A model generated the notes under the pieces. That model saw only the letters and a list, made by a program, of their open reading frames with translations, searched no databases and was not told the origin of the DNA. This document shows positions 1 through 64,000 of a DNA stretch of 64,000 bases, one piece after another. The stretch is from Portulaca oleracea (lineage: Eukaryota > Streptophyta > Magnoliopsida > Caryophyllales > Portulacaceae), in contig CM055893.1 in assembly GCA_029582165.1 (NCBI GenBank), positions 24,217,179-24,281,178 on the forward strand, given 5' to 3'. Position 1 is the stretch's first letter. The number at the start of each line of letters is the position of its first letter. Both the position numbers and the translations under genes were made by a program.

Positions 1-2970
1 CTCATTGGTCTTATTGTCATGTGATATAAGGTCTTTTCCACTATTGATTAATCTTGCTCGTGAAGTCTCACGCTTTCTTTTCTTCATGGCTTATCCTTGT
101 ATAACCTGGGGTTTTCTCTTCCCCTTTCTCTTCCTTTCGAATTGGGGGCTTTCTCTTTCCCTCTATCTTCTTTTCAACTGGGGGCTATGAGGATACAACT
201 TATATTGGCTTAGATGTCCTAACCACTACAGGTTGCATCCAGGGACAATTTTTTCCTTTTGCTCACCTTTTAGCGATCAATCTATGGTGCCTAGGAGTGG
301 GCATTTTGTTCCAATTCCTTGTCGTGGAAATGACACATCGGCCTTGTCACTTTCCTTCATCTTCATTCGGATAGCAAGATCAAGCTTTACTATCTAGTGG
401 AGATAAGTTATAGCTGTGGAAAAGTCCTAACAATTTTTTTTTGAGGCTGAATGAAAAAGTCCTCGCGGATTTTCAAGAGCAAATGTTCATCATCAATTCT
501 TTCTAGCAATATTTTAGATAAGAACAACTTTTTTAAGCATGTTCATCACAAGTCAAGTCCCTATAAGCCCTCACAAATTTTTGGGGCAGTTGGTTCGTTT
601 AGATATTTTCATGGCAGTTTGCATGGTCCACAATTTTAAAGAGAATTCCTCAGTTGATTGTATAATTGGACTACTTTTTCCAAGCATGTTCAACATAGTG
701 TCTAACACTAGAAGCCAAGCCCTTGAACAACTTTTACAAAAGCATGTTCACATATACCAATTTCGGCTTGGAAATGTTGGTTTTGTTGACGCAACATCCT
801 ATCAGATTTCTCATTCATGAAGTACTTATCGACTTTTGGTGGCTTATTACTCTTAGCATATTTATATATGATCTAAGAAGCTTCAAAAAATCTAGACCAA
901 CTAAGGAAGTTCTATACTAAAAACAAAGTCAATTGTAGCAACTGGTGACTAGAACCAGAAACTATCCTTAAGTTATTAGCCACTGACTTATTAAGTCAGC
1001 AATTAAATACTTACACTACCTTTTGAACTACGATGGCCTGATTCCATTCATGAAGTGGATATGTAGGAAGCTTTTGAAGTCGGGACCAAATAATTAAACA
1101 AAAAGTAGCTTCTTTCAAGTGATCTCTCACAAGGATCTTATCTAGTTTCTAGGTTGTGTTCAAGCAGGTTAAAGCAGAATGCTTGCAAAATTTTTCTAAG
1201 AGCTCTCACGGACTTTATAACTCGTAGAGACTCAAACCTCTTTTCTCGTCGATTATTTAAGTCCGACCGGAGTCTTGGCAGATTCCATGTTGACACAAGC
1301 TCTCGCGGTTCCCTCGAGGCCCCCAACTAGAGTGCTTCGGGATATCGATTCTCATGAATTAGATTAAGATTCATCACATATTTGCAAAAGGAGTCGGAGC
1401 TGAGGGTACGAGTGAAGACTAAAAATGTTTGCGAATTTTGGTTATCACTATTTGAAGCGTCCTAATATTTCTAGTGTCATCGACCACAGCTCAATACTTA
1501 GACTCTCTTATGCATTGCATGTGTGTCTTGCATCATCACAGATTAAAAAAGTTTGCATAAGTGCATTAACATCATGCATTACTAGAGAAATAGAATCCAT
1601 CCATTGCATCATAAAAGATAAATGATAGTCTAAGCATTATACACGCACTCAATGCTCGTTATCCAGACTCGAGGACCCATAGCATGAACTCGAGCCAGCT
1701 TTTCGAAAATGAGGTTTATGAATGATGCACAAACAAAGGACAGCTGAAGCACATAGTTTTCCAGATGGTATAAGAACATAAATTGAAGAATGAGGTTGAT
1801 GGCGGTCCAAGCTGGATTTGTCGCGGATCTCAAATCCAGCCCCGAGACAACTTTTTTTAAAGGAAAAATATAGTCCAAGTTGACGGGTTCCATGCGGATC
1901 CCAATTTTGGCCCCAATAATATTTTAATAATGGAGTTCATAAATTATTCTCGAACAAGAATAAAATGCAGTCCAAGTTCTGGGCTCCTCGCGGATCCCAG
2001 TTCCAGCCCAGACAGTGTTTTAGACATTTTTTTCGGAAATATAGTGCAGTCCAAGAATGGGCTTCTCGCAGATCCCAGATCCGAATTGGCCAAAAAAATT
2101 TCAAAAAGGAAGCAGCACCTCGCGGATCCAAGATCCAAAGTACAGTCCAAAGTCCACATGCACAGGAACCATGCAGATCCTCGCGGATCCATTTTCGACA
2201 CAATGAACACTGACAATGGCATTCTTTTAGTTTTGTATTATCCAAGCGAAATTCGGTCCAACATGGGTCAGGCAGATCCTCGAGGATCCCAATTTCGCAC
2301 AAAACAAAAATGGAGTTCACAAGTTGTGTCCAACAAAATATAGTCTCAATGGGTGCTCAAACTAGAATCAAAATGAAGTTGAAGCAAAGACAAGAGCTCA
2401 CTTGAAGGAAGAATCTCCTCGCGGATCTTGACACAGAGCACCTTGCGGATTTGGGTTTTGAATTTGTCAAACTTTAAAAAATAGAGCTTGTTAAAAGCAA
2501 ATCTCAGCTAAGAGTTCCTCGTGGATCCGCGTCCCAAATTTGTCAGATTTTCAATGGTGGAGCTCATCAATGGCGTTCTCAAATACAAAGTTCAGCAAAG
2601 CTCCTCACGAATTTGGTATGTGAGAATTCTTCAGGGGCCAAGTTTTCGAAATTGAAGATTGAAGAGCTGGAATCCTCGCGGATTTCTTGTTCAAACTGTC
2701 AATGTTTTAGAGAAAAGGAACCCGCGGATTTAAAACTGGGGTACCCCGCGGATTTAAAATTCAAAAAATGGAGCTTACCCCGTTGCCAAGCTACGCCGAG
2801 CTCCCTGCGGATTTTCAGATCTACCACAACAGATTAGACAGTACCTCGAGGATTTTCCTTTCAAATCTGCCAAACTTAACAATGGCAGCTTACTACTTGG
2901 TGCGTCGTGGATCTTAGCCGGAAAATTTGCCAAATTTTCGAAAAATTTGAGCTTGCCAAGCGAGTCAGCT
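1..2970 (+). repeat. 3-kb internal repeat, copy 1
   Basis: Bases 1-2970 match 6556-9535 almost throughout and in the same orientation. The match stops sharply after CAGCT (2970 and 9535). Copy 1 has about 50 extra bases near 1030-1085. Copy 2 has small extra patches near 8175 and 9250. The segment has no credible long ORF. Its second half (from ~1800) is rich in the ATCCTCGCGGAT-type motif. It is most likely the long 3' untranslated region of the Ogre-like element. The left end is cut by the window. Confidence 0.85.
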
Positions 2971-4056
2971 AGAGGTTATGTTAAACCGACCCCTTTAACC
3001 CTCAACATAGACCCATAGCTAGGTTGGAATTCATTTGGCGTGCTATGTGTTTTTATTGATCCTCGAACCCGAGACCGTGCCTAATGCTTAGATTAAAAAA
3101 AAATAGTAAAAGTAGTCATGTTTTTGCATAGTGGGTCGAGATGATTAATTTAATCTATACAAGATTTGAGCCTTGGGGATCCTCACGGATCTCGTGTTTG
3201 GTCGGGTCTTGTATAGCCCAAATTAATGGTCAACCCTTCCCCTTTAGTTGTCACGACCTCGGTTTAGGCCTTATAGTGAACTTGAGCCCAAGAAATCCGC
3301 GAGGATGTTTGGCGCGCTCGGACCCCATAGGGCCTAAGTTAAGGTGTTGTTAGGATCATGCATTTGCATAGTGGTCTGAGATAGTTGGTTTGGCCTATAC
3401 AAGGCTAGAGCCCTTGGAATCCTCGCGGATCCCTGGTTGGGCTGAGCCCTATATGGTCCAACTCAATGTTCCACCCCTTCCTGTAGTTGTCAAACATTTG
3501 TTTAGGCCCAATAGTGGACTTGAGCTCAAGAAATTCGCGAGGATTTTGAGCGAATTCGGCCCCTACGGGGTCTAAACTAGAGTGTTTTTATGATCATACA
3601 TTTGCATAAACTCATCCTCATCTAGAGCAAGTAGGCCATTTGGGTCGCACAAGTCGGTCTAGGCCTTGAGGATCCTCGCGGATTTTTGAGTGGGCCCGAC
3701 CTTGTGTGATTCAAATGGGCTCCTTGCTGTGTCTAGTCAGCTAAAATGATATATTTAGCCTCTATGTGAGGCCTGAGCCTGAAAATTTAATATTGGGCTC
3801 GGCCCGATAAGGTCTAAATATGTCTTTCTGGCTCGAGTCTGCTTTTACATTAGAGTTTTATTTGGGTTTCGCATATGATCTAGAGATCTAGTTCGGTCAT
3901 TCGGGATTCAAATAAATTTCTTCATCCATAACATGCATCGTGTATTGTCAGTCGGTGTTGAGTTGAGTCCTGAATTCATTCATCTTCCCACACAGAATAG
4001 GTTGGTTTGGGGTTTATCAAAGGGATGAGACAGACCTGTTAGAAGCTTTTGATATC
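2971..4056 (+). repeat. Leader region with ~238-bp tandem repeat
   Basis: Three diverged units begin with TTTGCATA at 3125, 3362 and 3601. Each carries an ATCCTCGCGGAT-type motif near its start (3179, 3419, 3672). The first two also carry the reverse orientation ~115 bases later (for example 3295-3306). The third unit is the most diverged. The rest, up to 4056, has no feature beyond the lead-in to gag. I read this as the 5' leader of the Ogre-like element. Confidence 0.7.
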
Positions 4057-5034
4057 TTGTACGATAGTAACGAAGATCGTGTTTCACCATCATTTGAAGT
4101 GACCGACGAAGGAGCGACCGACGAAGAAGTTGAGTCTTTGGTAATTGATACATATGAGACAATGTCAGACCCTAACAGCAATCATCCTCAAGATCATTCT
4201 CATGGTGATCCTGAGGAAGAGCAAGTACCTCCTCCCCTATCTCCTCCATGTACTGAAATGGAACAACTCACCAACATAATTCTGAATATGCAAGTCACCA
4301 TGAATGCACAACTAGAGGCACAGAATCAGAGAATTGATGTTGTCATTCATGCCATGGAGGAGGCGAAGAATTCAAATGAGAAAAATCGCACTACGGGTGA
4401 GAATGAACTACAATCAGGGAAGGAGAAAGATGGGTCGGTCCACGGGATTTTGAACTCGAGACTTGACCGAATTGAATAGATATTGAAGGAATCTACTCTT
4501 TTTAACAATCAGTTTATGGACGACATAGGTTTCACGCCTGTCCCAAGGGGTAGACTTCCCCCTAAATTCAACATGCCTGACATCAAGTTCCATGGTACTG
4601 AGAACCCACATCAACATGTGAGGAATTTTATGGGGGCTATGACGCTAAAAGGAGTGGAAGAAGATATCTACCACATTATTTTCCCTTGGACTTTTGGCCT
4701 GGAAGTTATGAAGTGGTACAACACACTTAGTCCTACCAAGTCCTCACAATGGAGTTTACTTTACAAGGAGTTCCTACACCAACACTCCTATAATGTGGAC
4801 ATGCATGTTACTTTACGGGATATGGAGCTCATGAAGCAAGGAGATAAAGAGACATTCTCTAACTACATCGCTCGATGGAGGGCGAAAGCAGCTCAAATGG
4901 TAGATCGACCTTCCGAGAAACATCAAGTAGATACGCTTGTGCAAGGCTTACAACCCTCGTACAACATCCACCTAAGGTTCCAACCTATTAAGGACTTTGT
5001 ATCACTAAGGTCAATGGAATTAAAATCGAAGTGA
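4057..5034 (+). pseudogene. gag: Ogre/Tat-like gag, broken
   Basis: This encodes the capsid polyprotein that would form the virus-like particle. The frame is continuous from a TGA at 3964 to a stop at 5032-5034, with one in-frame TAG at 4477-4479. No ATG opens it. The N-terminal part is acidic, low in complexity and predicted coiled. The C-terminal part (from ~4540) is the retrotransposon gag domain, with PPKFNMPDIKFHGT, a conserved W near KWYNTL, and a YIARWRAKAAQM helix. The stretch YNVDM followed by a W-R-A-A-Q motif is typical of Ogre gag. There is no CCHC knuckle before the stop, so the gag is truncated. Downstream I see no protease or RT. Confidence 0.75.
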
Positions 5035-6555
5035 GCTAACTAATCAAATGGAAGAACACTTATACTAATAAGCAAACTTCCTGCCTAGCAAGGGAAACGA
5101 GGTGATTGCCTTAGAAAGCTCGATGTGCTGAGGCACTAGAACAACTTCCAAGAAAAGGGATGAACCAATAGAAAATACTTCGAGCTTGGGAGGCTGGTGA
5201 ATTCTACAAATACCTTGGAGCCCGGAGACATTACATTAATCAAAATAAATGAACGTGTCTTGGTCGAAGCAATTATCCAGTCGAAATTCTTTGAGTTGTA
5301 TTGCCTTGTGCAAGCCTTTTATTATTGAGTACTTCTTGCCTAATTGTTGAATCTTAGTAATTGTTTAACTTTTGAGCTAGTTGAAGAGTTAGTAGAATAA
5401 CCCGTGAGATTTTGAGCCTTCATATACTATTTATTATATATATAGTCTCAATTTTGTTTTTGTGTGTAACTCTTCCATGTGTGCATCTCTAGAACTTGGC
5501 TTGACATTCCTTAAAATCACATTTGGCATATACATTGTGTTAATATGATTGAGGCATCCTTTTGTTAGCTACATAGCAAAAAAGCCACCTGACATTTTGA
5601 CCTCTTTTTGCAAGCCCTTCCTAACCTTTTTTCCTGTGTTGTTGTTTACCCTATAAGTGCGCGCTCTTGGCCTTTACATAATTTCCTACCTTTAGCCAAG
5701 ATAGAATGAGCAGCAGTTCAGTTGTATTCGGGAGTTTTGTGGCCGATTGTTGAGAGTGAGTAGTTGGTTTGTTGCTACAAGGGAAGTACATTGTTGAATA
5801 TCCAATCTACCTTTTTTATCCTTAAAGGTTATAACTTGTAACTATTGGGGTTTGAGTTGTCCTTTATATATTCATGTTATTTATTGAAAAAAAAAGAAAA
5901 GAAAAAGTTCAAAAACAAGGAATTCATAATAGAAAAAAAAGGAAGCAAAACAACAAAAAAGGAAACAAAAAGGAAAAGAAAAAAAGAGAAAGAAAAGAGA
6001 AAAAAGAGAAGTTCTATTTTTAATTTATTTTTGGGTTTTGATTTATATTGGGTAATCTATCCTGGGTTTCATTTGTTGGGGATGTTTTGTGCTCATTTAA
6101 GGTTCAGTATGGAGGTGTTGCATTGCATGTAGTGGAAAAATGTTGTTGCTCTTTAGGTACTTGGCTACTTAGCTCCACATTTTCCAAATGATTTCCCTTC
6201 TTACATTAGCCTAACCCATCACAACCTTTTCAAAGTCCTCATGATTAGCATTTTTGCATGTTTTCCTCAATGATGGAGAGTTGAGAGTCTTGCCAAGCTT
6301 ATGGCAGTTGTATACATTGGAACGAGTTTGAGTGAACCCTTGCATTTCTAAACACATTGAGAGGAGTGTTCCACTTTACCTAAAGTGAGGATCTACTAGT
6401 TTCACTAGCTCATCAATTAATAAGGTGATACATTATTGTTTAGAGGTACAACATAGAGTGACTGGTTTGTGTCTTGGTCTTATGCTCATAGCATTAAATG
6501 AGAGTTTGCTTTGAAATGATTTTGATCTTATTGAGTCTCTATTATGCATCTCATT
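5035..6555 (+). other. Non-coding region between gag and second 3-kb repeat
   Basis: No pol domain is readable in any frame here, although Tat elements normally have 4-5 kb of pol at this place. The region includes a purine-rich, A-rich tract at 5885-6015. The absence of pol is the main evidence that this element is non-autonomous or internally deleted. Confidence 0.6.
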
Positions 6556-9535
6556 CTCATTGGTCTTATTGTCATGTGATATAAGGTCTTTTCCACTATT
6601 GATTAATCTTGCTCGTGAAGTCTCACACTTTCTTTTCTTCATGGCTTATCCTTGTAGAACCAGGGGTTTTCTCTTCCCCTTTGTCTTCCTTTCGAACTGG
6701 GGGCTTTCTCTTTCCCTCTATATTCTTTTCAACTGGGGGCTATCAGGATACAACTTATTTTGGCTTAGATGTCCTAACCACTACAGGTTGCATCCAGGGA
6801 CAATTTTTTCCTTTTGCTCACCTTTTAGCGATCAATCTATGGTGCCTAGGAGTGGGCATTTCGTTCCATTTCCTTCTCGTGGAAATGACACATCGGCCTT
6901 GTCACTTTCCTTCATGTTCATTCAGATAGCAAGATCAAGCTCTACTATCTAGTGGCGATAAGTTATAGCTGTGGAAAAGTCCTAACAATTTTTTGTGAGG
7001 CTGAATGAAAAAGTCCTCGCGGATTTTCAAGAGCAAATGTTCATCATCAATTCTTTCTAGCAATATTTTACATAAGAACAACTTTTTAAAGCATGTTCAT
7101 CACAAGTCAAGTCCCTATAACCCCTCACAAATTTTGGGGCTTGTCTGCTTGGATATTTTCATGGCAATTGCATGGTCCACAATTTTAAAGAGAATTCTCG
7201 ATTGATTGTATAATTGGACTACTCTTCTAAGCATGTTCAACATAGGGTCTAACACTAGAAGCCAAGCCCTTGAACAACTTTTACAAAAGCATGTTCACAT
7301 ATACCAATTTCGGCTTGGAAATGTTGGTTTTGTTGACGCAACATCCTAGCAGATTTCTCATTCATGAAGTTCTTATGGACTTTTGGTGGCTTATTACTCT
7401 GAGCATATTTATATATGATCTAAGAAGCTTCAACAAATCTACACCAAATAAGGAAGTTCTACACTAAAAACAAAGTCAATTGTAGCAACTGGTGACTAGA
7501 ACCAGAAACTATCCTTAAGTTATTAGTCACTGACTTATTAAGTCAGCAACTAAATACTTACACTACCTTTTGAACTAAAAGTAGCTTCTGAAGTCCGAAC
7601 CAAATAATCAAACAAAAAGTAGCTTCTTTCAAGTGATCTCTCAAAAGGATCTTATCCAGTTTCTAGGTGGTGTTCAAGCAGGTTAAAGCAGAATCCTTGC
7701 AAAATTTTTCTAAGAGCTCTCGCGGACTTTATAACTCGTAGAGACTCAAACCTCTTTTCTCGTCGATTATTTAAGTCCGACCGGAGTCTTGGCAGATTCC
7801 TTGTTGACACAAGCTCTCGCGGTTCCCTCGAGGCCCCCAACTAGAGTGCTTCGGGATATCGATTCTCATGAATTAGATTAAGATTCATCACATATTTGCA
7901 AAAGGGGTCGTTGCTGAGGGTACGAGTGAAGACTAAAAATGTTCGCGAATTTTGGTTTTCACTATTTGAAGCGTCCTAATATTTCTAGTGTCATCGACCA
8001 CAGCTCATTACATAGACTGTCTTCTGCATTGCATGTGTGTCTTGCATCATCATAGATTAAAAAAGTTTGCATAAGTGCATTAACATCATGCATTACTAGA
8101 GAAATAGAATCCATCCATTGCATCATAAAAGATAAATGACGGTCTAAGCATTATACACGCACTCAATGCTCGTTAGCAGAGATTAGATCAATCATTTCCA
8201 CACTCGAGGACCCATAGCATGAACTCGAGCCAGCTTTTCGAAAATGAGGTTTATGAATGATGCACAAACAAAGGGCAGCTGAAGCACATAGTTTTCCAGA
8301 TTGTATAAGAACATAAATTGAAGAATGAGGTTGAAGGCGGTCCAAGCTGGATTTGTCGCTGATCTCAAATCCAGCCCGAGACAACTTTTTTTGAAGGAAA
8401 AATATTGTCCAAGTTGACGGGTTCCATGCGGATCCCAATTATGGCCCCAATAATATTTTAAAAATGGAGTTTATAAATTATTCTCGAACAAGAATAAAAT
8501 GCAGTCCAAGTTCTGGGCTCCTCGGATCCCCGGTCCAGGCCAGACAGTGTTTTAGACATTTTTTTTCGGAAATATAGTGCAGTCCAAGAATGGGCTTCTC
8601 GCGGATCCCAGATCCGAATTGGCCAAAAAAATTTCAAAAAGGAAGCAGCACCTCGCGAAGATCCAAAGTACAGTCCAAAGTCCACATGCACAGGGACCAT
8701 GCATATCCTCGCGGATCCATTTTCGACACAATGAACACTGACAATGGCATTCTTTTAATTTTGTATTATCCAAGCCAAATTCTGTCCAACAAGGGTCAGG
8801 CAGATCCTCGAGGATCCCATTTTCGCACAAAACAAAAATGGAGTTCACAAGTTGTGTCCAATAAAATATAGTCTCAATGGGTGCTCAAACTAGAATCAAA
8901 ATGAAGTTGAAGCAAAGACAAGAGCTCACCTGAAAGAAGAAGCTCCTAGCGAATCTTGACACAGAGCACCTCGTGGATTTGGGTTTCGAATTTGTCAAAC
9001 TTTCAAAAATAGAGCTTGTTAAAAGCAGATCTCAGCTGAGAGTTCCTCACGGATCCGCGTCCCAAATTTGTCAGATTTTCAATGGTGGAGCTCATCAATG
9101 GCGTTCTCAAATACAAAAGTTCAACAAAGCTCCTCGCTAATTTGGTATGTGAGAATTGTTCAGGGGCCATGTTTTCGAAATTGAAGGTTGAAGAGCTGGA
9201 ATCCTCGTGGATTTCTTGTTCAAATTGTCAATGTTTTAGAGAAAAGGAACTCAGCAGCTCAACTGAGTTGCTTCCTGGCAGATTTTTCAAGATTGGATTA
9301 CTGGGGTACCCCGCGGATTTAAAATTCAAAAAATGGAGCTTACCCCGTTGCCAAGCTAAGCCGAGCTCCTTGCGGATTTTCAGATCTACCTCAACAGATT
9401 AGACAGTACCTCGACGATTTTCCTTTCAAATCTGCCAAACTTAACAATGGCAGCCCACTACTTGGTGCATCATGGATCTTAGCCGGAAAATTTGCCAAAT
9501 TTTCGAAAAATTTGAGCTTGTCAAGCAAGTCAGCT
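6556..9535 (+). repeat. 3-kb internal repeat, copy 2
   Basis: Direct repeat of 1-2970, offset by ~6.56 kb. Both copies carry perfect palindromes ATCCTCGAGGAT (2276-2287 and 8804-8815) and motif instances such as 2177-2188 and 8705-8716. After 9535 the sequence continues into further motif-bearing DNA that copy 1 lacks, so copy 2 is in its original context and copy 1 is the truncated one. Confidence 0.85.
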
Positions 9536-10560
9536 ATGGTTTCATTAAGATTCAAAAATGTACCAAGCAAGTTGAAGGTTGCAAAATTTTCAAAGTTGAA
9601 GGTTGAAGACTTACTCAACAGTCCGTTTGCAGAATTGAAACATAGCTCGATACATTCGGCTCCTCACGGATTTTTGGTACAAAATGTCAAGAATGGCTTC
9701 AGGAAAGGTTTCTAAAGCAAGAACACAACTTAGAAGCTTAGCATCTCGCGGATTTTATGAAAATTCCACAAAAACTTACTCAGTTGCTAAAGTTCATCAA
9801 TGGTTTCTCAAGCAAGCAAAGAAAATGCGGCTTTGAAGATGTGAAATCCTCGCGCATTTTGCACTTGAATCTGCCCAATTTTCAAAACTTGAGCTTGCCA
9901 ATGGCAAGTTTGCAAAATTCAAGCAAAAACACAGCTGGATGCCTCGGTTCTTCGCGGATCTGTTAAAGTTCAAGGTTGATGATGTAAATATTGAGGCTCA
10001 TGAAATGCAAATGTGGTTGAAATACAAAGATAAGGAGTGGTGAATGATCACACCAAGCTTGTCCAACCAATCAAGTTACGATCGGACTACCTCCGGTTAA
10101 TTTCCAGTATTCAAGCTACCCTTGAATAATCAAGCCTGGACAACCTCCAGCAATCAAGTTAGCATCGGACTACCTCCGGTCAGTTTCCAATATTCAAGCT
10201 ACCCTTGAATAGTAAATCCTGGACAGCCTCCAGCAACGAAGTTTGCAACGGACTACCGCCGAATATCAACCAATTATTCGGGCTACCCCTAAGAAATTCA
10301 TCAAAGTCTGGACTACCTCCAGCAATTTCAAGTGGACTACCTCCTGATATCATCCAAGTGTTCGGGCTACCCCCGAGAAATTCATCAAAGTCTGGACTAC
10401 CTCCAGCATATCCAGATCGGACTACTTCCGACCGTTCTTCAGCTCAATCGGATTACTCCAACCAATTTTTTTTTAGCTCATCCGAGCGACCCCCGAAAAT
10501 TCACTGGACTAGCTCCAACAGCTTGAAGGCAAACTTTGACTTTCGTCTTACTTAGACTCA
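9536..10560 (+). repeat. Pre-PPT region with GGACTACCTCC repeats
   Basis: From 9536 to ~10040 the sequence is more of the motif-bearing 3' region (for example CTCGCGGATTTT near 9746). From ~10080 to 10540 there is a degenerate tandem repeat. GGACTACCTCC recurs at 10084 and 10167 (period 83) and then in diverged form at 10248-10420, alternating with GGGCTACCCC. Tandem repeats just before the PPT are common in Tat-lineage elements. Confidence 0.7.
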
Positions 10561-10578
10561 ATCAAAGTGGGGGCTAAC
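10561..10578 (+). other. Polypurine tract
   Basis: AAAGTGGGGGCTAAC directly precedes TGTAGACACC. It is the plus-strand primer site expected at the 3' end of the internal region, and it fixes the LTR start at 10579. Confidence 0.75.
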
Positions 10579-10873
10579 TGTAGACACCAAAAATAGTACT
10601 CAACAAGCACCTCGAGGATTTCGGGCTTGTTAGAGTGCTCGTGGACTTCAGGCTCTATAGGCACCGCATGGATCCAAATGAATTAGGCCCAAGATGCTCC
10701 CTCGTAGATCCAGTATCCGGGTCCCTCGTGAATCTAGTATTCTCAATCGAAAGTCAACTCCCGGATCAAGGTCAACTCCTAGTCAAAGTCAACTTTTGGT
10801 CAAAGTAAACTCTTGGTCAAAGTCAAGTCAAGAAGGCACGTGGATTTGTTCAGAAATTTTCATACTTGGTGAA

Positions 10874-11071
10874 GAATCTCGCGGATTTGTCAGTCCCAGC
10901 CCAGTAGAATCTCGCGGATTTGTCAGTCCCAACATAGTAGAATCTCGCAGATTTGTCAGTCCCAACCTAGTAGAATCTCGCGGATTTGTCAGTCCCAGGC
11001 CAACAGAATCTCGCGGATTTGTCAGTCCCAGGCCAACAGAATCTCGCGGATTTCTGCATTTTCGGCCTAGA
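10874..11071 (+). repeat. 33-bp tandem array in U3, six units
   Basis: Units start at 10874, 10907, 10940, 10973, 11006 and 11039. Each opens GAATCTCGCGGATTTGTCAG or a close variant. The period of 33 keeps one frame open and makes a spurious ORF. Every unit carries one CTCGCGGATTT motif. Confidence 0.9.
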
Positions 11072-11227
11072 CAACTGTAGACACTAAAAAATTGAGCCCA
11101 GTTCCAGACAAATTTTTGCAGATTTCATATTCGAGGCTTACTTTTGGCCCAAGCCAGTTCAAGTTGAAGCCCAGTACAAAAATCCAGCCCAAAAAGAAGA
11201 TCTCGCGGATTTATCATTTCAGCTGAA

Positions 11228-11700
11228 AATCTCGCGGACTTTTTGCATTTTTGGCCCAGGCAAATTCTCGCGGATTTTGCAATTTTGGCCCAGACAAATT
11301 CTCGCGGATTTTGCATTTTTGGCCCAGACAAATTCTCGAGGATTTTGCAATTTTGGGCCCAGACAAATTCTCGCCGATTTTGCATTTTTGGCCCAGGCAA
11401 ATTCTCGCAGATTTTGCATTTTCGGCCCAGACAAATTCTCGCGGATTTTTCATTTTTGGCCCAGACAAATTCCCGCGGATTTTGCATTTTTTTGACCCAG
11501 ACAGAGTCTCATGGATTTTTTAGCATTTTTGGCCTAGACAAATTCTCGCGGATTTTGCAATTTTGGCCTAGACATATTCCCGCGGATTTTGTATTTTTGG
11601 CCTAGACAAATTCTCGCGGATTTTGCATTTTTGGCCCAGACAAATTCTCGCGGATTTTGCATTTTTTTGGCCAAGACTAAGTCTCGTGATTTTTTTTTCT
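11228..11700 (+). repeat. ~34-bp tandem array in U3, about fourteen units
   Basis: The unit has the form ATTCTCGCGGATTTTGCA plus TTTTGGCCCAGACA, with a 33-38 bp period. Repeats begin near 11229, 11263, 11297 and 11331. Motif bases are better kept than spacers, and variants such as CTCGAGG and CTCATGG occur. Both strands give open frames, which are artefacts of the period. Confidence 0.9.
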
Positions 11701-11969
11701 TTTAGCATTTTTTGCCCTAACATTTTTTCGCGGATTTTTGTATTTTGGGTTTGGATAGTTTCTCGCGGGTTCCATTCCAACCCATAGGAAATTCTGGCGG
11801 ATTTCAATTTTAATCCAGATGAAATGGGCGAGATTTCTGTCTCCAGTCAGCTGGCAGTTGGCTTGGTCAAGTGAACTGTTTTTCTCCACTAATCCCACTA
11901 TGGGAAGTCTCGCGGATTTCATGGAAGGAGGGGAAGGCAACTGCTGCAGGTAACTCCCAGACATATTGC

Positions 11970-11977
11970 CTATAAAT
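11970..11977 (+). promoter_or_regulatory. TATA box of the Ogre-like LTR
   Basis: CTATAAAT lies ~270 bases downstream of the 34 bp array and ~620 bases upstream of the PBS. That is a plausible U3/R position, with transcription starting near 12000. Confidence 0.6.
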
Positions 11978-12592
11978 GGGAGGTTCTGGCGGATTTTTCA
12001 GGGGTTGGTGAGTCTGGTAGAGGTGCATTTCTAGGCAAAATAGACAAAAACTCATCTTGCTTTAAATTGGATCATCGCAGATCTTTTGAGGAGAAAATTA
12101 CTGTCGGGGTCTGAAGGCAGTGTCGACAACTCTGGCGAAAGGGTTCGGATTGAGCAGAAATCTTCGCGGATTTTGGGAGTAGCCGGACAACTATTATTGG
12201 CGTCCTAATTTCTGCTTAATTCCTTGCGGATCTTTGGGGGTTGGTAATCACTTTTTTCTTCTATTTTTCTGGGTTTTATCAAATTTGTAATCATGTAGTT
12301 CTCTTACCCCGCCCGCTGTAATTTTCATTTTTTTTTTGTTTCCTTTAGATTCTTGTTTAGTTCGAGAACGCTTTGCATGCATTAATTTCAAAAATGTGAC
12401 AACTTTGTTCTTGTGTTTTTTTTTTAGCTTTTTTCTTTAAAAAGAAACCCGACCTAGTAAAGGCCGCTTTGGCGGGCAATGTAAATGCACCCCTTTTGCA
12501 TTTGTACCTTTACCCCCGATCCTGATTTTTTTTGGTTCGAAGATTGTGGAGTTACTTTATCTTTTGTTTTGTTAGTTTTTTTTTAAACTAAC

Positions 12593-12980
12593 TGGCGACT
12601 CCGTATGTTTCATTTCGTGCAAGTTAATGTATTTTGTATGATTAATCTTTGTCTCAAAATTCCTGTGGCCTTGACTTGAATGGCGAATCAGTTTGGTGCA
12701 CTGCTCATAAATCCTCGCGGATTTCTGGCCAGTGGGCTGAGTCAGATTCTCATTTAGGTTGCAAATAGTCACAGGATGTAAAGTAACGGACTGGCCAAGT
12801 ATAACGGACTGGCCATGTATACCAGTTGAAAATCCTCGCGGATTTTTGGCCCGTTTGCATGTTTGGTACGTTATTTTGACCTCTAGTGACCAGTGTCTTA
12901 TTTGGGATGGGCTTGGACCTCGTTTGATCCAAGAAATCCGCCAGGATTTCATGCTCTCAGAAGGTCTCGGTCCATTTTAG
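12593..12980 (+). other. Primer-binding site and leader fragment
   Basis: TGGCGACTCC at 12593-12602 matches the tRNA-Arg-type PBS of Ogre/Tat elements. The following leader carries ATCCTCGCGGAT at 12711-12722 and 12832-12843, and the reverse form near 12940. It resembles the leader repeats at 3125-3600. The leader stops near 12980 with no gag after it. Confidence 0.6.
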
Positions 12981-13199
12981 AATAGATACAATCTACTATA
13001 ATTTTGAAACTGGGGATTGATCATATCTTAAGCATTAACTACATGAAATGATAAATTAAAATATTTATTTTGTGCATGTAAAAAAATTGATAATGTACCC
13101 TAAGAAACATAAGCCACCGTATGTCGACTCGACGCTCCATGGGAGACCGTGCCCTCCGGGCCGCGGGCCCTACATAAGGCCCTATTTCTCATCCAATTG
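12981..13199. other. Unassigned DNA between the Ogre-like and copia elements
   Basis: The stretch is mostly AT-rich, then has a short GC-rich patch at 13125-13175. I see no ORF, LTR terminus or RNA gene. Confidence 0.4.
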
Positions 13200-13254
13200 G
13201 CAATGGGTGATGAGAATTTCCCCCTAAATATCTGCAGCGACAACTTCCCATGAG

Positions 13255-13815
13255 GCGTGGGAAACACTCAAGAAAGAATTTTTGGGAGAAAAGAAGGTGC
13301 TTACAGTGAAGTTGCAGACCTTGAGACGGGAGTTTGAGACTCTGTCCATGAGGGCAAAGGAACCTATATAGACATATCTCTCTAGAGTGTCTGGAATTGT
13401 AAGTCAGATGGGGACTTGTGGTGATAATCTCAGCATCGAAACAATTGTCAGCAAGGTTCTGAGGAGCCTAACAACAGATTTTGATCATGTTGTTGCGGCT
13501 ATAGAAGAGTCCAAGGATATGTACACATACAGTTTTGATGAATTAATGGGGTCCCTTCTAGCCCATGAGGTTAGAATCAACAAGTCTTGTGAGAAGATGG
13601 AGGAAAAGGCTTTCCAAATGAAGGGGGAATCCAGCAAAGGCAGGTTTGAGAATTCAGGAAGACAAAACCAAGGTAGAGGCGGCTATCATGGTCGCGGTCG
13701 TGGACGAGGACGAGGTCGAAGTTCATTCTCTGGAAAAGGGAATATCCAGTGTCGCTATTGCTCGAAATATGTACACAAAGAAGCTGGGTGTTGGACTAAA
13801 CAGAGAGATAATTAG
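13255..13815 (+). pseudogene. gag: Copia gag (UBN2-type), partial
   Basis: Capsid/nucleocapsid part of the polyprotein. The frame runs from AWETLKKEFLG at 13255 through an in-frame TAG at 13369-13371 to a stop at 13815. The body matches the gag UBN2 family. A Gly/Arg-rich stretch (13675-13735) precedes a zinc knuckle, CRYCSKYVHKEAGC, with intact CX2CX4HX4C spacing. The usual Gly before His is Val here. The N-terminus is missing. Confidence 0.85.
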
Positions 13816-13866
13816 CAGTAACATGTCAATTTTAGTGAGACGAAGCAAAAAGAAAACTATTTATTT

Positions 13867-14268
13867 ATGGCCAAGTCTACTGACGACAACGCCGTAAATG
13901 ATGTCTGGTTTGTTGATAGTGGTTGCTCGAACCACATGACTGGAACGAGAATGCTATTCAAAGAGTTGGATGAGTCATTCAAGGCGGAAGTCAAAATTCC
14001 AAACGGCGCAGCAATCAAAATTGAAGGTCTAGGTACGGTTGCTATCAAAACTTTTGATGGTAGTATCAAGCTTATTCGTGATGTGCAGTATGTCCCTTGC
14101 CTCTTATATAATCTGTTAAGTGTTGGTCAATTATTGGAGTGTGGGTTTTCTGCTTTCTTTGATGATGGTGCTTGTATCATTCGTGATAAAAAGACGGGGC
14201 AAAAATTTTTTGTTGTTCAAATGACCAAAAATAGAATGTTTCTGTTTGATGTGTCCGGAAAAAAATGA
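13867..14268 (+). pseudogene. Copia protease
   Basis: Aspartic protease domain that would mature the polyprotein. The catalytic motif WFVDSGCSNHMTG is intact. The frame is lost at an A-run near 14260 (GGAAAAAAATG), and coding resumes in the next frame for the integrase. A stop separates it from gag, although the two would be one polyprotein in an active copy. Confidence 0.85.
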
Positions 14269-14927
14269 GAGTTGTGCTCTAATTACTAAAAAGAGTGGAG
14301 TAGATGATCTATGGAATTTGAGGTATGGTCATTTGAATGTTAAGGGGTTACAACTACTAGGCAGCAAAAATATGGTGGTTGGGCTGCCAGGGATTAGTTC
14401 ACTTCAATTTTGTGAGGGGTGTGTATATAGTAAGCAGTGCAGACCATCATTTCCCGTAGGTAAAGCTTGGAGAGCCACTCACTGTTTGGAATTAGTACAT
14501 GCTGATCTGTGTGGACCAATGGGAACTGAGTCTCTTGGTGGAAGTTTGTATTTTCTACTCTTTACTGATGACTACAGTCGCATGAGTTGGGTTTACTTCT
14601 TGAAACACAAATCTGAAACGTTTGAATGTTTCAAGAAATTCAAAGCCCTAGTGGAGAATCAGAGTGGCACTTCTATAAAAGTGTTTCGGTCGGATGGAGG
14701 TGGTGAATTCACCTCAAACAAATTTAACATTTTTTGTGAAGAAAATGGCATTCACGAGGACTTGACTTCACCTCGAACACCGCAGCAAAATGGAGTCGCT
14801 GAGCGGAAAAATCGGACGGTGGTTGAAATGGCTCGAAGTATGATGAACGCTGTGAATCTTCCAAAGAAATTCTGGGCAGAAGCGGTATCTACAGCAGTGT
14901 ATATTCTGAATCTCTCACCAACAAAGG
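14246..14927 (+). pseudogene. int: Copia integrase, N-terminal and catalytic part
   Basis: The order is a GAG_PRE-INTEGRS zinc-binding segment (LWNLRYGHLNVKG), then the catalytic core with D in HADLCGP, D in FRSDGGGEF and E in NGVAERKNRT. The DDE triad is complete. The frame is cut at 14927 by a 1,464 bp solo LTR. The C-terminal part resumes at 16397. Confidence 0.9.
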
Positions 14928-16391
14928 TGATAAGCCGCAAGTGCACGGGTGTACGTGTAGCAACTATCAAGGTTGATCCCACAGGGACTTTGCTAACTAC
15001 GCACCAGACTAGCTTCCTATGTGATTGCTAAATCAGTCGGGTTTTGAATGAGATCAATCTATAGCTAATTCTATTCACTAACAAATAGCAAATCTAACTA
15101 ATATTCACACAAATCACAAGATCCAATCAATAGGAAAAAGACGTTCAGGGGATAAAACCTAAGTAACTCTATGAATCAAATAAGTGGATTGAACATGTAT
15201 GTCACCAATTTGGTACATTTTAGGGTCGATAATTGCATAAATTATTCCGTAGCGAGCTTTTGGCAATGAAACGGATTGCTTAGCAAAATCAATCACCTAC
15301 TGTCGTGGTGATTTCAATTTTAACTAAGTTAAAGATCAAATTATCCAATGACCCCTAATTATAAAGTCTTCTATGTCTAGTTCATTTCATAACTAGTTTA
15401 ATCCTAAGGGTTCCGATTATCGAATTTCTCTGTTCGGTACTTCATTCAACAATCTAATTCCATATTCTTGATGGCCAGTCAAAAACAATGACATACATAA
15501 TCAAAGGATAAATGAAATGCATTCAAACTAGATAACAACTTGTTCAATCCAACAAAATTCAATCCATGAAAGCAACTAATTAGAGTTTATCCCCCAAACT
15601 AAAATAAACTACTCACTACTCATGTTCAAAACACAAAACATATCAAAATCTATTCTAGAAAGCATGAAATCTAAAAGAAAGAGAAGTAAACAGAGATGGA
15701 AATCGTTCCTCGCTTGAATGATGATCGGTGGGGACTTTTGCTCCTCCACTTCAATGGATTTCTTGAGAATTGATCTTCAAACTCCAATAAACCCTCAATC
15801 TTCAACTAAGGATGAATGTGGATGGATGTGTGGAGGAAGGGATGGATGATGGTAGAGATGGAGATGGATGGTATGGAAGGATATGGATTAGGGTTAGATT
15901 ATGGAATGGAAGATGGTAAAATGATGATTGCCCTCAAAAACAGCCGAAAACAGCATAATATAGGCAAATTGCAACTCAAAACCGCCGGAAATGAAGAGAC
16001 GCAGGTGACACGGACCGTGCCTCCTAGGCACTACCCGTGTCAGTGCACTGCTTCAATTTTTCTCATGTTCTGGTCATAGGCACTACCCGTGCCTCCTCTG
16101 GCACCACCCGTGCCACTGCTTTTTCAGGCCTAGGAGTCCTTTGGGCCATTGTTTGGGCCTTGGGTGATCCAACATCTCACTTCTTGGTCCTTTAAGTTCA
16201 TAACTTGGATCTACACTTGATTTTAAGCTCGGTTTACATTGATTCTTCAAAAATTACCTACAAAACTCACCAAACTCCAAACCAAGCGTAATATGGGAAA
16301 TTCGGGTATAAAATAATATAATCAAATCAAATATTCCCTAAATTTCTCATCATAACAACCAAGTTTTCATATATACAAGAAGCACTTATCA
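14928..16391 (-). mobile_element. Solo LTR inside copia integrase
   Basis: It starts TGATAAGCCGC and ends CACTTATCA, giving 7 bp terminal inverted repeats TGATAAG/CTTATCA. It is flanked by a perfect 5 bp TSD AAAGG (14923-14927 and 16392-16396). There is no internal coding region. The start resembles LTRs that abut an Athila-type PBS on the other strand, so the likely orientation is minus. It carries GGCAC-TACCC-GTGCC dyads at 16079-16093 and 16100-16114. On the minus strand these lie upstream of a TATA-like TATATT near 15957-15962. Confidence 0.85.
16010..16114. repeat. GGCAC(N)ACCCGTGCC dyad array in solo LTR
   Basis: Perfect 5 bp arms GGCAC/GTGCC flank TACCC (16079-16093) or CACCC (16100-16114). 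A degenerate form ending GTGTC lies near 16027, and a related GGACCGTGCC near 16012. The spacing is irregular. Confidence 0.75.
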
Positions 16392-16396
16392 AAAGG

Positions 16397-17885
16397 CGGT
16401 GTTGAATAAAACACCATACAAAGCATGGAAGGGTAGGAAGTGAAACGTGAGTCATCTGCGTGTTTTTGGTTGCGTGGCATATGCTATGGTGCACTCTCAA
16501 CACCGGGGTAAGTTGGATGATAAGTCTACTAAGTGTATCTTTATCGGATATAGCACTCAATCAAAGGCTTACAAATTATATGATCCTGTGAGTTGTAAAG
16601 TGATAATTAGTAGGGATGTAATATTTGATGAAACAGCAAGTTGGGATTGGGGTGCAGAATTGGAACATCAAGGTGTTTCTATGGAAGATTTGTCAATTGA
16701 AAAATCAGATTCTGCACTTGTGCCTACAAACTCAGCACCTAGAAAGTCACCAATAAGCTCAGCTGGAAATACTCTCGAAAGTTCAGCTGCAAATTCACCT
16801 TCAAGTACCCCAACTGGGTCCCGAGAAAGTTCTCCGAACAGAGTTTCATCAACCAGTGATGAGCTTTCAGATGAACCAGTCTCACTAGAAAGATCGACAC
16901 GACAACGAAAACCAAATCCTAAGTATGCTGCTATATGTACATCCACATTCACCTTACTTGCTTCTGACCCTGTCTACTTTGAAGAAGCTTTTACAGAGCC
17001 CAAATGGTGCAACCCCATGGAAGAAGAGATGTTGGCGATTCAAAAGAATGACACTTGGGATTTGGTCAAGCTTCCAGAAGGAAAGAATGCTATCGGTTTG
17101 AAATGGGTATTCCGCACTAAATACAATGCCGACGGGACGATTAAAAAACACAAGGCCAGATTAGTGGCGAAGGGATACGCTCAACAGCAAGGAGTTGACT
17201 TTGATGAAACATTTTTTCCGGTGGCTCGCTTTGAAACTGTAAGAATTTTCTTGGCTTTAGCTGCACAGTTTAGATGGCCTGTTTTTCAATTTGATGTGAA
17301 GTCTGCCTTTTTGAATGGTGAATTAAGTGAGGAGGTTTTTGTCCTGCAACCTGAAGGATTTGAGATAAGTGGTGAGGAGGACAAAGTTTACAGGCTAAAA
17401 AAGGCTTTGTACGGGCTTAAGTAGGCTCCTCGGGCATGGTATAAAAAAATGATTCTGCCTTTGCTGAAAATGGTTTCGAGTGAAGTGCAAATGAGCCTAC
17501 TCTTTACTTTAAAAGAAAGGGTAAATATGATCTGTTGGTGGTGTGTCTGTATGTTGATGACATAATATACATGGGGTCTTCAAATTCTCTTGTTGCAGAT
17601 TTCAAGTTATATATGATGAAAAAGTTTGAGATGACTGATTTGGGAGTATTACACTACTTTCTTGGGCTTGAAGTGAAGCAAGAAGCAGATGGTATTTTCA
17701 TTTCACAAGAGAAATATGCATTGGATCTTTTGAAGAAGTTCAACATGATGGGATGCAAAATTGCAAGTACCCCCATGAATGTGAATGAGGCACTAAGGAT
17801 GGAAGATGGCACTGGAAAAGCAAATGCGAAACACTTCCGCAGCATCGTAGGGTGGGCTGAACTACCTATCACATACTCGGCCTGA
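16397..17885 (+). pseudogene. rt: Copia integrase C-terminus and reverse transcriptase
   Basis: After the insert the frame resumes with the integrase C-terminal region and reaches VSHLRVFGCVAYA. A low-complexity Ser/Pro linker follows. RT begins near NDTWDLVKLP (17046). RT blocks include LKWVFRTK, HKARLVAKGY, FDVKSAFLNG and KKALYGLK. The catalytic YVDD lies near 17550-17562. Defects are a TGA at 16442, a TAG at 17422-17424 where the family has Gln, and small indels at 17425-17535. Pieces lie at 16447-17424 and 17535-17885. Confidence 0.88.
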
Positions 17886-17973
17886 CATTGCACATTCTGT
17901 AAGTGTTGTGTCCAGGTTCATGTACAGTCCAACTCTGCATCATCTTGGAGCTGCTAAGAGGATTTTACGCTAA

Positions 17974-18512
17974 GTGGCTGGAACATCAAATTATGGAGTA
18001 TGGTATAGAAGTGTCAACGATTTCAGATTGCAAGGTTTTACAGACAGTGACTTTGCCGGCTCCTCGGATGATCGGAAGAGCACTTCAGATCATGTTTTCT
18101 TTCTTGGTTCTGGAGCAATATCTTGGAGTTCAAAGAAGCAAGAAACAGTGGCACTATCTTCATCAGAAGCTGAATACATGGCAGCAACTTCATCAGCTTG
18201 TCAAGCAATTTGGCTGAGAAAGATCCTCGCAGACTTTGGCGTAAACAAGTCGACATATCTTTATACCGCGACAACAAAGCGCCACAAAGAATGTCAAGAA
18301 ATCCAGCGTTCCACAATCGTACAAAGCACATTGATGTTCGCTATCAGTTCATTTGGGATTTGACTATGAAGGGAGAAGTTGAGCTGAAATATTGTGGAAC
18401 TAATCAGCAAGTTGCAGACATAATGACGAAGTCTCTTCCACCAGGCAAATATGACTATCTCAAATTGAAGTTGGGGCTAACAAATTTTGAAGCAAGGGGG
18501 TGTGTTGATTAA
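17974..18512 (+). pseudogene. Copia RNase H
   Basis: RNase H degrades the RNA template during reverse transcription. Motifs FTDSDFAGSSDDRKS and ALSSSEAEYMA carry the catalytic acidic residues. The frame then shifts near 18240. The C-terminal part (YRDNKAP, TKHIDVRYQFIWD, VADIMTKSLP) continues to 18512, ending where the PPT starts. The frameshift makes it non-functional. Confidence 0.88.
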
Positions 18513-18741
18513 AAGTGCTTCAAAATTGGTTGGAGTTATTTCCTTATTTTTAGGAACAATAATCAGTTTTGTTAGTGAGTCTATTAGTGAGTGTTTACTG
18601 AGTCAATTTGTTGAAGGTTTTCAGTTTCCATCAGTTAGGTTGTATTCCTATATATTTGGTCTCTTTGATTTAATAAATGCATCTAAGTTTTTCCCCAATC
18701 AGCTCTATACTACTCCCTGCGTAATTCCTTTGGCTCCAACA
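18503..18741 (+). mobile_element. 3' LTR of the copia element
   Basis: A PPT, AGCAAGGGGGTG, ends at 18502. The LTR starts TGTTGATT and ends TCCAACA, with 5 bp inverted termini TGTTG/CAACA, for 239 bp. A TATA-like CTATATATT lies near 18649. No matching 5' LTR or TSD is present upstream. Confidence 0.75.
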
Positions 18742-19197
18742 TGTACGTTGATAGGGTAGGTCGATTTCTAGTTAGAAGAAATCGCTGACACCCTCCTCAC
18801 TTACCTTTCAAAAAAAAAAAAACATAGTTTCTTGGTATTTTTGAATTTTCAATATATATTTTAAGTTGTACTCTGATCTCAAAACACAACTTAAACTCAT
18901 AGTTTACATGCAATATAATGTATTATACTCTAATATGACTATCCGTGCGAAGGTCATTGTGCTTGAAATGTTTGTATTTCAAGGGCCTTGTTTACCTTGC
19001 TTAAGTAAATCTGGGGCTTTTGAGATTCATATCTAATAAATCATATTTAACATAACTTCATGGAACTAACATAATCAAGAATTTAAACATTCAGTTTAAT
19101 GTACAAAAATAATTTTTTATTTTTTATTAGTGAAAGCCAAAAGAGGCAAAAGAGACAGCACTGGCGCAGCAAAACTGCAGAGAAAGAATAGTGAAAT
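18742..19197. other. Unassigned AT-rich spacer
   Basis: AT-rich DNA between the copia 3' LTR and the Tat element, with no ORF or recognisable element. It is the left flank of the Tat insertion and joins 34359 onward if that element is removed. Confidence 0.5.
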
Positions 19198-19202
19198 ACA
19201 GC

Positions 19203-19776
19203 TGTAGAAACTAAAAATATATATAAAAATAAATAATGTGTCGAAACCAATAATAATAATATAATTTAATTAATTTGGGTTAGCCCAATTAATTAATTAA
19301 ATTTATTGGACCCAAATCAAAACCCGACAAATAGACTCTTAAGTCAACCGTCAAATTTACTACCTCAAATGGACTACCAAGTCAACTTTAGCTGTAGGCC
19401 CGGTCAACGGCCCAAGGAGACTAACAAGTCAAAGGCCCAACTACAAGATGTCGTTCTCTATAAATACGGAGGATACTCATTCATTAAAAAGGTCGAAAAG
19501 TTAATCATTCAAACACACTCTCTCTAGATTCCAACAACAAACACATAAAAGTGTCGTTGCTCTAGAGATTCAACATAGAAGGCGCGGTGAAGATTGAAGT
19601 TGTTCCAGTCTACCATCAAGCCATAAATTCGGAGATCGAATCAAAGGATTTTATTTTTGTTGCGTTGTGACAAAATATAGAGATTGTACCCATTCTTTGA
19701 ATATAATACAAAAATTATATTTGTCCATTATTTTCTTGTCTTTAATTTATTTTAGACTCGAGAATTTGTGGTTACA
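19203..19776 (+). mobile_element. 5' LTR of the Tat element
   Basis: It starts TGTAGAAACT and ends GTGGTTACA, for 574 bp. It is flanked by ACAGC on the left and the PBS on the right. A TATA box TATAAAT is at 19459-19465, so R should begin near 19490. The U3 half differs clearly from the 3' LTR, while the R-U5 half is nearly identical. Confidence 0.92.
19459..19465 (+). promoter_or_regulatory. TATA box of the Tat 5' LTR
   Basis: TATAAAT in the context CTCTATAAATACGG. The same box recurs in the 3' LTR near 33490. Transcription is expected to start ~30 bases downstream. Confidence 0.7.
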
Positions 19777-19778
19777 AA

Positions 19779-19799
19779 TTTTGGCACGCTCGGTGGGAC
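19779..19799 (+). other. Primer-binding site of the Tat element
   Basis: TTGGCACGCTCGGTGGGAC follows the LTR by a few bases. It is the type seen in Grande-like Tat elements. I do not name the tRNA. Confidence 0.65.
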
Positions 19800-19855
19800 A
19801 TCTCAACCTCTCATCTCTTTCTCCAAAAACAAATCGCTCACCAATCAAAGAAGGC

Positions 19856-22090
19856 ATGGCTCCAAGCAGTAACATCCCTCTTTTTTCGAAGAAAGTTATT
19901 CCGTCCAAATCCCAAGGGTCGACAACTGCTAGTATGACGTCCAATGAAGTAGTCACAAGAAGGATGGCCAAGATCGCTGCTGTGGAGGCCCAGAAACAAA
20001 TTGATGTGATCGCGCCGTCACATATCGCTGATGCCGACTTTCCGGGGGCGAATCACATCACATCTCATCTGCTTAGAGAGAAATACGTTCAAGTCCCTCC
20101 AAAGGAAGCATTCGCTCAATGGATGGACGAACTTCATCGTCACGTGGAATTTGTGGCGCAACCATTCGACGAAGAAACTGAAGATTATGAAAGCGACGGA
20201 GAAATGCTGAAGTTTCCAAATGATATGCTCTCACATTCTGACACTGAATCTGTTGACATCATTGTTATGCCGATTATGACCACTGGAGCCGTTAACTATG
20301 AAGAAGAGTTCAAAACCATGAAGGTTGTCCTAGATAGACTCGAGAGAGAAAGCGAGGAGAAAACCGAGCATATCAAGCTCCAAGATGAACGGATTAAGAA
20401 GCTAACAAAAAAGTTAGAGAAGCGTCATGCTAGCAACTATGTCATTAGCTCAGAAGATGAAGATTCTGACAAGGGATCCAATCACGGAGATTCCGATGAA
20501 GAAGAAGAGAAGAAGGAAGACTCTGGCTGAAGTTCTTTGTCTGTGGAGTAAATCCAGAACTTAGTGGCGAATGCGATAAAGGCTCAACTAGGAGGAGGCG
20601 CGACGCGGACTCATCTGTACACTAAACCGTACACAAAGAGGATTGACACCCTTCGCATGCCTCGTGGGTACCAACCCCCAATGTTTGTCCAATTCGAAGG
20701 AAAAGGGAACCCGAAGCAACATGTTGCACACTTCATCGAGACGTGTAACAATGCGGGTACCGATGGTGATCTGCTAGTGAAATAATTCGTCCGCACACTT
20801 AAAGGTACTACTTTTGATTGGTATACTCACTTAGAGCCCGAATCCATTGATAGTTGGGAACAGATGGAACAAGAATTCCTGAACGGGTTCTATAGTACTC
20901 AAAGAATTGTCAGCATGACTGAGTTGACAAATACTAAACAATGGACAAATGAACCAGTTCTTGACTACATCAACCGGTGGCGCGCGCTCAGCCTTGAGTG
21001 CAAAGACCGCTTGTCTGAGGCTTCAGCCGTTGAGATGTGTGCCAATGGTATGAATTGGGACTTGCTCTATGTCCTGCAAATGAGTAAGCCGAGAACCTTC
21101 AGGGAGTTGGCAACCAAGGCTCATGACATGGAAATCACAATAGCCACCCGACGCGGCAAGTCCGCATCCTCCTTCAAGCCAAAGAGAGATAGGGGTGATC
21201 TAAAGAAGAGTGTCAAGCCTTCCAAGAACTCGACTAGGGAATCCATGACAGTCTCAACAAATGAACCAGTCCGGATTTCAGGGAAGTCAAAGGTGGAAGA
21301 AAAGAGGAGTTTTGCAGCGCGAGACACTAGAAAGAAGCGTCCTACATTAAAGGAGCTACAAGAAAAGAAATATCCATTTCCTGACTCAGACTTGGCGGGT
21401 ATGTTGGATGATTTGTTGAAGAAGGGGGTTATTGAGCTACCTCCCTCAAAACGTCCCGAAGAAGTTGGGAAAGTTAGTGATCCGAGATATTGTCCATATC
21501 ATAGGGTCGTTAGTCACCCTCTAGAAAGGTGTATCACCCTTAAAGAGCGCATCATGCAACTAGCTAAGGAGGGAGTCATCGTGTTGGACTTGGACGATGC
21601 GTGGTTAATTGCACGGCGCTTCCTAGAGGATTTCCCTACCACCGCTAGTGTCAACATGTCCTCGTGTTCCGAAGTTGAGGATGTGGAGGAAGATGAAAGG
21701 TTGAACGTTGGAGAGACCGGCGCCCAAGAAAGGGAGGATAAAGTTGTCAACTTCCTGAAAGCCTTACCGGAGCACATGAGTTGGAAACAAGTCTTTCATC
21801 TACCTAAAGAGATGCGTGAGCAAATGGTTGTTGCTCTACAACGCGCAAAGTTATACGCCGACAAAGTGCAATACCACGATGAACTTGACAAGCGTTCGGC
21901 TCCATGCGCCATATGTAACACAGCGGTTACGTTTTCTGATGATGACTTGTTGCTCGGGTCCAACCCACACAATCGTCCATTGTTCATCAGTGGATACATT
22001 AGGGAGCAGAAGGTCAGGCGCATGCTGGTAGATGGAGGTTCAGCAGTCAACATCATGCCTAAGTATACCATGAATGACTTGGGCATTACT
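19856..22090 (+). pseudogene. gag: Tat gag and protease N-terminus
   Basis: One reading frame starts at ATG 19856. The first part, to 20530, ends in a heptad-like stretch and an acidic tail. In-frame stops occur at 20528, about 20549 and 20783. The capsid-like core follows, with PRGYQPPMFVQFEGKGNPKQH and, near 20790-21130, a conserved W-Y and YINRWRALSLECK. The C-terminal part has CX2C-type residues (CAICNTAV). The protease starts with the catalytic motif MLVDGGSAVNIMP near 22020. The frame is lost at 22091, where LTR-derived sequence is patched in. Confidence 0.85.
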
Positions 22091-22365
22091 GTCGAAAAGT
22101 TAATCATTCAAACACACTCTCTCTAGATTCCAACAACAAACACATAAAAGTGTCGTTGCTCTAGAGATTCAACATAGAAGGCGCGGTGAAGATTGAAGTT
22201 GTTCCAGTCTATCATCAAGCCATAAATTCGGAGATCGAATCAGAGGATTTTATTTTTGTTGCGTTGTAACAAAATATAGAGATTGTACCCATTCTTTGAA
22301 TATAATACAAAAATTATATTTGTCCATTATTTTCTACCATCAAGCCATAAAGTGTCGTTGCTCTA
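22091..22365 (+). repeat. LTR-derived patch inside the protease
   Basis: Three pieces of the element's own LTR sit head to tail. Bases 22091-22334 match 19492-19735, 22335-22350 match 19611-19626, and 22351-22365 match 19550-19564. The first piece begins close to the predicted transcription start and covers most of R-U5. It has no TSD and joins at short homologies (GTCGAA at the left). Protease coding resumes at SRMMIHGFN just after it. Confidence 0.85.
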
Positions 22366-24120
22366 AGAGTCGCATGATGATCCACGGTTTTAACTTAGAG
22401 GGTCAGCGCGCAATGGGGATGATTTGCTTGGAGCTAACGATCGGAGAGCTATCGAGTCAGCACTTTTCCATGTCATAGACTCGAAGACCTCCTATAAGTT
22501 GCTACTTGGGCGACCTTGGTTGCACGAAAATGGAATAGTAGCATCAACGTTGCATCAGTGTCTTAAGTACTATCGCGATGGGGAGAAGAAGATAAACGGT
22601 GACCCTAAGTCGTTTACTCAAGCTGAATCACATTACGCGGACGCCAAGTTCTTCGAGGAAGGGACAACACCCAAGGAAACAATGTCGAACTCCATGTCCT
22701 CCACAGGCAAGGGGAGGGTGAAAGATTCTTTTGTGCCGTCTAGTGGACGTATTGATATGGGCACTGAGAAGAAGCCAAGTGGTAAAGGGGTCATTGAGCC
22801 ACAGAAGGCCCCACTCATCGTCGCAAAGACAACAGGGGAACCTAAACAAATTGTATCAGTCCTTAGGTACGTCCCTAAATCTCGACGAAAAGAGGGGGAG
22901 TCACCGTTTAGCGAATGCGCAAACCCCGAGAGCGTGATCAAGGATGGAACTAAACTCAAGGGGGCCGACCGGCGCATCCTTGAAGAAAAGGGTGCTCTTC
23001 CCGTCCACAAGGCAGGAAGGCACAGAGTCACCAAGGCGCCTATGGCAGGTTTTGTTCATTCTTCCGAGAGATTACCCGGAGAGGAAGGTGACCTACCCAA
23101 AGTGCACACAGATGAGGTGTTTGATCCAAATGCCTATAGATTAATGAAAAGGTCAAGTTGCGACTTCGGCAAGCCAGACACTTTAGCAAAGTGGTTGAAG
23201 CCAAGCCCTATGGTGTCAATGAGACTCAAAAGAAGATACATGAACAGTGCGGTGAAATGACGGTGTCCAAGGTGGGACTTGGTTACATGCCACCAAAGCC
23301 TATCCGAATCTCGGGAAGGCGCAAAATTAAGCAAGTGGGTGTGCAGTACATCGCAGCAGAAGAGAGAACCCAAAGTGATGAGGATGAGCCTAAGAGTAGC
23401 CCGAGACAGTCTGTTTTTGATAGACTCCAACCGTCCAGTCACGGGGAGCGTTCTTCTGTGTTCGCCAGGATTGGAACACGAGAGACTCCGAAGCTCTTTG
23501 CCTCACAAAGGTTGGATGCGAATGTGAAACCTAAGTTTTCAGTTTTCTCTAAGATCAAGGTGAATGAGGCAACGTCATCTTTGCCTCAACAAAAAGAAAA
23601 AGGCCCTGTTTTCAGTCGCCTAGGTGAGATAAATGAGATCCAAAGTACAATCCCTTCTCGCATGAAGCGCATATCTACTTTGGACGACCGATGGTTCGCT
23701 AAGAGTGAAGAGACGCACTGTGGTACTCACAGGTCACGTCACCTAAGGGGGTGCAAACACGGATGATGAGCAAGAAGAACATGTTTCCTCAAACCATGTC
23801 ACGGTCTATGAACGGGATGACGCAGAGATAGAGCTTGTGGAAACTCCGTAAAACTTGGAAGACGGGGGGCAAGCCACAGTGGACGAGCTAAAGGAGTTTA
23901 ATCTCGGAACCATGGAGAACCCAAGGCCCATATATGTCAGCTCTTTACTCTCATCCGCAAAGGAAGAGGCGTACTTCAAACTTCTATCTGAGTACAAGGA
24001 TGTATTCGCGTAGAGTTATCAAGAAATGCCTGGGTTGGACCCGAAAGTGGTCGTTCATCGCTTGTCCATCAAGAGGGGAGTATCTCCTAAGAAGCAACCT
24101 CAACGACACTAATATCCAGA
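22366..24120 (+). pseudogene. Tat protease C-terminus and PR-RT linker
   Basis: It resumes with SRMMIHGFNLEGQ and the protease C-terminal motif LLLGRPWLH (near 22500). A frameshift occurs near 22450 and another near 23150. The linker is long, basic and repetitive, with several VFSRLG/VFARIG/VFDRL-like blocks at 23400-23640. Stops appear near 23766, 23848 and 24013. Such long linkers are usual for Tat pol. Confidence 0.75.
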
Positions 24121-24124
24121 GTTA

Positions 24125-25297
24125 GTGCCGGAAATTGAAAAGGAAGTGAACAAACTCATCGAGGTTGGATTTATTCGGGTGGTGAAGTATCCAACATGGA
24201 TCGCCAACATCGTCCCGGTGAGAAAGAAGAATGGCCAACTTCATGTTTTTGCGGATTTTCGGGATCTAAATGAGGCATGCCCGAAAGATGACTTCCCGTT
24301 GCCCGTCATTGAGCTCATGATCGATTCTACCACCGGACATGAGGCCTTATCCTTCATGGATTGTACGGCAGGGTACAAACAAATTCACATGGCACCCGAA
24401 GACCAAGAAGCCACTACTTTTCGCACACCAAAAGGCATATTTTGTTACAAAGTAATGCCCTTTGGATTGAAGAATGTTGGAGCAACATATCAAAGGGCGA
24501 TGCAAAACATCTTTGATGACATGTGGCATAAAACAGTCGAGTGCTATGTTGATGATTTAGTGGTTAAATCAAGAAGAAGGAACGATCACTTGAATGATCT
24601 TCGTGGAATTTTCGAGAGGCTTCGAAAGTGCCAGCTGAAAATGAACCCATTGAAGTGCGCGTTTGGCGTTACTTCTGGAAAATTCTTGGGCTTTGTCGTG
24701 CGACACAAGGGCATCGAGATTGATCAGGCTAAAGTCAAAGCCATCCAAGAAATGCCCGAACCTAAGAATCTTAAGGAGTTGCGTGGTCTACAAGGTAGGT
24801 TGGTATATATCAGGCGGTTCATATCCAACCTAGCGGGTCGTTGTCATCCATTCAGTCACTTGATGAAGAAGGGCGCACCATTTGAATGGGATAAATCTTG
24901 TCGAAATTCCTTCAAGAGTATCAAGAAATATTTGTCAAGTCCGCTCGTTTTAGGAGCACCGATTGCGGGCAAACCTCTAATCTTGTACATTGCTGCGCAA
25001 GAAAAGTCGTTGGGTGCATTGTGTGCTTAAGAGAATGAAGATGGAAAGGAAAGGGCTCTCTACTACTTGAGTCGGACCTTGGTTGGGGCTGAGTTGAACT
25101 ACTCCCCAATTGAAAAGATGTGCATGGCCCTCATGTTTGCGGTGCAAAAGCTAAGGCACTATATGCAAGCACATATGGTTCGAGTGATATCCAAGGCTGA
25201 CCCAATCAAGTACATTCTGACAAGGCCAGTACTTAGTGGACGACTAGCAAAGTGGGCCGTCATTTTAGAACAATATGATATTGTGTATGTACCATAG
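24125..25297 (+). pseudogene. rt: Tat reverse transcriptase and first RNase H
   Basis: RT motifs in order are VRKKNGQLHVFADFRDLN, DFPLPVIELMID, TAGYKQIHM, FCYKVMPFGLKN, catalytic ECYVDDLVVKS (near 24540) and GKFLGFVV. The Ty3-type connection (LQGRLVYIRRFISN) leads to RNase H at about 24950. A stop at 25028-25030 splits it. The second part (LYYLSRTLVGAELNYSPIEK to ILEQYDIVY) ends at TAG 25297. Both stops fall where a C-to-T change turns a Gln codon into a stop. Confidence 0.9.
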
Positions 25298-25924
25298 AAG
25301 GCCATCAAGGGACAAGCGCTGGCAGACTTTCTAGCTGATTACCCGATTCCCGACGATTGGGAGCTGGATGATGAACTACCTGGGGAGGAAGTTTTCTTTG
25401 TAGGCATGATGCCGCCATGGGAAATGTATTTCGACGGTGCCGCATGACATGACGGTGCTGGAGCAGGAGTGGTTCTTGTCTCCCCCGAGAAATATTTTCT
25501 TCCATACTCATTTGTTCTTACCCAATTATGCTCCAACAATATGGCCGAATACCAAGCACTCATACTAGGACTTCAAATGGCCATAGAGGTGGGAGTCAAG
25601 AACCTTGCCGTGTATGGCGATTCCAAGTTGGTTATCAGCCAACTTCTCAATGAGTATGAGGTCAAGAAGGAGGATTTGATCCCATACCACAAGTATGATT
25701 TACAAATCCTAAACAAGTTAAACTCAGTGGAGTTGCGACACATCCCTAGGAGTGCCAACAAGATGGCTGACGCGCTCGCAGGTCTTGCAGCCACTTTGGC
25801 ACTGGGGGCAAAGGAAGGTGTCACAATTCCAGTATGCGGCAAATGGGTGGTCACACCATCAGAAAGGGAGCTCGTGGAAGAGATAAATGTAGTTTATGTG
25901 TTTGAAGTAGAAAAAGAAGACTGA
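25298..25924 (+). pseudogene. Tat second (archaeal-type) RNase H
   Basis: This extra RNase H domain is known from Tat-lineage elements. Motifs are MYFDGAA (first D), MAEYQALILGL (E), VYGDSKLVISQL (D) and NKMADALAGLA (last D). An in-frame TGA at 25444 follows the first motif. A stop at 25922-25924 separates it from the integrase. Catalytic residues are otherwise intact. Confidence 0.88.
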
Positions 25925-27163
25925 CGCCAACCATTGATTGACTACTTAGAGCATGGGAAGCTACCGAATGATGCGAGGCATGGATCGATCCAAAGAAGAG
26001 CATCACGTTTTCTTTATTACAAAGGGACGTTATATCGACGCTCATTTATTGGCCTTTGGCTACGATGCCTAGACGAAGAAGAAGCGAACCAAGTCATGAA
26101 GGAAGCGCACTCGGGTGTGTGCGGCGCGCACCAGTCAGGACCCAAGCTACATGACCGAGTCAAAAGGATGGGCTACTACTGGCCAACCATGGTGCAAGGC
26201 TGCATTGATCACGCAAAGAGGTGTGAGGCGTGTTAGTGTCATGCAAACTTAATGCACCAACCTCCAGAACCGTTGCACCCTACAGTCACGTCTTGGCCCT
26301 TTGAAGCATGGGGACTTGACGTCGTAGGACCCTTGACTCCAAAGTCTTCCGCGGGACACTTGTACATCCTAGCCGCCACTGACTATTTCTCCAAGTGGGC
26401 AGAAGCAGTTGCACTAAAGGAGGAGAAAAAAGAGAACGTGGTTGACTTCATTCGGACACATATCATCTATCGATATGGCGTGCCCCATTATGTCATCACT
26501 GATAATGGAAAGCCGTTCTATAACAAGCTGATGACCGATCTATGTGAAAAGTTTAAATTCACTCAGCACAAATCCTCGATGTTCAATGTGCCTGCAAATG
26601 GTTTGGCGGAGGCGTTCAACAAGACATTGTGCAAGCTGTTGAAAAAGGTGGTGACAAAGTCTAAGAGGGATTGACATGAAAAACTTGGAGAAGCTTGGTG
26701 GGCTTACCGCACCACCTACAAGACACCCACTCAATCGACGCCCTATGCCTTGGTGTATGGAGTAGAAGTCGTCCTACCCTTAGAAATTGAAATACCTTCT
26801 TTGCGCCTCATGTCTGAAGGGTTAACTGAGGACGAAAACCACATACTCCGACTGAATGAGTTAGAGGCTTTGGATGAGAAGAGATTGTTGGCGCAACAGA
26901 AGTTAGAATGCTACCAAGCACGTCTGTCTCGCGCATTTAACAAAAAGGTTAAGCCGCGATCATTTCAAGTGGGAGACTTAGTGATGGCGGTGCGAAGACC
27001 AATCGTCATGACGCACAAAAGCAAGAGCAAGTTTGTATCCAATTGGGATGGTCCATATATTGTTCGTGAAGTTTACACAAACGGCGCGTACAAGATAGTA
27101 GACAACGATGGAGTTTTGGTGGGGCCAACTAATGCCAAGTTCTTGAAGCCCTACTACCCATGA
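25925..27163 (+). pseudogene. int: Tat integrase
   Basis: The zinc-binding region is near 26100-26240 (HSGVCGAH and CEAC). The core has D in WGLDVVGP, D in VITDNGKPF and E in GLAEAFNKTL. The C-terminal part includes LVYGVEVVLPLEIEIPSLR, the chromatin-facing SH3-like segment FQVGDLVMAVRR, and a WDGPYIV block. In-frame stops are TAG 26234-26236 and TGA 26672-26674, the latter at a conserved Trp. The natural end is the TGA at 27161-27163. Confidence 0.9.
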
Positions 27164-27661
27164 AGAAGCTATGTTGGTTAGCTCCTGAGCAAGAGCCTAA
27201 ACTACTCGCCAAAAAAAAAATCTTTCTTTTCATTGTTGTAGCTCCCGAACAAGAGCATAAACTGTTCACTAAAAAAAAATCTTCTTTTTAGTTATGTTTC
27301 TTTTCATCATTGGAATATTCCTGGCCCGCAAGAGTATAAACTGTGTACGGGCAAAAAAAAAAGAATAAAAAAAATGTAATACTCCTGGCCCGCAAGAGTA
27401 TAAACTGTGAACGGCTAAATAAATAAATGAACATTTGTTTGTTTGTTTGTTAAGATACATTATGATTTGATTTGCTTGTTATAGTTTTCGTGCGACTTGA
27501 TGAACATGATGATTAAGCACAATTAAATCGATAAAGAGATGACAAGCCAAAAGAAAAGTAAAGGCAATCTTATTGTTGAATGAACAACGTTCAAAAGTTA
27601 TTAATACAAAGTGCTGAAGAACTAAATAATCAACAATGTTGCTCAATAAGACATAGCCCAC
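27164..27661 (+). repeat. Post-pol spacer with short tandem repeats
   Basis: Two pairs of related units occur: GCTCCTGAGCAAGAGCCTAA-type at 27180 and 27240, and CCTGGCCCGCAAGAGTATAA-type at 27319 and 27382. Each ends in an A-run. This spacer separates pol from the antisense ORF. Confidence 0.7.
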
Positions 27662-30615
27662 TCAACCATCAAGCATCCAGTCATCGGGGTTGAGCAAAGA
27701 GCGCTCCTCTATCACGGTTCGCTCGTGTCTTGCTAGCTCGTCAACTTCCTCTTGTGACAAGACATGCACAACATCAAGTTCCGCAAGGGTTTTCTCCCTC
27801 TCAGCAACCTGTACTTCAATAGTAGTCACAAAGGCTGACTTGGCTTCAAGATTTTCACGGACCCGTTTTACCTTCTCACAAGCAAGACGAAATTGCTCTT
27901 CTAGGTCGGTGGCCCGTCTAGTGGCATCACTAAGCTCCTCCCTCAAAGCATCAATCTCTCCCTTTGCTTTAAGGAGCAGATTTTTCCTTGTTAAAATCGT
28001 CGGGGTGACGCCGAGTGGAAACCGCTCGCTGTAAGGCTAAGAAGGCGGTCACATTGCTCACATAACCATCCGCCTTCTTCTTTAAAGGACCAGGATCACC
28101 TTTGAGCACCTTAATAGCTTGATATACAACCAGGGCCCCTTCATACACCTTAGGTACATCTTCGAGTGCTGCGTTTTTCAAGTTGGCTAGTAATTGAGCT
28201 CCCATGGCTCTTATGCCCTCCAGGAAGACATTCTGAGAATGAGGCCCTGGCTGACTGGAAACAACAGACGTGGCAGGCGCGGCAACAAGAGCTCGATCGC
28301 CGGGCCCACTAGTCACGACCTTCCCCCCATCAGGAGCTATATTCCTCGCCACTAACACAAGGGAAGTTGGCCCCTACACCGAATGCTCACTACATGTAGA
28401 AGAATCGGGCAAAGTCTCACCATTGTCCACAGGTGGGTCAGCTGTGGATGATGACGCCGCCCTCCTCACTGTCTCAATATCCTTGCCAGGGCGAGAATCA
28501 ACATTAGGGGCAGGAAATTTGGGGGCAACATTAGCAGCCTCAAGCAACTATTCGTCTACCACGGCAGTAGGATGGTCAACTAAGTCAAAAGTGCCAATCT
28601 GTTAAAAAAAAAAAGGATTAGGCGTGGGACTATGAAGATAGATATATATATTAAAAAAAGAGTTGTGTAAATGAGCATGATTACTTCGTCGAGATTTCCA
28701 GCGCTTGAACAACTTTGCACGTCGTTTAAAAAGCCTCCGTCAAGAGATGGCCTCGGGAGCTGCACAGTGTTGATCTTGCATTTCTTGTATCCTCGACGTT
28801 TAAAGTTTTGCTCAGAGTCTGGGTCACTATCATCATCATTCGGTACACTCTCGTCTTGGATATCAAGATTAGCATCCATGGGCTCACCAGCCTACTCCAC
28901 TTCAGGATCTACATCAGCGGCATTCACCTTCTTTCTCTTAGGTTTGAGGCGATCAGCGTTGGTCCTGAGGTCATGCACCGTCACCTGGTGCCACCAATCG
29001 TTGTATTCCCTGGTGACAAAATCACGAAGATGTAAGGAGCGACTAGGTAAAGTGATTGATGGGTGAGTTCCTCTAGACATCAACACAGTCCAATAACTCA
29101 GAGCATCAGTGGATGACACAGTTCGAGTACGGGGATCGCGTTTAAGGACACCAAGAACTTCTTGATACAATCCGAACTTTCTGGCGAAACGGTGGGGATT
29201 GTAAGGCTCGATGTAAAATAAGCGACCACGTCAGAGTGGCAAGAAGCCCGAACGGAGAGCAATGACATAGCCAAACCTCTCTGGGTCCAAACCCTTGACA
29301 TCCTCAAAAGTCTCATTTCTGTTTTTGTTGAGCATTGTGCAGCCTAGATCCGCAGACGTGCCCTCATGAAGGAGTTCACGGGCGTCTTCAATGTATCTTG
29401 CTCCGCCAAACCCCGAGTGTTCTACCATAGAGGGTCCAGGTGGAGACTGTAAGTAGTTGGTTGGGAAATAGGACTTGGTTTGTGAAGGTTTGGTCGCCTT
29501 AGAAATGTCATTCAACCCTCGATATATGCTCGCCAACACAGGGATGGCAAGACTAAAGGTTTGTCCAGCCGCCATCTTGGACGCCACTTCAAATGTCCCT
29601 GGACGAATAAATTTGTGATTGTCTTCGGAAAGCACAAAGACACACAACCAACAAGATATGAACGCTGATAGATAGGTGACCCCCCCTCCGGTGCTCTGGG
29701 ATCTCGAAAGTTTCAAACACTTCTAGTTCCTCTGGAGTCCATTTTAAAGTCTCAGGTTGGATGTGACCTGAGGGGGTTATGAGTCCTGGCAGGGCGGGCG
29801 GTCCGCATCACGCTTCGAGTTCTTCGCCTTGGTAAAGGGTCATAACGCTTGGGTTTTTTGCACCATAAATTAATCCAACGCTCAAAGGTCACACCTCCAT
29901 CTTCTCTGTTCTCCAATATACTATATGGAAAAAACAAGTATTGGCAGGCTGACGGAATCAACCTCTCCTTATGCTTGTTTTGCCCAAGTAAGACGGATGA
30001 GTTGGGCACTGCTTCATCATAAATTGCTCCGTAAATAGGCAGGCCACCGAGTTTGCACAAGTCCCATAAGGAAATAGACATCTCCCCCAACATGGTGTGT
30101 AAAGTGTTGGTCTCAGGGCACCAAGCTTCGCAAAAGGCGCTAAAGACATTGGACTCGCGTTCATAAGTGTATAACGAAGCGTGCACCGCGTCGAAAATTG
30201 AGCAGCGTTTCAATTGAGACTCGAAACAGGAAAGGATGCATTCAGTCCACTCCCAATACTTGGGTATGAAAGAGAATTCGCCGAAGCTTCTTACATTGGT
30301 TCCCTATTGTGATTCACCAGAAAGGATTTTGCGTCCAAGAAGAGGAAATTTGGTGTTGATATCACATTGTCCATCATGGCTGGCGCTACGAAGAGCATAA
30401 GCTGTGGAACCATCAGGGGCCTCATCGAGAAGTTTAATTACCAGAGGCGATGTAAGACAAGGCACAGGAGCAATAGGAATTTTCTCCACCCTAGGACGAA
30501 ATAAGGAGGAACAAACAGGAATGTGGGTGCCAAGCTTCGCCTCAGTCTCCTTCTTGTCAACGATTGAAAGATAGACGGTGTCTCGCACGCGATGTTCCTA
30601 GAAGTCACCCATGGT
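27662..30615 (-). pseudogene. Antisense ORF with plant mobile domain (aORF)
   Basis: On the minus strand, opposite to pol, a protein-coding region reads from an ATG near 30614 to TAG at 27662-27664. The N-terminal part (30610-29760) is one frame and resembles the aminotransferase-like plant mobile domain. It includes FCEAWCPETNTLHTMLGEMS, LWDLCKLGGLPI and FERWINLWCKK. Later pieces lie at 29716-29231, 29170-28892, 28879-28680, 28358-27969 and 27946-27662. The last is a coiled coil. Defects include stops near 30600, 30304 and 29752 and a frameshift near 29730. Likely introns are visible: an acceptor TTGCAG just before the ATG, and a GTAATC donor near 28680 with an acceptor TTAACAG near 28603. 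Such antisense ORFs are known in Tat elements. Their role is unclear. Confidence 0.75.
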
Positions 30616-30760
30616 TCCTGCAACATGATAAAATATAATTGGGTGAAAGTCTTGAACATAATAATAAAAAAAAAAACTTGTTAAATAAACAAATGATCAT
30701 GTACATAAATGTCATGCTGAAATGGAGGGTGTGACATGTCAACCAAGAACGGTCTGAAGT

Positions 30761-31275
30761 GGAGCCCATTATCCTTGTCTTTGGCGGTACTCGGTCTTCC
30801 AAAAAAGTATCCGACTCAACACCTCCAACAAGGATAAACTCCTCGCGCAAAAGCAGAGCCCGTTATCCTTGTCCTTGGCGGTACTCGGTCTTCCAAAAAA
30901 AAAATATCTGACTCAATACCTCCAACAAGGATAAACGTCTCGCGCAAAAGCGGAGCCTGTTATCCTTGTCTTTGGCGGTACTCGGTCTTCCAAAAAAATA
31001 TCCGACTCATCACCTCCAACAAGGATAAACTCCTCGCGCAAAAGCGGAGCCTGTTATCCTTGTCTTTGGCGGTACTCGGTCTTCCAAAAAATATCCGACT
31101 CAACACCTCCAACAAGGATAAACTCCTCGCGCAAAAGCGGAGCCCGTTATCCTTGTCTTTGGCGGTACTCGGTCTTCAAAAAAAAAATATCTGATTCAAC
31201 ACCTCCAACAAGGATAAACTCCTCGCGCAAAAGCGGAGCCCGTTATCCTCGTCTTTGGCGGTACTCGGTCTTCGA
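30761..31275. repeat. ~94-bp tandem repeat with internal hairpin, six units
   Basis: TTGGCGGTAC recurs at 30781, 30875, 30972, 31066, 31159 and 31255, a period of 93-97. Each unit holds TTATCCTTGT and ACAAGGATAA, which pair as inverted repeats. The array lies just upstream of the antisense ORF in its own orientation, so it could act in that promoter or as an RNA structure. Confidence 0.9.
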
Positions 31276-33200
31276 CACCTACGAGATGATTAAGACAAAC
31301 CCCACAAAAAAGAAAGGAGTCTCTCATTCAAAAAGTTTCAAAGATAAAGTACAAGAGGAATTACTGAGCCGACTTTCAAAAAAAAAAGGACCCCCAAATC
31401 AAGCAGAAATTCCCTCCGTTACTGAATACTGCTTACAACTGTGGATAAAGGAGAAGATAGTCAAATTAAAATGTATGGACTGAAGTCAGAGCCTACACAC
31501 GACAAGGATTGTTGTCCATGGCCAAAGCATTCGCGAGAAAAGCATATATTTATTCATAAAAGATAAGTGTATATATCTGACAATATGTAATAAAATTCAG
31601 TCATGAAAAAGCCAGTGCTGCATTCTATTGTGATGAGGAATGATGATGATACTAAATTAAGAGAAATAAGAGCATATGGGACAAAGACGCATAGAGCACT
31701 GCGAAGAGGAACCCATGAGGTGTCTTTTTACACATGTGTCTTATTTTATTATCAATACATAGTGAAGATGAAGTACTCCACGTACAAAAGTGTCAGACTA
31801 CTTGTCCATTATCCTTGGCTAAGTGATATTTATCACTACATCTATTCATTAAAATAAAAATAAAAAAATGATGATGAGGAAGCCATACCTAACACTTTCA
31901 CACTGTAACCACACTTTTTGTTCCAACAAAAAGGGGCCTATATATGGTCTAAATTACGCGTGTGCACAAGAGGACCAAGTGAGTGTCTTCTACAACGGGG
32001 CAGAGGATGTGTATTAAGATATTACACTTCACTTTGCACTCTCAAAAAAAAAAGGGGGCAGTTCCGAAGGCTACTCTAGCATTATGTTCACAATACCCAC
32101 GAAGAAAAAATGGCAAAGATCAAGTTTTTTTCTTTTTTTTGGTACAATTTTGTGGTTTGTTTATGATAAATCTGAAAAGGGTGAAATAATTGCATCAAAC
32201 ATGGAGTCTTTTGGTCAACTGGATGGAGGGTTGAAGAAATTTTATATTTTCATCTAGTCAAGGCAAGCATTCAAGATTGTCTTCACAAATTGTTGAAAGC
32301 ATGTAAAAAAAAAGGAGCTAAGTAAGACGAGAGCAAAGAGAAGGCACAAACCATCTCTGTATGGAAGCAAGAAGCGTACGTCTGTTCTTGGGTTGAAAGC
32401 GGACGGCGACGGGACTCAGTCTCTTGAAAGAACGGAGCAGCTTAAGTTGAATCTTTGAAAGGGACAAGAGTCACCAGTTGGCGAGGAAAATCAACAGTAG
32501 TCGCAACAAACTATCAACTGAGCATTCATTGAGCTCGACAATATCGAGACGCGATGCGGAGATAGTTAATAGCAAGTGAGTTAATTGATTCAGAAATTAA
32601 TTCATGTATATATACCGTTTATGGCTCATTCTCCAAGCGAGAGATCTGATCAAGAAAAGGAAATAGAATAAACAAAACAAGAGGAAGGTGACTGTGAGAG
32701 AAATTGGAGTGTGATGGAATTGGAAGATTGAAAACATAATTTCCAATCAATTGATGACTGAGTGAGATTGGGGTGTGATAGAGTTGGGAGATTCAAAATA
32801 TTGTTTCCTACTAATGGAAACGAACATGGCACATAAAGATTATTGATTTTGTTTTCATTTGCTGGGAACTAAATCCCCATGAAAGTAAAGGTGATCACAC
32901 GTACAATAAGTGCTCATATTTGGCAAGCGTCTACCGACAAGAAGTTTAGAATCCTAGTTGATCATAGTCAAATATCATGCGTACAAAATGTGTTCGCTGA
33001 TACAAGTTTTGGTAAGATCAGTTGCTAGATGTTAAATATTGATGTCACATGTATCATTGACACAATAATAGACGAAGTCAACAAATGCACCAGGACAAGA
33101 GCAAGAAAGCGTGTGTCAAACAACGGCATGCCAAAAAAATAAATGTCGAGACGACGGTCGCGCTCAGACACCAGACACTTGATAGTGTACTTGACCTTGT
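31276..33200 (+). other. 3' untranslated region of the Tat element
   Basis: About 1.9 kb with no coding domain and several A-runs. Two partially similar sentences of sequence occur near 32690 and 32760. Nothing else recognised. Confidence 0.6.
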
Positions 33201-33215
33201 CTCGAGGGGACAATT
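33201..33215 (+). other. Polypurine tract of the Tat element
   Basis: CTCGAGGGGACAATT lies directly before TGTAGACACT of the 3' LTR. Confidence 0.75.
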
Positions 33216-33806
33216 TGTAGACACTAAAAAAAATATAAAAATAAATAATGTGCCGAAACCAATAATAATAATATAATTTAATTAATTTGGGTTAGCCCAA
33301 TTAATTAATTAAATTTATTGGACCCAAGTGACTAACAAGTCAACAGCCCAAATCAAAACCCGACAAATGGACTCTTAAGTCAACCGTCAAATTGACCAAC
33401 TCAAATGGACTACTGCTCAACTTTACCGCAGACCGGCCAATCTACCGAGAGAGACAAGTTAAAGGCCAAACTACAAGATGTCGTTCTCTATAAATACGGA
33501 GGATACTCATTCATTAAAAAGGTCGAAAATTTAATCATTCAAACACACTCTCTCTAGATTCCAACAACAAACACATAAAAGTGTCGTTGCTCTAGAGATT
33601 CAACATAGAAGGCGCGGTGAAGATTGAAGTTGTTCCAGTCTACCATCAAGCCATAAATTCGGAGATCGAATCAGAGGATTTTATTTTTGTTGCGTTGTAA
33701 CAAAATATAGAGATTGTACCCATTCTTTGAATATAACACAAAAATTATATTTGTCCATTATTTTCTTGTCTTTAATTTATTTTAGACTCAAGAATTTGTG
33801 GTTACA
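33216..33806 (+). mobile_element. 3' LTR of the Tat element
   Basis: It starts TGTAGACACT and ends GTGGTTACA. The last ~300 bases match the 5' LTR with only a handful of differences. The first ~280 bases carry many substitutions and an extra patch, GTGACTAACAAGTCAACAGC, near 33327. Confidence 0.92.
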
Positions 33807-33808
33807 AC

Positions 33809-34347
33809 TAGGGGTGGAAACGGTGCGGTGCGGTGCGGTTTTGGTGCGCCGAAGCGGTGCACCGGATGAAACGGTGCGCGAAAACCATAAACCGGTTTTT
33901 AAAACCGGTGCACCGACTTTAAGCAGTGCTTTCACCGAACCGAACCGCATAAATTTCTATCAAACATCAAAAAATCTCTATTTAATAAAAAGAAAATCTC
34001 TATTTAATAAAAAAAATCTCTTTTTAAGCCCAACCCGATAACACATTAACACCTAATGTTCTTTTTTTTTTTTAAACTAGTTAATTTATATTATTTTTGT
34101 ATTAATTTTTGGGTAGAATTTTTTTTAACCAAAATTTATATGTATATATGTATTTAATTATATTAACGGTGCGGTGCCGGTTCCCCGGCGGTGTGAATAT
34201 CCCAAACCGGAACCGCCCCGTTTAGTATCCGGTTTTTCCGGTGCGGTGCACCGGATTTTTAAACCGGTTCGGTGTTGCCCGTTCCCGGTTTTTTTATATC
34301 CGGTTTCCGGTTAGGTGTGCCGGTTTCGGATTTTTCTTCCACCCCTA
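33809..34347. mobile_element. hAT-type MITE across the Tat 3' boundary
   Basis: Terminal inverted repeats TAGGGGTGGAA/TTCCACCCCTA bound 539 bp. The perfect 8 bp TSD is GTTACAAC (33801-33808 and 34348-34355). The 8 bp TSD and TAGGGGTGG termini are of hAT type. Both halves are full of GGTGCGGTGC and CCGGTGCACCGG, and the middle is AT-rich. It has no transposase ORF. Confidence 0.92.
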
Positions 34348-34355
34348 GTTACAAC

Positions 34356-35353
34356 AGCAACCAACAAAGAAGCAGCAAACAAAAACAACACGACAAAAAC
34401 AACATAGTTAAAACATTAAAATTAACAATTTTTTTTTTTCTCTTCACCATTTCTCCCTATGTCACTATATTATAACATTAAATTGCCAATACAAACCTGT
34501 AATACTCATGCTATATTTAAGTAGTGCAATTTGTAAGCGATACAATGACGTCACCATATACTGAAATTCTTCGACAAGAATGTTTGTTTATGGTTTAGTC
34601 TAATGTACGTTATGGTGGAAAAAGTGCACCATGTTCGACCAATTAATTAAGATCGTACGACTTGGGTGTATGAGTGGACCAACTCTTCTTAATTCTTCAT
34701 TTAAAATAGTTAAAAAGTTCCAAATTGTTTGTTAATCGTTTATTTTTATATACATCTTTTATGGTTGCAAAAACATGGTAATCCTAAGTCCTAGTCAGTT
34801 TTGGATAATTCTGAAATTGTTAAACCAGTTTAATATTACAAGTGCTTGCTTTGGCATTGCATTACAACAAACTTATCAATTAATTAGTTAATTAATAAAC
34901 TTTAATACCCTTTCATTAACACTTGGAGCAACTATGACCCAACGATGATATGTATTGTCACTAACATTTGGAGTTTGTTAATACACTAATTTTTTTAGCC
35001 GTGTAATGTATGGTATATTATTTATTAATTTATTTAAAAAATTATTAAAGGATTAAATTATAATAACTACTATTATATATCTAATTTTTAATATCACGAC
35101 AAAAGTTTTAATATCATTATTAATATATTTCCGTAATATAAACATGTTTCAATAAGCATACTGACTAACATATATATATATATATATCATGCAATATCCT
35201 CTTTTGTAATCATAATTATTAGAGAAATAAATTAAAAGAATTTACAAGTACACATATATATACACACATACAAATATTAAATTTTGTATAGTCAAAATTG
35301 TAATAAGTCAATGTTCAATTTAGTTTCGAGCCGAATTGATATCATTTATAAGG
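34356..35353. other. AT-rich flanking DNA
   Basis: This is the right flank of the Tat insertion. It has a (TA)n run at about 35168-35186 and no ORF, LTR terminus or domain. It may be unique genomic DNA. Confidence 0.5.
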
Positions 35354-35883
35354 TGTTTTGCTTGTTTTAGCCCCTTGATTATATATTAGTTATGATGATT
35401 TTGAGTTTTTGTAGGATAATAAAAAGTTAGAAGGAAAACCAAGACAAAAAGATAAAAATCAGCAAAAATCCAGCAGTGTAGCACCCGCTACACTAGGCGT
35501 AGCGCCTGCAACACATGGGTAACACCCGCCACACCAGACGTGGTACCCGCTCCAGCATCCGAGAAATCAAAATGCTTCCTTCATAGTGTCGCACCCGCTA
35601 AGCTGAGGGTGACGCCCGCGACGTCCAAATGCCAAAAATGCAAAATCAGTCAAGCGAAACAGTGCCAACCACGGGCAGTTCGTAGCGTATGCCACAGACC
35701 TTGATGACTCGTTGCGCCCGTGACGATATGGGTAGCGCCCGCGACGACTGTTGAGCGAGTGACGGATGAAACGAACCAGAGCAGACGTCACGCCCGCGTC
35801 GCTGGGTGTAGCACCCGTGACCGATTAGAAATCTACGAAAGAATGTGTGGCAGCTGTTCTTTTAATATCAGCTTAATTGTAGG
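35354..35883 (+). mobile_element. Outer Athila 5' LTR, left part
   Basis: This is the U3 portion. It contains a degenerate array of GTAGC-ACCC-GCTAC motifs at 35478-35820. It is interrupted at 35884 by the minus-strand chromovirus-like element and resumes at 56012. The left terminus is tentative. Confidence 0.65.
35478..35820. repeat. GTAGC(R)CCCGCTAC dyad array
   Basis: The best copy, GTAGCACCCGCTAC, is at 35478-35491. Degenerate copies follow, for example GTAGCGCCTGC, GTGGTACCCGCTCC, GTAGCGCCCGCGAC and GTAGCACCCGTGAC, with irregular spacing. In the restored LTR order the array ends ~100 bases upstream of the TATA box at 56047. Confidence 0.75.
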
Positions 35884-37324
35884 TGATGTATTACGGGACA
35901 AGGAAAGACTCCTAATTCAATAATACATGAAACACGTGCAACCACGACTGAGAGAGAGGGTAAGAGGTCACATGAAAGGGTGAGAAAGGGGGAGTTTCAC
36001 GTGAAAAAGGAAGGCTTTTATGTCATGAGGACTTTTGTGATTTCAAGAACCAAGAAAGAATGATTCTTGAATGGGAAAGAGGAAGAGAGGATTGAATCTT
36101 GGATGGAGGGAGAGTATGACGTGAGGGAGAAGGGAGGGAGGAGATTGTTTGTGGCGTGTGGCCTTTGAGGGAGAAAGGGGAGAGAGGGAGTTTGTTGAGA
36201 GTTTGTTATGGAGAGAGAAGGGAGGTGGTTAGGGTTCTTTGTGAGAGAGAGAGAAGGGAGGACGATTTGAGAGGGAGAAAGAAAGGAGGGGGACGTTTGG
36301 GAGGAGGTGGTAGTAAGGATAGGTTTGTCTTAACTATATTGATAGAAAGACAACAATGTAATTATCTTAACTGTATTCACAGAAAGATAAGAACGGATAG
36401 AACTAGGTTTCTAACTTGAATCCACAAGAAAGACAACCTATGGCTAACTAGATCTAGACCGCAACCTAGGATCAAGCTCTTCCTAACCACTTGGGTGTCA
36501 TGCCAAGCACCAATAGAAGAAAAGGGGTGAGGTTTATCCAAACACTCGAGAGAAAGCTAAAAGCTTAACTGATTTCATAATTTAAGGTTGATTGCTTGCC
36601 TTTGAGAGGCTACAATCCTATTTATACTAGGAGAGTCCTATATGGACTAGAACTCTTACTTGGCGTGCAAGCCAAGTTATTCTTCCCTAGGAGACTCAAT
36701 CTTGTCGTGCAATCCAAGATGAACTCCTCTATCTAGACGCCAACTACTCCTACTCTCCCTTGGATTAGAATCCTTATCCTAGGGTGAGTTTGTTACAACA
36801 AACCTTATCCTAGTTGTTATTGGCTTCCTAATCCAATTTGGATTAGTTACAAAATAGCTAACATTATCTAGGAAAACAAAAGTGACGCCTAATCTATCTA
36901 ATACCACATGTGATATTAATCCTAGGATGATCAAGTTTATAATTCACTTGTCATCTTACATTATTCTAAAAATAAAAACACATCAAAACTATTAAAAGCT
37001 ATAATTAAATAAATTAAATCCAAAGATCAAGATTATAAAATTGAGCTTGAATTCTTGACTTGGACATGTGACCTCTTGGACTTGGCGTGTGATCTTGGCC
37101 CAACTAGGATGTTTGAACATCCTCTTGAAATAAGAAACACACCATATGAATGGGCCTTCATAATTCAACTTTGTATCTTCTTTCTTTGGCCCACTTGGTG
37201 CAAATGAACCAAGTCTTCCTTATTGTTCCTATATTGGATGGAGTCCTTTGATGAAGAACCCTATCTGTAGCTTGGATCTTTAATTGGGCCTTCTTGATTG
37301 GGCCTAGGGGAGTAGGTGTGGGCT
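35884..37324 (-). mobile_element. 3' LTR (copy A) of the chromovirus-like element
   Basis: Matches 54393-56011 apart from the MITE and scattered substitutions. It lacks ~10 bases at its U3 terminus relative to copy B. A minus-strand TATAAATA lies at 36619-36626. The MITE-free site TTTGAGAG is at 36601-36608. A minus-strand PPT, CTTTCAACTATGGGGGA, follows at 37325-37341. Confidence 0.88.
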
Positions 37325-37341
37325 GTCCCCCATAGTTGAAA

Positions 37342-37717
37342 GAAGTTTGTCCTCGAACTTGGAGGTTCAAGTTCAAAGACTTCAACTAACCGGACTGAAA
37401 TCTCCACGTGGATCAGGACCTCCACATGAACCATGATTGCGTCAATGACCTCCACGTGAATCAGGGCCTTCACGTATACCTTTATGATGCGAAAGATTCG
37501 ATCTTTCTCACTTTTGTTATGCATGACTGTGTCTATGACCCACTTGTTCATGAAGGACTTCAGAACCTGATTCATGAGTCTCATAATAATAGAGAGAATA
37601 TAGATTAGGTCACAAGGTGTGACTAACCATATAAGGAGACTTCTTGGGAATTCAGAAGCAGTAATCCCTAATTGAAGTTGAATCAAGTGAGTTTCCTTCT
37701 TCTTGGCGATTGCTAGG
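37342..37717 (-). pseudogene. 3' internal remnant of the chromovirus-like element
   Basis: A minus-strand frame continues from the protease-linker region (across the TRIM) to the PPT. It includes a repeated HVEV block from CCTCCACGTG repeats at 37400-37475. It ends near a SRTNFFQL segment like the C-terminal end of chromoviral polyproteins. About 3 kb of RT, RNase H and integrase is missing between the two sides. Confidence 0.6.
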
Positions 37718-38598
37718 TGTCACGGGCATAGAGTTTGGCGCAGCATTCGCCCGTGTGGCACCCCGAGTCCTCCCACTCACTCAGGGTTCAGCCGACCTAG
37801 ACATAGTGTATCGCACTGGTTTCGCCGCCGGCTCATCAGAGAGAGCGGCAATCACCGATTGCCCTTGATATCCCCGTGCCCATTTCCTTGCAAAATCCAC
37901 TTGGCTCACCTGCATTTAATGCAAGGTATAACCACGCCTTAATGCTATTGCCGCCCTTCCTCAAGCACAACCAAGCGACACACCGCACAACACCGGGCCA
38001 CGCCACATCCAGCCGCGTGACATTCTCCCCACTCAATCTAGCACGCCGCTGGGAGAAAACTCGCCCTAAGATCATCACACACTCGCCGCCATGTACAAGC
38101 CAACCGTCCCGCCAACACCCTCATGAGTCGACCCGCTAGTGGCCATCCTATACCACGCCTCGTGATGGGGCGCCTCGCACACGCCTCTTCCTCCGTGCAC
38201 GCACTCCGCCGTCTCTTACCCCGAACCCACTCACGGCATTGGGTCGCCACACAACAAATAAGTGTATGACACCGCTCCGATACCATTTGTCACAGCATAG
38301 AGTTTGGCGCAAGATTCGCCCGCGCGGCACCCGAGTCCTCCCACTCACTCGTGGTTCACCGACCTAGACATAGTGTATCGCCTGGTTTCGCCGCCTCGGG
38401 CTCATCGGAGCGGCAATGACCCTCGACCGGTTGCCCTTGATATCCCGCATTGCCCCTTTCCTTGCTAAATCCACTGGCTCACCGCACGAATGCATCAAGG
38501 TATAACCACGCCTTAATGCTATTGCCGTCTCCCTTCCTTGAAGCACAACCAAGCGACACACCGTATAACACCAGTCACGCCACATCCAGGCCGTGACA
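37718..38598 (-). mobile_element. Complete TRIM
   Basis: Two direct repeats of 305 and 311 bp (37718-38022 and 38288-38598) have inverted termini TGTCACGG/CCGTGACA. On the minus strand a PBS, TGGTATCGGAGC (tRNA-iMet type), lies at 38274-38285, 2 bases after the 5' LTR. A PPT, GATTGAGTGGGGAGAA, lies at 38023-38038, directly before the 3' LTR. The internal part is 265 bp and non-coding. The flanks share TAGG (37714-37717 and 38599-38602), a 4 bp TSD. Confidence 0.85.
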
Positions 38599-40408
38599 TA
38601 GGGCACTTGAATGTTCAACTTGCTTCCCAATTTTTCCCTTGGCATGACAAACAACTAAATTTCGAACCCTTAGATCAGTATTAAGGTTCACGTGACCTTC
38701 TGCAAGTTGAAGTTCACGTTGACCGGACTCCTTTGAAGCTTGTACCACTGAGCTCTCGTGTTTGGTGACAATAGGGAGCTTCTTTTCTGAATTTGTGTGG
38801 CCAAGACTTGATGGAACAACCTCCTTTTGTTCATTAAACTCAAGGCGTTCGGTGATCATGAAAGATATGATCTTTGAGTCATTCCTAGGAGCCAATTGTG
38901 ATGGCTTTAGGGGAGCTAATGTGACCCTCTTGTTCTTCACCATTAATGTGTAGGTGTTAGCTCTTCCATCATGTGTAACGCTCCTGTCAAATAACCATGG
39001 TCTGCCAAGCAGAACATGACAGGCATCCATAGGTAGTACATCACACTAGATAGAATCTTGATAAGACTTCCCGATAGAAAAGCTTACCAAACAGTGCAGG
39101 TTCACTTTCAAGCCTTTACACTGATTGAGCCACTGAACAGTATAGGGCGTGGGGTGTGGGCTTGTAGGGAGTTGTAGCTTACCATAGTAGTTGAAACTGC
39201 ATTAGTACAACTTCCACCATCAACGATCAATGAACAAACTTTCCCTTGCACAGTACAGCGGGAATGGAAGATGGCTTCCCATTGTTGCAAATCTTCAGGA
39301 ACGGGAGAGCTATTCAGAACTCTCCTCATAACCAGCATCTCACCCTGATCTGGTTCTTCCACAACCTCTTCTTCAGATTCGTTGTGTGTGGCGTGGGGTT
39401 CCTCTTCTACATCCGTCGGTTCAGGTTCAAAGAGAGCGTTTTGGAATTCTAGCAGTGTGATTGCTCTCTTGTTTGGACACTCCGAAGCAATATGACCGAG
39501 CCCTTGACACCTAAAACACCTCTTTTTATCCGTAGGTGGAACTGGAATGGATCTTTGAACAGTTTGAGGGGTACGATTTGGCGTTTTTGTGGCGGACGAA
39601 TGGGAATGGGTTTGGCTCTTTTGTGGAGTGTAGGATTGAGGCGAATAGGAAGTTCTTTGGGAACTAGGGTTCTTGTTTGGTGTCTCCTTGCCTCTTCTTT
39701 TCTTTTGCTGTTCCACTTTATTAGCCAAAGTACTCAATTCATCAAGAGTTTCATAAGGTTGATGTTCCACCACATACCTTATGTTTTCGTTTAAGCCAAC
39801 AAGATACCTCACAAGAGTTTGAGGTTCATCCTCTTTCAGATCACACCTCCAGAGTAGGTGTTCGAATTGTTTAGTATACTCTGCAACAAATTTCGTTCCT
39901 TGGGATAATTGTTGCAACTTGAAGTAGTTGTCCTTGAAATAACTCACTGGAAGAAACTTGGAGTGGAGTTTCTTCTTCATCTTTTCCCAAGTGCGAATCT
40001 TTTCTTTCCCGGCATGTTGTCGCTTCTTCTGTAGGTTAGTCCACCAAATACTAGCATGCTTTCGAAGTTTAAGAGCAATGTACTTTACTTTCTTATCATC
40101 AGGTACATCTTTAAGATAAAAGACTCTTTCAACAGTTTGGATCCAATCAAGAAAGATTTCAGGATCAAGATTACCGTCGAATTCAGGAATATCAACTTTA
40201 AAGTCGAGTCTTTCTTCCCTTGATTCACGCCTAGGTCGACGTGAGCTCCTGGACGATGAGTTGAAAATTCAGCTTCACTAGGACTGTCAGGAACGTCCTC
40301 TTCTTCAGGTTCTCGGGGTGTCCTGAATTGCAGATTCATGTACCGCTTCAGCTGATCAGATAGGTAGGCTATTCTTCCTTCCAGTTCAGCCTTTTCGTGC
40401 TTCCATTG
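38599..40408 (-). pseudogene. gag: Chromovirus-like gag and protease
   Basis: The gag starts at ATG 54174 (minus strand), is cut at 54135 by the Athila element and resumes at 40408. The capsid part includes YTKQFEHLLWRCDLKEDE and LDELSTLANKVEQQ. A zinc knuckle CFRCQGLGHIASEC with CX2CX4HX4C spacing lies near 39520. The protease has LIVDGGSCTN near 39210 and LLGRPWLFD near 39000. A frameshift lies near 40260. The region upstream of 38599 is cut by the TRIM. No RT follows. Confidence 0.82.
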
Positions 40409-40413
40409 CTCAG

Positions 40414-42165
40414 TGTAACGTGGTTTTTGTACCCCGATTTTATATCGTTCTTCACAGGGAGCTAGGGGCCTTGGCTAGGACTAATTGACTCTAGGTGAGG
40501 TTTAGGATCACAAGATAACAAGAGGGATTTTGATGACGAACAGAACAAACACAACTATGGTTTAGTCAATACGGGAAATAATGGGTGTTGGGAGATTTCG
40601 GGACGCAAACGCTAATAAGGACGAGGGTTTCGCAATTAGAAAGCAACAAAATTAGTAGAATCAAGTGACAATCCCGTTAGAATAAACCCACTGGATTTCC
40701 TCCTTCAAGGACAATCCGGATTAACTTCCTACAAGCCCACCACGGACCCGGAGGGTTAAAGAAACGGGACTCTCTAATTAGCTTCTATTCACTTTCGTGA
40801 ATAGAATACTAATTATCCTAATTCCACCTTCCAACTCAAGTGTTGGTGGTATTTGGGGGCTTTCATACCTAAATACATCCCACTTGAGGGAAGAATAGAA
40901 ATGGAAAATTGATTTCACTACAAATTACCTCCTAAAATTGCTAACCCAATCCAAATAAACCATTCACATCCTTAGTTTCTCCCTAACCCATAAGGGTTCT
41001 AGCCTCTAATCATCTTAACTAACATGCTAACAACAATAATAACATCATCCATGCTTAAAATAGAGGCTCTAGTAAATCAAAGCAACAATAGCAACAATCA
41101 ACAAACACTAAGCAATCTAATAACAAAAAACAGAGATTAAAGAGTAAATGGATGAACTAAAGAGAGTAAGAGTTAAGAAATGCTCATTAGTTTGATGCCA
41201 ATGGAAAGATGCTCCAGTCTAATAAGAATCCAATGCTCCAAAATAAGATAAATCTTCAAAACGTCAATAGAATTCCAATAAAATCCAGTGCAAAAGCAAT
41301 AATCCATGTGTAATCACTCACTAATCACTAGGAACTTTCTCTAATTGAACGCTAAAATGTTGCTAATATGATAAGGTAAAAACTAAGATGGAATTAAGAT
41401 TACCTCCCTTTTACTAATCGTCCAAGTCGCAATATATACAAGCCAAAAAGGTTACTCAAAACGCAGCACTTCACCCAACAGAATTGCACGAACTGTAGGG
41501 GACCGTAGGTACGGTCTATGGGACCGTAGCTACGGTCTTGTGAAGCGAGCTGGGCGATTTTCTCTCCTTCGCAACACCGTAGACACGGTGTATCTGGACC
41601 GTAGGTGCGGTCAAGCGAATTAGGCTAGGCGATTCTTCTCTCCTTCGCAACACCGCAGGTGCGGTCCCCCAAGACCGTAGGTGCGGTCAAGCTAGGGTAC
41701 TTCACTTCCTGCACACACCTTGGCACTACCGCAAGTGCGGTCCTCAGGACCGTAGGTACGGTCTCGCCCGGTCAAGCTGAAGCTCTGGGCGTAGCGCCCG
41801 CTACGTAGAGGGTGATGGGGGCTACGCCTAGGTGCGTGTAACGGCGAGCGGAGGAGAAGGGGTAGCACCCGCTACAAAGAGGGTGGCGGGGGCTACCATG
41901 GCAAAACTCAGCAAAACTTTTACTTTTGAGCCACTCGACATGTCCAACCTTTTTACTTTCTTTGCCCTTGACTCGGTGAAGACTCGGGAAATCTGGGGAT
42001 TCCCAAAATAGCTACAAAATGGCCCTTTTTACCACGTTTTGAGTAAAGATTCCAAAATCTACAAAATAACCAAAAACGTATTAAAAACTATGAAATTAAA
42101 CTTCGAAACAAGTCAAAAGCCTAAGAATTAAGGCGCTATTTAGACACAAAATTGGGTCTAAACAC
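40414..42165 (-). mobile_element. Athila 3' LTR
   Basis: 1,752 bp. U3 (right side, minus orientation) carries both dyad families: GACCGTA-type at 41501-41763 and GTAGC-type at 41791-41875. A minus-strand TATA-like TATATA is at 41433-41438, below the arrays. A PPT, AAGTGTGGGGGG (minus), adjoins at 42166-42177. Confidence 0.92.
41501..41875. repeat. Two dyad-motif arrays in Athila U3
   Basis: GACCGTAGGTACGGTC occurs at 41501-41516 and 41748-41763. The fully palindromic GACCGTAGCTACGGTC is at 41522-41537. Degenerate CCGTAGGTGCGGTC and CCGCAGGTGCGGTC forms lie between. GTAGCGCCCGCTAC is at 41791-41804 and GTAGCACCCGCTAC at 41862-41875. The spacers are not conserved. Confidence 0.88.
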
Positions 42166-44329
42166 CCCCCACACTTGAACGTTTGCTCATCCCGAGCAAA
42201 ACAAGATAAAAACTACCTAAATTAACACAAACTCCTCTGTCGTGGGAGAGAAACGAGTGCATTTAGCATATGCACCAAGCCCTTTGAACCCCCCGGCAGC
42301 CCGGGTGGACGAGATGGACTCGTGAGGGTTTGTAGCCGCTACACCCACAAAAGCCAAAGGAAAAGGAGAGAGGGAAAGTGAAAACAAAACCAAGGAAAAC
42401 AAAAGAAAAGAGGAACAAAAGCTTCGCTTCAAAGGATCTCGAAATCTAAATTAGGAAAACGTTATTAAACCTCCAAAAGGAACCATTATGAGCATTTCAC
42501 GAACACCTAACCCAAACAGAAATCATTCTTTGAGATTTTCGATGTCCTACACCTAATGCCAAGAAAAACCCCATGTGCTAGTGGGTTCTAACCGATTCCA
42601 ATAGAATCCAGAGACTCGTGCCCGAGCTCAAAAACAAACGAAACGAACAAGGAAAAGAAAAGAGTTGCCTTTCCCCGCATTTGGTCGCCCTTGGCTTGGT
42701 GAGGGCCGTAGGTGATGTAAGGAGAGGCCCCTCACTTTATTAACGCTTAAACTTTTCTTTTTGGGGTTGGGTATTCCCAACCAAATTCTCTTTTCTCTTT
42801 TTTTTTTCTTTTTTACTTTTTAAAGGTCGGTATTAGCCTTACTTTCGGGAATTGGACGACCCATAATTCGGGGTTTACCCTCCCAACACAGTCTTTTCCA
42901 TACACACCTCTGTCGAGAATTCGATATAGGAGGAGCTTAAGGGGTAATAGCGTCGTACCGCTAATACCGGGCCGTGTAGGTTGGCTAAGTGTATGGTGGT
43001 TGATGTTGTAAAGCCGACACGCCCCACTTAATCAGGTTATTAAAGCTTTGCTTTCATTTTCTTTCTTTTTGCTTTTGCTTTTGCTTTTCCTTAAACAGGA
43101 CAGAGAAACGAGCTCAGACATAAACCTCGAGAATCTCCCGGTTTCAACCAGAACGTGGAAGGAATCGGGGGTCTCACTAAACGTTCAAAGTAGGACATCT
43201 AAAGAGATAAGTCATGACTAGAACTCGAGATAGGGTCGAAACGTTCAGACCGGTTTCTTTTAAAGAAGTTTAAGAACGACTTCTCAATTTGGACACAAAG
43301 ATCCAAGAAACAAAGCGAAACAAAGCGAAAACGAAACAAAAGAAAACTTTTAGGGTTTTCACTCGCTTTTTTCTCCTTTTTCACAAAATTTTTTTTTTCA
43401 AATTTTAGGCAAAAACTAAGAAAACAAAAACAAAAATGCTAGGTGATCTACCCTTGAAACAGAATATCCCCCCCCCCCACACACACACTTAAAACGCCAC
43501 AATGTCCTCATTGTGGGAAGGTGTCACATGAAAAGGGTAGAGAACCTACAAAAACAAACAAACAAGAACAACTAGCACATAAAAGTGGTGGCGACCCGAG
43601 CCCACACGACTCCAACAACAATATAATCCCAACACAAACACTCAAAGGGGCTCGCCACCCAAAAGAAAATCAAGCATGCGACGGATCAGAATAATAATTC
43701 ACATAGGAAAGAGCAAGGTGGAAAGATGTTACCTCGAGCTCTTCATAAGTGTTCAAGCCGTGATCCGAAGTCGTCGTTCAATTGAATCATAATGATATTA
43801 GAGCAAAGGGACGACTTTATACATGACAAAATCCACATGCTAGATCGAAAACAAAATCAAAGAAAAACTACCTAACAAAACTTTTAAAACAAAAGGGAAC
43901 TGAAAAGAAGAAAAACTATAAACAAAATGTACATTGCCAATGACATGCCTTATCCCTGAATCTCACTCATTGAGGTGGGAAATAAGGGTGAAACTCAACT
44001 CAAACTGACCAAACAACTTCATTCATTTCATTTCATTAAAGGAAAACATTCATACATGCCGTCATAACCGTCCGTACCCAAAATACAACCACCTACCTAC
44101 CAAGACAAACCAACTATGCCCAAAATACAGCCAAAATACAATCAAAAGAACACCACAAACCAAGCCCGACCAACTTTGAGAGCAACACCAAAACAAGCCA
44201 AAAGGACCTGAAACACCTACTCGCCAAAACCACAGAGCTTCCCCCATCCAAACTCCCCGATGATGCACCCCCCCCCCCCAACACGCTTTACATTTTACAA
44301 AGTAAAATATGGAAAATCAATAAGAAAGA
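42166..44329 (-). other. Athila 3' untranslated region
   Basis: Long non-coding region between the env-position ORF and the 3' LTR. It has purine- and pyrimidine-rich tracts (42780-42830, 43380-43430) and C-runs at 43470 and 44270. No conserved protein domain was seen. Confidence 0.6.
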
Positions 44330-45827
44330 TCAAGTGGGGGGTGTGGGGACACTTACAACCGGTCCATCAAGCGGATCCTCCCGGAAGAGGATGGGGTTGG
44401 AAGAAAGACGGGTAATAGGGATTCTCGTAGTCCGAAGGTGCCGGGATACGACCCTCAATAGTGTAATGATGAAAACCCAGTCTCGCATGAAGTGGTTTTG
44501 TTGGCGGAATTTCTCATCATGACGATGCAAGTATTGTCGGATGCTCACAATCTCCTTCTGCTGATCTTTTAACAGCTTCACTTGAGCGCGGAGGAGTTTG
44601 TTCTGCTCACGAACTTCAGCACCCAAACTCTTGATTGAGGCAACCACTTGGTCCAAATTGTCATGCTTTGCCGAGCTCCCAGGAATCTCCTCTTGATCGC
44701 TTTCCTCAAACTCTTCCAACAAGCTAGAAACAGGGATAGGTGCACCACCGATTTTCCTTGGCCAACCATGCATAGAACTGCCCCCACGACCAATTTTCAT
44801 TAATTGCAATATCGAGCCACTTCTCGGCATTTGCGGTATCGAGAGGAATGTGGATCCTCTTATCAGCGTATCCATGATGATAAACAGTGTGTGATTGGCG
44901 CTCGGAAAGTATCTCCATTTGGATCAACAAATCTCTATCGATGGGAATCGGTATATAGCATGGTTTCCACTTCTGAAGATAAGACCCAAATCCTTGTTTC
45001 CGGAGGAAGTGACATATGACATGACCCATTCCCAAGTTAGCTAAGTTATCCGTCCTACTCATTTCCCATAGCCAGTGTAGGATGCACGAGCCTAAGTTCA
45101 CTCGGCGCCCCTTCAAGGTGTTGTAAATTACAAAGAGATCTTCCTTACGGACACTAGAACGTCCCTCATCTCGCCCGAAAGTTGAATTAGAAATCACCAG
45201 GTGAAATAGCCGCACAGCAGGATTACAGATGTCTCGTACTCGAGATTCTTCCGGACAATAAAATTTCACACACCCTTCTTCCCTATCAACAGATGCTCTT
45301 CTCCAACAAGTCAAACTCTTCCATGCTTCTTGTTCGTTGAAATCCTCACACTCCCAAAAGTACACCCCATCCTCTGGCAATTCGAATGCTTTGCAAAACT
45401 CCTGGACAGAACAATCTATCTCCCTATCATCCATTCTATAGTTGAACATGGCCTCAGGATACCCATCGGTGATGACTTGAATCGTGCTCATGAACTCTAA
45501 CATAGGTTGGTCTAGGATGGGTTCCTTGACGTTGAGGAGTACGCCCCACCCCTGTGTTCGAGTGAGAATATTGAAACTAGACCGACAATGGAGAGTATTG
45601 ATTGTTTCATCAGTGCAAATCTCCGGAGCATAGATCTTTCGTTCTTGGAGCTCCTCATAGTGAGTTTTATGCGGTCCACCACGAAAAGTAATTCTAGTAC
45701 GAGGGCAGCTTCTAATGAAGGTAGCTGGCTGGGTTCTTCTCAATTCGAGAGAAGATGACATGAGGGGCGTTGACGGAGAAGGATTACTAGGTCGAGCTCT
45801 CTTTGGTTTCCCCATTTTAGCATGCAA
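44330..45827 (-). pseudogene. Athila ORF in env position
   Basis: On the minus strand an ORF starts at 45827 and runs in frame to ~44740, then continues in the other frame to 44330. It resembles the ATHILA ORF / putative plant transposon protein family (EICTDETINTL, a W-rich core, FHLVISNSTFGRDEG, VICHFLRKQGFGSY). The C-terminal part is a coiled coil (LGAEVREQNKLLRAQVKLLK). I see no signal peptide or convincing membrane anchor, so I do not call it an envelope. It lies downstream of the integrase, where Athila elements carry an extra ORF. One frameshift breaks it. Confidence 0.75.
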
Positions 45828-46803
45828 TACTCAAAAATCCAGAGTCCAAACAGAGAATATGTGCACAAAAATCACCCAAGATTAGTAAGACAATGAACTT
45901 TGATGAACAATAGAGTGAGGAATACCTGAGTTGAAGACTTAGACACCATCCCTTGCCATTTTCGAACCTCAACAAGGTCTCCATGCATGAATTTCACTTG
46001 AAGAGCTCCAAAAATGGTGAGAAAATGCAAATGTGGCGCGGCTAGGGCACAAATTTGCGAAATTGAAGAGTGGAGAGGATGAATTTTGTGAAGGATTTGG
46101 GTGATTGGGCCAAGAGAATTTGGGATTTTAGGGTTTAGGGGAGGTTTTCGAGCGGGTGAGTGAGGAAAGAAATGAGGGAAAATGAAAAAGAGAGAAAGTT
46201 TAAGCCCCGAAATTTTTCACAGATTCGACAGACCGCAGGTGTGGTTCCAAGGAGCGTAGGTGCGGTCCTCTGCGGCTACAATCCTGAGACAAAAATTGTT
46301 TTCCTGCGACCGTGGGTGTAGTAACGTCGACCGTAGGTGCGGTCCAGTTCCTAGGCCAAAAACTTGGAAAAATGAGATAGTATGACTGTAGCTGCGGTCT
46401 TCTTTGGCTTCTCCCCTGCACCTACAGGACTTCAAAAACTTGAAAATAATGTTAAGTCCTAAAATTCTACTCTCTCATTATCAACCCTCTTTTCTTACTC
46501 ACTCATAAACTTTCAAGAACATCTTTCAACACTCAAAACCACCATGTATCACTTCCTTCGCAAATTTTCTTCTCACCCTCAAAAATTTTTCATTTTTCTC
46601 AATATTTTCTCTCTTTTCTTTTTTTTTTCTAAGATTTTCTCCACTCTTTTTTTTCGTTTCGTTTTCCTCAAACTCAAATAATGATTAGAACAAGAACATA
46701 AGAAGAAAAATGGAAGAAATAAAAGAAAACACTAAGGAAAAGGAGAGTAACTGGTACCTCTCGGTTGCTTGTTTTAGGTCCCAGCTTGACCTAAACCATT
46801 CTT
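45828..46803 (-). promoter_or_regulatory. Spacer with GACCGTAGGTGCGGTC motifs before env-position ORF
   Basis: Five degenerate copies of the U3 dyad occur at about 46229, 46252, 46306, 46329-46344 and 46383. They lie 370-580 bases upstream of the ORF start at 45827. The rest is AT-rich, with pyrimidine runs near 46610-46660. The same motif in U3 suggests an internal promoter; that is inference. Confidence 0.5.
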
Positions 46804-48038
46804 TCAACTTTCAATGTCGGCGAGGAACACCACTACTGTCCCCGCATACTCCTCTCCCATAATGTATGGCTTGATCTTCGATGAATTGACTTTGAAGCAA
46901 TCCCCCTTTGCATTTTTAAGTTCATCAACCCCAGCGGGAAGGATCCTTACGATTTCAAAGGGCCCGTACCATCTCAATCTCAGCTTCCCGGAAAATAGTT
47001 TGAGCCTCGAATTGAAGATAAGGACTCTATAACCCACAACAAATTCGCGAGGGTTCAATCTCTTTTCGTGCCATGCTTTTGTTCGGTCTTTGTAGATCCT
47101 ATTATTTTCATAGGAATGACGTCGCAGCTCCTCAAGCTCCTCCAATTGAAATAAACAACTTGTCCCGGCCGCCTTGAGATCATAATTCATTTTCTTGATC
47201 GCCCACATCGTTTTGTGTTCAAGTTCTACGGGAAAATGGCATGTTTTCCTATAGACAAGACGATACGGAGTAGTCCCTATCGGCGTTTTGAAGGCGGTGC
47301 GATATGCCACAAGACATCATCTAATTTCTCCGCCAAATCCCTTCGTAAGGAACTAACCGTCTTCTCCAAAATCTCCTTGATAGCACGATTTGAAATCTCT
47401 AGTTACCCTTGCGTTTGAGGGTGATAGGGGAGTCCTCTTTTGTGATTGATACCATACTTCGCTAAGAGGGAGTCAAACCTCTTCTCAATAAAATGAGATC
47501 CATTGTCGCTAATAATAGCCCTCGGAATACCTAATCTTGGGAATAAAATCTTCTTCAAAAACCTTGACACAGATTTGTCATCGCATCTCACGCATGGGAT
47601 TGCTTCAACCCATTTCGATACATAGTCTACCGCCATAAGAATGTATTGATGAGCCTTCGATGACGAAAAGGGACCCATAAAATCCAATCCCCACACATCG
47701 AAAAGCTCTACCTCGAGAATGAAATTCAGTGGCATCTCATTTTTCCGGGAAATATTTCCGGACCATTGGCATTTATCGCATGACTTGACATGAAGGTGAG
47801 CATCTCGAAAGAAGGTCGGCCACCAATAACCGGCTTGTAGGACTCTCGCGGCCGCCTTTTGAGATCCACCATGACCTCCAACCGGGAACTCATGGCAATG
47901 TGTCAACACGGACTTCACTTCACTCTCGGGTAAGCATCTTCTATACATTCCGTCATTGCATAAATAGAAGAAGAACGGATCGTCCCAAAAGAAATGTTTC
48001 ACGTCATGAAAGAACTTTTTCTTTTGATGCGGGGTCAA
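46804..48038 (-). pseudogene. int: Athila integrase
   Basis: The N-terminal zinc region has HCHEFPVGGHGG and CDKCQ. The core has D in VWGLDFMGP, D in IISDNGSHF and E in the EIS segment after a stop at 47403. That stop replaces the residue following HPQTQG. The C-terminal part (46804-47310) has the SH3-like region [18 protein letters not shown] and YGPFEIV. A stop and shift also lie around 47310-47400. Confidence 0.87.
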
Positions 48039-48041
48039 ATT

Positions 48042-48575
48042 TTAAGGAATCACCTCACTAGACAAGTAGTTGATGATATCGGCGTACCATGGGTGAGAAT
48101 GCTTGATAGTCATAAGGTGTTCATCCGGAAAAGATTCCATAATGGGTTGAGTATCATCCAAATCAACAAGGATCCTCGATAGGTGGTCGGCCATAACATT
48201 CTTAGTCCCGGCCTTGTCACGAATCTCCAAGTCGAACTCTTGCATAAGTAAGACCCAATGAATGAGTCTTGGCTTCGTTTCTTTCTTGCCCATTAAGAAC
48301 TTTATTGCGGCATGATCCGTGTACACGATAACCTTGGAGAACATGAGGTATTGCCGAAATTTGTTTACAGCAAAGATAATGGCCAAGAGCTCCTTTTCCG
48401 TGGTCGTACAATTTTTCTGTGCGCTATCAACGCATGGCTTGCATATTAGATGACCCGCGGCTTCCTCTCTTTGGTTTGAGCCAAACATGCTCCAATTGCG
48501 AAATCGCTAGCATCGGCTATAATCTCGAAAGGCAATGTCCAATCCAGAGGTTGGACAACCGGCGCGGATATCAAA
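48042..48575 (-). pseudogene. Athila RNase H
   Basis: [12 protein letters not shown] near 48500 gives the first catalytic Asp. [19 protein letters not shown] gives Glu. [14 protein letters not shown] gives the next Asp. It ends with [21 protein letters not shown] frame break lies near 48490, and a stop at 48042 separates it from the integrase. Confidence 0.87.
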
Positions 48576-48577
48576 GC

Positions 48578-49440
48578 TTACTTCAACCTGAAAAAGGACT
48601 TGAGACATTCATCAGTAAAGGAGAATAGGGCATCCTTGCACAAGAGATCAGTTAAAGGACGAGCGATTTTAGAAAAATCCTTGACGAACCGACGGTAAAA
48701 GCCGGCATGGCCAAGGAAACTACGCACCCCTTTAACGAAAACTCGGGGTGGTAGGCGGTCTATCACTTCAACTTTTGCCTTGTCAACTTCGATGCCCCTC
48801 GAAGAAATTAAATGTCCCAAAACAATACCTTCTTCTACCATAAAATGGCATTTCTCCCAGTTCAAAACTAAGTCGACTTCCTCATAACGAGTAAGAACTT
48901 TCTCTAAGTTAGTCAAACAATCATCAAAGGTATTACCATAGACAGAAAAATCATCCATAAAAACTTCCATACATTGCTCAATGAAGTCACTAAAAATGGC
49001 CATCATGCATCGTTGAAATGTTCCCGGTGCATTACACAAACCAAAAGGCATATGTCTATAAGCAAATGTACTATATGGGCAAGTGAAAGTAGTTTTTTCT
49101 TGATGCGCGGGATGGATTGGAATTTGAAAAAAACCTGAGTACCCATCTAAAAAGCAAAAATATGAATGACCCGCCAACCTCTCTAACATTTGGTCAATGA
49201 AAGGGAGAGGGAAATGGTCTTTCTTGGTCACTTTGTTCAACTGGCGATAGTCGATGTACATCCGCCATCCCGTGACGGTTCGGGTACTAACTAGCTCTTT
49301 CTTCTCATTCTCAACAACTGTCATCCCACCCTTCTTTGGCACACACTGAACCGGGCTTACCCATTCGCTATTTGCGATAGGGAAGATGATCCCAGCAGCC
49401 AACAACTTAACTACTTCTTTCTTAACCACATCTTACATAT
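48578..49440 (-). pseudogene. rt: Athila reverse transcriptase
   Basis: RT blocks in order: VQCVPKKGGMTVV, WRMYIDYRQLNK, DHFPLPFIDQML, CFLDGYSGFFQIPI, FAYRHMPFGLCNAP, the catalytic VFMDDFSVYG near 48950, and GIVLGHLISSRGIEVD. FMDD in place of YVDD is usual in Athila. A stop at 49430-49435 precedes it. This domain is one of the better preserved parts of the element. Confidence 0.9.
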
Positions 49441-49446
49441 TAGGAT

Positions 49447-50961
49447 TCAATCTACGTTGCGGTTGCCTAGATGGTTTTGCATCTTCGAACAAATCAATGG
49501 AATGCATACAAATAGAGGGGACAAACCTTTCAAATCCTCAATTTTATAACCTAAAGCACCCCTATGCTTTCTCAACAAATCAAGCAACTTGGACAAATCA
49601 GAATCATGCAACTTAGCATTCACAATAACAGGCAAAGATTTTTCATCATCCAAGAAAGCATATTGCAAGGAAGGGGGTAAAGGTTTAAGCTCTAAAGAAG
49701 AAGTAGAGGATTTAGCTTGGGAAGAAAACATATCCTTGCAGATCACTTCTTGAATCTCCATACACTCAATATGAGGCTCATCAATAGTAATCTCCTCATG
49801 CGTTGGTGATGAATCAAGAAGGTTGGTGAGAAACGTGATGTCGGTGCCGTCGTTCTCAAATTGGAAAGATTCTAGTAGACAAGCTCCCAAAGGATCATCG
49901 CAAGTAGACTCAAGTAGATGAGATTCTTCAAGATATTCATCAACTAGTACTTCCATCATATCGATAGCATAACATGAACCCCCATATGAAGGATTTTTCA
50001 AGGATCCCTCGAGGTTGAAAATAATGCTCGCATCACCAACATTCAATGACATACTACCATGTTTCACATCTATTATCACTCTGGCCGTAGCAAGGAATGG
50101 CCTTCCCAAAATAATAGGAATGTTGTGGTCTTCCTCCATCTCTAAAATCACGAAATCACAAGGTATCAAAAATCTACCCACTTCGACGGGAATATCTTCC
50201 AATATACCCATGGCTCTTCGCACGGAGCGATCGGCTAATTGAAGATTGATGGTCGTGGGAGTTAAATCATCGAGATTCAACCTCTTGCATATATAATAAG
50301 GCAAAACGCTCACGCTAGCCCCTACATCACAAAGAGCACGACCAATCCGCATGTCCCCTATGGTGCAAGGAATAGAAAAACTTCCGAGATCAGCTAACTT
50401 CTCCGGAGTTTTGTTGTCAATAATAGCACTACAATCAGCAGTCAAGTGGATAGTTGACTTCTCTTGAATCCTCGTTTTACTAGTGAGAAGTTCCTTCAAA
50501 TGCTTGTTGAAAGATGGAACCTCGGAAATAGCATCTAGGAATTGAATGTTCACTTGAAGCTTTTTGAGCATTTCGATGAACTTTGAAAACTTCGCATCGG
50601 ACTTGGGCTTTTCCAAACGTTCGGGAAATGGAACCAACGGTAGCTTTGGTTTCTCAATAACTTGGATCGGCTCCTCTTCCACCACTATTTCTTTCCCTTT
50701 CCTAGATTCATCCAACTCCTCCTCATGTACCTCCTTATCTCCCTCAACCAAAACAAACTCACTCTCCTGTTTCTCCACCAAATCCTCCTCCTCCGTAACA
50801 TCCACCACATCACCTTCTTTTTCTCCCAAAGCATCTTTCTCCACCAACTTAGGGCCTTCAACCTCCCTACCACTCCTCAATGTTATAGCATTCAACTGCC
50901 CCTTAGGGTTTGGTTGGGGTTGGCTAGGAAGGGATTGGATAGGCTTAGATTGTTGCGACAT
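49447..50961 (-). pseudogene. Athila gag C-terminus and protease
   Basis: An intact frame of 504 codons. It starts in a low-complexity acidic linker after gag. ITLRSGREV is a conserved Athila motif. The protease active site is ALCDVGASVSVLP (near 50310), and ILGRPFLATA follows. The end leads into RT and is cut by a frame loss near 49447. It is the longest open frame in the window. Confidence 0.88.
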
Positions 50962-51122
50962 TTGAGCAAAATGTAACTCAAGATTTTGATGCGTGCTTGG
51001 TCTCTATCCTGAGTTAAAGAGATCTTTTGTAAGATTTGCTCGATGGAAAATTCTTGTTGTGGTGGTTTGGGTGGTTGGGAAGTTTGACCATGGTGAGGGT
51101 TTTGTTGATATTGGCGGCGGTT

Positions 51123-52277
51123 TTAGTTTTGGAAACCGAGGGGTTGGTTTTGATTTTGTGGAGCTTGTTGGTTATAGGCATAATTTCCACGAGGACGAAT
51201 AGGGTTATGTGTGGAATAGGACAGATTATTGTTAGGATAAATAGCTTGGACTTGCTCGGCTTGATACTCCTCACACCATTGCAAAGAATGTGGCCCTCCA
51301 CAAAAATCACATACAAGAACTCGGACATCTGGAATAAGCATAGGTACTTCTTGAGCTGCCTTTATTCGCCCCGTAGTCTCTTCGAAGGCCTTCTTCTGTT
51401 GCATCTCTAGTACGACATTCATGAGAAATTTGATCGTAGGGTTGCTCTCTAAAGAAGGACCTCCATCTTTTGGACCACGGCCGCCTCCCCAATGTGGAGA
51501 GTTTTGACATAACTCATGGAGAAATACGTTTGCTTCATCCGCCGTCTTCTTGAGAAACATGCCACCGGAGGCATGATCGATAGATTCTCGCAAAAAGCTA
51601 CATAATCCCAAATTAAAATGATGTAAAAGTAGCTAATCCTCCAGATTGTGGTGAGGACACCTCCGTTGGAGACCTTTGAATCTCCCCCATGCTTCGAATA
51701 ATGACTCACCGGACTCTTGTTGAAAACTCATAATGGCTTGCCTCAAACGACACGTCTCATCATTGGGAAAAAACCTTTGAAGAAAATCACGACTAAGGGC
51801 ATCCCATGTAGAATAAGTACCCGGTGGACACGTGTTGAGCCACAATAGTGCTTTTTCCTTCAAAGTGAGTGGGAAAAACTTCAGCTTCATGTATTCGGCG
51901 GAAACTTCGTTCATTTTCACGAAACCGATACGTTGCTCGAACCTATTGATGTGATCGATGGGATTTTCATGATCTCCTCCATGGTACGGAGTGTTCTCGA
52001 ATATCTCCAACAAATATGGTTTAAACTCGAACGATGCGTTTTGCGGTAATGTAGGTAATACTATGGGATTGCTTCCCGTACCCGACGATGGTAATGAGTA
52101 TGATGCTACGGTACGGGGTGGATCTGGTTCTCCGTCAGACATTGGAATTTCGATCGTCTCTTGATCCCTTTGTCGTCTTCTTCGTCTCGAGCTGGCGTTT
52201 TCTTGGTGAATAATACTTTTCGGATTCGAAATCGGTGGAGTTTTAGGGGTTCGGCCTCGTCGAGATCGAGTCTGCAT
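51123..52277 (-). pseudogene. gag: Athila gag
   Basis: It starts at the ATG of MQTRSRRGRTP. The capsid domain has FEFKPYLLEIFENTPYHG, LKFFPLTLKEKALLWL and FFPNDETCRLRQAIMSF. An in-frame TAG near 51633 replaces the family's Trp. A zinc knuckle CDFCGGPHSLQWC (CX2CX4HX4C) lies near 51300. It ends near 51123 and the linker continues at 50961. Confidence 0.88.
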
Positions 52278-52393
52278 GCACAAAAAGAACAAATAGAAGG
52301 ATCAAATTCCCAACAACCAAGGATATCAAATCTGTACCAAATGAAATGATCTTAAACAACCTAAAGACAAAGAGCTAAGCAAAGTGCACTTGC

Positions 52394-52411
52394 TCCCCGG
52401 CAACAGCGCCA
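52394..52411 (-). other. Athila primer-binding site
   Basis: On the minus strand TGGCGCTGTTGCCGGGGA lies 5 bases after the 5' LTR end. This is the standard Athila-type PBS. Confidence 0.85.
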
Positions 52412-52416
52412 TTTTG

Positions 52417-54129
52417 TGTAACGTGGTTTTTATACCCCGGTTTTATATTGTTCTTCTCAGGGAGCTAGGGGCCTTGGCTAGGACTAATTGACTCTAGGTG
52501 AGGTTTAGGATCACAAGATAGCAAGAGGGATTTTGATGACGAACAGAACAAACACAACTATGGTTCAGTCAATACGGGAAATAATGGGTGTCGGGAGATT
52601 TCGGGACGCAAACGCTAATAAGGACGAGGGTTTCGCAATTAGAAAGCAACAAAATTAGTAGAATGAAGTGACAATCCCGTTAGAATAAACCCACTGGATT
52701 TCCTCCTTCAAGGACAATCCGGATTAACTTCCTACAAGCCCACCACGGACCCGGAGGGTTAAAGAAACGGGACTCTCTAATTAGCTTCTATTCACTTTCG
52801 TGAATATAATACTAATTATCCTAATTCCACCTTCCAACTCAAGTGTTGGTGGTATTTGAAGACTTTCATACCCAAATACATCCCACTTGAGGGAAGAATA
52901 GAAATGGAAAATTGATTTCACTACAAATTACCTCCTAAAATTGCTAACCCAATCCAAATAAACCATTCACATCCTTAGTTTCTCCCTAACCCATAATGGT
53001 TCTAGCCTCTAATCATCTTAACTAACATGCTAACAACAATAATAACATCATCCATGCTTAAAATAGAGGCTCTAGTAAATCAAAGCAACAATAGCAACAA
53101 TCAACAAACACTAAGCAATCTAACAACAAAAACAGAGATTAAAGAGTAAATGGATGAACTAAAGAGAGTAAGAGTTAAGAAATGCTCATTAATTTGATGC
53201 CAATGGAAAGATGCTCCAGTCTAATAAGAATCCAATGCTCCAAAATAAGATAAATCTTCAAAACGTCAATAGAATTCCAATAAAATCCAGTGCAAAAGCA
53301 ATAATCCATGTGTAATCACTCACTAATCACTAGGAACTTTCTCTAATTGAAGGCTAAAATGTTGCTAATATGATAAGGTAAAAACTAAGATGGAATTAAG
53401 ATTACCTCCCTTTTACTAATCGTCCAAGTCGCAATATATACAAGCCAAAAAGGTTACTCAAAACGCAGCACTTCACCCAACATAATTGCACGAACAGCAG
53501 CCTGTGAAGCGAGCTGGGCGATTTTCTCTCCTTCGCAACACCGTAGGCACTGTGTATCTGGACCAAAAGTGCGGTCAAGCGAATCAGGCTAGGCGATTCT
53601 TCTCTACTTCGCAACACCGTAGGTGCGGTCTCCCAAGACTGTAGGTGCGGTCAAGCTCGGATACTTTCACTTCCTGCACACACCTTGGCACCACCGCAGG
53701 TGCGGTCCTCAGGACCGTAGGTACGGTCTCGCCCGGTCAAGCTGAAGCTCTGGGCATAGCGCCCGCTATGTAGATGGTGCCGCGGGCTACGCCTAGGTGT
53801 GTCTAACGGCGAGCGGAGGAGAAGGGGTAGCACCAGCTATAAAGAGGGTGGCAAGGGGCTACCATGGCAAATCTCAGCAAAACTTTTACTTTTGAGTCGC
53901 TCGACATGTCCGGCCTTTTTACTTTCTTCACCCTTGACTCGTTCAAGACCCGGGAAATCTCGGGATTCCAAAATTGCTGCAAAATGGCCCTTTTTACCAC
54001 GTTTTGAGTAAAGACTCCAAAATCTACAAAATAACCAAAAACGTATTAAAAACTATGAAATTAAACTATGAAACAAGTCAAAAGCCTAAGAATTAAGGCG
54101 CTATTTAGACACAAAATTGGGTCTAAACA
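52417..54129 (-). mobile_element. Athila 5' LTR
   Basis: 1,713 bp, close to the 3' LTR. Differences include loss of two GACCGTA units near 53495 and scattered substitutions. The GACCGTAGGTACGGTC dyad is at 53713-53728. The GTAGC dyad has become CATAGC-GCCC-GCTATG (53755-53770). The TATA-like TATATA is at 53435-53440 (minus strand). Confidence 0.92.
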
Positions 54130-54134
54130 CTCAG

Positions 54135-54392
54135 TAGGATCATCACCTTCGTTGCTCTTACTTCCAGATGCCATTGGGTCTAAACACTCAGTAGATTAGT
54201 ACTGAAGGTTTGAAGGTAATGTGTTTGGTATCGCAGGTTAAGCTTTTGGCCTTGCAGGTTATGTTTTTGGACTTGTAGGTTAAGCTTTGGACTTACAAGT
54301 TAAGCTTTTGGAATTGAAGGTCATGTGTTTGGTTTAACTCTGTGGAATTCAGGGCTGCACTCAACATTAACCTAGAGCTTTGATACCACTTT
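54135..54392 (-). other. Chromovirus-like gag start, 5' leader and PBS
   Basis: Minus-strand ATG at 54174 opens the gag (MASGSKSNEGDDPTE). The leader upstream holds a 22 bp copy (54173-54194) of the Athila junction at 54116-54137. The PBS is 54375-54388 (minus TGGTATCAAAGC). LTR copy B starts at 54393. Confidence 0.75.
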
Positions 54393-56011
54393 TGATGTAT
54401 TACGGGACAAGGAAAGACTCCTAATCCAATAATACATGAAACACGAGCAACCAAGACTGAGAGAGAGGGAAAGAGGTCACGTGAAAGGGTGAGAAAGGGG
54501 GAGTTTCACGTGAAAAGGGAAGGCTTTTATGTGGTGAATACTTTTGTGATTTCAAGAACCAAGAAAGAATTATTCTTGAATGGGAAAGAGGAAGAGAGGA
54601 TTGAATCTTGGATGGAGGGAGAGTATGACGTGAGGGAGAAGGGAGGGAGGAGATTGTTTGTGGCATGAGGCCCTCGAGGAAGAAAGGGGAGAGAGGGAGT
54701 TTGTTGAGAGTTTGTTATGGAGAAAGAAGGGAGGTAGTTAGGGTTCTTTGTGAGAGAGAGAGGGGAGGACGATTTGAGAGGGAGAAAGAAAGGAGGGGGA
54801 CGTTTGGGAGGAGGTGGTAGTAAGGATAGGTTTGTCTTAACTATATAGATAGAAAGACAACAATGTAATTATCTTAACTGTATTGACAGAAAGATAAGAA
54901 CGGATAGAACTAGGTTTCTAACTTGAATCCACAAGAAAGACAACCTATGGCTAACGTGATCTAGACCGCAACCTAGGATCAAGCTCTTCCTAACCACTTG
55001 GGTGTCATGCCAAGATACAATAGAAGAAAAGGGGTGAGGTTTAACCAAACACTCGAGAGAAAGCTTAAAGCTTAACTGATTTCATAATTTAAGGTTGATT
55101 GCTTGCCTTTGAGAGCAAGGTTGTTAAAATCGAGATCCTAACTCGAAACTATGGGGAAGTTAGGATCGGAAATTAGCCCATGTAGGATCGTGGATCGTGT
55201 GTAAATTGTAGAATCGTAACGAGTATTTTGGACCATAAAATCGTAGGATCGTAAATCAGGATCGGGATTTTAATAACTATGTTTGAGAGGCTACAATCCT
55301 ATTTATACTAGGAGAGTCCTATATGGAGTAGAACTCTTACTTGGCGTGCAAGCCAAGTTATTCTACCCTAGGAGACTCAATCTTGGTGTGCAATCCAAGA
55401 TGAACTCCTCTATCTAGACGCCAACTACTCCTACTCTCCCTTGGATTAGAATCCTTATCCTAGGGTGAGTTTGTTACAGCAAACCTTATCCTAGTTGTTA
55501 TTGGCTTCCTAATCCAATTTGGATTAGTTACAAAATAGCCAACATTATCTAGGAAAACAAAAGTGACGCCTAATATATCCAATACCACACGTGATATTAA
55601 TCCTAGGATGATCAAGTTTATAATTCACTTGTCACCTTACATTATTCTAAAAATAAAAACACACCAAAACTATTAAAAGCTATAATTAAATAAATTACAT
55701 CCAAAGATCAAGATTATAAAATTGAGCTTGAATTCTTGACTTGGATGTGTGACCTCTTGGACTTGGCGTGTGATCTTGGCCCAACTAGGATGTTTGAACA
55801 TCCTCTTGAAATAAGAAACACACCATATGAATGGGCCTTCGTAATTCAACTTTGTATCTTCCTTCTTTGGCCCACTTGGTGTAAATGAACCTTCCTTATT
55901 GGTCTTGTATTGGATGGAGTCCTTTGATGAAGAACCCTATCTGTAGCTTGGATCTTTAATTGGCCCTTCTTGATTGGGCCTAGGGGAGTACGGGTGGGCT
56001 GATTTCCATCA
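54393..56011 (-). mobile_element. 5' LTR (copy B) of the chromovirus-like element
   Basis: Matches copy A, with a 166 bp MITE plus TSD near the predicted transcription start. Minus-strand TATAAATA is at 55300-55307. The U3 terminus TGATGG (minus strand) is complete here, unlike copy A. Confidence 0.85.
55116..55281. mobile_element. hAT-type MITE in LTR copy B
   Basis: Imperfect inverted ends, CAAGGTTGTTAAAATC against CATAGTTATTAAAATC, bound 166 bp. A perfect 8 bp TSD, TTTGAGAG (55108-55115 and 55282-55289), is single in copy A (36601-36608), so an empty site proves the insertion. Confidence 0.9.
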
Positions 56012-56781
56012 TTTAATTGTAGTGTTTGGGCCTTGTTTATTCCTTCTATATATACTTATGTAAATTCAGCTTTATTATCAATTAGAAATCATTATCTTTA
56101 CTTTAGGTTTAGTCTAGTTTTATCATTGAGCTCTAATTAGTTTCTAGATTTTCTCAAGTTCTCTTTCAATTGTAATTAGCTCTTCAATTTCAATTCAATG
56201 AAATTTCTCAAGTTTTGTTCTCTCTAGTTTTTATTGTTGTCTTGTTATTCATGTTTCACTAGTTTTAGTCACAAAATCGTCCAATCAATTTAAGTGAAGA
56301 GGAGGATTAAGGGTCTCATAAATCCTCCTACCAAGTGAGGATTTGGGGATTTTTAGTAATCCAAATCACAACATTCTTGTTTGTTCGGGAGAAGTTTCAT
56401 GATGAAGATCAAGAAGAAGTTCAAAGGTGAAGGATCAAAGTTTCGGGTTAGAGTAGAATGAAGATTTTAGGAATGCTATGTATAATTTCTTGTTTTCGAT
56501 TTCATTATTAGATTTAGTTTAATGTTTTTTTCTTATTCATTGTTTTCAATAGCTTCCTTAGTTAGAGATTTTCTTTGTTGTTGAAATTAGGTTTCGTTCA
56601 TCTTTTCATGCTTGTTTGCTTGTTGTTATTATGAATCCATGTTTAAGCTAGTTTAATTGCTTTCCTTTTCAATTATTTATTGCTTTTTGCATTTGAAAAT
56701 CCCCAATCAAACCAATTTCCTAGAAACCTAACACCCATCCCTGAGGTAACAACCCTTACATAGGAAACCCAATTATCTACA
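56012..56781 (+). mobile_element. Outer Athila 5' LTR, right part
   Basis: It continues the LTR begun at 35354. A TATA-like TATATATA is at 56047-56054. The LTR ends ATCTACA at 56781, ten bases before the PBS. Confidence 0.65.
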
Positions 56782-56790
56782 ACCCAAAAA

Positions 56791-56808
56791 TGGCGTCATT
56801 GTTGGGGA
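56791..56808 (+). other. Outer Athila primer-binding site
   Basis: TGGCGTCATTGTTGGGGA differs from the Athila-type PBS TGGCGCTGTTGCCGGGGA at a few positions, mostly as C-to-T-type changes. Confidence 0.7.
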
Positions 56809-56949
56809 TGGCGTTATTTGGTAGATTAGGTTGTTGGTTTGTGTATGAATTGTCTATTGCTTTTATAGATTAGTCTTAAAAATCCAAAAAACAACTAAAA
56901 TTTGAGAAAATTGAAACATCACAAAAAGAGCGTAGAGTACAACCTCTGC

Positions 56950-58150
56950 CTTAGGTTCGTAATCCTGCTAGTAAGAGATTGGTTAGGATAGAGAAACCTG
57001 CTGTAGAATCACCGAATATGGCTGAGGAAGCACCAAGGTTGACTCTGAATGACCAATTATACCCATCGTACAACCCACTGCCCTCATGTTTTGTGTTTCC
57101 AACCTTGCCTCCAGGTGTGACTTTTGACCCGAGGCAATACCACACCCAGAACCTACCACTTTTCATGGGTACTGGGTTAGCACTCATATGGATTGTAGAG
57201 TATAAGGAATACCTTAGTATGGTGACTCCATCGGGAGTTCCATTGGACTATGGGCTTTTGAAATACCTGCCTTTTGCCTTGAGGGACGCCGTTAAGCTGT
57301 GGATTTATAACATAAACCCCAGTCCATTGATTCTTGGCATAGTTTTCTAAAGGCTTCCATGAAAAGGTATTTTCCAAACTCCTTAGTTGTCCAACTTAGA
57401 AACTCGATTTTGAAATTTAGACAGGGCGTTGGAGAACCTTATTGGAAAGCTTTTGAGGGAGTGTTTGGTAGGAACCCCAGGGAAATTTTTATCGGGGAAA
57501 ATTTCCCATGGGAAGTTTTTTATGGGAAAGATTTCCCTGAGAAAAATTTCCCTTAGCCCCCCCAGGGAAATTTTCCCTAGGAAAATGGAGAAAATGGTGG
57601 GCCCATCGTGAAAACTTTCTCGAAGTCAACCCGGGAAAATTGACAATTTCCTCGGGGTTATTGACCAACCAAACGCACCCTGAACGTTATAAAAATCTGT
57701 TGTCCCAATTTCCTCACCATGGTTTTGATTTGGTGCGATTGTGTCAAATTGTGTATGAGGGTGTCGACCAAAACACTAAGGTCACACTAGAGTCAATGTG
57801 TCAGGGGGGTTTCATGGATAAAATTGCTGAAGAGGCTTGGGATTTCCTAGAGAACATGTCTAAGAGAGCTATGCAATGGGGTACAACTAAAGATGAGTCC
57901 TTAGGAGCCTAATTGTCAGGGGGTGTATACGCTGTGAGTGAGAGTACAAGTTATGAGGCTAGGTTTGCTTCCCTTGAAAACATGATCAAGACCTTAGCCC
58001 AACAACAGTTAGCTACCTCACGACCCCAAACAGGTGCTCAGGTTAACTCTTGGGATCATCCTGTTACCCCTAACCCCCAGTCTCATATGTCATGTGCCTT
58101 GTGTCAAAGTGTTGAGCATGTTGTTTCTGCTTGTCCATTTTACATTCAAC
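56950..58150 (+). pseudogene. gag: Outer Athila gag, broken
   Basis: Pieces lie at 56979-57345 (PTLPPGVTFDPRQYH, KYLPFALRDAVKLW), 57345-57453 (MKRYFPNSLVVQLRNSILKF) and 57684-57912 (FDLVRLCQIVYEGVD, EEAWDFLENM), each in a different frame or interrupted. A MITE splits it at 57457. A degenerate zinc knuckle CALCQSVEHVVSAC (58097-58138) ends it. The domain order is that of Athila gag. Confidence 0.75.
57457..57680. mobile_element. Harbinger-like MITE in gag
   Basis: Inverted ends GGGAGTGTTTGGTAGG and GGGTGCGTTTGGTTGG (3 mismatches) bound 224 bp. The flanks share TGA (57454-57456 and 57681-57683). The interior repeats GGGAAA/TTTCCC and folds on itself. The 3 bp TSD suggests PIF/Harbinger, but TGA is not the usual TWA, so the superfamily is tentative. 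Confidence 0.7.
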
Positions 58151-58881
58151 AACTGGCTGCTAGTACTGAAAATGTGATCATAACTATAAGCTTGACCAGT
58201 ACCAACCTTACCACTGATAGTTTGATAGAAAGGGCATTGCTTGACCTAGGTGCTAGTGTGAATTTGTTGCCTTTGCATATGTATGAAATGCTTGGATTAG
58301 GTGAACTAAAGCCTACTAGGATGGTTTTGCAATTGGCTAACAAGTCTACTAGAGTACCTAAGGGGGTAGTAGAGGATGTCTTAATTAAGGTAGGGGAGTT
58401 TGTGTTTCCTGTTGATTTTATAGTACTAGAAACTTCTAGAGTTCAGAGTACTGGAGATGAGATCCCCATTATTCTAGGTCGCCCCTTTCTTACTACTTCA
58501 AATGCCTGGATTAACTGTAAAGATGGTGGAATGAAATTGATCTTGGGGAATTTGACTATGGAGTTGAACATTTTTTATTTGCAAAAGTCACCTTAGGATT
58601 TGATGAGCATGAGAAGAGTACCCTTAATTGGGTAAGTGATGTTGTCGTTGATAGTGAGAACCCTGACTTTGTTGATGTGTCCTGCATTGATGAGTTGACT
58701 GCACTAGGAATTGATCCTGATAGTGTGAATTCTTTGTGTGATTCTGATGTGCTTGATGGTGATGTGTTATATGAATCCTTGTTTGCATCTCAAACCACTC
58801 CTGAGAAAGTAGAGACTGAACCACCTTCATCCACCACTCTTGAGATGAAACCCCTCCCTTCTGAGTTGAAGTATGCTTTTC
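58151..58881 (+). pseudogene. Outer Athila protease and linker
   Basis: A fairly open frame with the protease motif ALLDLGASVNLLP near 58236, QLANKSTRVPKGVVEDV, and ILGRPFLTT near 58480. A stop at 58596 breaks the linker, which continues to LKPLPSELKYAF-like sequence at 58870. The MULE MITE enters at 58882. Confidence 0.8.
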
Positions 58882-59232
58882 CAAAAAATTACTCACAGGT
58901 ACCCTAACTTTTGGTGAAATGTTTTTCTGGTACCCCAACTTTTCAAAACTAATTTTCAGGTACCCTTACTTTTTGTGTTAGTAATTATTTGGTGCTTTTC
59001 TGGCCATTAATTTTATTAAGTGACCAAAATGCCCTTGTTCTTCTCTTCTTGAAGAAATACCCTTGAAGAAAAAGAATGAGGGTATTTCGGTCACTTAATA
59101 AAATTAATGGTCGGAAAAGCACCAAATAATTACTAACCCAAAAAGTAAGGGTACCTCAAAATTAGTTTTGAAAAGTTGGGGTAACGAAAAATAGTTTCCC
59201 CAAATATTGGGGTACCTCCGAGTAATTTTTTG
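58882..59232. mobile_element. MULE-type MITE, fold-back
   Basis: Perfect 13 bp TIRs CAAAAAATTACTC/GAGTAATTTTTTG bound 351 bp. There is a perfect 9 bp TSD, ATGCTTTTC (58873-58881 and 59233-59241), the length typical of Mutator-like elements. The two halves are near-complementary along most of their length, meeting near 59055. Confidence 0.95.
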
Positions 59233-59241
59233 ATGCTTTTC

Positions 59242-60340
59242 TTGGCCCTAATGAGACCTACCCAGTGATCATTGCCTCTGACTTAGGTAGAGACCAGGAA
59301 AACCAATTGATTGAGGTTCTTAGGAAGAACAACGGAGCCTTGGGGTGGACTTTAGGTGACATTAAGGGGATTAGTCCTTCCATTTGTCAGCATCGAATCT
59401 TCTTAGAGGATGAAAATGCTGCTCATAGAGATTCCCTTAGGAGACTAAACCCACAGATGAAGGAGGTAGTTAAGAAAGAGATCCTTAAGTGGTTAGATCA
59501 TGATGTTATTTACCTCATCTCAGATAGCAAGTGGGTGAGTCCCATTCATGTGGTCCCTAAGAAAGCTAGATTGATTGTTGTATAGAATGAACAGGGAGAG
59601 TTAGTTCTTACCTGTGTCCCTTCTGGTTAGAGAGTTTGTATAGACTATAGAAAGCTGAACAAAGCCACTAGGAATGACCATTTTCCCTCCCTTTCATAGA
59701 TCATATGCTTGAAAAACTGGCTGGGCATGAGTATTACTATTTTCTTGATGGTTATTCTGGTTATACCCAAGTCTCCATAGCCCCTTGTGACCAGGAAATG
59801 ACTACCTTCACTTGTCCTTTTGGCACCTTTGCTTTTTGAATGATGCCTTTTTGGTTTGTGTAATGCTCCTACGACCTTATAGAGATGCATGATTTCTATA
59901 TTTTCTAACTTAGTGGAGGATTATGTTGACATTTTCATGGATGATTTCTCTGTGTTTGGTACTTCTTTTGATGCTTGCTTGCTAACTTGAGTCGCGTGCT
60001 GAGTTTGACCCTTAATTGGGAAAATTTTCATTTTATGTTGACAAAGGGAATTGTCCTAGGTCATGTGATTTCTAAGGATGGGATAGAGGTAGATAAGGCC
60101 TAGATTGACTTAGTTAAGAATTTATCTCCTCCCACTTCCGTGAAGGAAGTTCGTTCATTCCTAGGACATGCCGGCTTTTACCGGAGATTCATAAAATACT
60201 TTAGTAAGATTGCTAAGCCTTTGTCTTCTCTGTTAACTAAGGAGGTACCATTCCATTTTTCTAATGATTGTATGAGGACCTTTAATCAACTTAAGGATGC
60301 CCTCATTTCTCCCCCTATTCTCAAACCTCCCACCTGAGGA
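59242..60340 (+). pseudogene. rt: Outer Athila reverse transcriptase
   Basis: Several frames are needed. VIIASDLGRDQENQLIEVL opens. Then come SKWVSPIHVVPKK (59530), a degraded IDYRKLNKATRNDHFP (59640), the catalytic FMDDFSVFG (near 59935) and VIS-KDGIEVDKA (60070). The connection RSFLGHAGFYRRFIKYFSKI is near 60150. At least five frame breaks make it inactive. Confidence 0.8.
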
Positions 60341-60639
60341 GAGCCTTTTGAGATCATGTGTGATGCATCTGATTATGCTATTGGTGTTGTGCTAGGACAG
60401 AGAATTGATAAGAAACTTGTTGTTATTCATTCTGCTAGCCACACCTTGAATGATGCCGAATTGAATTATACTGTGACTGAGAAGGAATTTCTAGCTGTTG
60501 TGTATGCATTTGAGAAATTCATACCTTACATGCTTGGTGCTAGAGTCATAGTGTACACTGACCATTCAGCTATTAGGTATTTGATAGAAAACAAAGATTC
60601 CAAACCTAGGCTAGTTAGGTGAGTCTTGTTGTTACAAGA
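60341..60639 (+). pseudogene. Outer Athila RNase H, first part
   Basis: [16 protein letters not shown] gives the first Asp, [15 protein letters not shown] the Glu, and [13 protein letters not shown] the next Asp. A TGA at 60620 replaces a conserved Trp. It is cut at 60639 by the solo LTR; the end resumes at 63727. Confidence 0.85.
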
Positions 60640-63600
60640 TGTAATAACCCACCCCAAAATCACGTTTAATTATCTATTAATCACTGTAATTATTCAAATC
60701 GCGTTATAAATTTTTCGCGTTTACCTTTATTTATCTATTTATTTATTTATTGATATCGGTGTCAAGTCTCGCGCAGGAGATGGCTAAGGTGCCGAACTAT
60801 CGGCTTAAAAGTTTACTTTATACATTTATTCAATAAGTTAAAGTATTTCAGGTTATATGTTTTACGTTATAAATTTATTTACCGAGAAACGGTTAATATT
60901 TAACCGCCCCGATTTCTATATATATTTTACCGTTCCAATTTTAATTTATTTAATTTCATTCCCTCTATACTGTTTCAAGTGGTAATTTTACTCATTTTAT
61001 CCTATTTTAATCCAAGTCCTAATTTATTTTACCCAAAGTGTTACCAATTAATTTTATTGAGTACAAATTAATTATTTTTAGTCTAGTACATTTACAATTA
61101 CCTTATTTTAATTAAAGTTTCAGATTTAATTAAGGTTTTATTTTAGTTATTAGTGGTATTAGTTTTAAGTAGATGATATGTATATATATATGTATTAGTA
61201 ATAGGGGGCTTAAGTTTTACTTCCATTCAAATTAGACAACACTCTCAAGCTTTCACCTCTCTTCTTCCCCCTCCAATCTGCCGAGCACAGCCCAGCCACC
61301 AGCCGCCACTTTTTCCGGCCAGCCGGCGCCGGAAACCGCCAGCCACTGGTGGCCACCGCCCTCTCCTTCCTCCCTCTTGTGTTTTCATCCAATTTCAACT
61401 CCAAGGGTAATCTCTCAAACCCTAATTTCAATTTCTATAAACCCTAATCTGAAAATACATGTTATGTATATGTTTCTTTTATAAATTCTATCTCTTTTAC
61501 TCTCTAAATTCATGAATTCAAGTGTATAATTGGATTGGTTAAGTTAGGGTTTGAGTTTGGAGTATGTGCATGTGTATTTGGATGAGTTCTTGAGGTTTTC
61601 TTGTTAAATTCTTGATGGATGTTGTTGTAATCTTGATGCATGTGAATTTCTTGGTAAGGCTTTTATGTTGTGAATACTTTTGTGATTTCAAGAACCAAGA
61701 AAGAATTATTCTTGAATGGGAAAGAGGAAGAGAGGATTGAATCTTGGATGGAGGGAGAGTATGACGTGAGGGAGAAGGGAGGGAGGAGATTGTTTGTGGC
61801 ATGAGGCCCTCGAGGGAGAAAGGGGAGAGAGGGAGTTTGTTGAGAGTTTGTTATGGAGAGAGAAGGGAGGTAGTTAGGGTTCTTTGTGAGAGAGAGAGGG
61901 GAGGACGATTTGAGAGGGAGAAAGAAAGGAGGGGGACGTTTGGGAGGAGGTGGTAGTAAGGATAGGTTTGTCTTAACTATATAGATAGAAAGACAACAAT
62001 GTAATTATCTTAACTGTATTGACAGAAAGATAAGAACGGATAGAACTAGGTTTCTAACTTGAATCCACAAGAAAGACAACCTATGGCTAACGTGATCTAG
62101 ACCGCAACCTAGGATCAAGCTCTTCCTAACCACTTGGGTGTCATGCCAAGATACAATAGAAGAAAAGGGGTGAGGTTTATCCAAACACTCGAGAGAAAGC
62201 TAAAAGCTTAACTGATTTCATAATTTAAGGTTGATTGCTTGCCTTTGAGAGCAAGGTTGTTAAAATCGAGATCCTAACTCGAAACTATGGGGAAGGTTGC
62301 TTGCCTTTAAGTGCTCAACTCAAAGTTTATTCCTCAAACTCCTTTATTCATTCTTCTTTCATCAATCGTGACATCGACTTCGTTTTTCTCTAAATAAGTC
62401 TAGAGGAACCCTTTGTAATCTCATTTTGACCTTCAATCTTTGGTTCTTATACTTCATTTATCTAAGCTATCTTTCCAAGGTTCAAGCGCCCTTCTTTGAT
62501 TTCACCTTTCTACATCAATTTCCCTATGTAATTTCATTCCGGAATTCCTAATTTATTCTACTCTAGCTGCTGTCCGGGCCCATTTTGAAGCCCTTCCACT
62601 CGTTTTTAGCCTCTGGTTCTGTTGACAAAGTTGTAGATTATGTTTTTCCCTATTCCGGGATGTACTCTTTCACTTCGTTTCGATTTTCCTAACTCAAGTT
62701 ATGCTATAAACTTTATTTTTATATAACCTGAAATTTTTTTCCTAAGTTATTTCATTTATATTTTACTAATTTTCTAAACTTGTGAATCTAATTTAGAACC
62801 TTATTCGGTTCTTCATTTCTACTTATTCTTATCTTAGTTGACAAGTTTCATAAGCCATCTCCAAGCCGAGCTGCGCCGCCAAGGTCACTAGCGTCTCAAG
62901 GTACGTGAATTGTCCAGCTTTTACGATCTAAATTATAGTCGTAATTCATTCAATTTATGCCATGTCAAGTTTTATGGGTTACAATGACTTTATATTTAAC
63001 AGTGGACCCGCATTCTATGTTTATTCTTATATTCATGTTTTAGCACTCCTGATCAGAGTGCCTTGACCTGGCCAGTGTCGACTGCTTGACAGTCACTTAT
63101 TCCAAGTTTAGATCAACTTGGGCATACGCGTGTGTGAGGTGCTTGCACCGATCGTAAGGGTTCCACCTAATTTCTATCTTCATTGATTTGTGTTATGCAT
63201 ATGTTTATGTTCAGGTCATGCAAGTCCTATTTTACTACCCTTCCCGTATTTTCAAAATGAATTTAAATGCCGGCACCAAAACCGTTATCAAACGGTTTAC
63301 GTGCTGGAGGTTTGCGTACTGAGTGTTTCCCCACTCACCTTTTTGCAATGTTTTAATGTTTTGTTTTAGGAGTTTCGAGCTCCCAGGGCAAGGACAAGTC
63401 GGTTGCAAAGTAATTCAAGGTTCTTGAGGTAGTTCTCTAAGGTTTTCATCGGTCAGCAAGGACGAGCTGGAATTTTGGAAGTTGTTCTAGTTTTTAAGTT
63501 ATGTTTAAGTTATATACTTTATCCAGGGGTTGTATAAGTTTTATTTGTGAAGGTTCTCAAGTTAGTAAGTTATCTTGTGGTTTTGGAAGTATCTTTTGTG

Positions 63601-63726
63601 TGTTGTTGCCTTGTCTCTTTTGGGAGACGGCGGTAATGCCTTGACCTAAGGTGTTCCGCTGCGCTAATCGCAGGTTTGGGTTTCTAAGTGTAGTCTTAAC
63701 CTTGTGATTAAGGTTGGGGTGTTACA
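60640..63726. mobile_element. Solo LTR in RNase H, TSD CAAGA
   Basis: It starts TGTAATAACCCACCCCAA and ends TTGGGGTGTTACA, nearly inverted termini. The perfect 5 bp TSD is CAAGA (60635-60639 and 63727-63731). No gag or pol lies inside, so it is a solo LTR of 3,087 bp. It contains a 640 bp foreign fragment (61656-62295). A (TA)n run lies near 61180. Confidence 0.85.
61656..62295. repeat. Fragment of the chromovirus-like LTR
   Basis: Matches 54520-55159 of LTR copy B over 640 bp, including the first ~44 bases of the hAT MITE. It shares several copy-B-specific variants and differs at about six positions. Both ends are abrupt, with no TSD. It looks like DNA copied in during repair. Confidence 0.88.
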
Positions 63727-64000
63727 CAAGAGCTTGATTGTGAGATTAGAGACAGGAAGGGAGCTGAGAATCCTGTAGCTGACCACCTTTCTAGGATTGT
63801 GCCTGATAATGTGAATGCCACCCCTATTGTCACTCAGTTTCCTGATGAACAACTCTTTAGTGTAGGGGTGGAACCTTGGTTTGCTGATATTGTGAATTTC
63901 AAAGTGATTGGAGAGATGCCTAGTGATTGGAACAAGCATGATAGGAATAGATTTCTTCACATCATGAAAAATTTTGTGTGGGATAACCCTTACTTGTTCA
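63727..64000 (+). pseudogene. int: Outer Athila RNase H end and integrase start
   Basis: After the solo LTR the frame continues open to the window edge: EIRDRKGAENPVADHLSR, then FPDEQLFSVG and PWFADIVNF. It is homologous to the same stretch in the minus-strand Athila (near 48150-48060). Incomplete in the window. Confidence 0.85.

Follow-up and report, generated by a model that had tools for sequence, protein, structure and literature searches.

The window analysed here is a single 64-kb stretch of Portulaca oleracea DNA, and counts below refer to it unless another source is named. It holds an Athila-type LTR element (C), a second Athila-type element (B) that is degraded, interrupted by an inserted element (A) and cut off by the window edge, a solo LTR (S), an Ogre-like LTR family and a further element, T (Table 1). 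The target site duplications (TSD) show that position 54129, taken as a limit in the original prediction, coincides exactly with the outer boundary of C, and that the predicted limits of S were correct.

Table 1. Coordinates of the elements, dyad arrays and associated features in the window.
Feature	Position	Strand	Remarks
Ogre-like LTR U3, 25 copies of CTCGCGGAT	10588–11969	+	33–34 bp tandem arrays; directional, no dyad array
Solo LTR S	14928–16391	-	TSD AAAGG
Three GGCAC-N-ACCC-GTGCC dyads, S U3	16027–16114	-	spacings 52, 21
GTAGC-RCCC-GCTAC array, B U3	35478–35821	+	12 sites of at least 12 bits, mostly decayed
Element A LTR (control)	35884–37325	-	no dyad array; other copy 54393 to ~56010
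Element C, Athila-type LTR element	40414–54129	-	LTR pair 94% identity; TSD CTCAG on both sides
C 3' LTR	40414–42164	-	from LTR pair comparison
TATA-like box, C 3' LTR	41433–41445	-	~67 bp downstream of nearest dyad centre
Eight GACCG-CACCTA-CGGTC dyads, C 3' LTR U3	41501–41763	-	spacings 21, 53, 22, 54, 22, 54, 21
Four GTAGC-type dyads, C 3' LTR U3	41791–41896	both	spacings 21, 50, 21
ATHILA ORF-1-like open frame, env position	44724–45830	-	368 codons stop to stop
Pyrimidine-rich stretch	46139–46198	-	83% of a 60-mer; downstream of internal array
Internal array, five GACCG-type dyads	46231–46399	-	between pol and ORF-1-like frame; spacings 21, 56, 21, 55
C 5' LTR	52417–54129	-	from LTR pair comparison
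TATA-like box, C 5' LTR	53435–53447	-	read from sequence
Six GACCG dyads, C 5' LTR U3	53539–53728	-	spacings 22, 54, 22, 55, 21
GTAGC-type dyads, C 5' LTR U3	53756–53840		partly decayed
TATA-like box of B	56043–56054	+	element A inserted between array and box

Element C has a PPT-like tract, read from the sequence, and its domains gag, protease, RT and integrase follow the Ty3 order. On the minus strand, protease (51003–49447) and RT (49432–48578) precede integrase (48041–47403). C was therefore rejected as a Sirevirus, which would have the Ty1/copia order with integrase before RT. Its primer site, TGGCGCTGTTGCCGGGGA at 52394, adjoins the 5' LTR and is putatively tRNA-Asp-type. A primer site of this type is a feature of the Athila lineage. 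The ORF-1-like frame scored 21 bits against the ATHILA ORF-1 profile PF03078, marginally above the cut-off of 20.2, and 32 bits against PF20167, below the cut-off of 45. In a search of the protein collection with this frame, none of 449 candidates scored, and its predicted structure was unusable (mean pLDDT 33.7). Within the window, the RT of B is closest to that of C (42–48% identity, versus 34% between C and T). No tRNA-Asp-type primer site was found for B, interrupted and degraded as it is, at up to three mismatches, the only such site being that of C. The RT of C had no relatives among viral contigs and a single 37% match among prokaryote genomes (L045), which was set aside. Rfam gave nothing at the gathering threshold.

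Arrays of short dyads had been predicted in four LTR families. Our results agree for C, B and S, where the words occur above chance, but not for the Ogre-like family. GACCGTA-NN-TACGGTC had 11 matches in the window at up to two mismatches, against 0.07 expected, and all were inside C. The same word in viral contigs gave one match in 43 of 44 contigs and two in the other, which we read as chance. GTAGC-RCCC-GCTAC gave 12 rows, one place being counted on both strands, against 0.13 expected, each of them within U3 of either B or C, while GGCAC-N-ACCC-GTGCC gave three matches against 0.08 expected, all in S. A fourth, weaker dyad of S (16007–16021) was spotted by eye. The arms had been described as perfect in the best copies; in B this applies to one exact match only (35478). 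The TATA-like boxes sit where they were predicted, and the U3 arrays of B, C and S lie ~50–105 bp upstream of them (~92 bp in B with the insert A left out). Placement is not restricted to U3, as C has its second array elsewhere and the Ogre-like word occurs both inside and outside U3.

Perfect short dyads were compared with dinucleotide shuffles, 200 per region. The predicted U3 enrichment was found in the C 3' LTR (15 versus 2.3 expected; no shuffle reached 15) and in S (6 versus 0.8; 0/200). It was weaker in the C 5' LTR (5 versus 1.9; 12/200), not significant in B (3 versus 1.4; 31/200) and lacking in the Ogre-like U3 (1 versus 2.9). The R-U5 regions of S and B (56047–57000) contained no perfect dyads, and those of C had 3 versus 1.2 expected (20/200) in one LTR and 1 versus 1.1 in the other. 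The LTRs of A and T showed no dyad excess over the shuffles; non-palindromic 6-mers were slightly over-represented in the A LTR. A cluster of at least eight palindromic copies upstream of the TATA-like box was present in the C 3' LTR (eight GACCG and four GTAGC dyads), a number not reached by S with its 3–4 copies. The cluster in the C 3' LTR would also qualify as a CpG-rich island, judged from CpG observed/expected and G+C (0.96 and 0.59, versus 0.69 and 0.42 for the window). The corresponding values were 1.17 and 0.58 in B, and only 0.59 with a G+C of 0.58 in S.

The Ogre-like motif was rejected as a dyad family, because it is directional, has a loose left arm and shows no covariation between its arms (52 of 63 matches used, the 11 within 6556–9536 being dropped as second copies). 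The family word CTCGCGGATTT is mostly non-dyad and extends beyond U3, and ATCCNNNNGGAT occurs 13 times against 1.1 expected. The repeated unit CTCGCGGAT has 64 plus-strand and 7 minus-strand matches in the window at no more than one mismatch; within 1–13000, 25 of the 63 plus-strand matches lie in U3 and 38 outside it. A dyad excess was found in the DNA before the Ogre-like LTR (13 versus 6.0, 0/200 shuffles; 11 versus 6.0, 6/200).

The dyads of B, C and S tend to occur in pairs. Adjacent dyads were 20–22 bp apart, centre to centre, at 15 of 27 spacings against 2.9 under the null (0/50,000 trials). The spacings of one array depend on each other to some extent, because part of C and B stems from tandem duplication. 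This count used non-overlapping sites of at least 12 bits, best taken first, without the weaker overlapping sites 41805 and 53770. For S, matches to the GGCAC word were used instead, and the C 5' LTR was excluded because it repeats the 3' LTR. The spacing of S taken alone was not significant (P = 0.14). When no word was named, the window contained seven pairs of strong dyads 20–22 bp apart, six of them in C or S, versus a mean of 0.48 and a maximum of 3 in 60 shuffles. The pair at 57508/57530 lies within a tandem repeat and was left out of the arrays. Along the C 3' LTR, GACCG and CGGTC half-sites follow each other in largely alternating order at steps of 10–11 bp.

The internal array of C consists of the same 16-mers at the same step as in U3, and places five further palindromic copies 5' of the gene in env position (CpG observed/expected 0.84, G+C 0.53). 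In comparisons with seven U3 pairs, one dyad had 75–100% identity and the other 50–81%, whereas the 38 bp after the pairs were never more than one standard deviation above the shuffle mean in 14 comparisons. Blastn between the internal region and the C LTR gave seven matches, every one on dyads. Dyads that are alike, separated by DNA no closer than shuffled sequence, suggest constraint on the sites themselves. The motif TATAWA is absent from 45830–46230, downstream of this array.

The U3 arrays of B, C and S are probably sites for a dimeric DNA-binding protein, encoded by the host or by the element, that would serve the LTR promoter and, in C, an internal promoter as well. Such sites had been proposed for all four families. 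For B, C and S no other reading fits as well, and both the pairing at 21 bp and the additional array in C strengthen it; for the Ogre-like family it is not supported. One dimer would occupy each dyad of 14–16 bp, and dimers 21 bp apart, a distance of two helical turns, would face the same side of the DNA and could act together. Several pairs would load the DNA immediately upstream of the TATA box, and the U3 array may act as an upstream activating or de-repressing element. In C, these paired sites recur ahead of the ORF-1-like frame, so a single factor could act on the genomic promoter and also on an internal one for this frame. Several results speak against this reading: arms conserved no better than spacers, an outcome named as refuting in the original proposal, apply to B and nearly to C (values below), arm positions do not covary, perfect dyads are not enriched in the B U3, and TATAWA is missing downstream of the internal array. 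The idea of parallel use in unrelated elements is too strong, because B and C are both Athila-type and have the GTAGC dyad in common, although there is hardly any other alignment between their U3 regions (four blastn matches, three on dyads). S gave no blastn match to C or B at E 0.1.

An alternative explanation might be that the arrays are a functionless by-product of tandem duplication, in which slippage and unequal crossing-over multiplied short GC-rich words. Tandem repetition with a period of 21 bp in B and of 76 bp in C points in this direction, as do the decay of most B copies and the dyad pair that is missing from the C 5' LTR (a 38-bp gap in the LTR alignment). We nevertheless consider it unlikely, because simple duplication fails to explain why the internal and U3 arrays of C have dyads and pair step in common while the DNA in between differs. 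Moreover, the 21-bp step recurs under different arm words and, in C, persists among GTAGC dyads of opposite orientation. The arrays might also work as RNA or single-strand hairpins, where the U3 RNA folds and is cut into small RNAs, so that the LTR becomes a methylation target, a mechanism put forward for the palindromes of maize Sireviruses. Two papers describe small-RNA hotspots at those palindromes (PMC5311732; PMC10760457). In line with this, U3 RNA folds better than shuffles in the C 3' LTR (z = -5.6) and in S (z = -3.4). Furthermore, the dyads are the most diverged part of the C LTR pair (17 of 153 sites differ, versus 9 of 211 between dyads; P = 0.02), with 9 of the 17 differences in CpG context; this divergence gives no sign of constraint since insertion, and none would be expected. 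Yet the C internal array (z = +0.7) and B (z = -0.8) keep words and spacing while folding no better than shuffles, and covariation between arm positions was absent in all four site sets examined. Hairpins as a common cause are hence unsupported for B and the internal array, and we regard this explanation as rather improbable.

Possibly, a monomeric host protein recognizes an asymmetric core at these sites, for example a MYB protein on CACCTAC in C, with arm symmetry being secondary. Contrary to expectation, the arms were not better conserved than the spacer in B (1.46, 1.59 and 1.37 bits for left arm, spacer and right arm) and only slightly so in C (1.70, 1.38 and 1.80 bits for GACCG). The flanks had 0.37 bits in C and 0.39 bits in B, and conservation covers the whole 14–16-mer. 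A monomer would also fit the orientation of the core, which is in element sense at 12 of the 13 C sites, the remaining site (41522) being fully symmetric. A 13-bp element is known from the LTR of Tto1, and its factor is reportedly a MYB. However, the cores differ in the dyads of B and S, conservation in C is no lower in the arms than in the core, and GTAGC dyads are found in C in either orientation. We give a monomeric factor very little chance.

Palindromic repeated motifs have been described in Sireviruses (Ty1/copia), where each element repeats one palindromic, CpG-rich word many times, both in the upper LTR half ahead of TATA and 5' of ENV (Bousios et al., 2010; PMC2829016). Passages of that study call the motif Sirevirus-specific and missing from classic elements. 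C resembles the Sireviruses in all these aspects of layout, and several of the Sirevirus words described there use CGGTC/GACCG, the half-site of C, in reverse order, which is a lead only. In contrast, the Sirevirus CGG-CCG core differs from CCG-CGG in C, GTAGC-GCTAC in B and GGCAC-GTGCC in S, and the passages of PMC2829016 do not discuss copy-to-copy spacing. Arrays of repeats, palindromic in some cases, are an accepted feature of the cis-regulatory regions of various TE families (PMC10760457), and motifs of Tnt1 and Tto1 are described as well (PMC9033089). These involve other lineages and other words than B, C and S.

Athila6A of Arabidopsis, of the same lineage as C, has an annotated ENV ORF promoter with mapped start sites, and so a promoter for the env-position frame within the element, as C would have. 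Passages of the source (PMC4977677) mention no dyad array. Retand elements, which carry tandem repeats (PMC11963269), resemble C in having an additional frame downstream of pol and ahead of the 3' LTR. Its frames are antisense and encode TRP28, predicted to be DNA-binding, whereas the C frame is sense and ATHILA ORF-1-like. The VANDAL/VANC anti-silencing systems, in passages of PMC5735166 and PMC10398659, likewise use family-specific short words, in tandem in non-coding DNA, that change between related families. They differ in being DNA transposons with a known binding protein, and their words are not described there as palindromic. If our reading of C is right, its layout also resembles that of foamy viruses, where Tas acts on the LTR and an internal promoter (PMC8670036; PMC4929722). 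These are vertebrate retroviruses, and we claim no relationship. Passages of PMC2829016, PMC11302176, PMC11963269, PMC10794571, PMC4977677, PMC12477314 and PMC9033089 contain no mention of dyad arrays in the U3 of Athila elements; we do not claim their absence in print.

More speculatively, Athila-type elements might run a self-regulated circuit of two promoters, in which a dimeric protein made by the element, perhaps the ORF-1 product, recognizes dyad pairs specific to its family, both in U3 and ahead of the gene that encodes it. The word would change between families while the 21-bp pair grammar stays, and each family would activate or un-silence only itself. We think such a circuit improbable; if true, the ATHILA ORF-1 family would have a role other than that of an envelope. 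Palindromic arrays that recur 5' of env were described as special to copia-type Sireviruses, and the same layout is now found in a Ty3-type Athila element. Plant elements with a gene in env position may thus have converged on this layout or follow a shared rule. The constant 21-bp pairing under changing words offers a concrete binding model, which makes it testable how the env-position frame gets switched on and what this frame does.

Our results show that the observation behind the original prediction, in which four LTR families including an Ogre-like one were said to carry U3 dyad arrays for dimeric DNA-binding proteins, is partly real and interesting and partly overdrawn. The dyad words occurred far above shuffled expectation in two Athila-type elements (B and C) and a solo LTR (S), and were limited to these elements, whereas the Ogre-like family (O) dropped out. 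When perfect short dyads were counted with no word named and compared with 200 shuffles, the U3 of the C 3' LTR contained 15 versus 2.3 in shuffles and that of S 6 versus 0.8, both above all 200. The excess was marginal in the U3 of the C 5' LTR (5 versus 1.9, reached by 12 of 200 shuffles) and not significant in that of B (3 versus 1.4, reached by 31 of 200). No significant enrichment was found in the R-U5 regions of C (3 versus 1.2, 20 of 200 shuffles, and 1 versus 1.1) or in the LTRs of two other elements, A (4 versus 2.2 and 3 versus 2.6) and T (1 versus 0.3 in each); the R-U5 of S and of the B region contained 0 perfect dyads each. A 6-mer count that ignored symmetry (100 shuffles per region) gave a top count of 9 in the U3 of the C 3' LTR, where the shuffle maximum was 6, and counts above every shuffle in the C internal region (4 versus 3) and the O U3 (22 versus 10). 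The U3 of the C 5' LTR, S and B did not exceed the shuffle maximum, nor was T above its shuffles. A was slightly above (9 versus 8), but its words were non-palindromic.

Elements, features and dyad centre spacings in the window
Feature	Position	Strand	Details
O, Ogre-like	about 1-12990	+	LTR from about 10588; TATAAAT at about 11970
O primer site, tRNA-Arg-like	12593
S, solo LTR	14928-16391		TSD AAAGG; spacings 52, 21 (20, 52, 21 counting by-eye site at 16007)
T, LTRs	19203-19777 and 33216-33807
A, LTRs	35884-37325 and 54393 to about 56010	-
A primer site, tRNA-iMet-like	54377
B, Athila-type	U3 from about 35366, split by A, resumes near 56020	+	spacings 21, 20, 21, 48, 21, 73, 29, 21, 27, 28, 21
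B TATA	56047	+
B protease, RT and gag fragments	57.3-60.3 kb
C, Athila-type	40414-54129	-	TSD CTCAG; inserted in A
C 3' LTR dyads			spacings 21, 53, 22, 54, 22, 54, 21
C 5' LTR dyads			spacings 22, 54, 22, 55, 21
C internal array	46231-46399	-	spacings 21, 56, 21, 55
C GTAGC dyads			spacings 21, 50, 21

The window is a nest of plant LTR elements, and all lineage names and tRNA types are those we take them to have. S sits within what, read by eye, is an apparent copia pol gene, and a search of B for a tRNA-Asp-type primer site found none. The right LTR of A has a stretch of ~170 bp (55116-55281) that is missing from the left LTR, and a third, partial copy of this LTR (61653-62295, 99% identical to 54517-55159) lies inside DNA interrupting B. 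T contains a 94-bp unit repeated 5.5 times at 30757-31273, between pol and the 3' LTR, a placing as reported for Retand elements (PMC11963269). The outer LTR end words of C plus TSD (TTGGGTCTAAACACTCAGTAG) recur ~60 bp outward, outside the element (54117-54200), as if the second TTGGGTCTAAACACTCAGTAG were a copy made at the insertion junction.

Centre spacings from weight-matrix scans fell at 20–22 bp in 15 of 27 cases under one rule for all arrays, versus 2.9 expected from random non-overlapping placement across the same spans (0 of 50,000 trials). Spacings inside one array are not independent, because the arrays arose in part by tandem duplication, and those of S alone gave P 0.14. The weight of the spacing evidence is that one step is common to several arrays with different words. 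With no word named, the window held seven pairs of strong dyads 20–22 bp apart, six of them in C or S, versus 0.48 in shuffles (largest 3 among 60). Along the C 3' LTR, exact copies of the two half-sites, GACCG and CGGTC, follow one another at 10–11 bp intervals, mostly in alternation, so that a pair offers up to four half-sites on one helix face.

C carries a second array, in which five copies of its U3 16-mer lie between the end of pol (at about 46.8 kb, by eye) and the ATHILA ORF-1-like frame, with U3 orientation and step kept. In 14 comparisons (two internal pairs with seven U3 pairs), identity was 75–100% in one dyad and 50–81% in the other, and the 38 bp following the pairs were never more than 1 sd above the shuffle mean. 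All seven blastn matches between 46200-46700 and the C LTR fell on dyads, as did three of four short matches between the U3 of B and C. These comparisons are our best evidence that it was the sites, rather than the repeat around them, that were kept. Downstream of the internal array lie a pyrimidine-rich 60-mer (83%, reached by 0.3% of C 60-mers) and, at 46129, a telobox-like word, of which the window contains six; TATAWA was sought downstream and not found. A predicted internal promoter in C is plausible by lineage, since an ENV ORF promoter is reported for Arabidopsis Athila6A, with start sites annotated from RNA data (PMC4977677). Beyond the ORF-1-like stop, another frame, by eye charged and coiled-coil-like, continues at 44500-44724, so this copy of the gene appears to be interrupted.

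The Ogre-like repeat does not form a U3 dyad array. Its unit is directional (64 plus versus 7 minus matches at ≤1 mismatch), 38 of the 63 plus matches in 1-13000 fall outside U3, none lies from 3684 to 7015, an interval that includes a gag-like part, and the perfect-dyad excess of O is in pre-LTR DNA rather than U3. CTCGCGGATTT is dispersed over ~12 kb of O (462-12947; 63 plus, 5 minus, ≤1 mismatch), through pre-LTR DNA, U3, U5 and leader. Its direction and dispersal at such density are reminiscent of VANC target words.

That arms are better conserved than spacers was not clearly borne out, and no covariation of arm positions was found in any of four site sets. RNA hairpins might have been a common reason for the arrays, and folding beat shuffles in the C U3 (z -5.6) and S (z -3.4). 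They are ruled out as such, because the C internal array (z +0.7) and B (z -0.8) fold no better than shuffles. The C LTRs (40414-42164 and 52417-54129, TSD intact) differ at 45 of 692 U3 sites versus 17 of 1020 in R-U5 (P 2e-7); possible explanations are gene conversion, with another copy as donor for one U3, and region-specific mutation. Within U3, the dyads differ at 17 of 153 sites and the DNA between them at 9 of 211 (P 0.02 for this contrast), with 19 of 328 in the rest of U3. CpG context accounts for 9 of the 17 dyad differences. CpG loss in the dyads was 5 of 19, compared with 5 of 27 for the rest of U3 and 2 of 21 for R-U5. This divergence is consistent with decay of a methylated copy and is uninformative on selection in the active lineage.

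The arrays resemble in kind the RM boxes of Sireviruses, which are palindromic, present in many copies upstream of TATA and again 5' of ENV, and CpG-rich, and which their authors describe as Sirevirus-specific (PMC2829016). Gene order excludes C from the Sireviruses, yet the RM-type layout is present. CGGTC, the left arm of four Sirevirus words in that report, is also the C half-site, in opposite polarity; since few GC-rich pentamers exist, this apparent sharing is a lead only. The general theme is already known, as the cis-regions of various TE families are described as often being repeat arrays, sometimes palindromic (PMC10760457). VANDAL/VANC elements illustrate that the repeated words of a TE family can be recognized by a protein which that family itself encodes (PMC5735166, PMC10398659), and foamy viruses that a single factor serves both LTR and internal promoter (PMC8670036, PMC4929722). 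As to the factor reading the dyads, a host protein would be the simpler assumption and one encoded by the element the bolder. Our best reading, based on one window, is that these are predicted paired-dimer binding arrays, which would serve the LTR promoter and, in C, also a second one for the ORF-1-like gene.
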